Shown here in pieces: positions 1 through 38,113 of a stretch of DNA of 38,113 nt. Position 1 is the first letter of the stretch. Each line of letters opens with the position of its first letter. The notes beneath the pieces were generated by a model, which saw only the letters and a list, made by a program, of their open reading frames with translations, searched no databases and was not told the origin of the DNA. The translations under genes were made by a program, and so were the position numbers. Source of the stretch: Acidobacteriaceae bacterium (lineage in GTDB: Bacteria > Acidobacteriota > Terriglobia > Terriglobales > Acidobacteriaceae); assembly GCA_025934135.1 (NCBI GenBank), contig JAICYR010000012.1, positions 1 to 38,113 of the forward strand. The letters are read 5' to 3'.

Positions 1-714
1 GCCGGAGGCGGCGGCTTTATCGCATTTCCCGCCCTGCTCAAGAGTGGCCTGCTGCCCATTCAGGCCAATGCCACCACCACGGTCGCGCTGTGGCCGGGCC
101 AGTTCACCTCCATCGCGGGATACCGCGAAGAGGTCCGCCGCCACCTCCGGCTCCTCATTCCCATTGTCGTCGTCGCACTGATTGGCGGATTCGCGGGGGC
201 ATGGACGCTTCTGCACAATAGCCAGCAGTCGTTTCTGCGTCTGGTGCCGTACCTGTTTTTATTAGGGTCGACGGCGTTCGCGCTCAGCGGGCCAATCAAG
301 CGTTTCATCCAGCGACGCACAGAACAGCACGGCGCAGGCGGCGAACGCATCCACATCATTCCGCTGCTCGCTATCCTGACTTGCCTGTGCTTCTATATCG
401 GCTACTTCGGCGCCGGAGCGGGCCTGCTTCTTATGGCGGCGTTTGCCCTCTGCGGAGTTGAGCGTGTAGCCGAAATCAACTCACTGAAGGTGGTCACGAC
501 GACGGTCGCCAACGGAGTCGCGGTCATTACGTTCATTCTGCACGCGGCGGTCGCCTGGCGCGACTGCTGGTACATGATGATTGCCTGCGCCATCGGCGGA
601 TACACCGGCGCGCGCAACAGCCGTCGCGTCAGCGACCGCGTCCTGCGGCCAATTATCATCATCTTTGGTTTCACGCTCGCCATTTACTTCTTCTTTCACC
701 GGAACAGCTTCTGA
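1..714 (+). CDS. TauE/SafE (TSUP) family membrane exporter, 5'-truncated
   Basis: This reading frame is open from the first base, so the gene starts outside the window and its N-terminal part is missing. The visible 237 residues are strongly hydrophobic with several membrane segments. They begin with a glycine-rich GGGGFIAFPALL stretch followed by NATTTVALWPG, which resembles the conserved first repeat of TSUP transporters. A second repeat follows (YFGAGAGLLLMAAFAL, then LKVVTTTVANGVAV). The internal two-fold repeat is typical of the family, which moves sulfite, sulfonates or other small organic anions across the inner membrane. The substrate here cannot be told. The stop overlaps the start of the next gene (TGATG), so the two are probably co-translated. 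Internal GTG at 244 is not the real start. Confidence 0.88.
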   Translation, partial: AGGGGFIAFPALLKSGLLPIQANATTTVALWPGQFTSIAGYREEVRRHLRLLIPIVVVALIGGFAGAWTLLHNSQQSFLRLVPYLFLLGSTAFALSGPIKRFIQRRTEQHGAGGERIHIIPLLAILTCLCFYIGYFGAGAGLLLMAAFALCGVERVAEINSLKVVTTTVANGVAVITFILHAAVAWRDCWYMMIACAIGGYTGARNSRRVSDRVLRPIIIIFGFTLAIYFFFHRNSF

Positions 715-983
715 TGCCTCCTCTCTGGATTGTCAATCTTATCGGCTCCTTCGCCGCCGTCTGCACCACCATCGCGTTTGTTCCGCAACTGGTGCGCGTC
801 TACCGGCGCAAAACCGCGCGCGATATCTCCTTCTCCATGTTCCTGGTCTTCTCGGTGGGCGAGCTCCTCTGGTTCCTTTATGGAATTTTTATTCATTCGT
901 TGCCGGTGATTCTGGCGAATGCCGTGACGCTGGCGCTCGCAGTGTCCATCCTGGTGCTCAAGCTGCGGTACGACCGGCTCTGA
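714..983 (+). CDS. SemiSWEET-type PQ-loop sugar transporter
   Basis: An 89-residue protein with three predicted membrane helices, the size of a bacterial SemiSWEET that works as a homodimer. The first helix contains the PQ motif (FVPQLVRVYRRK), followed by the conserved RDISFSMFLVFSVGELLWFLYG segment and a third helix rich in Leu, Val and Ala. Family knowledge: SemiSWEETs are facilitative mono- or disaccharide transporters of the inner membrane. The start ATG overlaps the stop of the upstream TSUP gene by one base, which suggests translational coupling. The sugar is unknown. The link to the glycan locus about 9 kb downstream is only positional. Confidence 0.88.
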   Translation: MPPLWIVNLIGSFAAVCTTIAFVPQLVRVYRRKTARDISFSMFLVFSVGELLWFLYGIFIHSLPVILANAVTLALAVSILVLKLRYDRL

Positions 984-1035
984 TGCGCGCGATTGCGCGA
1001 GCGGCGGACGATCTGCCATAGTTCAAAAGGCATTC

Positions 1036-2271
1036 GTGGAACCACAAGGGACATCCCGGCAGGCCGTCGTCTCGCGTATGCAACGGCTGCGCCTTCGGCT
1101 CCAGCGCATTCATAAGCTGCTTGGCGGAAGGTACTGGTATCCGCATGTGCCGCTCGCCGTCGGTCTTATCCTTGCCGGGTACTGGGTGCTGTGCGCGAGC
1201 TTTGGCGCCAATTGGGTGCGATATGTGGAGGGTCTGGCCCAAGGCCAGTATCACTTCAGGCTGCGGCTGCTGCCCAACCTGCTGATTGGCGGCGGAATGG
1301 TCACCATGGGATTTGGCCTGCTGTGGCGCTCCCGCGTGGCATGGCTGATGGCGCTGCTGCTGGCGACTGCCGCCACGCTGAATACGCTGCTCGGACGACA
1401 AAATCAGGAGTTTCTGGTCGTCTACTTCCTCATCATCCTTATCGCGCTACTTTTGGCATGGCGGCATTTCGACCGCTCCAGCGTGGCGGCCAGCACACTG
1501 TTCGCGCTCACCTCGGTGGCCATGCTGCTGATGTACGCCACTTTCGGAGCGTTCTATCTGGGCAGCGAATTCAAGCCGCCTATCCACGGCCTCATCACCG
1601 CGCTTTACTACGCCATGGTGACGATGAGCACCGTCGGCTATGGAGACATCACTCCGCAGACCGGCGAAGCCAAACTCTTCACCGTATCGATTATTGTTCT
1701 CGGAGTGGCGGTATTTGCCACCTCGCTCACAGCCGTCATCGGCCCGCTGGTCAGCCAGAGCCTGGGACGCATCGTCAATCGCAAGGGCACACACATGAAA
1801 CGCGAAAATCACTTCGTCGTCATCGGAAACACTCCGCTGGCTCTCAACACCTGGCGTGAGTTGAGCAAGCGCGGCCTCGCCGTGACCCGCATCCTGCGGG
1901 AAGCCCCCGGCCCCGGCGAACACGCAGACACAGATACGATTGTTGGCGATCCAAGCATGACCGATATTCTGCGCGAAGCCGGTGCGGACAAAGCGAATGC
2001 AGTACTAGCGATGCTCGCCGACGACTCTGAAAACGCCTTTGTGGTGCTTGCGGTAAAGGAACTGGCTTCCAGCGTGCGAACCGTTGCCGCCGTGAACGAC
2101 GCGCGCCACCTGAGCCGCGTGAAGCTCGTTCAGCCGGATGTGGTAATTGCCCCGCAGGTGCTGGGCGGCGAGCTGACGGCCATGCTGTTGGCTGGCGAGC
2201 AGGTCACTCCGGACTTCGTCATGCAGCGCGTCTTCCAAAATGTTGGTACGCAGGCTACGGAGAAGGCTTAA
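1036..2271 (+). CDS. kch: Kch-like potassium channel with RCK (TrkA-N) domain
   Basis: A 411-residue ion channel that matches the layout of Escherichia coli Kch. It has six predicted membrane segments (roughly residues 35-60, 80-105, 107-128, 130-147, 155-178 and 212-238), a pore loop with the potassium selectivity filter TVGYGD at residues 199-204, and a cytoplasmic Rossmann-type RCK/TrkA-N domain from about residue 255 (HFVVIGNTPLALN). Segments such as DNAFVVLAVKEL-like and QPDVVIAPQVLGGEL also fit Kch. The start is GTG, chosen because the frame opens there with no better upstream codon. Kch proteins are thought to conduct potassium across the inner membrane under ligand control. The Gly-rich dinucleotide loop of the RCK domain is degenerate, as it also is in E. 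coli Kch, so NAD binding is uncertain. Confidence 0.92.
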   Translation: MEPQGTSRQAVVSRMQRLRLRLQRIHKLLGGRYWYPHVPLAVGLILAGYWVLCASFGANWVRYVEGLAQGQYHFRLRLLPNLLIGGGMVTMGFGLLWRSRVAWLMALLLATAATLNTLLGRQNQEFLVVYFLIILIALLLAWRHFDRSSVAASTLFALTSVAMLLMYATFGAFYLGSEFKPPIHGLITALYYAMVTMSTVGYGDITPQTGEAKLFTVSIIVLGVAVFATSLTAVIGPLVSQSLGRIVNRKGTHMKRENHFVVIGNTPLALNTWRELSKRGLAVTRILREAPGPGEHADTDTIVGDPSMTDILREAGADKANAVLAMLADDSENAFVVLAVKELASSVRTVAAVNDARHLSRVKLVQPDVVIAPQVLGGELTAMLLAGEQVTPDFVMQRVFQNVGTQATEKA

Positions 2272-2318
2272 GGCCGCATTCGCCCTCTGGCCGCTTCTGC
2301 GGGACAATAGTAGTAGCC

Positions 2319-2828
2319 ATGAGTCACGAAGGAATTCGATTCGTAAGCGAAGAAGAAGCGCAACGAGAAGAACAGGCCGAGCGCGAGCTACCCCACGCCG
2401 CCAAAGAGCCGGTGAAGGTGCGGGTTCATAAGACCGAAGGCACAGGCCTAGAGATCGACTGGAAGGATGGCCACCACAGCGCCTGGAGCTTCGCCTGGCT
2501 GCGCGACGCCTGCCCTTGCGCCACGTGTCATGATGAGCGGCAAAAGTCCGGACGGGCACCGGGCGAGCCGAAGCCTAAACCGGCTGTGCCGCCGCCTACG
2601 AAGGAGCCAACCGCACCCGCCGGAGGCCACGTCACCTACCAATGGCAGAACCCTTTGCTAAAGATCTACAAAGAGCCTTTGCGCGTGGAACACGTTGCTC
2701 CTGTGGGCAACTACGCCATTCAATTCATCTGGAACGACGGGCACCGAACCGGAATCTATTCGTGGGATTATCTGCGGCGGCATTGCCAGTGCGAGCAGTG
2801 CCGCGCCGCCGAAAATCATCAGAAATAA
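2319..2828 (+). CDS. DUF971 / GBBH-like N-terminal domain protein
   Basis: A 169-residue protein with a charged N-terminal extension (about residues 1-40) followed by the DUF971 fold, the domain also found at the N-terminus of gamma-butyrobetaine hydroxylase. Diagnostic features are LEIDWKDGHHSAWSFAWLR, the cysteine cluster CPCATC near residue 66, and a second half with FIWNDGHRTGIYSWDYLR ending in CQCEQC. The four-plus cysteines and histidines suggest metal binding, probably zinc or an iron-sulfur cluster. Stand-alone bacterial members are often found near iron-sulfur genes but their reaction is not settled. A Pro- and Lys-rich linker of about 35 residues splits the domain, which is longer than in typical members. 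No strong ribosome site is visible before the ATG. Confidence 0.85.
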   Translation: MSHEGIRFVSEEEAQREEQAERELPHAAKEPVKVRVHKTEGTGLEIDWKDGHHSAWSFAWLRDACPCATCHDERQKSGRAPGEPKPKPAVPPPTKEPTAPAGGHVTYQWQNPLLKIYKEPLRVEHVAPVGNYAIQFIWNDGHRTGIYSWDYLRRHCQCEQCRAAENHQK

Positions 2829-2867
2829 ATTCAACGGGCATCCGCGACAGTCTGCTACCGTGTAGCC

Positions 2868-3188
2868 ATGTTCGATCTGACCGCTCCGCTCTCTCGCAAA
2901 GATGCAGCCGTTATAGCCAGTCGCGCGCTCACTGTTTATTTTTTGGCGTGGCTCGTTTCAGAACTGGTGTCTCTTCTGCCGGAGATTTACTCCGTTCATT
3001 ACTTCACGGGTTTGGTCTCGCACGGCGGCACATCATACGATTCCTATCTCCGCTCGCAGCATATCCAGTTTCTCTGTAGTCATATAATCCGCGCAGCGCT
3101 CGCGTTCCTGGCCGCGGGATGGACATACCGTTGCGGCGCTGGTGTCATACGTTTTCTATTCCCCGATACGGAGGAACAGAGGCGCTGA
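2868..3188 (+). CDS. Small two-helix membrane protein, unrecognised
   Basis: A 106-residue protein I do not recognise. It has two predicted membrane helices, one near residues 20-40 (ALTVYFLAWLVSELVSLL) and one near residues 72-98 (HIIRAALAFLAAGWTYRCG), joined by a polar loop, and a charged C-terminus (TEEQRR). It starts 39 bases after the DUF971 gene on the same strand and ends one base before the convergent LOG-family gene, leaving no room for a separate terminator. Codon use looks normal for the neighbourhood, so I believe it is a real gene. Confidence 0.6.
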   Translation: MFDLTAPLSRKDAAVIASRALTVYFLAWLVSELVSLLPEIYSVHYFTGLVSHGGTSYDSYLRSQHIQFLCSHIIRAALAFLAAGWTYRCGAGVIRFLFPDTEEQRR

Positions 3189-3189
3189 C

Positions 3190-3801
3190 TCACTTCACCA
3201 ACTCGTCCATCCGCTCATCATGCTGCGAGACTTCCTCGCTTGATCCCCACCCGCGCTCGATGATCCGCAGGGCCTCCGCCGGAGTTTGGGCTACCTGAAT
3301 AAGTCCGCGATTCTCGGGCCGAATGAAGCCATTCTCCACGGCAGCTTCCAAAAAGCGCAGCAGCGGATCATAATACCCGGCGACGTTCACCAGCACGCAT
3401 GGTTTGGAGTGGATGCCCAACTGCGCCCAGGTCACAATTTCCATGAACTCATCCATGGTGCCGAAGCCTCCCGGCAGCGCGATGAAGGCGTCAGAGCGAT
3501 CGGCCATCATAGCCTTGCGCTCGTGCATCGAGCGGACAACACACAGTTCCGTCAATCCGGGGTGACCCACTTCGAGGTCCACAATCACGTCGGGAATCAC
3601 GCCCACCGCCTCGCCACCCGCCGCAAGCGCCGCGTCCGCAGCCACGCCCATTAAACCGATGGAGCCACCGCCAAAGACCAGCCCGTAACCACGCTCCGCG
3701 ATTGCGCGGCCCAGGTCGCGTGCCGTCGCCGCAAACTCCGGCCGCGCGCCCACTGCTGATCCGCAGAAAACGCAAATCCATTTCTTTGATTTTTTCGTCA
3801 T
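3190..3801 (-). CDS. LOG-family (TIGR00730) nucleotide 5'-monophosphate phosphoribohydrolase
   Basis: A 203-residue Rossmann-fold protein with all hallmarks of the LOG ('lonely guy') family. It has an N-terminal VFCGSAVGARPEF strand and loop, the phosphate-binding GGGSIGLMG at residues 44-52, the MHERK segment at residues 92-96, and the signature PGGFGTMDE at residues 110-118. Family members hydrolyse the N-glycosidic bond of nucleoside 5'-monophosphates, including cytokinin riboside monophosphates, releasing base and ribose 5-phosphate. In bacteria the physiological substrate is usually AMP-like or unknown. The protein is cytoplasmic. It converges on the small membrane-protein gene, with the two stop codons one base apart. 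Confidence 0.9.
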   Translation of the reverse strand: MTKKSKKWICVFCGSAVGARPEFAATARDLGRAIAERGYGLVFGGGSIGLMGVAADAALAAGGEAVGVIPDVIVDLEVGHPGLTELCVVRSMHERKAMMADRSDAFIALPGGFGTMDEFMEIVTWAQLGIHSKPCVLVNVAGYYDPLLRFLEAAVENGFIRPENRGLIQVAQTPAEALRIIERGWGSSEEVSQHDERMDELVK

Positions 3802-3862
3802 CCTGAAACCAGTCTAACTGGCTTTCGCCGGGCGATTAAAATAGGTAGAGAGACTCCCCCCA

Positions 3863-6478
3863 TTGCATCCTTTACTCGACAAATTGAATCCTCAACAGCG
3901 CGAAGCTGTTGAAGCCGTGGACGGCCCGGTGCTGATTTTGGCGGGGGCCGGATCGGGCAAGACCCGCGTCATTACGCATCGCATTGCGTGGTTGATTCAG
4001 GAGCGGGGCGTCGCGCCCGACTCCATTCTGGCCGTCACGTTTACGAATAAGGCTTCGGGAGAAATGGCCGAGCGCGTCGAGAAGCTCATCGGCCACAACA
4101 CGCTCGCCAAGCCGCTGGTCGCAACGTTTCACTCCTTTTGCGTGCGCCTGTTGCGCCGCGACATTGAAGCGTTGCGCGTGAACAATGAAGGCCTGACCAA
4201 GAGTTTCGCCATTTACGACGAAGCCGACCAGCAGGCCGTCGTCAAGGCCGCGATGCGGCGGATGGGGCTCGACGACAAGCAGCTTACTCCGCGCGTGGTG
4301 CTGTCGAAGATTTCTTGGGCGAAGAATCACATGATCGATCCGCAGGAGTACTACCTTAACTCCGCCGACCCGATCAGCGAGCGGGTGGCCCATATTTATG
4401 AGTCTTACCGGAAGGAGCTTCGCAAGGCCAACGCCCTTGACTTCGACGACCTTCTGCTTGAAGCCGTGCGCCTGCTGAAGGTCTCGAGCGAGGTTCGGCA
4501 GCGCTATAACCGCCGTTATCGCTACCTGCTTATCGACGAATACCAGGACACGAACCGTCCGCAATACGAGCTAATGAAGCTGCTGGCGGGCGAAGGGAAG
4601 AACGTCTGCGTGGTCGGCGACGAGGACCAGAGCATCTATTCGTGGCGCGGTGCGGACATTCGCAACATTCTGGAATTTGAGAAGGACTTTCCGGGCGCGA
4701 AGATCATTCGCCTGGAGCAGAACTATCGCTCCACTCAAATCATTCTGGAAGCCGCCGGGGCGGTCGTTTCGCGCAACACGCAGCGCAAGGGCAAGTCGCT
4801 CTGGACTTCACGTGAAGGCGGCGCCCTGATTGGGTATTACGAGGCACCGGACGGCGAAAACGAAGCGCTGTTCATCGCCGATTCGATCCAGAAGTATCTG
4901 CGCAAGGCCGGACAGGAAGAGGAGAATCCGCGCGCCGCGGTACTTTACCGCACCAACTCACAGTCGCGCCTGATTGAAGAGGCAATGCGCCGCTATGGCA
5001 TCAAGTACACGATGGTTGGGGGCTTCTCGTTTTACGAGCGGGCCGAGATTAAGGACATGCTCAGCTATTTGAAGCTCGTCCAGAACCCGGATGATTCGAT
5101 TGCGCTGCAGCGCGTGGTGAATACTCCGACGCGCGGCATCGGAAAAACGACGATGGAGACGCTGGAGCGCATTGCGCTTGAAACCGGATCCAGTACCTGG
5201 AGGGCGATCCATCGCGCTCTACGCGAAAAGCTGCTCCCTTCCCGTGCGCTGGTTGCGCTCGATGGGTTCCGGCAAATCATCGAAGACGCCCGCGCGCTGC
5301 TTCAGCCGGGATTCGCCGAAAAGCTGGCTGCGGATTTGGACGAAGGAGCAGAAGCCCCGGACACCAGTTTTGATGTTGTCGCCGTCGCAAGTGAACGTGA
5401 CGATACCAGCTTTGATTTTGGCGGATCCGCGCAGGCTTCGCTGGCGCTGTCGCACGAGCCGGCCCTTGACGCGACGGCGTTCAATCCATTTGCTGATGAG
5501 CCTCCGGTGCAACATGCCGCACCCGTCGAATCAGAACAAGCTGAACCCGAGCCGGTTCCGGGTTTTCGCAAGCCGGGTGATGCGGCAACCCTTCCTGAGT
5601 TGATCAAGTTTCTGATCGACCGCACGGGGTACATTCGCTCGCTGGAGGAAGAGGGTACGCCGGAGGCATTCTCCCGCATTGAGAACCTGAAGGAACTGGC
5701 CAACGCCGCGCAAGATGCCGAGGAACGCGGCGAGACACTGGCTGAATTTCTGGACCACGCAGCGCTGGTCAGCGACACGGACAAATACGAGCCTGACGCG
5801 CGGGTGACGCTGATGACGCTGCACGCTGCCAAAGGGCTGGAGTTTCCATTTGTAGTGCTGGCCGGGCTGGAGGAGGGACTTTTCCCGCATTCGCGGACGC
5901 TGAACGATCCGAACCAGATGGAGGAGGAACGCCGCCTCTGTTATGTGGGCCTCACGCGGGCCATGAACGCGCTCACGGTGACGCGCGCGCGCTACCGCCG
6001 CCGCTACGGAAACGATATGCCCGAGGCGAGCCTGCCTTCCCGATTTCTGGAAGAAATTCCTGCGCACCTGCTGGAGCCGGTGGGCGGCACCGCGCCCGCC
6101 GCAGTCGAGCGCGCCCGCCACGGCTATGCCGAAGAAGGCTCCGCTCGCCACTATAGCTATGAAGACGAGGACCAGAGGGTGCGCTTCCCTTCCAGCGAAG
6201 GCCGGCCAGCCAAGCCCGGCAACTCCATCGACAACATCGCGCAGTTCTTTTCATCGAGGGGGGCGGCTGTGCCAAAATTGCGGCCCAGGATGGATGTTCC
6301 CAAGCCGACCGGCTCGACAGGAATCAAGAGCGGACAGCGAGTGCGGCATCCGAAATATGGAGAGGGTATCGTGTTTCGTCGCGAAGGCGATGGGGAAGAC
6401 GCGAAGGTTACGGTACAATTTTCAAAGTTCGGAGTGAAAAAGCTGGTGGAAAAATTCGCGCAGCTTGAGCGGCTGTAA
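3863..6478 (+). CDS. pcrA: UvrD/PcrA-type superfamily 1 DNA helicase
   Basis: An 871-residue ATP-dependent 3'-5' DNA helicase used in repair and in clearing replication conflicts. Walker A is GAGSGKT at residues 28-34, Walker B is LLIDEYQDTN, motif III is GDEDQSIYSWRGAD, motif IV is QNYRST, motif V is TLMTLHAAKGLEF, and motif VI is CYVGLTRAMN. The C-terminus (GQRVRHPKYGEGIVFRREG) is the Tudor-like domain that in PcrA binds RNA polymerase. The predicted start is TTG, placing the Q-motif LNPQQREAV at residues 8-16 as usual. The protein is longer than typical PcrA (about 720-750). Roughly 80 acidic, low-complexity residues (about 492-572) are inserted in subdomain 2B and contain a repeated DTSFD motif. 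Confidence 0.94.
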   Translation: MHPLLDKLNPQQREAVEAVDGPVLILAGAGSGKTRVITHRIAWLIQERGVAPDSILAVTFTNKASGEMAERVEKLIGHNTLAKPLVATFHSFCVRLLRRDIEALRVNNEGLTKSFAIYDEADQQAVVKAAMRRMGLDDKQLTPRVVLSKISWAKNHMIDPQEYYLNSADPISERVAHIYESYRKELRKANALDFDDLLLEAVRLLKVSSEVRQRYNRRYRYLLIDEYQDTNRPQYELMKLLAGEGKNVCVVGDEDQSIYSWRGADIRNILEFEKDFPGAKIIRLEQNYRSTQIILEAAGAVVSRNTQRKGKSLWTSREGGALIGYYEAPDGENEALFIADSIQKYLRKAGQEEENPRAAVLYRTNSQSRLIEEAMRRYGIKYTMVGGFSFYERAEIKDMLSYLKLVQNPDDSIALQRVVNTPTRGIGKTTMETLERIALETGSSTWRAIHRALREKLLPSRALVALDGFRQIIEDARALLQPGFAEKLAADLDEGAEAPDTSFDVVAVASERDDTSFDFGGSAQASLALSHEPALDATAFNPFADEPPVQHAAPVESEQAEPEPVPGFRKPGDAATLPELIKFLIDRTGYIRSLEEEGTPEAFSRIENLKELANAAQDAEERGETLAEFLDHAALVSDTDKYEPDARVTLMTLHAAKGLEFPFVVLAGLEEGLFPHSRTLNDPNQMEEERRLCYVGLTRAMNALTVTRARYRRRYGNDMPEASLPSRFLEEIPAHLLEPVGGTAPAAVERARHGYAEEGSARHYSYEDEDQRVRFPSSEGRPAKPGNSIDNIAQFFSSRGAAVPKLRPRMDVPKPTGSTGIKSGQRVRHPKYGEGIVFRREGDGEDAKVTVQFSKFGVKKLVEKFAQLERL

Positions 6479-6516
6479 ATGGCCGTAACCGCGCTCCACA
6501 CGAGATAGGGAAACCA

Positions 6517-6672
6517 ATGGCAAATACAAAAACGATTGAAGACAAAGCGGAGCGGAAAAAAGTAAAGCGCACGGCGCGCAAGAAGGCCGCTCCCAAGGCC
6601 GCCCGGACGACCCCACGCGGGTCAAGCAAGAAAAGGGTGAAGAAACTGGTGCGCGGCCAGAACAAGCGGTAA
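6517..6672 (+). CDS. 51-residue Lys/Arg-rich basic protein, probably nucleic-acid binding
   Basis: A short frame with ATG at 6517 and TAA at 6670. The sequence is MANTKTIEDKAERKKVKRTA, continuing with ARKKAAPKAAR-type repeats and ending LVRGQNKR. About 40% of residues are Lys or Arg, with Ala and Pro between them, which resembles histone H1-like tails and other small DNA- or RNA-binding proteins. A purine-rich GATAGGGA lies six to eight bases before the ATG. It begins 38 bases after the helicase stop on the same strand, so it may be co-transcribed, and a 9-bp inverted repeat follows directly. It has no cysteine or aromatic residue. Function unknown; the coding call rests on start context, composition and position. 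Confidence 0.62.
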   Translation: MANTKTIEDKAERKKVKRTARKKAAPKAARTTPRGSSKKRVKKLVRGQNKR

Positions 6673-6680
6673 TTAATAGA

Positions 6681-6714
6681 GCCCCATCGGGTCATCTGGT
6701 CGATTCGATGGGGC
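6681..6714 (+). terminator. Inverted repeat after the basic small protein
   Basis: GCCCCATCG at 6681-6689 pairs perfectly with CGATGGGGC at 6706-6714, with a 16-base loop. It lies nine bases after the stop of the small basic protein. There is no T-run after it, so a classical intrinsic terminator is only one option; an mRNA-stabilising 3' hairpin is another. Confidence 0.45.
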
Positions 6715-6853
6715 ATATCGTGCAAGGCTGAGGCGATTGACTCCGCTTCTTTCCCGCGACCATCGGTGAGCGGCCACGCGAAGCAGTTGCCCGGACGGCA
6801 AGTCCCCGGAGTAAACTCCCCTTATCGCATTTTTCCAACAGGGGAGCCGCACT

Positions 6854-8419
6854 CTGCCACGCCAGGCCTTTTGCTGTAAATCCATCGACAAGCTGATTGC
6901 CGAGTCGGAGGAGCCCGAGCGCCGATTACGCAAGACCCTCGGCCCGGTCTCACTCACTTCGCTGGGCATCGGGGCCGTCATTGGCTCCGGCATCTTTACC
7001 GTGATCGGGACGGCGATTGCGGGCGAGAAGTTCGACACCTCGTCCATCTTCAATACACCGCTGCTGGATTACATCGTCCACCACACCGCACTGGCGGGAC
7101 GGCCAGGTGCGGGCCCGGCGCTGGCATTGTCGCTGGTTCTGGTGGCCATCGTCTGCGCCTTCACCGGGCTCTGCTACGCCGAGCTGGCATCCATGATCCC
7201 CATCGCGGGGTCGGCCTACACCTATACCTACGCGACCATGGGCGAGCTTATTGCCTGGATCATCGGATGGGACCTGATTCTGGAATACGCCGTGTCAAAC
7301 ATGGCCGTGTCAGTAGGCTTCGCCGAACACTCCGTTGATTTCATGAACTGGTTCGGTATTCATCCCTCGCTGCGATGGATTTCGCCGGCCTATCTGCCCT
7401 CGGGGATGCAGGATTTTCAGGGAAACGTACTCTATAGCTCCGGCTGGCATTTCGGGTTCAATCTCCCGGCGTTCTTCATTGTCATGCTGCTGACGGTGAT
7501 TCTGGTGCGCGGCATCCGCGAGTCCGCCGAAACCAACAACATTATGGTGGTGCTGAAGCTGGCGGCCATTCTGCTTTTCATCGGTATCGGCGCCAGCTAC
7601 ATCCACCCCGATAACTGGCATCCTTTTTCTCCAAATGGGTGGTCGGGAGTACTGACTGGCGGTTCGATCATTTTCTTCACCTACATTGGTTTTGATTCCG
7701 TTTCGACGGCCGCCGAGGAATGCCGCAACCCGCAGCGCGATGTTCCCATTGGCATCATCGCCACGCTGATTATCTGCACCGTTCTTTATATCGGAGTCGC
7801 CGTTGTCCTGACAGGCCTGATTCGCTGGGACAAACTTGTGGACAATGCCGCCCCCGTCGTGAATACGCTGAAGCGAATGTATGAGGCACACCCCAGCGGG
7901 ACGCTCCACTACACGCATCTTGCGGTGGTGATCGGGGCCATGCTGGGCATGATCTCGTCGATTCTGGTCTTTCAGATCGGCCAGGCGCGGGTATGGTTTT
8001 CCATGTCGCGCGACCGTCTGCTGCCAAAGGCGTTCTCGAAGGTGCATCCGCGCTTCCGCACGCCGGCGGTTTCGACATGGGTCGCGGGCGTGGTCGTGGG
8101 AGTTCCCGCCGGGCTGCTCGATATCGGGACGCTCGCCGATCTTTCCAACATCGGAACGCTTTTCGCATTTGTGCTGGTTTCGGCGGGCGTTCTGATTCTG
8201 CGCTACAAAGACCCCGGCCGGCGTCGCGGATTCCGGTGCCCCGGCGGCCCTGTACTTCCCATTCTCAGTATCCTCTTCTGCGGACTCCTGATGACGGGCC
8301 TGCCCATCATGACTTGGGTCCGCTTCTTCCTGTGGCTCATCATCGGACTGGTCATTTATTACTTCTACAGCCGGAAGAGAAGCGAGTTCGCACCAAAAAA
8401 TGACCGCCGAACCTTATAA
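6854..8419 (+). CDS. APC-superfamily amino acid permease (CAT-like), probable CTG start
   Basis: An inner-membrane amino acid permease of about 521 residues with at least twelve hydrophobic segments. Conserved residues before the first AUG-like codon in frame (GTG at 7001) include SIDKLIAESEEPERRLRKTL and the first helix with SLGIGAVIGSGIFT, the substrate-binding signature of APC permeases, so the real start must be upstream. The frame is open back to a stop at 6812, and it has no ATG, GTG or TTG before 7001. CTG at 6854 follows a GGGGAG Shine-Dalgarno match at 6841-6846 by seven bases and is my chosen start. Other landmarks are FFTYIGFDSVSTAAEE in helix 6 and GMISSILVFQIGQARVWF in helix 8. 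The substrate is probably a cationic or neutral amino acid, by likeness to CAT-type carriers. Confidence 0.85.
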   Translation: MPRQAFCCKSIDKLIAESEEPERRLRKTLGPVSLTSLGIGAVIGSGIFTVIGTAIAGEKFDTSSIFNTPLLDYIVHHTALAGRPGAGPALALSLVLVAIVCAFTGLCYAELASMIPIAGSAYTYTYATMGELIAWIIGWDLILEYAVSNMAVSVGFAEHSVDFMNWFGIHPSLRWISPAYLPSGMQDFQGNVLYSSGWHFGFNLPAFFIVMLLTVILVRGIRESAETNNIMVVLKLAAILLFIGIGASYIHPDNWHPFSPNGWSGVLTGGSIIFFTYIGFDSVSTAAEECRNPQRDVPIGIIATLIICTVLYIGVAVVLTGLIRWDKLVDNAAPVVNTLKRMYEAHPSGTLHYTHLAVVIGAMLGMISSILVFQIGQARVWFSMSRDRLLPKAFSKVHPRFRTPAVSTWVAGVVVGVPAGLLDIGTLADLSNIGTLFAFVLVSAGVLILRYKDPGRRRGFRCPGGPVLPILSILFCGLLMTGLPIMTWVRFFLWLIIGLVIYYFYSRKRSEFAPKNDRRTL

Positions 8420-8469
8420 ACTCCGGCTCTTGCTTCCGCACGTCAGGGAAACGATGTCGGGAATCCAAC

Positions 8470-9429
8470 TCAAGACGATTTGGTAGGCTGCGCGCCTGGC
8501 CAAAGCAGCCGAAGCCGTTTTTGCGACATGCGCAGCGTCGCGCAATCCGCGCCGATCACTTCGCCGTCGGCCTGCACCAGTAGCGGAGATTTGTACGGAA
8601 AGCTCTCCGCAGGCCGGCAAACCACCTGCGCGGCATCCGCATAAAAAGGACGCGGCAGCCTTAGCTTCGCGGTGGGAACTTCTCGGCTCCGGCCCGTTAG
8701 CAGGCCTTGAAAACAAGCGTAGGCAAGCCCTAGACGCCCAGTATGCGGAACGGCGGCCATGCGCAGATGCGGCGCCAGCAAATCCCCTCCCATGCGCCAC
8801 CGGTCAATGCTGGGGACGCGCAGGGCGAGCAACTCGCACGCACGAAACTCGCGGACTCTTCCGGAGACTTCCGTCAATTCCACATCGAGCGGCCGGATAT
8901 TATGACGCAGCAGCAGCCGTAGGCCGCCCGCATAATAAGCGGCGCGGCCCCAAATGCGCTTGGCCTGCCCTGAGGGCGCAAGGTTCATAAGCGCGGCGTG
9001 GAGTCCGATTCCCGCCGCGATGGTGAAACACCAGCTTCTTTCCCCACAAATAATTTCACCTAGCGGAATCTCAACCACCGCTGCTTTCCGCTGCGCGCGG
9101 AACGCGGCTTCCGGATTGCGCGGCAGCCAGAGGTTGCGCGCCAACACGTTTCCGGTTCCGAGAGGAAGGACTCCCAACGCAGCCGGCGAACCGGCGATTC
9201 CCTGCAATACGTGGAACACCGTTCCGTCGCCGCCACAGGCGAATATGGTGTCAAATCCGTTCGCGACCGCCTCCCGCGCCTGGCCCCCGGCGGAATGCGA
9301 CGAAAGGCTTTCCCGCACTTCAGCGTCGCAGCCCTCGTCGCGAAGGATTCGGGCACAGCGGTCAACGGCTTCATGCTTGGCTCGCTGCGATGCCAGCAAT
9401 GGATTTACGAGGAACAGAACTCGCCGCAT
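8470..9429 (-). CDS. YegS/DgkB-like diacylglycerol/lipid kinase
   Basis: A cytoplasmic lipid kinase of about 319 residues. The N-terminus RRVLFLVNPLLAS is the first strand of the DAGK catalytic domain, followed by FACGGDGTVFHVLQG, the GGDGT nucleotide-binding motif, and LPLGTGNVLARNL, which is the LGTGN motif. The C-terminal part (DVELTEVSGRVREF, then LLVQADGEVIGAD) matches the beta-sandwich domain of YegS and DgkB, where QVDGE is the usual sequence. Likely substrates are diacylglycerol or phosphatidylglycerol. I chose ATG at 9429; an in-frame TTG at 9465 would add 12 residues but has a purine stretch touching the codon. It converges on the permease gene with 50 bases between stops. Confidence 0.86.
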   Translation of the reverse strand: MRRVLFLVNPLLASQRAKHEAVDRCARILRDEGCDAEVRESLSSHSAGGQAREAVANGFDTIFACGGDGTVFHVLQGIAGSPAALGVLPLGTGNVLARNLWLPRNPEAAFRAQRKAAVVEIPLGEIICGERSWCFTIAAGIGLHAALMNLAPSGQAKRIWGRAAYYAGGLRLLLRHNIRPLDVELTEVSGRVREFRACELLALRVPSIDRWRMGGDLLAPHLRMAAVPHTGRLGLAYACFQGLLTGRSREVPTAKLRLPRPFYADAAQVVCRPAESFPYKSPLLVQADGEVIGADCATLRMSQKRLRLLWPGAQPTKSS

Positions 9430-9479
9430 GTCTTTAAGAATGGGGTCGGAGAAATGTTCGTGCAACTTCCATTACGAGG

Positions 9480-9531
9480 TTCACAAGGGAAACTTCGGTA
9501 GGTATACTTCCTGCAATACTTCTTTGTATAC
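9480..9531 (+). promoter_or_regulatory. Sigma70-like promoter with two GTATAC motifs before the DUF5695 gene
   Basis: TTCACA at 9480-9485 is followed after 17 bases by TATACT at 9503-9508, a good match to -35 and -10 elements. The hexamer GTATAC occurs at 9502-9507 and again at 9526-9531. The second copy is in TTGTATACA, a short palindrome placed where a repressor could block the start site. A Shine-Dalgarno match (GGAGG) lies shortly before the ATG at 9550. Which regulator would bind is unknown. Confidence 0.5.
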
Positions 9532-9549
9532 ATTTGCCGGAGGTAATCC

Positions 9550-12300
9550 ATGGGCGGGAACCGTCGTGAGTTTTTGCTGGGGGCCGCCACCGTCGCGGCC
9601 GGTGTTTCGTTGTCCTCGCTTGCGCCCGCCGCCGAACGCGCCAAGGCGAAGAATTTGGCCAAAACCGGCAATGCCGTCTCACCGTTTCTGCTCGAGCATG
9701 ATGGCATAGCTATAACGAGTCTTCGTTTTGCGGGCGACGCTTTCCCGACGAACTATATAGCGGCGGGACAGAAGCTGGGGCACGTTGACATAGCGTGGCG
9801 GAGACCCAATGGCCCGTGGCAACAATTTCAATCGGATGAAGCAACGGCATCTCCGGATGCAAGCGGGACATATTCAGTTCAGGACGATGGCGGCGAGGCG
9901 CTCGCCGTGACCATTGGGCTGAAACCTCAGGGCAGCGTGCTGCGCTGGACGATTGGTTTGCGTAATACTTCGTCGGGTCCGATTGAGGTGGGCGACCTGG
10001 CGCTTCCTTTGCCGATGCACGCCACATTCAGCCCCAAAGGCTCCAAAGCCATTCCGGTCCTGAAGCATAGCTTCATTTCCGGGCATGGCTCATTTCTGTT
10101 CTGGATGCGCGCGAACAGTGTGGGCCCGTATCTGGTGATGACGCCGGAACGTGATACGTCTCTGGAGTATTGGGACCATCTCCGCGGGCGAAGAGGGCAA
10201 GGAGGCCAAAGGAGACGGCCACCCGCATTCCGCGCATTTATTCATTCCGTTGCCGCGGCCGAGGAGGTGAAGGCCGTCGGAGGTAGATGGCGTCAGCCGC
10301 GCACCAGTCTCACGCTTGCGCCGGGCGCCGAGCATACCTACGGATTCCAATTGGCCGGAGCACAGGACTATGAAGGCGTGCGGCAGCGGCTGGTCGATGC
10401 GGGACTGCTGGATGTGGAGGTCGCTCCCGGCATGACGGTGCCGGCAGATTTGTCCACCTGCATCGCCATCCGGTCGCATGAACCGATCAGGAGCATTGTC
10501 GCCGAGCATCCGGAGCAGACGACCATTGAGTCACTCGGCGAGAGGCGAGGACGCAGGCTCTATCGCGTGAAGTTCAACCGGCTCGGCGAGAACATGCTGA
10601 CCGTGAACCATGGCAAGGGCCGCACGACCCGCTTCGAGTTCTTCGCTGCCGAGCCGCTGGAGACACTCATTCACAAGCGGGCGGCCTTCACCACCAAGCA
10701 TCAGGTCCGCGACGCCAGCAAGTGGTACAACGGTCTGCTCTGCGAGTGGAACCAAGAGTCGGGGGTGCAGCTTGGCCCGGACAACTATGACCGCATCAAG
10801 GGCTGGCGCATTTATGAAGTCACCTGCGATGACGCCGGTTTGAGCAAGCCCGCTTATCTTGCCAGCAAAAACGCGGAGTTTCCCGATCAGGCCGAGGTGG
10901 AGGCGCTGGACTACTACATTGAGCATTTCGTGTGGGGCGGCTTGCAGCGCACGACCGACGAGACCTACAGCTACGGGATTTATGGCATTCCCGACTGGAA
11001 AACAAACCGCGACAGTAGTGATCCGGGCCCCAAGGGCAAGCTCCACATCTGGCGATGCTACGACTATCCGCACCTCGTAGTGATGTATTTCAACATGTAT
11101 CGAATTGCCCGGGATTATCCGGGGATCAAAACGAAGCTGGACCGCGCGGCCTACCTTGAACGCGCGTACGGCACCGCACTCGCCATGTTTACCGTTCCCA
11201 TGGAAGTCACTCACTGGTCCGCCTACAAGACGGGTTTCTATAACGAAGTCGTTATTCCACACGTGATCGAAGAGCTAGATGCAACCGGAAAGCACGACGA
11301 GGCTTCGAAACTGCGCGCGCAGTGGGAAAAGAAGGTGGCGTTTTTCGTCAGCGGTAACCCGGACCTCTATGGGTCGGAATATGCATTTGACTCCACAGGT
11401 TTTGAGTCCACGCAGGCCATTGCACGGTACGCATTCGATCATCCGTCGATGCCGGGGATTACGCCGGAAGCAACGAAGAAGTTCAGCAGCGAGCAGATTA
11501 AGGACAACCTGTTTTGTCGCGGCGTCATTGAGAAGGCGTATTACTACTACGGCAGTGATTATCGCGGCGGAGCGGGCGATGCCTTCACACTGAGTTACAT
11601 GTCACCGATGGGCGGCTGGGGCGTGCTGGACCACGCGCTATACGACCGCCACGAACCTGATGCCACAATCCGCCTTGGGTTCGCTTCATTCCTCAGTTCC
11701 TGGTCGCTAATGAACACCGGCACGAAGGAGAGCGGCTTTGGATACTGGTTTCCGGGCGAGGCGAACGACGGCGGCACGGGCGGAGGCTTTGAACCGGCGG
11801 CCCACAGCATGACCTGGCTGGGACAGATGCTCAACCGCGGGCCCTGGTATTACTCCTGCGAGACGGACCTGGGCTACTGTGCCGCAGTGCGGACCGCCGC
11901 CACCATTGTTGCGGACGACCCTGTGTTTGGGCGATTCTGCTTTGGCGGCGAGATGCGCGAGGAAAAAACTTCCCTGCACATCATTCCGCGAGATGGTTTG
12001 CGGAAGCGTCTCCATTTGCGCACTGCCGGCCAGAGGATCGACTTCGAATTGACCGGCGCGAGGTTCGCCAAAGAACAGCCGATCGATTTGTCCACCGCTC
12101 AGCAGAGGTTTCGCTTCACGCTGGAGACCGAGGCCACCGGCAGCGGCGAGGTGCTGCTTTTGGCTAAAGGACTGCCGGCGCACAGGTACAAGATCGTTTG
12201 CGGACAGGAGACGCAGGAATTTCGCCCTGGCGCGACACCCCTGCGGCTCCGCATTCCCGCCGGAACGCCGAAGGCGCGGGTAGAGATAGTCCGGATCTAG
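9550..12300 (+). CDS. Tat-exported DUF5695-like protein, putative glycan-active enzyme
   Basis: A 916-residue exported protein. The N-terminus has a twin-arginine signal (NRREFLLGAATVAAG) ending near Ala-Pro-Ala-Ala around residue 27. A beta-rich region follows (about residues 35-370), then a longer part rich in Trp and Tyr (about 375-780: WYNGLLCEWNQESGVQLG, WRCYDYPHLVVMYFNMYRI, GFGYWFPGEANDGGTGGGF) that looks like an (alpha/alpha)6 barrel, and a C-terminal beta domain. The overall order and length fit Pfam DUF5695 proteins, though I recognise this by pattern, not by search. No reaction is established for that family as far as I know. It is followed 48 bases later by a GH31 gene, so the pair probably acts on one glycan in the periplasm. 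Confidence 0.66.
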   Translation: MGGNRREFLLGAATVAAGVSLSSLAPAAERAKAKNLAKTGNAVSPFLLEHDGIAITSLRFAGDAFPTNYIAAGQKLGHVDIAWRRPNGPWQQFQSDEATASPDASGTYSVQDDGGEALAVTIGLKPQGSVLRWTIGLRNTSSGPIEVGDLALPLPMHATFSPKGSKAIPVLKHSFISGHGSFLFWMRANSVGPYLVMTPERDTSLEYWDHLRGRRGQGGQRRRPPAFRAFIHSVAAAEEVKAVGGRWRQPRTSLTLAPGAEHTYGFQLAGAQDYEGVRQRLVDAGLLDVEVAPGMTVPADLSTCIAIRSHEPIRSIVAEHPEQTTIESLGERRGRRLYRVKFNRLGENMLTVNHGKGRTTRFEFFAAEPLETLIHKRAAFTTKHQVRDASKWYNGLLCEWNQESGVQLGPDNYDRIKGWRIYEVTCDDAGLSKPAYLASKNAEFPDQAEVEALDYYIEHFVWGGLQRTTDETYSYGIYGIPDWKTNRDSSDPGPKGKLHIWRCYDYPHLVVMYFNMYRIARDYPGIKTKLDRAAYLERAYGTALAMFTVPMEVTHWSAYKTGFYNEVVIPHVIEELDATGKHDEASKLRAQWEKKVAFFVSGNPDLYGSEYAFDSTGFESTQAIARYAFDHPSMPGITPEATKKFSSEQIKDNLFCRGVIEKAYYYYGSDYRGGAGDAFTLSYMSPMGGWGVLDHALYDRHEPDATIRLGFASFLSSWSLMNTGTKESGFGYWFPGEANDGGTGGGFEPAAHSMTWLGQMLNRGPWYYSCETDLGYCAAVRTAATIVADDPVFGRFCFGGEMREEKTSLHIIPRDGLRKRLHLRTAGQRIDFELTGARFAKEQPIDLSTAQQRFRFTLETEATGSGEVLLLAKGLPAHRYKIVCGQETQEFRPGATPLRLRIPAGTPKARVEIVRI

Positions 12301-12348
12301 GCGGGGCGAAGAAAACCGGGTTGCAGCAAAACTTGAGAGGTGGATGAA

Positions 12349-14550
12349 ATGACGGTAAGGCTGACACGCAGGTCCGTACTGGGTGGGCTGGGCGCTGGTT
12401 TGGCGGAAACGCTGTTTGTGAAACGCTTGGACGCGGCCGCGCTGTTTGCGCAAGCGGCCAAGCCGGGAAAACTCGACCTGAAGCTGACCTCTGTCACACC
12501 ACACGTGCTGCAAATCGGCATCGCACCCGCGGATGCAACGCCACCCACGCGGGAGTTGGGGACCATTGAGCATCCTCACGAGGCGGAGCTCGGTAAAGGG
12601 TCCTCCGGCTCGCCTATAAGTTGGGGCAAGTACCGTATCCGCGTCGAGGAGCAGCCGCTGCGGATCACCGTGATGGATGAGGCGCAAAAGGTGCGGCAGG
12701 AGATCCAGTTTGATCCAGACAGCACGGCGGTGCGCTTTCGCTTGGGAAACCAGCCACTTTTTGGAATGGGCGAGGGTTTGTCCGGCATTGACCGTCGCGG
12801 CACGAGAGACGGGATGAGGAATGGAGAGGGTTCACGCGGCCTGCGCACGGCTGGCGCCCGCTTGCCGATTCCATGGCTCATCAGCCCGGAGGGGTGGGGC
12901 ATTTTTGTCGGCCAGCCGTTTGGGTCGTTTGACCTTACCAAAGATATGGGGGTCGTGCGGTCGTCGTTTGCGACTTCCACGCGAAATGTTTACCTGATTG
13001 TCGGCGACACACCGGCGGAGTTGCTGCGCGGGTATGCCGATCTGACCGGGTATCCGCATCTGCCGCCTCTGTGGGCACTTGGATACATGCAGTCGCACCG
13101 CACGCTGGCCAGCCGCGACGAGGTGCTGGGCATTGCGAAGACTTTCCGTGAGAAGAAGCTGCCCTGCGACGCGCTTATCTACCTGGGCACCGGCTTCTGT
13201 CCGTCAGGTTGGAATACCGGTCATGGGTCTTTCACCTTTAATTCCGATGTCTTCCCGGACCCGCGGGAGATGTTTCGGAAATTCCACGAAGAACACATTA
13301 AGGTGGTTCTGCACGTAGTGCCGCCGTATGACTTTCATGGGAAGATCACCGACACGGGCGCCGCTGCCCACACGTTAGGGGATGCCGTCCCCTACTGGGC
13401 CGAGCACATGCCGGTGGAAGAGATTGGCGTGGACGGATGGTGGCCGGACGAAGGCGATGGACTTCCAATAACTTCACGGTTTGAACGCAACGAACTGTAC
13501 TGGGAGGGGCAAATAAAGGCCCATCCCGAGCGGAGGCCGTTTGCGCTGCACCGCAATGGATATGCGGGACTTCAACGATTCGGATGGCTCTGGTCGGGAG
13601 ACATCGACTCAAGTTGGGACGCACTGGCGGCGCAGGTGATAAACGGGACCAACGTGGGACTCTGCGGCATTCCCTATTGGGGAACAGATACCGGAGGATT
13701 CGTTCCGACGCGCGAGTTGACCCCGGAGCTTTACGTGCGTTGGTTCCAGTTCAGCGCGTTCTGTCCACTTTTCCGCTCGCACGGCCGCGCGTGGAAGCTG
13801 CGTTTGCCATGGGGTTGGAACATAGGAACGCCGGGCCCGTTAGAGGGGGCGGAGAGGCTGCGTGACTGGCCTAAGCCGCAGGATCTGCACGATGCCAAAG
13901 TGGAGCCAATCTGCCAAAAGTATCTCAACCTTCGGTATCAGATGCTGCCCTACATCTACTCAACAGTGGAGCAGGCGCACCGAACCGGACTGCCGCTGAT
14001 GCGCGCTCTGTGGATCGAATGGCCCAATGACCCGAAGGCCGTCACCGTTGGTGATGAGTATATGTGGGGAGATCACTTCCTGGTGGCGCCGATGCTCGAA
14101 GCGGGCGCGACGAGCCGAAAGACCTATCTGCCGGCGGGCACCTGGTGGGATTTCTGGAGCAATCAGCGAGTCGAGGGCGGCGCAGAGATCACACGCGAGG
14201 TGGACCTGGAGACGATTCCTCTTTATGTGCGCGCAGGCGCAATCGTACCGATGGGGCCGGTGCGGCAATATGCCTCCGAGCCAAATGATGAACCGGTTAC
14301 GCTGCGGGTTTATCCCGGGGCGGATGGGCGGTTCAGTTGGTATGAGGATGATGGAAGCAGTTTCCGGTACCGGCAGGGCGAGTTCACCAGAATTGAATGT
14401 GCCTGGGAGGACGCTTCGAGGAAGCTGACGCTCACAGTAAGAGCGGGAAAGAAGCCTTGGTCTGGAAGAAAAGTCTCGGTCCAGACGATGGACGGGACGG
14501 TGAGAAAGCTGATCACACTCAAAGATCGGGTGACTATTGTCAAACTGTAG
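12349..14550 (+). CDS. Tat-exported GH31 family alpha-glycosidase
   Basis: A 733-residue glycoside hydrolase of family GH31, which includes alpha-glucosidases, alpha-xylosidases and alpha-galactosidases. The N-terminal LTRRSVLGGLGAGLA is a twin-arginine signal. The order is a beta-sandwich domain (about 30-225), a catalytic barrel starting near LPPLWALGYMQSHRT, and C-terminal beta domains. The likely nucleophile is Asp367 in GWWPDEGDG and the likely acid/base is Asp418 in WSGDIDSSWDAL; GIPYWGTDTGGF follows as expected. The nucleophile segment differs from the KTDFGE-type sequence of classical alpha-xylosidases, so the substrate is not assigned. ATG at 12349 is preferred over the in-frame GTG at 12340 because it gives a compact Tat signal and follows GAGAGG. 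Probably an operon with the DUF5695 gene. Confidence 0.88.
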   Translation: MTVRLTRRSVLGGLGAGLAETLFVKRLDAAALFAQAAKPGKLDLKLTSVTPHVLQIGIAPADATPPTRELGTIEHPHEAELGKGSSGSPISWGKYRIRVEEQPLRITVMDEAQKVRQEIQFDPDSTAVRFRLGNQPLFGMGEGLSGIDRRGTRDGMRNGEGSRGLRTAGARLPIPWLISPEGWGIFVGQPFGSFDLTKDMGVVRSSFATSTRNVYLIVGDTPAELLRGYADLTGYPHLPPLWALGYMQSHRTLASRDEVLGIAKTFREKKLPCDALIYLGTGFCPSGWNTGHGSFTFNSDVFPDPREMFRKFHEEHIKVVLHVVPPYDFHGKITDTGAAAHTLGDAVPYWAEHMPVEEIGVDGWWPDEGDGLPITSRFERNELYWEGQIKAHPERRPFALHRNGYAGLQRFGWLWSGDIDSSWDALAAQVINGTNVGLCGIPYWGTDTGGFVPTRELTPELYVRWFQFSAFCPLFRSHGRAWKLRLPWGWNIGTPGPLEGAERLRDWPKPQDLHDAKVEPICQKYLNLRYQMLPYIYSTVEQAHRTGLPLMRALWIEWPNDPKAVTVGDEYMWGDHFLVAPMLEAGATSRKTYLPAGTWWDFWSNQRVEGGAEITREVDLETIPLYVRAGAIVPMGPVRQYASEPNDEPVTLRVYPGADGRFSWYEDDGSSFRYRQGEFTRIECAWEDASRKLTLTVRAGKKPWSGRKVSVQTMDGTVRKLITLKDRVTIVKL

Positions 14551-14584
14551 AGGACGCACCGGCTTCAGCATCGAGCGCAAATAA

Positions 14585-14620
14585 GAAAGCGGGCCAGCGT
14601 ATCAGCGCTGGCCCGCTTTT
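14585..14620. terminator. Bidirectional intrinsic terminator
   Basis: AAAGCGGGCCAGCG (14586-14599) pairs with CGCTGGCCCGCTTT (14606-14619), a 14-bp stem with a six-base loop. T-runs follow on both strands. It lies between the convergent GH31 and TonB receptor genes and can end transcription from both. Confidence 0.9.
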
Positions 14621-14634
14621 GGGAGAGGGCCGAT

Positions 14635-17600
14635 TTAGAAGCTGTATTTCGCCGAGAGTTGGAAGTTACGCGCGTCTGAACGAGTACTGCTGATTTCCCC
14701 GAAGTTCGAGGCCGCGATATTCTGCACAGGATTCCCGTAGCTCACAATGTTGAAAGCATTGAACGCTTCCGCGCGCAGAGAGAAGCTCTGGCGCTCCGTG
14801 ATCGCGAAATCCTTGAAGATCGCGGCGTTGTAGTTCTGGTAGCCCGGAGTACGCTCACTCCTGGGACGAGCATTCGGAATGACGCCATTCGCGGCCGCTC
14901 CATAGGCGCATATCCCATCATCCACTCCAGGATTCGTGCATCCCTGTGCGGAAGGATCGTCTCCAAACCACTGGTTGATGTTACGGTTGTGGATCTTGAT
15001 GTGACGGTAGCGGAGCGCGCGCTGCTGTGCGGAATGCACACCAGCCGTATTGGTCCCGCTGACAATAGTCATCGGAATTCCGGTAAACGCGGATCCGGTC
15101 ATCGAGACCTTCCAACCTCCGATGATCTCATCCGCCAACCGGTTAGCATTCATTCCAAACATGCCCCCACGTCCGAAGGGCAGTTGGTAAATGATGTTGA
15201 AGTTCACGTTGTGGGTTGCATCCGTGAAAGCAGGTCCATATTCCCAGTCGAGATGCTTGGGATCCTCCGGATACGAAGTGTTGCCGGCAACGTCCAGATT
15301 GCTTCCGTAGTACCCGGTGGCGTTCGTCATCGCTTTGCTGTAAGTGTAGTTCGCGGTGAACTGTAAACCATGCAGTGGCCGTTGCCGGAAGGTGGCCTGC
15401 AGGGCGTTGTAGTTCATCATGGCTTCCGATTCCGTGATGCGCATAAAGCCGCTCTGACCCGACAACTGGTAGAAGGGCGCCTTGTTCACAGCAAAGCATT
15501 TGGGATTGTTGTAGGCCAACAGGGTGGTGCCACTCCAACAAGGTTCAGATAGCTGGTTCCCGTTGTTCGCATCGATCAAGTGAGCGCCGATCTCGCCCAC
15601 ATAGCCAACCTGGAATGACGCCGTGTTGCTCAACTGGTATTCGGTCGTCAGGCTGAACTCATTGATGGTGGAAGGACGGAGATTCTTCCTCCACGCCCGA
15701 ATGGTGATAGCGCAGGAAGGATTGTTAAGGGTGTCGCAGTCGGGGCTATGCGCCGAGAACGCCGTCTCCGCCGTCGTAAACTCTCCGGTATTTGCGAGGT
15801 TGACAGGCGCGGAGCCGGTGTATTCAACCGTAGTCTGGAAGGGGGGATTGAAGATGGGCCGCAGGTTTGCGCCTGTGCCTTCCAAGTAGGTCGTGCTCCC
15901 AAAGCCTCCGCGAACTACAATCCGCCGAACGGGATTATAGGAGAAGCCGAGGCGAGGCATGAAGTTGGTCCAGGTGGGATTGTAGAGCGCGCGGCTGTTG
16001 CCGTCCTGGCCCGCAATCTCCAACTCGCCGGTCTGCAGGTTTACATTCGACTCTTTGTTATTCACTTCGTAAATCGGCTGGTCCCATTCCCAACGTAGTC
16101 CAAGGTTGATCGTCAGGTTCGGACGAACCTTCCAATCGTCCTGAGCAAAGAAGGCATCGCGCCACTGGCGCTGCCCGACATAACCGGCCACAGGACCCCG
16201 CCCCATTGTCATGGCGTGGTCCATGCTGAAGTCGGCCAGGCCGTATCCCTTGTTATTTGGCACGTTCGTGCTTGCTTTGATGAGCGGGTCGCCCGAGAAG
16301 GCGCCGTTGTAGCCAATGTAGCCTGAAGCTCCGGCGACACCGCTGTAGATGATGTTCTGCTGATACCGGATAAACTGGCCGCCAAACTTGAACAGATGGA
16401 GCCCCTTCTGCCAGGTGAGGTTGTCGCCATACGTATAGTTGTTATTGATGATGTCGGAATAGATGCCCCTGTTTCCGAGGTTGGTAAGGCCGAACTCCTG
16501 TGACGAAAAACCGGGAGCGCCATTGCCGCCCTGGATGCCGAGTAGCTGGTTGCCGTTCATCCCGAACACGCCCGTCGTATCAACGGGAGCGCCCTGGTTC
16601 CAGACAACGCGGAAGAACCCAGCGCGCAACTCATTCACCACCGCCGGGCTGAACGTGCGGATGTAGTTAAAGGTGAACAGCTTGGTCGGATAGGTACTGG
16701 GACTAGCGAAGGTGATCGCCAGCGGAGATGAGGTTGAATCTCCCGCGGTGCTTTGACTGTAGCTGCCGAAGAAGCTGTTTTTGTCGCTGGCGTTGTAGTC
16801 GATCCGGGCATCGAACTGATCGTTGTATTGCTTGGTTGTGGTTTGGCCATGATAGTCGCCGCTGGTGGGGCTTCCGTCAGTGGGAGCATGGTTGGGCAGC
16901 GGATACAATTCCGGATGCGCGTAAAGGTAAATCGCCGCCGGATTTGTGATGGGCACGTTCAGGTTGCCTGCAAACGGCGCATACCCGTTCTGCGAATCAT
17001 AAAGCTGAATGAGCTTATTAGGGGTGCATGTTGTGCCGGCGCGGCACATCAACGCAGGATCGAGCAGCTCGGAAAAGTCTCCCTGGCGCATCTTGGCCGT
17101 GGCCACTGAGAGCGCACCCTCGCCGGCCGTATGGAAGCGGAACCCTTCGTAGTCGCCGAAGAAGAATAACTTATCGCGGAAGATGGGGCCGCCAAGGGTG
17201 GCGCCAAACATACTGGTTGTCGCGCTGTGGCGGGCAATTCCATTGCGGTTGTTTTCCCAGCTATTGGCGTTAAAGACGGCATCATGCCCAAAGTAGTACA
17301 GACTGCCATGGAACTGGTTGGTGCCATTGTTGAGCAGGGCGACGACGGCGCCGCCGTTCACGTTGCCCCATTCTGCCGGAGCATTTGCGGAGATAACGCG
17401 GACTTGGGCGAGCCCATTGGGCGCGGGGTTGTATCCAACCAGGTTGTTGACCGTCTCGTTGATCTCGATCCCGTTGAGCATGAAGTTGTTGGCCTGTGCG
17501 CGGTTGCCATTCACCGACAGTACGGAGCCGCCGATTGTGGTACGCTCCCCGGCCTGAGATCCACTGAAGCTGGCAGGATTTGTCGAAATCGCGCCCGGGG

Positions 17601-18093
17601 TATAGAGCGCGAGCTCCTGGAAATTGCGGCCCTGGAGGGGGATGTTTTCAATCGCGTTGTTATCGAGCGTCGTCCCCAGCTCGGCGTTTTCGGTGTTGAG
17701 CAGGGGGGCCAGGTTTCCGGCCACGGAAACGTTCTGAGTGGAACCCGCCACCGCCAGTTTGGCATCGAACTTCGCGACCTGGCCGGATTCCAGCGCGAAG
17801 GGCCCGAGCGCCTGGGAACTGAACCCGGTGGCCTCAACCGTCACTCTGTAATTGCCAATTGTTAGAAAGCGGATACTGTACACGCCTTCCGCATTGGTTG
17901 TTGTGGACGTGGTGACGCCTGTCTGGATCGCGGTGGCCGTAACCTTGGCTCCGGGAATCACTGCGCCAGAGGCGTCCGTCACGGTGCCGGTGACGGCGCC
18001 GGTAATTGTCTGAGCAAAGCCAGAAATGCCCGCCACGCCGCATAGCGCGAGCAGACCTACGGCCAGATAGTAAACCCTCTTAGAAGTACGCAT
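14635..18093 (-). CDS. TonB-dependent receptor with N-terminal carboxypeptidase regulatory-like domain (Oar type)
   Basis: A 1152-residue outer-membrane protein. A Sec signal peptide (VYYLAVGLLALCGVAGISGF, ending near AQ) is followed by a carboxypeptidase regulatory-like domain (about residues 27-110: GAVTGTVTDASGAVIPGAKV), a plug domain (GRNFQELALYTPG, RTTIGGSVLSVNGNRAQANN) and a large beta-barrel ending in Phe (FQLSAKYSF), the usual outer-membrane assembly signal. Proteins of this kind are very common in acidobacteria and are thought to import oligosaccharides or other large ligands with TonB energy. I see no classical TonB box. ATG at 18093 is chosen because TAGGAGG precedes it closely; the upstream ATGs at 18111 and 18123 lack this. 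No SusD-like partner lies nearby. The promoter carries a LacI-type operator, so it is probably repressed without substrate. Confidence 0.93.
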   Translation of the reverse strand: MRTSKRVYYLAVGLLALCGVAGISGFAQTITGAVTGTVTDASGAVIPGAKVTATAIQTGVTTSTTTNAEGVYSIRFLTIGNYRVTVEATGFSSQALGPFALESGQVAKFDAKLAVAGSTQNVSVAGNLAPLLNTENAELGTTLDNNAIENIPLQGRNFQELALYTPGAISTNPASFSGSQAGERTTIGGSVLSVNGNRAQANNFMLNGIEINETVNNLVGYNPAPNGLAQVRVISANAPAEWGNVNGGAVVALLNNGTNQFHGSLYYFGHDAVFNANSWENNRNGIARHSATTSMFGATLGGPIFRDKLFFFGDYEGFRFHTAGEGALSVATAKMRQGDFSELLDPALMCRAGTTCTPNKLIQLYDSQNGYAPFAGNLNVPITNPAAIYLYAHPELYPLPNHAPTDGSPTSGDYHGQTTTKQYNDQFDARIDYNASDKNSFFGSYSQSTAGDSTSSPLAITFASPSTYPTKLFTFNYIRTFSPAVVNELRAGFFRVVWNQGAPVDTTGVFGMNGNQLLGIQGGNGAPGFSSQEFGLTNLGNRGIYSDIINNNYTYGDNLTWQKGLHLFKFGGQFIRYQQNIIYSGVAGASGYIGYNGAFSGDPLIKASTNVPNNKGYGLADFSMDHAMTMGRGPVAGYVGQRQWRDAFFAQDDWKVRPNLTINLGLRWEWDQPIYEVNNKESNVNLQTGELEIAGQDGNSRALYNPTWTNFMPRLGFSYNPVRRIVVRGGFGSTTYLEGTGANLRPIFNPPFQTTVEYTGSAPVNLANTGEFTTAETAFSAHSPDCDTLNNPSCAITIRAWRKNLRPSTINEFSLTTEYQLSNTASFQVGYVGEIGAHLIDANNGNQLSEPCWSGTTLLAYNNPKCFAVNKAPFYQLSGQSGFMRITESEAMMNYNALQATFRQRPLHGLQFTANYTYSKAMTNATGYYGSNLDVAGNTSYPEDPKHLDWEYGPAFTDATHNVNFNIIYQLPFGRGGMFGMNANRLADEIIGGWKVSMTGSAFTGIPMTIVSGTNTAGVHSAQQRALRYRHIKIHNRNINQWFGDDPSAQGCTNPGVDDGICAYGAAANGVIPNARPRSERTPGYQNYNAAIFKDFAITERQSFSLRAEAFNAFNIVSYGNPVQNIAASNFGEISSTRSDARNFQLSAKYSF

Positions 18094-18341
18094 CCTGCCT
18101 CCTAAATGCATCAACCTTCGCAACTTAGCCCGCCATCCGGCTCACGCGCATCGCTCAAGCCCTCCGGTCGGAATTTCAGATATATCTGGGACCCAAAGTC
18201 GTCTTTCCGAGCTACTGACGCTTTCGTCCAAGACATGCCGCTTGTCGGGGGAAATCCAATCCGAGTGACATAATCTACATGAATTACCAATATGTCGCTG
18301 AAAACAAACACTTATTGCCCATTCCCATTTTTCTCTAGTTA

Positions 18342-18355
18342 TGGCAACGTTGCCA
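18342..18355. promoter_or_regulatory. LacI-family operator, perfect palindrome TGGCAACGTTGCCA
   Basis: A perfect 14-bp palindrome with a central CpG, the standard form of LacI-family operators in which the hinge helix wedges the central CG step. On the minus strand it begins one base after the -10 hexamer of the TonB receptor promoter, so a bound repressor would cover the start of transcription. The lacI-type gene lies right upstream at 18497-19492. A near-copy stands at 24655-24668. Confidence 0.82.
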
Positions 18356-18356
18356 A

Positions 18357-18384
18357 ATTGTATCAAAAAAATCTAAGAGCGCAA
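18357..18384 (-). promoter_or_regulatory. Promoter of the TonB receptor gene, with a long leader
   Basis: On the minus strand, TACAAT (18362-18357) is a strong -10 element and TTGCGC (18384-18379) is a weak -35, separated by 16 bases that include a run of seven T. Transcription would start inside the operator, giving an untranslated leader of about 250 bases up to the ATG at 18093. I see no recognised riboswitch in that leader. The rest of this 400-base gap (18385-18496) holds only a 16-bp palindrome just past the lacI stop. Confidence 0.6.
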
Positions 18385-18496
18385 TACCTGAACGCAAATT
18401 AGCTGCAAAAATCTTAGCCCAGCTGTCTCATCGGGCTGCTGGATGGTTGATCGAGCGCATGACCTAAGCAACTCCCGCCTCCCGGGAGGCGAGCCT

Positions 18497-19492
18497 TCAA
18501 GAGCATCCGCACGACCTGCGGTAGACAAGCTGGCCCGGAAGCGCGATGATTTTTGGCTCAACGGGTTCAGTGCCCTCGATACGGCGGAAGAGCAGGTCAG
18601 TCGCATGCCTCATCATGTTTTCCGTGGGCTGGCGAACGACGGAGAGCGGCGGGTCAACCAATGAGGCCAGGTCAAAGTCGTCAAAGCCCAGCAGAGGCAG
18701 GCGCTCTGCGCGGGGCAACGCAAGTTCATCGAATGCGAGCAGCGTCGTCTGCGTCGCGCGATTGCTGAAGGAGAGAAGCGCGTCCGGCCTGTGGCTGCTT
18801 ACAAATGTGGAGGTCAGCGCATAACGGAGCTGTTCATGGTCGGGCGCCTGGATCAACGAGGTTTCCAGTTTTCTCTCCGTCATCACATCCACATAACCCT
18901 CCCAGCGCTGTTTAAAGCTGGCAATCTCGGGCCGGCTCACCACACACGCGATTCGCTTGTAGCCATGCCGCAACAAATGTTCCGTGGCGACGTGCGCGGC
19001 CTCGCGGTTGCGCAGTACAACCGAATCCATGGCGGGAGAGATATAGCGATCAATCGCTATGATGGGAGTGCCGGGCAAGGCCGCGGAAATTTCTTCAAAG
19101 TTGGAACCCGCCGCCGGGGCCAGAATCAGCCCATCCGCCCTGTATCGGCGAATGGTCGCGAGTTGAACGGCCTGCTGTTTGATTGACTCCTGATGGGTCA
19201 GCAGAATCACCGCGCATCCACGCTTGCCAGCCTCCTCCTCAATTAGCTGGACGGCGCGGCTGTAAAACATATTCGACACCTGCGGAATGATGGCGCCGAT
19301 AGTGTGCGTGCGACCGACCCGCAAAGCGCGCGCAGTCTCGTCGGGATAATAGCCGAGTTGCGCGATGGCCTCTGATACACGGATGGCCACATCCGGGCTG
19401 ACGCTGACGCCGCGAAGGTGTCTCGACACCGTCGAGGCCCCCACGCGGGCCAGCTTGGCCACGTCCGTTACTGTCGGCCGCTTCTTTACCAT
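18497..19492 (-). CDS. LacI/GalR-family transcriptional regulator
   Basis: A 331-residue repressor-like protein. The helix-turn-helix is at residues 7-27 (TVTDVAKLARVGASTVSRHL), the hinge is near residues 51-60 (DETARALRVG), and the periplasmic-binding-protein-like effector domain begins at HTIGAIIPQVSNMFYSRAVQ. The end, RRIEGTEPVEPKIIALPGQL, is typical of the family. Effectors of such proteins are usually mono- or oligosaccharides. The gene is transcribed from a region shared with the divergent sulfatase genes and lies directly upstream of the TonB receptor gene. Two or more matching operators in the locus (18342, 24655, possibly 24523) suggest it is the local regulator of receptor and beta-helix genes. 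Confidence 0.93.
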   Translation of the reverse strand: MVKKRPTVTDVAKLARVGASTVSRHLRGVSVSPDVAIRVSEAIAQLGYYPDETARALRVGRTHTIGAIIPQVSNMFYSRAVQLIEEEAGKRGCAVILLTHQESIKQQAVQLATIRRYRADGLILAPAAGSNFEEISAALPGTPIIAIDRYISPAMDSVVLRNREAAHVATEHLLRHGYKRIACVVSRPEIASFKQRWEGYVDVMTERKLETSLIQAPDHEQLRYALTSTFVSSHRPDALLSFSNRATQTTLLAFDELALPRAERLPLLGFDDFDLASLVDPPLSVVRQPTENMMRHATDLLFRRIEGTEPVEPKIIALPGQLVYRRSCGCS

Positions 19493-19530
19493 TGCGGATA
19501 TACCTATCAGTTGTTTCTCAGAGCCGTTTT

Positions 19531-19548
19531 ATGGGTGTGAGTACCCAT
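19531..19548. promoter_or_regulatory. Inverted repeat in the lacI/sulfatase divergent region
   Basis: ATGGGT (19531-19536) and ACCCAT (19543-19548) form an inverted repeat with a six-base spacer, 39 bases upstream of the lacI-type start. Its sequence differs from the TGGCAACG operators. It could be a binding site for another regulator of lacI or of the divergent sulfatase genes. Confidence 0.3.
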
Positions 19549-19759
19549 CTTCACCTGACAGGCTGCGAAGATCAAGAATATATCAAGCCGCAGAATTCAG
19601 CTTTGCGGCGAATTTGATTCGAAGCCACCACCCATGTTCTCTCCCAGTTCGTGTCATCACCGAGCTGTTTCCTTCGTCGTATACTGGCTTGCAGAAATAA
19701 TTCACCGAGTAAAGTATTTCAGTTTATCGCGCAATTGAACGAAAACCTGAGCGACGAAA

Positions 19760-21229
19760 ATGAAAAGAAGAGACTTTCTGAAGACGACGACTGGCGCCAT
19801 GGCGGCGCTTGCACTCGGCAGTCCGGCCTCACTCCTGGCCCAGAATCATCACAAACGGCCCAATCTCCTGTTCATCACCGTGGATGACATGAATTGGAGC
19901 ATGCCGGGTTTTATGGGCGACAAGCTCGGCCTGACTCCCAACCTGGACAAACTGGCTGCGCAATCGCACCGCTTCGTGAATAACCGCACCACCGTCCCCA
20001 TTTGCCAGCCCTCGCGCGAGGCGATGATGACTGGCCGGGTTCCGCATCGCAGTGGAGGCCTGAGCTTCACTCCTATTTACGAAGGCATCCCCACCATGAC
20101 CACGGTCTTGAAGGATGCGGGATATTACACCGCCGCGATCCACAAGATTGAACACATGCAGCCGCCGAGCTGCTTCCCGTGGAACCATGAGTATCCAGGC
20201 AAAGACCGTGCCGTGACCGATTACTCCAACGGAGTTCGAGAGCAGATTGCCGCAGCACGCGCAGCCGGCAAGCCGTTCTTCATCAACTGCAATATCAACG
20301 ATCCGCACCGTCCTTTTTATGGAAGCCGAGGGGCAGCGGAAATGGACCACGATGACCAGGGACCTTACGCGGTCCCTCATCCTTTGACCGCGGATGATAT
20401 AACGACGGTGCCGGAAATACTGGAGCCATTGCCCGCAGTACGCAAGGAATACGCGCAGTACTGCAACGGCAATCAACGCGCGGACCGCAGCATTGGCGCC
20501 GTGCTGGATGTGCTGGCGCAATCGCCCGAGGCGGAAAACACCATCATCTTCTTTTCCGCCGACCATGGCATGCCATTTCCTTTCTCGAAGGCCACGGGAT
20601 ACGATTACGGCTCGCGCACACCAGCGTTGCTGTCATATCCGGGCATGGACGAGGCAAAGACCTTCGAGGAGCGCACCTGCAATATTGATTACATGCCGAC
20701 GCTGCTGGACCTGATGGGCGTGGAGAAGCCGGTCGGCATGGATGGCGTCTCCTGGAAGCCGCTGCTCAATGGCGGCAGCTACGCTGGGCCTGAGCTGCGC
20801 GTGGTCTGCGTGAACAGCCTTCACTCGAAAATTCATTACCCGCAACGCAGCGTTCAAGATGACCGCTATTCTTTAATGTTTATGCCGTGGTCGGACGGCA
20901 ATCTTGAGTTCCATGCGGAGTCCATGAGTGGTTTCACATGGAACGCGATGCTGGAAGCTGCACAGACTGACCAGAAAATCGCTGCGCGTTGTAACCAATA
21001 TCTTATCGGTCTTCCACTGGCCTTCTACGATCTGAAGACCGATCCAGGGCAGCGGCACAACCTGCTGGACAGGCCTGAGCACGCCGCGCGCATCGCGCAC
21101 TTTAAAGATGGTCTGACCGAATACATGGAACGGACCACCGACCCGCAACTCGGCAACTGGACCAACTATCTTGCAGGCAAGCCCATGCATGTGGAACAGC
21201 TTGCGAACGTGAGGCTTTACAGGAAGTAA
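19760..21229 (+). CDS. Tat-exported sulfatase, N-sulfoglucosamine sulfohydrolase-like
   Basis: A 489-residue type I sulfatase. The N-terminal MKRRDFLKTTTGAMAALALG is a twin-arginine signal. Metal ligands are in FITVDDMNW (Asp42-Asp43). The formylglycine signature is CQPSR at residues 82-86, so Cys82 must be oxidised by a maturase for activity. INDPHRPFYG, QYCNGNQRADRSIGAVLDVL and SADHGMPFPFSKATGYDYGSRTP resemble heparan N-sulfatase (SGSH, S1_8-like), including the Asp-His pair and the FPFSK segment. Subfamily likeness does not fix the substrate. It is first of three sulfatase genes on the same strand, 57 bases before the next. The ribosome site is weak. Confidence 0.88.
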   Translation: MKRRDFLKTTTGAMAALALGSPASLLAQNHHKRPNLLFITVDDMNWSMPGFMGDKLGLTPNLDKLAAQSHRFVNNRTTVPICQPSREAMMTGRVPHRSGGLSFTPIYEGIPTMTTVLKDAGYYTAAIHKIEHMQPPSCFPWNHEYPGKDRAVTDYSNGVREQIAAARAAGKPFFINCNINDPHRPFYGSRGAAEMDHDDQGPYAVPHPLTADDITTVPEILEPLPAVRKEYAQYCNGNQRADRSIGAVLDVLAQSPEAENTIIFFSADHGMPFPFSKATGYDYGSRTPALLSYPGMDEAKTFEERTCNIDYMPTLLDLMGVEKPVGMDGVSWKPLLNGGSYAGPELRVVCVNSLHSKIHYPQRSVQDDRYSLMFMPWSDGNLEFHAESMSGFTWNAMLEAAQTDQKIAARCNQYLIGLPLAFYDLKTDPGQRHNLLDRPEHAARIAHFKDGLTEYMERTTDPQLGNWTNYLAGKPMHVEQLANVRLYRK

Positions 21230-21286
21230 ACTTAGTCACGCTGCTGCCGCACTTTTGTCCCACAATGAATTCTGTGGAGGGAAACA

Positions 21287-22846
21287 ATGCCGATCTCTCG
21301 CCGAAATTTTCTGCAAGCCAGTGTCGCTGCCACTGCGGCAACGGCAACCACTGCGCTCGCTGAAAAGCTGCCCCATGGCAAGAAGAATGTTCTTTTTATT
21401 GCGGTGGACGACCAGAACACCCGGCTTGGCTGCTACGGCGATGTTGCGAAGACTCCGAACCTGGACGCTCTAGCGGCGCGCGGCACCCGCTTTGCGCGGT
21501 CCTATTGCCAGTTCCCTTTCTGCGGACCTTCGCGCGCTTCTTTGATGACCGGCGTTGGACCGGACACAACTCATATTTACGACCTTAACCACCATGTGCG
21601 TGACACCATGCCTGATGTAGTCACCGTGGGCCAGCTTTTCCGCAAAAACGGTTACTATTCGGCACGGGTCGGCAAAATTTTTCATGCCGATGTGCCGGGA
21701 GATATCGGCAAGGACGGAATGGACGACCCGCAGACCTGGGACTATGTCTACGATCCTCAAGGTGTGGACCACCCACAGCAGGAGCCGTTCGTCACCAACT
21801 TCACACCAAAACTAACGCGGCATCGCAAGAGTGATGGCGCGGTGCTGCTTGGCTCTACCATCAGCTACTATGAGTCTCCATCGCCGGACCGAGCCATGAC
21901 CGACAGCATCGGAGCGGACGAGATGATCCGTCTGCTGCGCAAGAACCGAAACAGGCCTTTCTTTCTTGCGTACGGCCTATACCGGCCGCACGTGCCCTGG
22001 ATCGTCCCGAAGAAGTACTTCGACATGTATCCGCTGGAGTCGATCAAGGCGCAGCCGTTCTCGCCCAGCGAGACTTCCATCGCACCTCCGTGCGCGTACA
22101 CATCGCACCCGCCAAACCTGGGCATGAGCGAGCTTGAGCAGCGCAAAGCGATTCGGGCTTACCACGCTTCAACCAGCTTTATGGATGCGCAGGTTGGGCG
22201 CGTACTCGATGAATTGAAGACGCTTGGTCTGGAAAAGAACACCATCGTCGTCTTCTGGGCCGATCATGGCTGGTGCCTTGGCGAGCATGGCCAGTGGGAA
22301 AAGCAGAACCTTTTCGAGCCGGCCGCGCATGTGCCGTTTATCATCGCGGGCTCAGGCAAAAAAAGCCAGGTTTGCGAACGCACCACCGAGCATCTGGATA
22401 TTTATCCCACGCTGGTCGAATTATGCGGACTGAAAAATGCGCCCGCACATCTGCACGGCAGCAGCGTGGTTCCGCTGTTAAGCAATGCCAAGGCGCCATG
22501 GGATAAGCCGGCGGTCACGCAGCAAACACGGCCAACCATCCCCGATAATCCTACGATCTTTGGATACAGCTTGCGCACTGAACGCTATCGCTACACGAGC
22601 TGGCAGGGGACCACTGTCGGCGAAGAGCTCTACGACTACCAAACCGACCCGCGCGAGTTGGTCAATCTAGCGGAAGCGCCGGAAGCTCAGACATTGAAAA
22701 ACCGCCTGAAGCAGCAGCTCAGCGAGATCACCGCGGCGCGAGGCCGAAAGATTGCGCTGGGCGAGAAGGTCGCATCTCCGGCACACGATGGCAGCGGCCC
22801 GCACACGAAGCCGGCGGGTAATAAATTGGCAACAGCAAGACCATAG
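21287..22846 (+). CDS. Tat-exported sulfatase, iduronate-2-sulfatase-like
   Basis: A 519-residue type I sulfatase with a twin-arginine signal (ISRRNFLQASVAATAATAT). Metal-binding Asp residues lie in FIAVDDQNTRLGCYG, and the formylglycine cysteine is Cys79 in CGPSR. The sequence around it (FPFCGPSRASLMTG), the following NHHVRDTMPDVVTVGQLF-like region and ADHGWCLGEHGQWEKQNLFE are typical of the iduronate-2-sulfatase group (S1_7-like), which is abundant in planctomycetes and marine bacteroidetes. In bacteria this group acts on many sulfated sugars. A clear GGAGGG ribosome site precedes ATG 21287. It probably forms an operon with its neighbours; the next gene begins 16 bases after its stop. Confidence 0.9.
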   Translation: MPISRRNFLQASVAATAATATTALAEKLPHGKKNVLFIAVDDQNTRLGCYGDVAKTPNLDALAARGTRFARSYCQFPFCGPSRASLMTGVGPDTTHIYDLNHHVRDTMPDVVTVGQLFRKNGYYSARVGKIFHADVPGDIGKDGMDDPQTWDYVYDPQGVDHPQQEPFVTNFTPKLTRHRKSDGAVLLGSTISYYESPSPDRAMTDSIGADEMIRLLRKNRNRPFFLAYGLYRPHVPWIVPKKYFDMYPLESIKAQPFSPSETSIAPPCAYTSHPPNLGMSELEQRKAIRAYHASTSFMDAQVGRVLDELKTLGLEKNTIVVFWADHGWCLGEHGQWEKQNLFEPAAHVPFIIAGSGKKSQVCERTTEHLDIYPTLVELCGLKNAPAHLHGSSVVPLLSNAKAPWDKPAVTQQTRPTIPDNPTIFGYSLRTERYRYTSWQGTTVGEELYDYQTDPRELVNLAEAPEAQTLKNRLKQQLSEITAARGRKIALGEKVASPAHDGSGPHTKPAGNKLATARP

Positions 22847-22862
22847 AACAAGGAGCGGCGGT

Positions 22863-24470
22863 ATGGACCGTAGAAGCTTTATAGGAATGTCTGGTGCGGG
22901 TGTACTCGGCGCAATGGCGGGCGGCGCAATCAATTTGAATGGACAAGAGACCGCCCCGGCGGAACTTGGACTGCCTGAGGCGCAAGACCGTGGCTCACTT
23001 CGCAAGCGGCCCAACATCGTGCTCTTTATGCCGGACGAGATGCGCGCCGACGCGCTGGCCTGCTACGGAAACAGCGTGACCAAGACGCCGAATTTTGACC
23101 GCCTCGCCACCGAGGGAACACGCTTCGCGAATTGCCATGTGCAGTTTCCAGTGTGCGGCGCATCGCGCTGCAGCCTGCTGACTGGATGGCCCACCAGCGT
23201 GCGCGGCCACCGCAGTCTCTACTATTTTCTGCGTCCGGATGAGCCGAATCTCTTCCGGTACCTCAAGCAATCGGGGTATGACGTTTTCTGGTTCGGCAAA
23301 AATGACGCCCTCGCGGCACAAAGCTTCTACGACAGCGTCACCTATTGGGACACAGGCTCTTCGCATGAGCGGCCGACGCACTCCATTACTCCGGACATTA
23401 CGAGCATGCTGCATGGAAAAGGCGGGGACCGCCGCGACGATCTGGATTACTCAATCGTGCGGTCAGCCATCAAAATCATCGAGCGGAAGGAATCTGACCG
23501 GCCATTCTGTCTCTTTCTGCCCATGCAGGGTTCGCATCCTCCATACACCACGCCCGCCGATTTCTACAGCATGTACAGCCCGGATTCAGTTGGGAAGCTG
23601 GTCCCGCCGGATCTCCCCAAAAAGCCGGATTACCAGAAAGCAATGCGACGGCACTACAACCTGGACCGCATGACCGATCACCAGCTTCGTGAAGTTCGCG
23701 CCGTGTACTACGGAAAGGTGAGCTTCAGCGATTGGCTGATGGGTGAAGTGCTGGAGGCGCTGGAAAAGAATGGACGCGAAAAAGATACTGCCGTCATGCT
23801 TTTCTCAGACCATGGCGATTACGCGGGTGACTATGGACTAACAGAGAAGTGGCCCAGCGGGCTTGAGGATTGTCTTACGCATGTGCCGCTGATTATGAAA
23901 GCGCCGGGCGGCAAGAGCGGCCACACCGTCAACGAGATGACGGAGCTATATGACGTGATGGCGACTTGCCTTGGTCTCGCCGGGGTGCAGGCGCAACACA
24001 CGCATTTTGCACGCGATCTCGCTCCACAGCTCAACGGAGAAGCCGGTGATGCGGGCCGCGCCGCATTCGCCGAGGGCGGCTACAACGTTTACGAACCCCA
24101 GTGCTTCGAGCCTGTGTCGGCTGTGAGCAACGAATACACGCCGAAGGTCACGCTTGAAAATAAAATGCCCGAAACCGTGAGCCGCTCGGCGATGGTGCGC
24201 ACGCGGACCCATAAGCTCATTTGGCGCTCGCAGGGACAAAAAGAACTCTATGACATCACTGCGGACCCGGGCCTTACTCGCAACCTCATCGATGAATCCT
24301 CATCAGTGGCGATAAAGGCCAATCTGCAGATTCGTCTGATGGAACACTTCATCAATACGTCCGGAGTTGCGCCCATGGACAAGGATTCACGTTCGAGCCC
24401 GCCGTTCTACCCTACGCGTTCGGACATCCCGACGACCGGCTGGCAGGAGCAAATTCTGGACCAAGTCTGA
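22863..24470 (+). CDS. Tat-exported sulfatase, arylsulfatase-like
   Basis: A 535-residue type I sulfatase. ATG at 22863 is chosen because it opens a twin-arginine signal (MDRRSFIGMSGAGVLGAMAG) and follows AAGGAG by eight bases; the frame itself is open from 22752 inside the preceding gene. Metal ligands lie in LFMPDEMRADALACYG. The formylglycine signature is CGASR at residues 98-102, the alternative form with Ala in place of Pro. MLFSDHGDYAGDYGLTEKWP carries the second metal-binding Asp-His pair. Its subgroup differs from both upstream sulfatases, so the three enzymes likely remove sulfate from different positions or sugars. It is the last gene before the 354-base regulatory gap. Confidence 0.89.
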   Translation: MDRRSFIGMSGAGVLGAMAGGAINLNGQETAPAELGLPEAQDRGSLRKRPNIVLFMPDEMRADALACYGNSVTKTPNFDRLATEGTRFANCHVQFPVCGASRCSLLTGWPTSVRGHRSLYYFLRPDEPNLFRYLKQSGYDVFWFGKNDALAAQSFYDSVTYWDTGSSHERPTHSITPDITSMLHGKGGDRRDDLDYSIVRSAIKIIERKESDRPFCLFLPMQGSHPPYTTPADFYSMYSPDSVGKLVPPDLPKKPDYQKAMRRHYNLDRMTDHQLREVRAVYYGKVSFSDWLMGEVLEALEKNGREKDTAVMLFSDHGDYAGDYGLTEKWPSGLEDCLTHVPLIMKAPGGKSGHTVNEMTELYDVMATCLGLAGVQAQHTHFARDLAPQLNGEAGDAGRAAFAEGGYNVYEPQCFEPVSAVSNEYTPKVTLENKMPETVSRSAMVRTRTHKLIWRSQGQKELYDITADPGLTRNLIDESSSVAIKANLQIRLMEHFINTSGVAPMDKDSRSSPPFYPTRSDIPTTGWQEQILDQV

Positions 24471-24522
24471 ACTGGACCGCGCCCACCAAATCGCTCCTAG
24501 GATCAGGGCCAAGGTACGATTC

Positions 24523-24536
24523 TGGCAACGATACCA
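24523..24536. promoter_or_regulatory. Auxiliary LacI-type operator-like site
   Basis: TGGCAACGATACCA matches the perfect palindrome at 18342 at 12 of 14 positions and keeps the left half-site and central CpG. It lies 132 bp upstream of a better site before the beta-helix gene cluster. It could be an auxiliary operator for looping. Confidence 0.5.
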
Positions 24537-24621
24537 TTATGGGAATACCCCAAAGCTTTGTATAAGTCATTTAGATTGTGTTGGTTATCTTCTATTCTCC
24601 TTCATCATCACGCCAGCTATC

Positions 24622-24651
24622 TTGACAAACATTTGACCGCAGGAGTATCGA
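24622..24651 (+). promoter_or_regulatory. Promoter of the beta-helix gene cluster
   Basis: A perfect -35 hexamer TTGACA (24622-24627) is followed after 18 bases by TATCGA (24646-24651), a weak -10. The LacI-type operator begins four bases later, the same layout as at the TonB receptor promoter. The predicted leader is about 165 bases. This promoter sits in the 354-base gap 24471-24824, which holds no convincing gene. Confidence 0.55.
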
Positions 24652-24654
24652 GGA

Positions 24655-24668
24655 TGGCAACGATGCCA
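24655..24668. promoter_or_regulatory. LacI-family operator before the beta-helix genes
   Basis: TGGCAACGATGCCA differs from the perfect palindrome at 18342 by one base (13 of 14). It covers the expected transcription start of the promoter at 24622-24651. The shared sequence and shared position argue that the LacI-family protein encoded at 18497-19492 controls both transcripts. Confidence 0.75.
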
Positions 24669-24784
24669 GCGGTCCGCCGGTCTAACCAGCTCCGGCTACC
24701 CAAGATTCCATACGACGTTTTTTCGTGCCAGGCGGAGAAGTACTGGTCGAATTCACGCTCCAGCTCTGTCCTGGTGTAGTGAAA

Positions 24785-24800
24785 CGGGGGCGTTCCCCCG
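24785..24800 (+). other. GC-rich hairpin in the leader of the first beta-helix gene
   Basis: CGGGGG (24785-24790) and CCCCCG (24795-24800) enclose a CGTT tetraloop. The hairpin lies 24 bases before ATG 24825, just upstream of the GGAGG ribosome site. It is not followed by a T-run. It may influence mRNA stability or translation. Confidence 0.4.
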
Positions 24801-24824
24801 AAACTCAGTGGTTGTGGAGGCTCA

Positions 24825-26144
24825 ATGAATAAGACTGATGTATCTCGAAGGAAATTCCTCGGCAAGTCCAGCGCCGCTGTGCTGGCCCTGCCATTGGCTG
24901 CGGCAATCCCCGCGGCCATTGACGCGACGTCGCCCAAAGCAGTCGAGGCGGCAACCGCGGAAGACGACCGGCAGTTGATTCCCAACCGGGTCCTGCCGAC
25001 ACGAACGATTGGCTCAACGGTTGCACAGTTCACGATTCCTCTTCCAACTGATGGAACATCCGATGCCTCGGCGTCCATTCAAAGTGCGATCGATAATTTG
25101 CCCGCGGGCGGCGGAATTGTCCGCATTCCCTGGAAAACCATACCCGGAAAGAACATGTGCGTTTACATGCTCGACACCACACGCGATACCGATGGCAATA
25201 CCTATTATGCAATTTGGATGAAGTCCAACGTGCGGCTCGAGTGCGAACCTGGAGTGAAGTTGCAGGCCATGACTGTCACCCAAAGTCCTGTCGTTACTGA
25301 CAATGCGCACATGATCCAATGTCGCAATGTCAATAACGTTGAAATTGTGAACTGCTGGCTGGTTGGGGAGCGCTACACCCACGTCTATTCCGGACTCGAC
25401 GCCCCGAACTCAGACCAGTACTGCAGTGGAATCTCCCTTGCGGGAGTAACTGGCCTCACCATCCGGGCCACGCAAGTCTCGAACTGCACTGGAGACGGCA
25501 TCAGCATCAGCGCCACCTCAACCAATCCCTCCTCCGATGTCGTCCTGGAGGATGTGCTTTCCACGGGAAATCGGACGCGGGGCCTGGGCATCTCCTCCGG
25601 CAATTCCATTTCCGTCTACGATTCCAAATTCGCCAATACCGGCGGATTGAATGAGATGGATGGTATTCACATTGAACCGCATGCAACGTCGCAGACGTCT
25701 GTGAGCAATGTCACGATCGAGAATTGCGTCGTCACGGGCAATGCCGGCTGCGGTATTCATTTGAACGCGAATGGAGCCAATATCACCAACGTGAATGTGA
25801 AGGACTGCCTGGTCAGCTACAACTACTGGTATGGATTCTATTCGCAAATGACCGGCGCCGGCGCTGTTGATACGGGCTCGTTTTACGGCAATGCCTTTTT
25901 CCAGAACGGCAATCAGGGGCTGGCATTTACTGGCACCACTTCAAACTATATTGTCGGCTCCAACGTTCAAGGCAATGGCAACGCCTTTGGTGACAACCAG
26001 AACCTTTACAACGCCATCAAGTACCCCAACCAGACCGAGACAAGCACTTATGGCTATGTTTCCGGTACTGACATGACCGTGAGCGCAGCCTCGCTATCGG
26101 CTGGCACTGTCATCCGCTGGAACAGGTATTACACCAATCCCTAG
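24825..26144 (+). CDS. Tat-exported right-handed beta-helix protein 1, putative polysaccharide lyase/hydrolase
   Basis: A 439-residue exported protein, first of four tandem paralogs. The twin-arginine signal is VSRRKFLGKSSAAVLALPLA. The mature part starts with the pectate-lyase-3-like motif GTSDASASIQSAIDNLPAGG, in which a buried first helix coil is formed, and continues with repeated NVEIVNCW-, NVTIENCVVTGN- and NVNVKDCLVSYN-type coils, the mark of a right-handed parallel beta-helix. Conserved in all four copies are GER/DRxxHxxSG, GDGI and DGI(D/H)IEP-like or DGIDIE segments, which are candidate active-site residues. I cannot assign a CAZy family; a lyase, a GH28-like hydrolase or a binding protein are all possible. 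GGAGG precedes ATG. Expression is probably under the LacI-type operator at 24655. Confidence 0.78.
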   Translation: MNKTDVSRRKFLGKSSAAVLALPLAAAIPAAIDATSPKAVEAATAEDDRQLIPNRVLPTRTIGSTVAQFTIPLPTDGTSDASASIQSAIDNLPAGGGIVRIPWKTIPGKNMCVYMLDTTRDTDGNTYYAIWMKSNVRLECEPGVKLQAMTVTQSPVVTDNAHMIQCRNVNNVEIVNCWLVGERYTHVYSGLDAPNSDQYCSGISLAGVTGLTIRATQVSNCTGDGISISATSTNPSSDVVLEDVLSTGNRTRGLGISSGNSISVYDSKFANTGGLNEMDGIHIEPHATSQTSVSNVTIENCVVTGNAGCGIHLNANGANITNVNVKDCLVSYNYWYGFYSQMTGAGAVDTGSFYGNAFFQNGNQGLAFTGTTSNYIVGSNVQGNGNAFGDNQNLYNAIKYPNQTETSTYGYVSGTDMTVSAASLSAGTVIRWNRYYTNP

Positions 26145-26150
26145 CTCTTG

Positions 26151-26197
26151 TTCTGAGCCAATTCAACCATCACCTTGAGCCGCCCGCATGGCGGACC
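26151..26197 (+). repeat. Duplicated intergenic segment, copy A
   Basis: The spacer after beta-helix gene 1 resembles the spacer after gene 2 at 27562-27613. Shared blocks in order are TTCT-GA-GCCA, ATCA, a CCT/CTT-GAG motif, CGCC-GC-TG and CGGACC. Such likeness in non-coding sequence supports a recent tandem duplication. In this copy the hairpin is reduced to a 5-bp CCGCC/GGCGG stem. Confidence 0.55.
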
Positions 26198-26232
26198 ACA
26201 ACATAACCAGCAACTTGATGGAGATTGCAATG

Positions 26233-27552
26233 ATGAGCAAAAGTGAAATTTCTCGAAGGAAGTTTCTTGGTCGAAGCGGCACCGCTGCTTTGGCCCTGCC
26301 CTTGGCCGCGGCCATTCCCGCTGCCATCGAAGCCACGTCCCCTAAAGCAGTCAAGGCGGCAAGCATGGAAGACACCATGCAGTTGCTTCCCAACCGGGTC
26401 CTGACAGCTCGAACGATCGGTTCAACGACCGTGACCATTCCTATCGCAAATCTACCCTCGAATGGAACATCCGACGCTTCAGGGGCCATTCAAAGCGAGA
26501 TAAACAATTTGCCCACGGGCGGCGGAACCATCATCATTCCATGGCAGAATACGGGCGGGAACCAGTGCGTTTACATGCTCAATACGCAGGCCCGAACCGA
26601 TGCCGGCGGTAATGATTGCGCAATTTTCCTGAACTCTAACGTCCGACTCCAGTGCAAACCTGGAGTGAAGTTGCAGGCCATGACGGCCAACACGGGCTCC
26701 ACCAAGACAGATCGGGGGTACATGATCAGTTGTAATGGAATCCAGGACGTCGAAATTGCGAATTGCTGGCTGGTTGGGGAGCGTTATACCCACGTCTATT
26801 CCACCATCGGCACAGGGACGGACGAGCATTACTACGGAATTTCGATCACGAATGTAACCGGCATGAATATCCGGGCCACGCAAATCTCGGATTTCACCGG
26901 AGACGGCATATGTCTGGGCGGCACACCCCACGATATCGTCCTCTGCGATGTGCTTTCCACCGGAAACCGAAGGCAGGCCATCAGCATCACCTCCGGCGAA
27001 AACATATACCTCTACGACTCCGAATTCAGCTATACCAGTGGCACGCTGCCCATGGATGGCATTGATATTGAGCCGCAGGGAGGCGCGCACGTGAACGGCG
27101 TCACAATCGAGAACTGCATCATCAAGGGCAATGGCGGGTGTGGCATCCAGTTAAACGCACAAGGGACCAATATTTCCAACGTAAATGTGATGAACTGTCT
27201 GGTCAGCTACAACGAATGGACTGGGTTCATTGCTCAAATGGGCACCACAAAATCTGGAGCGGTCGGCTCAATCACCACTGGGTCGATTTATGGCAGCGCC
27301 TTTTTCCAGAATGGCCAGGAGGGTGTGTCCCTTAGCGGCACCACTTCAAACTATACCGTCGGCGCACGCGATGAATATGGCAACTACACCAATTCATTCG
27401 GCAATAACAAGCTCCGCCTCCCCAATGACATCCAATACCCAAACCAGACTGAGGCGGACACTCAGGGCTATGTATCCGGCAATGACATGAATGTGAGTTC
27501 CAACTCGCTGTCATCAGGCACCGTCGTTCGCTGGAACAGCTATTACTCCTAG
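26233..27552 (+). CDS. Tat-exported right-handed beta-helix protein 2 (paralog)
   Basis: A 439-residue paralog of the preceding gene, closest to it among the four: the signal peptide (ISRRKFLGRSGTAALALPLA), the AIPAAIEATSPKAVKAAS linker, GTSDASGAIQSEINNLPTGG and the CGIQLNAQGTNISNVNVMNC coils are nearly collinear with copy 1. It keeps LVGERYTHVYS, FTGDGICLGG and PMDGIDIEPQG. The start at ATG 26233 gives the same MSKSEISRRKFLG opening as copy 3; an adjacent ATG at 26230 also fits the GGAGA ribosome site, while the frame's first ATG at 26188 would add an unneeded extension. The spacer after it resembles the spacer before it, which indicates duplication of gene plus flank. Confidence 0.78.
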   Translation: MSKSEISRRKFLGRSGTAALALPLAAAIPAAIEATSPKAVKAASMEDTMQLLPNRVLTARTIGSTTVTIPIANLPSNGTSDASGAIQSEINNLPTGGGTIIIPWQNTGGNQCVYMLNTQARTDAGGNDCAIFLNSNVRLQCKPGVKLQAMTANTGSTKTDRGYMISCNGIQDVEIANCWLVGERYTHVYSTIGTGTDEHYYGISITNVTGMNIRATQISDFTGDGICLGGTPHDIVLCDVLSTGNRRQAISITSGENIYLYDSEFSYTSGTLPMDGIDIEPQGGAHVNGVTIENCIIKGNGGCGIQLNAQGTNISNVNVMNCLVSYNEWTGFIAQMGTTKSGAVGSITTGSIYGSAFFQNGQEGVSLSGTTSNYTVGARDEYGNYTNSFGNNKLRLPNDIQYPNQTEADTQGYVSGNDMNVSSNSLSSGTVVRWNSYYS

Positions 27553-27561
27553 CAGGCCCTG

Positions 27562-27613
27562 TTCTTGAAGCCAGAAAAGTCATCATCAACCTGGAGTCGC
27601 CTGCGTGCGGACC
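27562..27613 (+). repeat. Duplicated intergenic segment, copy B
   Basis: The counterpart of 26151-26197, after beta-helix gene 2. Here the same block forms the left arm of a strong terminator-like hairpin that copy A lacks. Confidence 0.55.
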
Positions 27614-27641
27614 CAAATCCTCTACGCAGGCGGCTTTCATT
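27595..27641 (+). terminator. Intrinsic terminator-like hairpin after beta-helix gene 2
   Basis: CGCCTGCGT (27598-27606) pairs with ACGCAGGCG (27624-27632); the stem extends outward by a G-U, a G-C and an A-T pair. The loop is 17 bases and TTTCATTTT follows. It may end or attenuate transcription between paralogs 2 and 3. Confidence 0.65.
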
Positions 27642-27689
27642 TTCCACTTCCGGAATTCCGGTTAACTCAATTTTATTGGAGACCCAAAG

Positions 27690-29072
27690 ATGAGCAAAAG
27701 TGAGATATCTCGTAGAAAATTCCTTGGTGGAACCGGGTCCCTGGCCCTCGCGCTCCCCCTGGCTTCGCTTCCCGCCGCGGCGCAGATCGGAAGCGTGCCG
27801 CAAAACTTTAGCGGACAAAGAAGCCACCCGGCGCTGATCCCCTACAGGGAATTGCCCGTTCGCCAGCGCGGCGAAACCGTCATTATGGTTGACCCGCCCA
27901 CCGATGGGGTCTCCGACTGCGCCCCCGCCATTCAGGCCGCGATCGACTCACTGCCGGAAGACGGCGGCACTGTCCTGGTACGTTACCACCAGACGCAAAG
28001 CGGCGACAGAGACTGCGTTTATATGATCGACACCGGTGCCCGTGTCTGGACTGGCCCCAAAAAGCCCCACTACGGGATTATGTTGCGTTCCAACATGCTT
28101 CTCGACTTCGAACCTGGGGTTCAGTTGCAGATAACACCGAACAATTTTGCTGTGTCGTATGCCGTTTGGGTCAACCAGAGCCACGACGTCGAGATTGCCA
28201 ATATGAATCTCATCGGAGAACGCTTTGCTCATACCATGTCCGGTTCCGGAACAGACGAGTGGGGGTTTGGACTTTTCGTTCATGGATGCAACGGCATTAC
28301 TCTCCGGTCATCGTACATTGCAAACTTTGAGGGAGATGGCATCAGTATGGCCTATGCAGGCAATCCGCCGACTCTCCCCACCGACATTGTCGTCTGGGAT
28401 ACCGTTTGCACGGGCAACCGGAGGCAGGCTGTAAGCATTGTCGCCGGCAATGGCATTTACCTGTTCGATTCCGAATTCAGCAATACGCACGGAACAGCCC
28501 CTGCTGACGGCATTGATATTGAAGTGGAATGGATAGAAGCGCCCATCAGCAATATCACGATCGACAACTGCATCATCCGAAACAATCAGGCAAATGCCGT
28601 CGAACTGAATTCAAGCGGCGGCATGTCCATAACCAACGTGAACATTACCAACAGCGTGCTCGCCGGCAACTATTCCGGCGTGTACGCAGGTGTACGCGGC
28701 AAGGGCAGCGTTTTGGATACCGCGACCATTTATGGCAATGCCATCTACCAGAATCGAGCCGCAGGCATATATCTGCGCGGCGCGCCAACCCACTTCACCA
28801 TTGGAGGGTCTCAGTCCTGCGACCCACACAACAATTCTTTCGCCAATAACCTGGTGACTGGTTCCCACAAATATATTTATCCCATCTCAGCCCAACAACA
28901 GGCGCAAGGCTACAACGCCGGTTCGGACATGAGCTTTTCCGACACGGCGCTCGCACCCGGCGCCAACAACGTTGTAGGCTGGAACTTTTTCTACTCTCCT
29001 AACGCATCGATCACGGGAGCACAGCAACACCCATGCAATATGCAAGAACCCGCATCGAGACAGGGTTCTTAG
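27690..29072 (+). CDS. Tat-exported right-handed beta-helix protein 3 (paralog)
   Basis: A 460-residue paralog with twin-arginine signal ISRRKFLGGTGSLALALPLA. GVSDCAPAIQAAIDSLPEDGG starts the helix and is followed by repeated coils (DVEIANMNLIGERFAHTMSG, NITIDNCIIRNNQANAVELN, NVNITNSVLAGNYSGVYAGV). It keeps GTDEWGFG, FEGDGISM, NRRQAVSIVAGNGIYLFDSE and PADGIDIE. Copies 3 and 4 share features not seen in copies 1 and 2, such as RGETVI/RGATVI before the first coil, a pro-region with EL-P-RQRG-type residues and GGSQS/GGSSS before the end, so they form a second subgroup. The ribosome site GGAG lies eight bases before ATG. A terminator follows the stop. Confidence 0.78.
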   Translation: MSKSEISRRKFLGGTGSLALALPLASLPAAAQIGSVPQNFSGQRSHPALIPYRELPVRQRGETVIMVDPPTDGVSDCAPAIQAAIDSLPEDGGTVLVRYHQTQSGDRDCVYMIDTGARVWTGPKKPHYGIMLRSNMLLDFEPGVQLQITPNNFAVSYAVWVNQSHDVEIANMNLIGERFAHTMSGSGTDEWGFGLFVHGCNGITLRSSYIANFEGDGISMAYAGNPPTLPTDIVVWDTVCTGNRRQAVSIVAGNGIYLFDSEFSNTHGTAPADGIDIEVEWIEAPISNITIDNCIIRNNQANAVELNSSGGMSITNVNITNSVLAGNYSGVYAGVRGKGSVLDTATIYGNAIYQNRAAGIYLRGAPTHFTIGGSQSCDPHNNSFANNLVTGSHKYIYPISAQQQAQGYNAGSDMSFSDTALAPGANNVVGWNFFYSPNASITGAQQHPCNMQEPASRQGS

Positions 29073-29097
29073 TAGTCCTCTTTGACCATTGCCGAAG

Positions 29098-29127
29098 ACA
29101 GCCGGGCTTGGCGAGCCGGCTGTTTTT
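29098..29127 (+). terminator. Intrinsic terminator after beta-helix gene 3
   Basis: ACAGCCGG (29098-29105) pairs with CCGGCTGT (29116-29123) around a ten-base loop, followed by TTTTC. Gene 4 therefore probably needs readthrough or its own promoter. Confidence 0.8.
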
Positions 29128-29147
29128 CATAACAATCCGACGCAACA

Positions 29148-29175
29148 GCGCCCTGTGGCAATGCTGGCAGGGCGC
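29148..29175 (+). other. Inverted repeat upstream of beta-helix gene 4
   Basis: GCGCCCTG (29148-29155) and CAGGGCGC (29168-29175) form a perfect 8-bp stem with a 12-base loop, 27 bases before ATG 29203. No T-run follows. It could be an operator or a leader hairpin for the last paralog. Confidence 0.4.
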
Positions 29176-29202
29176 AACTTAAAAAGGCAGAAAACTTATC
29201 TT

Positions 29203-30588
29203 ATGAGCATCAGCAAACTATCGCGGAGAAACTTTCTCGGCGGCACCAGTTCCCTTGCCATTGCCCTCCCCTTCGCCTCCATTCCCGCCATCGCGGAAAA
29301 GAAGCACATCAGGAATTCGAGCCTCACGCCTGAGCTGCCGTCGAGGAAGCTTCCCGCTCGCAAGCGCGGCGCAACTGTCATCACGGTTGATCTGCCGATT
29401 GACGGCGTTTCGGATTGCTCGAAGGCAATCAACGATGCAATCAACGCTCTGCCGGGGGACGGTGGAACCGTCTGGGTGCCTTACCAGAAGACTGGCGGCT
29501 CTAAAGACTGCATTTACAAAATAAACACCACCGCCAATACCTACACCTCTCCAAAAAGACCGAATCACGGTCAGCCTTATGGAATCAAACTGCGATCGAA
29601 CATGCTGCTCCAGCTTGAGCCCGGCGTTCAGCTAAGGGCTATGCCAACGAATGTGGCGCGGGCTTACGTGCTCTTCGCTTCCGATGTTCACGATATCGAG
29701 ATTGCGAATGGAGCCATTATCGGCGACCGCCATGAGCATACCAATTCCGGAAAGGGCACCGACGAATGGGGCCATGGTATGCAGATCCTTGGAGTCAGGC
29801 AAGCTACCATTCGTTCGATTTATATATCGGATTGCGAAGGCGATGGCATTTGTGTTGGCCGCGGCCCATCATCTCGCACCAACGATCTGATCATCTGCGA
29901 TGTAATCAGCACTCGCAATCGCAGACAGGCCCTAAGCATCACCAATGGTGACAATATCTCGGTCTTCGATTCCGAGTTCAGCTATACGCATGGAACAGCG
30001 CCGCAGGATGGTATAGACATTGAACCCGATGGGACGGGACAGGTAAATAACCTGACCATCGACAACTGCATTCTGCGAGGCAACGAGGCTTCCGGAATTG
30101 AAGTAAACGCGAGCCATGGCTCAAGCATTCGCAACCTGACTATCACGAACTGCGTGATGCGCGACAACGTCTACTCCGGCTTCTTTACCGTTCAAAAGGG
30201 GACGGCGGTTCTGGACAATGGCGTGCTGTACGGAAATGCGTTCTATCAGAACCGCTACATTGCTGTGCAACTCGCCGGCAAAACCACAAAGTTCACAATT
30301 GGCGGTTCCAGTTCCACTGATTCTCGGAACAACCTGTTCGCCAATAACGAAATCAGCGCTTCACGCCAGGTCATTTACCCAATCACCGCCCGCCGCCCTA
30401 AGAAGGGTTATATCGCCGGGCCAGACATGGCCTTTCGTGTTGCATCCCTCGCACCCGACGCCAACAACGTCGTCGCGTGGAATTACTTTTCCTCCCCGGA
30501 AGCACCGCCCACTCAACCAGAAAAGCACTCCGGCGCCGACAGCAAATCGCCCGCGGAGGGGCACAACGATCCTCGCCGCACGCGCTAG
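29203..30588 (+). CDS. Tat-exported right-handed beta-helix protein 4 (paralog)
   Basis: A 461-residue paralog whose twin-arginine signal is LSRRNFLGGTSSLAIALPFA. ATG 29203 is chosen because it opens this signal; the frame is open from 29089, but that stretch includes the terminator of the previous gene. The helix begins GVSDCSKAINDAINALPGDG and continues with DIEIANGAIIGDRHEHTNSG, GTDEWGHGMQ, CEGDGICVGR, NRRQALSITNGDNISVFDSE and PQDGIDIEPDG, all aligned with copies 1-3. The C-terminus adds a Pro- and Lys-rich tail (PTQPEKHSGADSKSPAEGHN) of about 25 residues absent from copies 1 and 2. The ribosome site is poor. Function as for the other paralogs, unknown. Confidence 0.77.
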   Translation: MSISKLSRRNFLGGTSSLAIALPFASIPAIAEKKHIRNSSLTPELPSRKLPARKRGATVITVDLPIDGVSDCSKAINDAINALPGDGGTVWVPYQKTGGSKDCIYKINTTANTYTSPKRPNHGQPYGIKLRSNMLLQLEPGVQLRAMPTNVARAYVLFASDVHDIEIANGAIIGDRHEHTNSGKGTDEWGHGMQILGVRQATIRSIYISDCEGDGICVGRGPSSRTNDLIICDVISTRNRRQALSITNGDNISVFDSEFSYTHGTAPQDGIDIEPDGTGQVNNLTIDNCILRGNEASGIEVNASHGSSIRNLTITNCVMRDNVYSGFFTVQKGTAVLDNGVLYGNAFYQNRYIAVQLAGKTTKFTIGGSSSTDSRNNLFANNEISASRQVIYPITARRPKKGYIAGPDMAFRVASLAPDANNVVAWNYFSSPEAPPTQPEKHSGADSKSPAEGHNDPRRTR

Positions 30589-30793
30589 GAACAGAACGGA
30601 AGTCTCGCTATCGATGTTTGCAGAAAAGAGCGGCTTCACCAAAGTGTGCCGTCACTGCGTCCTGGCGATGAAATCAGGATGTAACGTCGCTCTTATGCTG
30701 TGGGTCTCTCCCACCGCTACCCTGGTCCGGGTACTTTACCGGGTCGGCGGAGTCTGGCCATAGTCCGGCCGCAGTAGCGTAAGCCCCAAACGC

Positions 30794-30815
30794 AAAACGC
30801 AGCCCGCAGGCTGCG
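30794..30815 (-). terminator. Intrinsic terminator of the ferredoxin gene
   Basis: On the minus strand CGCAGCC, a TGCG loop and GGCTGCG are followed by TTTT. The stem is 7 bp (30798-30804 with 30809-30815). It lies 22 bases past the ferredoxin stop. The 248-base stretch 30589-30836 holds this and no convincing gene. Confidence 0.8.
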
Positions 30816-30836
30816 CGTTGCATAATCAGATATATC

Positions 30837-31097
30837 CTACCGGCCGTAATGCGCGGCGTTCTTTCCCGCGTAATCGGCCCACTTCTCCGGCAGATCATCT
30901 GCCGCGAAGATCGCCGAAACCGGGCACACCGGGACGCAGGCGCCGCAATCGATGCACTCCACCGGGTCGATGAACAGTTGGTCGCTGCCTTCGAAGTCGC
31001 CTTCGTCTTTCTTGGGATGAATGCAGTCCACCGGGCACGCGTCCACGCAGGCGGAGTCTTTTGTGCCGATGCAGGGTTCAGCGATTACGTAAGCCAT
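30837..31097 (-). CDS. fdxA: 7Fe (3Fe-4S/4Fe-4S) ferredoxin, FdxA-type
   Basis: An 86-residue soluble electron carrier. Cysteines at 9, 17 and 58 fit the 3Fe-4S cluster and those at 21, 48, 51 and 54 fit the 4Fe-4S cluster of Azotobacter ferredoxin I-type proteins; Cys25 is extra. Sequence landmarks are CIGTKDSACVDACPVDCIHP and CIDCGACVPVCPVSAI. The C-terminus (LPEKWADYAGKNAAHYGR) is typical of this group. The ribosome site AGAGG stands seven bases before ATG. The gene lies alone on the minus strand between glycan genes and has its own terminator, so it is probably an unrelated housekeeping redox gene. An attractive but unsupported idea is that it feeds electrons to a sulfatase-maturing radical SAM enzyme elsewhere. 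Confidence 0.92.
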   Translation of the reverse strand: MAYVIAEPCIGTKDSACVDACPVDCIHPKKDEGDFEGSDQLFIDPVECIDCGACVPVCPVSAIFAADDLPEKWADYAGKNAAHYGR

Positions 31098-31273
31098 GGC
31101 AAATCCTCTTTTGGGGTCTGTTGAGATTTAGACAACACAATTGTACCGCGAGAGCGGGCAAGGCAAAAATAGTTGAAAAATCGGTCGAGGCGGGCCCGCT
31201 CCGACTGGAAGGCGGACTGGACAGCAGCGACGCAGCAACGTTTACTCGTAACGACACCTTTTCAGGAGTTTCC

Positions 31274-33196
31274 ATGCGCTTAAATCTCCGCAAACCTCTC
31301 GTGTCCATCGCAGCCCTCGGACTTGCCCTCACCGCCACCGCGCAGTCCAGGCCACCCGTCACGCTCGACATTCACGTCAACCAGGTCAAGGCTCAGGCCA
31401 GCCCCATGCTTCACGGCCTCATGACTGAGGAGATCAACTACTCCTACGACGGCGGCCTTTACGGCGAGCTGGTCCGCAACCGCGAGTTCCATCCGAACGA
31501 CTCATGGCTGACCGCCATCGAGGGCTGGAAGTCGGTCAATCATGGCGGGGCTGAGTCCTCCTTTGTTGAGGACAAGACCACCGGCCCCAGCCAGGCCATT
31601 TCTTACAGCGCCAAGGTCACTGTCGAAAGCGCCAGCGCCTCCGCGCGCGCGGGCCTTGCGAATGAAGGCTACTGGGGCATTCCCGTGCGGCCCTCCACCA
31701 CCTATAAAGGATCGTTCTACGCCAAGGCGAGTGGCGAAAGCGGCCCCATTCACGTGGCGCTGGTGAACGACAACACCGGAGTTGAGGCGGCGCACGCCGA
31801 CGTTCCCGCGCTCACCAGCGACTGGAAGCAGTACCATTTCACCCTCACGACCAACGGCGCGGTGCGGCCGTCGTCGCTGTATCGGCTGGAAGTGACCGCC
31901 GCGCGTCCGGGAACCTTCTGGTTCAGCATGGTCTCGCTCTTTCCGCCGACCTACAACAATCGGCCGCATGGCAGCCGCATTGACCTGATGGAAAAAATGG
32001 CCGCTTTGCACCCCACGTTCCTGCGCTTCCCCGGCGGAAATTATCTGGAAGGCAACACCATCAAGGAGCGCTTCCAGTGGAAGCAGACCATTGGCCCCGA
32101 CGTTGACCGGCCCACGCACATGGGCCCCTGGGGCTATCGCTCGTCCGATGGAATGGGCCTGCTCGAATTTCTGGACTGGTGCGAGGACCTGCACATGCAG
32201 CCGTTGCTTGCCGTCTACGCCGGCTACTCGCTGCACGGCGAACACGTGGATCCCGGCCCGGACCTCGAGCCTTACGTGAACAATGCGCTGGATGAAATCG
32301 AGTACGTTACCGGAGACACCTCCACCAAATGGGGCGCCGAACGCGCGAAAGACGGCCATCCGAAGCCCTTCGATCTGAAGTATGTCGAGATCGGCAATGA
32401 GGACTGGTTCGACAAGTCAGGCAGCTACGATGGACGCTACGCTCAGTTCTATAAAACCATTAAAGCGAAGTATCCGGACCTTCAACTGATCGCCACCGCT
32501 CCGATTAAGAGCATGAAGCCCGACGTGCTTGACGAGCACTTTTACAAGTCAGCGGACGAGTTCTACGCCGATGTCCACCATTACGACAAGACCGACCGCA
32601 ACGGGCCGAAGATTTTCGTCGGCGAGTGGGCCACGATGGAAGGAAACCCCACCCCCGACTTTGGCGCGGCGCTCGGCGACGCGGCATGGATGACCGGGAT
32701 GGAGCGCAACAGCGACATCGTCATTATGTCCAGCTACGCTCCGATGTTCGTCAACGTTAGCCCCGGAGCCATGCAGTGGCACCCCGACCTCATCGGCTAC
32801 AACGCCATGGAGAGCTACGGCTCGCCCAGCTACTACGCGCAGGTGATGTTCGGGAAGTACCACGGCGACGAGATTCCGCAGACGGACGAGTTGGGCAGCA
32901 ATTCTCGTTTCTTCTATTCTGTAACGCGCGACTCGAAGAACAGCGAGATGTATATCAAGCTGGTCAACGCGGGCTCCGCGCCGCAGCCGGTCGACATCAA
33001 GCTGGACGGCGCAACCGGCGTGGCGCCCATTGCCAACGTGGTGACGCTGAGCGCGAAAACCGAGGCGGCGACCAACTCCATCGACCACCCGAAGAACATT
33101 ATCCCGGTCGAGTCGCGCTTCGAGCGGGCCTCCGGAAACTTCACCTACACGCTTCCGCCGTACTCGATTCAGGTGCTGCGGGTGAGAACCAAATAG
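31274..33196 (+). CDS. Secreted GH51 alpha-L-arabinofuranosidase
   Basis: A 640-residue exported glycosidase with a Sec signal (LVSIAALGLALTATAQS). ATG 31274 follows AGGAG and opens that signal; the frame is open from 31061 but that part overlaps the ferredoxin gene. An N-terminal carbohydrate-binding-like beta-sandwich (about 75-215) is inserted after the first strand (LMTEEINYSYDGGLYGELVRN). The catalytic barrel carries FLRFPGGNYLEG, the acid/base Glu376 in VEIGNEDW, and the nucleophile Glu451 in FVGEWATMEGN, matching GH51. A C-terminal beta domain completes the protein. It releases terminal arabinofuranosyl residues from arabinan, arabinoxylan or arabinogalactan. This is the only soluble exported enzyme of the locus without a twin-arginine signal. 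Confidence 0.92.
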   Translation: MRLNLRKPLVSIAALGLALTATAQSRPPVTLDIHVNQVKAQASPMLHGLMTEEINYSYDGGLYGELVRNREFHPNDSWLTAIEGWKSVNHGGAESSFVEDKTTGPSQAISYSAKVTVESASASARAGLANEGYWGIPVRPSTTYKGSFYAKASGESGPIHVALVNDNTGVEAAHADVPALTSDWKQYHFTLTTNGAVRPSSLYRLEVTAARPGTFWFSMVSLFPPTYNNRPHGSRIDLMEKMAALHPTFLRFPGGNYLEGNTIKERFQWKQTIGPDVDRPTHMGPWGYRSSDGMGLLEFLDWCEDLHMQPLLAVYAGYSLHGEHVDPGPDLEPYVNNALDEIEYVTGDTSTKWGAERAKDGHPKPFDLKYVEIGNEDWFDKSGSYDGRYAQFYKTIKAKYPDLQLIATAPIKSMKPDVLDEHFYKSADEFYADVHHYDKTDRNGPKIFVGEWATMEGNPTPDFGAALGDAAWMTGMERNSDIVIMSSYAPMFVNVSPGAMQWHPDLIGYNAMESYGSPSYYAQVMFGKYHGDEIPQTDELGSNSRFFYSVTRDSKNSEMYIKLVNAGSAPQPVDIKLDGATGVAPIANVVTLSAKTEAATNSIDHPKNIIPVESRFERASGNFTYTLPPYSIQVLRVRTK

Positions 33197-33226
33197 CGGT
33201 CAGCGTTCAGCGTCCAGAAAAGCAAC

Positions 33227-33259
33227 GGGCTCAGGAGCGATCCTGAGCCCTTCTTTTCT
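33227..33259. terminator. Intrinsic terminator after GH51 gene, possibly bidirectional
   Basis: GGGCTCAGGA (33227-33236) pairs with TCCTGAGCCC (33241-33250), loop GCGA, followed by TTCTTTTCT. It lies between convergent GH51 and glutaminyl cyclotransferase genes; a weaker T-rich tract is present on the minus strand too. Confidence 0.9.
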
Positions 33260-33306
33260 GTACCCAAACCTTTCCTGACCGCTGGACGCCGGTCGTTACC
33301 TGGCCC

Positions 33307-34068
33307 CTATTTCTTCACCACTGTAATTTCGAACAGCCTCGGCCAGTCTTTCCCCGTCACGAAGAGGCGATTGTGCGCTGCGTCGTAGGCGATTCCGTTC
33401 AGCACGGCGCCCTCGCCCGTTACTTCAACCGACGGCAGAATTCCCGCCAGATCGATCCAACCCAGCACCTTCCCGGTGCTCGGCGAGATGCGCGCGATCC
33501 GATCCGACATCCACACATTGGCGTAAATCTCGCCGTGAATATATTCCAGTTCGTTCAGGTTCTGCACTGGCTTGCCGCGGTCGGTCACGCGAATACTGCG
33601 CACCTGTTTGAACGTGTCGGGGTCCAAAAAATGGATCGTCTCCGACCCGTCGCTCATGATGAGGTGCTTGCCGTCCTGCGTCAGCCCCCAGCCCTCCCAC
33701 GGATAATGGAATGTCTTGAGCAGCCGAAAGGTCGCACGGTCGTAGACGAATGCCACATGCTTCTTCCAGGTAAGCTGAATCAGCGTGCTGCCCCAATTGG
33801 TCAGGCCCTCGGCAAAATATTGCGACGGCACGCTCACTTCCTTCAGCACCCGCCCGGTTTCCAGGTCCACTTCGCGCAGCGTCGAATGCCCGTTCAACCC
33901 GGTGCTCTCGTACAAATGGCCGCCCAGGTAGATCAGCCCCTGCGTGAACGCCTGCGAGTCATGCGGATACGCATGGACCATGCGATAGCCGTCCACCGCT
34001 TGGGCCTTGCATCCCACCGCGCCCAGCAGAAGCAGGCAAACCAGCCAAGCGATTCTTTCTTTCCTCAT
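33307..34068 (-). CDS. Glutaminyl-peptide cyclotransferase, plant type, exported
   Basis: A 253-residue exported protein. The N-terminus RIAWLVCLLLLGAVGC is a signal peptide, probably with a lipobox ending at Cys20. The rest is a five-bladed beta-propeller as in papaya-type glutaminyl cyclases (PF05096), with YPHDSQAFTQGLIY, LYESTGLNGHSTLREVDLETG, YFAEGLTNWG, GLTQDGKHLIMSDGS, LNELEYIHGEIYANVWMSD and VLNGIAYDAAHNRLFVTGK as blade signatures. It cyclises N-terminal glutamine to pyroglutamate, which protects exported peptides. ATG 34068 overlaps the TGA of the upstream gene (ATGA), so translation is coupled to the inositol monophosphatase gene. Confidence 0.9.
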   Translation of the reverse strand: MRKERIAWLVCLLLLGAVGCKAQAVDGYRMVHAYPHDSQAFTQGLIYLGGHLYESTGLNGHSTLREVDLETGRVLKEVSVPSQYFAEGLTNWGSTLIQLTWKKHVAFVYDRATFRLLKTFHYPWEGWGLTQDGKHLIMSDGSETIHFLDPDTFKQVRSIRVTDRGKPVQNLNELEYIHGEIYANVWMSDRIARISPSTGKVLGWIDLAGILPSVEVTGEGAVLNGIAYDAAHNRLFVTGKDWPRLFEITVVKK

Positions 34069-34964
34069 TCGGCTTCCTCTTTGCGTTTGCGCGCCGCACG
34101 ATGCGCCGCGAACTCCGCAGGCGTGGGAATCGGCTCCAGGTCCTCGCCCGCGAACATGGCGCGGAAAAACTCCAGCATCTCGTCGCGCAGCAATCCGTTC
34201 GTCGCCAGAATCTCCTGGCTGTCCAGCCGGAACGTGCTGCCGTCGAACCGGGTCATGCTGCCGCCCGCCTCCGTCACCAGGAGCGCGCCTGCCGCCGTGT
34301 CCCATGGATTCAGATTGAACTCCCAATACGCATCCATGCGCCCGCACGCCGTGTAGGCCAAGTCGAGCGCCGCCGAGCCTGCGCGCCGCACACCATGCGA
34401 GCGCAGCGTGAACTGCTGATAAAAATAAATGTTCGGATTCTTGTGCCGCTTGCGGCTGGGGAATCCCGTGGCCACCAGCGCCTCGGCCAGCACCGGTGTG
34501 CGAGAGACGTGAATCGGCGCGCCGTTCAGGTATGCGCCCCGGCCCTTTTCAGCCGTGAACAACTCCTCGCGGAGCGGATCATAAATGACCCCTGCGACGA
34601 TCTCGCCATCTTCTCCGGCGGGCAGCGAAGGCCCGCGCCTCTCCAGACCCATCGATACGCAGAAGACCGGAAACCCGTGCGCGAAATTCGTTGTCCCGTC
34701 CAGCGGATCAATGTACCAGCGATATTCGCTCTCCAGATGCGACCGTGTTCCCTCTTCGCCGTAGATTCCATGGTCAGGAAACGCTGCGTGCAGCCGCTCC
34801 ACAATCAGCTTTTCCGAAGCGCGGTCCGCCTCCGTCACCAGGTCCACATCGCCCTTGTATTCGGTGGTCACGCCGCGATGATAATAGTCGCGCAGCAGTG
34901 CGCCGGCTTCCAGAGCGATGCGCGATGCTGGTTCGGCAAATGCCAGCGCTTCAGCCGAGCTCAT
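34065..34964 (-). CDS. Inositol monophosphatase family protein (SuhB/CysQ-like)
   Basis: A 299-residue magnesium-dependent phosphatase. Metal-binding motifs are GEEG with Glu70 and Glu71, DPLDGTTNF with Asp86 and Asp89, and NPWDTAAGALLVTEAGG near the C-terminal third. The N-terminal GALLRDYYHR and VTEADRASEKL fit the family. The substrate may be inositol 1-phosphate, fructose 1,6-bisphosphate or PAP, which motif reading cannot decide. The C-terminus carries about 35 extra basic residues (AAHRAARKRKEEAE). It overlaps both neighbours by four bases (ATGA), forming a compact operon with an Hfq-like protein and the glutaminyl cyclase. If it is CysQ-like it could link to sulfate metabolism, but this is speculation. 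Confidence 0.91.
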   Translation of the reverse strand: MSSAEALAFAEPASRIALEAGALLRDYYHRGVTTEYKGDVDLVTEADRASEKLIVERLHAAFPDHGIYGEEGTRSHLESEYRWYIDPLDGTTNFAHGFPVFCVSMGLERRGPSLPAGEDGEIVAGVIYDPLREELFTAEKGRGAYLNGAPIHVSRTPVLAEALVATGFPSRKRHKNPNIYFYQQFTLRSHGVRRAGSAALDLAYTACGRMDAYWEFNLNPWDTAAGALLVTEAGGSMTRFDGSTFRLDSQEILATNGLLRDEMLEFFRAMFAGEDLEPIPTPAEFAAHRAARKRKEEAE

Positions 34965-35281
34965 TGCGCCGCGCCCGGCGCCGTGCCGTCCTCGCCAGGT
35001 TTGCGCGGTCGCCGCCCGGCCTGATCGCCTCTGCGCGACTGCTCGGAAAAGCTGCGACTCTGCTGCTTATAGATGAACAGGTTCGGCTTGCCTTCGCGCG
35101 TCAGCCGGATCATGCGGTCGTCGAAATACTCAATCCAGCCCGCCACACTTTCGCCGCCGCTCAGCTTCACATTTACCGGGACTTGCTTCTCGCTCAGGTA
35201 GCGCAGATACAGCGCCTCCTGTCCGGTTTCCCCGGCAGGCGGGCCCTTCTTCTGCCGCCGCGGCTTGTTGGTCAGAGACAT
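34961..35281 (-). CDS. Hfq-like (Sm-fold) RNA-binding protein with basic tail
   Basis: A 106-residue protein. Residues about 24-77 fit the Hfq/LSm fold: an N-terminal helix (ALYLRYLSEKQ), Sm1 strands (VPVNVKLSGGESVAGWIEYFDDRMIRL) and an Sm2-like end (NLFIYKQQSRSF). Canonical Hfq has YKHAIS at the end; here it is YKQQSRS, so the usual proximal-face residues are altered. The N-terminus is basic (NKPRRQKKGPP) and the C-terminus is a disordered Arg- and Gly-rich tail (RRGDQAGRRPRKPGEDGTAP). Similar divergent Hfq-like proteins are common in acidobacteria. It heads a three-gene operon with four-base overlaps. Confidence 0.8.
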   Translation of the reverse strand: MSLTNKPRRQKKGPPAGETGQEALYLRYLSEKQVPVNVKLSGGESVAGWIEYFDDRMIRLTREGKPNLFIYKQQSRSFSEQSRRGDQAGRRPRKPGEDGTAPGAAQ

Positions 35282-35316
35282 GCAACCATTCTAATCACTC
35301 TTGGTCCGGCCGTTGG

Positions 35317-36261
35317 CTATGGCTCCTGGCTGTCGTCGTCTGCCGGCTGCTGGCTGTTGGCCGCGTCCGGATAATACCCCGCCCGGTTCTGCACCGTGTA
35401 TGGACCGTTGGATGCGGGCGCGTGGGTCAGCTTTACAGAAATCTTCCGGAACTCGTCCCCCCGGCGCGAACGCTCAGGATAATAGCCCAGCAGATATTGT
35501 GTTCGCAGATTTTCCGAGACCTTGCGGAAAGCTTCGCGCAGGTCGCCCGAGTTCGCGTAATAGTATTGCCCGCCGGTCTCCTCCGAAAGCGCGATCATGG
35601 CGTGCTCGCCCTCCGTATCGCGTCCGGCGTCGGCCATGATCGGCACATCGATAATGCTGTACACCATCACCTGGCCGCGGCGCGCGGCATCGAGCGCCGT
35701 CGCATAGTCCACATCATTCTTGGTGTTGCCGCCGTCGGAGATCAGCACCAGCACCTTGCGTCCATGGCGCGGCTGGAGCCGCTGGGATGCCAGAAACACT
35801 GCGCTATAGAGCGCCGTCGCCGGGCCAAAATCCAGATGCCGCAGTCCCGCGTCAATCAGGCGGACATTGCACGTAAACGGGACCACCTCGCGCACGTCGG
35901 AGTTGAAGTCCATCAGGCCCAGCCGGTCCGCCGGACGCAGCAGCGCGCGGACAAATTCACGCGCGGCGGCCCTCTCCTGCGGAATGTCCTTGCGCGTGCT
36001 GCCGCTGGTGTCGATGGCCATCACAATCGAAAGCGGAACGCTGCTCTGCCGCTCGAAATACGTAATTTTCTGAGGATGCCCATCCTCGCTGAGCGCGAAA
36101 TCTTTTTGCGTGAGGCCCGGCACCGGAGCGCCGTGCGCGTCCGTCACGTTGACGAAAACATTCACCAGCCGGACATTCACGTGGATCGGCGGAGCCGTTT
36201 GCGCTTGCAGCATTGGCGCAGCGGCCAGCAGAAGCGACGCGAAGATCGGAATCGTTTTCAA
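35317..36261 (-). CDS. VWA-domain protein (VWFA-related acidobacterial domain, TIGR03436-like)
   Basis: A 314-residue exported protein. A Sec signal (TIPIFASLLLAAAPMLQA) precedes a short beta domain (NVRLVNVFVNVTDAHGAPVP, DFALSEDG) and a von Willebrand A domain with the metal-ion-dependent adhesion motif DTSGS at residues 84-88, a conserved LLRPADRLGLMDFNSDV strand, a Thr-containing loop and VLVLISDGGNTKNDVDY. This arrangement is characteristic of acidobacteria. The likely start is TTG 36261, preceded by GGAG and overlapping the stop of the MoaD-MoaE gene as TTGA. The frame continues upstream to 36300 but the coupled start gives a clean signal peptide. Function unknown; probably protein-protein contact in the periplasm. 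Confidence 0.88.
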   Translation of the reverse strand: MKTIPIFASLLLAAAPMLQAQTAPPIHVNVRLVNVFVNVTDAHGAPVPGLTQKDFALSEDGHPQKITYFERQSSVPLSIVMAIDTSGSTRKDIPQERAAAREFVRALLRPADRLGLMDFNSDVREVVPFTCNVRLIDAGLRHLDFGPATALYSAVFLASQRLQPRHGRKVLVLISDGGNTKNDVDYATALDAARRGQVMVYSIIDVPIMADAGRDTEGEHAMIALSEETGGQYYYANSGDLREAFRKVSENLRTQYLLGYYPERSRRGDEFRKISVKLTHAPASNGPYTVQNRAGYYPDAANSQQPADDDSQEP

Positions 36262-36920
36262 CGCGCAATCTCCGCCGGGAAAGGCTCGCCGTCCGCCCAC
36301 ACGGCCCCGTCCTCAAAGTGCTCTTTCTTCCAGATCGGAACGGTTTTCTTCAGCGTGTCGATGAGCCAGCGGCACGCGTCGAAAGCCGCGGCGCGATGCG
36401 GCGAGGCCACTACGATCAGCACACTGGTCTCGCCAACCGCAAGCTGCCCCAGCCGATGGATCAGGCGTATGTCCCGAATCTCAAAGTCCTGTACGGCCTT
36501 GTCCACAAGCGCGCGCATCTTCTTCAGCGCCATTTCCTCGTAGGCTTCATACACCAGATACAGCGTGCGCCGCCCCCGCGAGTTGTCGCGGACAATGCCG
36601 TCGAAGACCACCACCGCTCCGTCCGCACCGCGCTTCAGCCCGGCCACAAGGCTGTCCGCGTCAATGCGCTCGCGCGTGAGCGCAACCCGCTCGATCGCAC
36701 CGCCACTCACCGGAGGCAGCAGCGCAACCTCGTCTCCTTCGTGCAGCACGCGTTCCGGCTGCGCATATTCCTGATTCACAGCAACCGCCGCCGACCGGAA
36801 CGCCGGGGCCTCGTAGCGCGCGAGCAGATCGCTCACACGAGCGCCCTCCGGCAAATCCAGCGTCGAAGATTCGGAAATCAGGTCTTTGAGAATGCCAAAC
36901 ACGAGGATTCGGACGCGCAT
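36258..36920 (-). CDS. Fused MoaD-MoaE, molybdopterin synthase small and large subunits
   Basis: A 220-residue fusion that carries both subunits of molybdopterin synthase, which converts precursor Z (cPMP) to molybdopterin by two sulfur transfers. Residues 1-74 are MoaD, a ubiquitin-like fold ending in LLPPVSGG with Gly-Gly at 73-74, the site normally adenylated and thiocarboxylated. Residues from about 75 to 215 are MoaE (GAVVVFDGIVRDNSRGR, YLVYEAYEEMALKKM, VASPHRAAAFDACRW, VPIWKKEHFEDG), with Lys198 and Lys199 in the position of the catalytic lysines. Because the Gly-Gly is internal, it must be cut to become a terminal carboxylate. Comparable fusions exist (for instance MoaX of mycobacteria). 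It couples to the VWA gene by TTGA. Confidence 0.9.
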   Translation of the reverse strand: MRVRILVFGILKDLISESSTLDLPEGARVSDLLARYEAPAFRSAAVAVNQEYAQPERVLHEGDEVALLPPVSGGAIERVALTRERIDADSLVAGLKRGADGAVVVFDGIVRDNSRGRRTLYLVYEAYEEMALKKMRALVDKAVQDFEIRDIRLIHRLGQLAVGETSVLIVVASPHRAAAFDACRWLIDTLKKTVPIWKKEHFEDGAVWADGEPFPAEIAR

Positions 36921-36983
36921 TTCCCTCTCAGAATACCGCTCTTGTTAGACGGGAATGGGAGGAGAGAGTTTCCGGGCGCGGGT

Positions 36984-37517
36984 CTAACCCTGGCCTTCTT
37001 CAGGCGGATACCAGAGCCGACCATCCTCGACGCGGGCAAACGGAGTCATTTTGTGTGGCTGCCGCCGACTCTTGCCGTTTGCCGAATAGGTAATGTCCTC
37101 GACCGGAACGCCCCGCACCGTCAGCGCATCGCCCACCAGCGAGCGATGACAGCGCCACGGCACCGCCTCGGCGCACATGATGGCGGTGTGTTCCTGCGGA
37201 GCGAACTTGAGCAAGCCGTCCAGCCCGGCAGCGAACTCCGGCGTCTGCATGTAGTCGGCATACCCGCGAAAGCTGGCGTTGCGCCAGCCCATGTTGATGG
37301 AGTCCTTGCGCGTGTGGCGCAGCCCGCCCAGGTCGCGGAACCAGTAATATTTGATCCCAGCCGCTTCCAGCGAGGGCTTCAGGTTTTCCTGCGCGAACTG
37401 CGGGTTGTGGCGCGACTTCGGGACCGTGCGGATGTCGGCCAGCACCCGCACACCATTCTCCCGCAGGATCGACAGGAACGTCTCAATCGGCAGCGTGGAG
37501 TGGCCAATTGTCAGCAT
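36984..37517 (-). CDS. DUF488 family protein
   Basis: A 177-residue cytoplasmic protein. TIGHSTLPIETFLSIL starts the DUF488 fold, followed by VLADIRTVPKSRHNPQF, YYWFRDLGGLR, FRGYADYM and MCAEAVPWRCHRSLVGDAL. The conserved Arg-Asp, Cys and His-Arg residues point to an enzyme or DNA-related factor, but no reaction is established. Codon use and length are typical for the family. It stands alone between MoaD-MoaE and lon, with 63 bases on one side and about 98 on the other. Confidence 0.9.
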   Translation of the reverse strand: MLTIGHSTLPIETFLSILRENGVRVLADIRTVPKSRHNPQFAQENLKPSLEAAGIKYYWFRDLGGLRHTRKDSINMGWRNASFRGYADYMQTPEFAAGLDGLLKFAPQEHTAIMCAEAVPWRCHRSLVGDALTVRGVPVEDITYSANGKSRRQPHKMTPFARVEDGRLWYPPEEGQG

Positions 37518-37615
37518 AAATAAGCGCCAGAATACGCGATCCGCGACCAGCGCGAGCGGCCACTCCCAGTCCGTACTCCGTGCGGCGAAGCCGCGTGTGC
37601 CGGGACGGCCAGTCC

Positions 37616-38113
37616 TTATGCCACCGCGTTCTGCAGCACCTGCTCGCGCACATGTTCGTCGTGCTGCTCCTCGGTCGCGGAGTCAGGCAGCGCGATGGTC
37701 AGCACATCCTCGATGCGGCTGGCATAGTGGATGGTCACGCCTTCGGTCTGCTCCGGAGTCAGGTCTTCCTCCACGTTCTGGCGGTTCTCCGCCGGCAGGA
37801 TTATATCCGTCACGCCCGCGCGCTTCGCGGCCAGGAACTTCTCCTTGATGCCGCCCACCGGCAGCACGTTTCCGCTCAGCGTAATCTCGCCCGTCATCGC
37901 GGTCAGCGGACGCACCGGCGTATTCGTCATCAGCGAAGCCAGCGCCGTCGCCATCGTTACTCCCGCCGAAGGCCCGTCCTTGGGAATGGCCCCCGCCGGC
38001 ACGTGGATGTGAATGTCCACGTCCTTGGTGAAGTCCTCTTCCAAGTCCAGAGATTTGGCGTTTGAGCGCACCCAGGTCAGCGCAGCCTGCATCGACTCCT
38101 GCATCACCTCGCC
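37616..38113 (-). CDS. lon: ATP-dependent Lon protease, C-terminal end only
   Basis: The gene enters from the right edge and ends inside the window; the visible 165 residues start at [17 protein letters not shown]. They form the Lon protease domain: [21 protein letters not shown] with the catalytic serine in GPSAG, then [19 protein letters not shown] with the catalytic lysine in GGIKEK, and the closing [11 protein letters not shown] segment. The AAA+ part is outside the window. Lon degrades misfolded and regulatory proteins. The C-terminal tail ([20 protein letters not shown]) adds 25 residues of charged character that many Lon proteins have in shorter form. Confidence 0.95.

Follow-up and report, generated by a model that had tools for sequence, protein, structure and literature searches.

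Beta-helix depolymerases are a known kind of protein. WceF of Pantoea stewartii is a bacterial, tail-spike-like beta-helix that acts as an endo-acting stewartan hydrolase, is lectin-like and clusters on its glycan (PMC7949094), RbmB of Vibrio cholerae is a VPS lyase (PMC11637428), and Tyr149, Asp152 and His154 have been named as the catalytic residues of AlgE (PMC7385640). The tail fibre gp22 of Bacteroides phage crAss001 (PDB 7qoj) has been described structurally only (PMC10172136).

The present analysis concerns four tandem genes for exported beta-helix proteins in a window of 38,113 nucleotides, which is the whole stretch of DNA analysed, from the genome of an Acidobacteriaceae bacterium (contig JAICYR010000012.1). 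Acidobacteriaceae are abundant in soils, and to our knowledge their polysaccharide-degrading enzymes are poorly characterised.

Over the coils that carry the signature described below, crAss001 gp22 and the tail spikes of phi674, Vibrio K208 and Bacillus phages form one sequence family with the window proteins, and these phage members have in common the motif run EW/EQ..GDG..NRRQG..GTxP..GxDxEP. The phage tail spikes are longer, with extra N- and C-terminal parts, whereas each window protein consists of a twin-arginine (Tat) leader and a single helix domain; the leader stands directly before the helix domain, and an extra N-terminal virion-attachment region is absent. The likeness of WceF to the window proteins is by kind of protein, not by a shown sequence relation. 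It is encoded in an exopolysaccharide (EPS) cluster, as are some distant members of the family, whereas the window genes lie outside an EPS cluster. RbmB (PDB 9ozd) is alike in fold (Z 33) at 12% identity, and it gave no match to the family profile at E <=1. The A-modules of AlgE4, AlgE6 and AlgE7 are like copy 4 in fold and N-terminal cap, but the AlgE catalytic residues and R-modules are absent in the window proteins. GH28 polygalacturonases have a right-handed beta-helix alike (Z 28-33), and a GH28 gene adjoins the beta-helix copy of T. albidus; their NTD, DD, GHG and RIK motif set is, however, missing from all four window copies, PF00295 gave no match and the profile comparison was weak. 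What is new in this locus is the family, its signature and a first copy in which that signature is degraded.

The tandem array

The array consists of four intact open frames on the forward strand: copy 1 (24825-26144, 439 aa), copy 2 (26230-27552, 440 aa), copy 3 (27690-29072, 460 aa) and copy 4 (29203-30588, 461 aa). For copy 2 the better start is 26230 or 26233, and copy 4 is better started at 29203; these positions mark the onset of the SRRKFLG and SRRNFLG leaders. All four N-termini carry SRR(K/N)FLG followed by a hydrophobic stretch, and against the NCBIfam Tat model (cut-off 16.7) copies 1 and 2 score above the cut-off (17.9 and 19.7), copy 3 at it (16.7) and copy 4 just below it (15.2). 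Pairwise identity is about 60% between copies 1 and 2, 52% between copies 3 and 4, and 37-45% for the remaining pairs. When the whole genome was searched by BLAST with copy 2, only the four copies matched, with E down to 1e-153. The differences by codon position, together with the NG86 values (dN 0.28 and dS 0.78 for copies 1 and 2; dN 0.39 and dS 2.5, the latter near saturation, for copies 3 and 4), indicate that the copies have been retained as coding genes. A previous sequence-only reading of this DNA had described four tandem paralogs with Tat-type leaders at this place, and both descriptions stand.

Family signature and predicted fold

The generic Beta_helix model is the only Pfam match common to all four copies. 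Additional Pfam matches were all marginal: NosD in copies 3 and 4, and rhamnogalacturonase-type and DUF4957 models in copy 4. PF12708 (Pect-lyase_RHGA_epim, gathering 27) reached 28.5 bits over part of copy 4 and did not match copies 1-3, and NCBIfam gave nothing beyond the Tat leader except sub-threshold matches. The earlier statement that the proteins have no clear family therefore holds as far as a specific Pfam or NCBIfam family is concerned, but a clear family does exist, and it is un-named and widespread. Its signature is G(D/E)Rx2H...xEW...GDG...NRRQG...TxGTxPxxGIDIEP, and the motifs G(D/E)Rx2H, xE(W), GDG, (N)RRQ and GTxPxxGxDxEP recur across about 34 sequences of phage, Priestia, EPS-cluster and acidobacterial groups. 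No characterised member was found in the libraries searched, and no paper on the signature came up in our literature search; the family is a plausible candidate for a new CAZy family.

PHROG 2234 (a tail spike) and PHROG 14824 matched copy 3 (E 2.8e-7 and 3.8e-16) and copy 4 (E 2.1e-12 and 1.5e-18), with no match for copies 1 and 2. The wide family profile reached the crAss001 gp22 tail fibre in hmmsearch (E 1.1e-37), and tblastn reached tail spikes of Corynebacterium phage phi674 and of Bacillus and Vibrio phages (E 6e-26 to about 1e-13). In the sequence search of the PDB, crAss001 gp22 was the sole match along the signature coils, the others being mostly matches to the shared N-terminal cap. 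The wider family profile was required to reach these PDB relatives; phmmer with a single copy found nothing in the PDB and the four-row profile gave weak matches only. A scan of viral contigs with query A1 gave no relative.

The signature is intact in copies 3 and 4, and in copy 2 except for EH in place of EW; copy 1 keeps part of it only. Among the motifs that the sequence-only reading had listed as kept by all copies, GDGI is invariant and DGI(D/H)IE is correct, but copy 1 is the sole copy with H and breaks the wider signature. In a ten-row alignment, copy 1 is the sole dissenter at E198Q, R251T, Q252R, S255G, E268K, S270A, T275L, P277E and D282H, with SDQ for TDE, NRTR for NRRQ and GGLNEMDGIHIE for GTAPxDGIDIE. 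The core of these positions is conserved even in most phage members. The stretch of lost signature lies at 25410-25680 on the forward strand (in copy 1 numbering, E198Q at 25416, R251T at 25575 and D282H at 25668). In a relative-rate test, copy 1 was faster with some outgroups (chi-square 12.8, 7.5, 3.9 and 3.9), not with all (1.2). Since signature residues have been lost while the open frame is conserved, copy 1 probably acts as a binding paralog or as one of altered specificity, with catalysis lost or specificity changed, as judged from its sequence. The possibility of a pseudogene was rejected because the frame is intact, dN/dS is well below 1 and the fold model is normal.

The beta-helix fold that had been read from the letters is borne out by AF2, which models copy 4 (pTM 0.79, mean pLDDT 77, core mostly >90) as a right-handed beta-helix and copy 1 (pTM 0.81) in the same fold, each as a single chain. 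All four copies are predicted to be helices of this kind. The signature of copy 4 is encoded at 29722-30027 on the forward strand and comprises G174/R176/H179, D187-E188-W189, G213-D214-G215, N239-R240-R241-Q242 and T262..P267-G270-D272-E274-P275. In the strand register of the model, these motifs fall on the same strand, or in the loop before it, over four consecutive coils. Because of this common position, the conserved acidic, basic and amide residues form one strip of four stacked coils, by an argument from coil register and not from distances, in agreement with the clustering of conserved residues that the sequence-only reading had asked of a predicted model.

Structural alignment of copy 4 with VIA-align placed AlgE4, AlgE6 and AlgE7 first (Z 37-38, 1.8-2.0 A over about 302 residues, 18-20% identity), followed, with Z near 33, by the polysaccharide lyase RbmB, by phi29 gp12 and by GH28 enzymes. 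In profile alignment, the signature face is the face that bears the AlgE catalytic residues. A manual register with the AlgE DPH, one coil off, was dropped; two profile alignments agree on another. An equation of GDG/NRRQGLSI with the GDD/GHGLSIG coils of GH28 was likewise dropped; hhalign, with a thin GH28 set, put the GH28 NTD against DGIDIE, and we claim no GH28 register.

Relatives and gene neighbourhoods

The distribution of close members is patchy: of 398 genomes in the taxonomic family, 4 have them, and one of these is the genome of the window itself. T. albidus DSM 26559 and genome G683 have one copy each, and MAG SZAS-4 has four intact copies and one truncated copy. In the tree, copies 1 and 2 are sisters, and their lineage also takes in the copies of T. 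albidus and G683 and three of those of SZAS-4. Copy 3 falls together with a further SZAS-4 copy, and copy 4 branches off close to it. This topology shows two ancient lineages, older than the split between these species, and later growth of the array by local duplication. The truncated fifth copy of SZAS-4 (L006:11607-12302), without leader or N-terminal coils, is an instance of copy birth and decay within the tandem.

Distant relatives were found by profile in another family of the phylum, adjoining O-antigen ligase, sugar transferase and aminotransferase genes, in EPS clusters of Caballeronia, in Priestia, and in the tail spikes of Corynebacterium, Bacillus, Vibrio and Bacteroides phages. Genomes of genus g39 in family f24 (L040, L041, L042, L046 and others) have 1-4 distant members each, often inside EPS clusters, and in some cases the member forms the terminal domain of a protein 650-1330 residues long. 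A diverged member in genome G492 (L073:9139-10461), with HRQ for RRQ, is flanked by a GH92 gene and an MGH1-like glycosidase gene and has GH20 in its vicinity, which is a different glycan context.

Upstream of the array, a GH31 glycosidase (12340-14550) is encoded on the forward strand, and an outer-membrane beta-barrel of the OMP_b-brl_4 type (14635-18123) and a LacI-type regulator (18497-19492) on the reverse strand. Three sulfatases follow on the forward strand at 19760-24470 (19760-21229, 21287-22846 and 22752-24470). Downstream of the array is a GH51-like alpha-L-arabinofuranosidase (31061-33196, forward strand), with the ASD1 domain, Alpha-L-AF_C and CBM_4_9. A DUF5695 protein with a twin-arginine-like leader (9550-12300, forward strand; PF18951, 4e-56), whose role is judged from position only, adjoins the GH31 gene and may belong to one utilisation locus with it.

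The family keeps company with one clade of barrels. The window barrel shares 64-66% identity with those that stand next to the single beta-helix genes in T. albidus and G683, far more than the background level of about 30% for the numerous barrels that these genomes encode. In both genomes the gene order is barrel, AXE1-like esterase and beta-helix, followed in T. albidus by GH28. The window's genome has a second barrel of the clade on contig C170 (73% identical), whose neighbours are two AXE1-like double esterases, a glucuronyl-esterase/AXE1 protein and a GH28 protein 61% identical to that of T. albidus. This C170 locus (L117, G000:C170:18000-37900) also contains a heparinase II/III-like protein, a ROK regulator and one sulfatase, and has the appearance of a pectin-type utilisation locus. 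A further barrel of the clade in genome G179 (59%) has no adjoining beta-helix. The locus context of the array is not universal, as the SZAS-4 array adjoins the nuo operon and no carbohydrate genes were seen nearby.

Proposed function and transcription of the array

As the sequence-only reading had supposed, a polysaccharide-active role of the family is likely, by analogy with its phage tail-spike and EPS-cluster relatives. Since the barrel clade, AXE1-like esterases and GH28 are lasting partners, the neighbours point most likely to an acetylated, uronate-rich, arabinose-bearing glycan of pectic type as the substrate. We lean towards an explanation of the whole in which secreted beta-helices of this un-named family work on such a pectic-type substrate, copies 2-4 as endo-acting depolymerases and copy 1 as a binder; the cleavage, the linkage, the substrate and the reaction, be it that of a hydrolase, a lyase or an epimerase, are what we infer. 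Copies 2-4, once exported, would cleave an extracellular polysaccharide at internal sites of its backbone, and E188 and D214 (and D272/E274) with the RRQ motif would line a groove along the stacked coils. Oligosaccharides would pass inward through the outer-membrane barrel, GH31 and the arabinofuranosidase would trim the imported fragments, and esterases (here on contig C170), perhaps with the sulfatases, would strip substituents, while copy 1 would bind or position the substrate.

Three other readings were weighed against this explanation. The sequence-only reading had taken the proteins as endo-lyases or hydrolases tuned to different ways in which one sulfated polysaccharide is sulfated, and the three sulfatases would be their partners. 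The sulfatase genes immediately precede the array in the same orientation, and a C-x-P/A-S-R-type site can be read in each; the arabinofuranosidase lies downstream, and one more sulfatase is near the second barrel on C170. The three array-side genes are, however, peculiar to the window: no sulfatase was found next to the beta-helix genes of T. albidus, G683 and SZAS-4, despite the five-copy array of the last, and sulfatases are common in the window's genome, where 10 of 13 matches lie elsewhere. We thus regard the proposed tuning as weak and unlikely. WceF-like trimming or remodelling of the bacterium's own exopolysaccharide, instead of feeding on foreign glycans, would have WceF as its precedent (PMC7949094) and would suit both the SZAS-4 array, which has no catabolic neighbours, and the distant members that, in two phyla, are encoded in EPS clusters together with a ligase/polymerase, a flippase and glycosyltransferases. 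Among the window genes scanned, however, no EPS synthesis genes were found, and the neighbours are catabolic (GH31 and GH51-type here; esterases and GH28 in relatives) together with an importer-type barrel, so that we consider this role rather unlikely.

The third reading takes the proteins as C5-epimerases or epimerase/lyases, AlgE-like in chemistry as in fold. The AlgE A-modules are the top structural match (Z 37-38 versus 33 for others), the AlgE profile comparison gives E 1.4e-13, and the GxR and DxW positions are in common. No R-module follows the helix, however, and in the two profile alignments, for which the AlgE4 sequence was checked against 2pyg, Tyr149, Asp152 and His154 of AlgE4 align with D214, C217 and G219 of copy 4. 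Since the AlgE catalytic residues are missing at the aligned positions, AlgE chemistry is not carried over in its known form, and epimerases of this type are very unlikely.

The pectic-type depolymerase explanation can be extended to the family at large, and we offer this extension tentatively, as possible but somewhat short of probable. The signature family would be a new polysaccharide-cleaving family with an active site of its own (E188, D214, RRQ and D272/E274), with which phages breach capsules, bacteria process their own EPS, and Acidobacteriaceae, with tandem expansion and one non-catalytic copy, eat plant glycans. One signature unites tail spikes of phages with proteins from EPS clusters and with acidobacterial proteins that look catabolic, and its candidate catalytic residues are open to mutation. 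The array provides natural paralogs, one with a broken motif, for probing the role of each residue.

The spacers on the forward strand after copy 1 (26145-26229) and copy 2 (27553-27689) are related, as had been noticed from the letters: their local alignment score is 21, compared with a shuffle mean of 8.7, and none of 1000 shuffles scored as high. The same test gave no relatedness for other spacer pairs. In the window, a promoter scan was no better than chance level, no RNA family was matched and defence systems gave no match. A strong hairpin with a T run at the boundary of copies 3 and 4 (29094-29127, forward strand; -20.1 kcal/mol, z -2.8), with a scan match at 29105-29117, is likely an intrinsic terminator, and this suggests that copy 4 is a transcription unit of its own, the array being split into copies 1-3 and copy 4.
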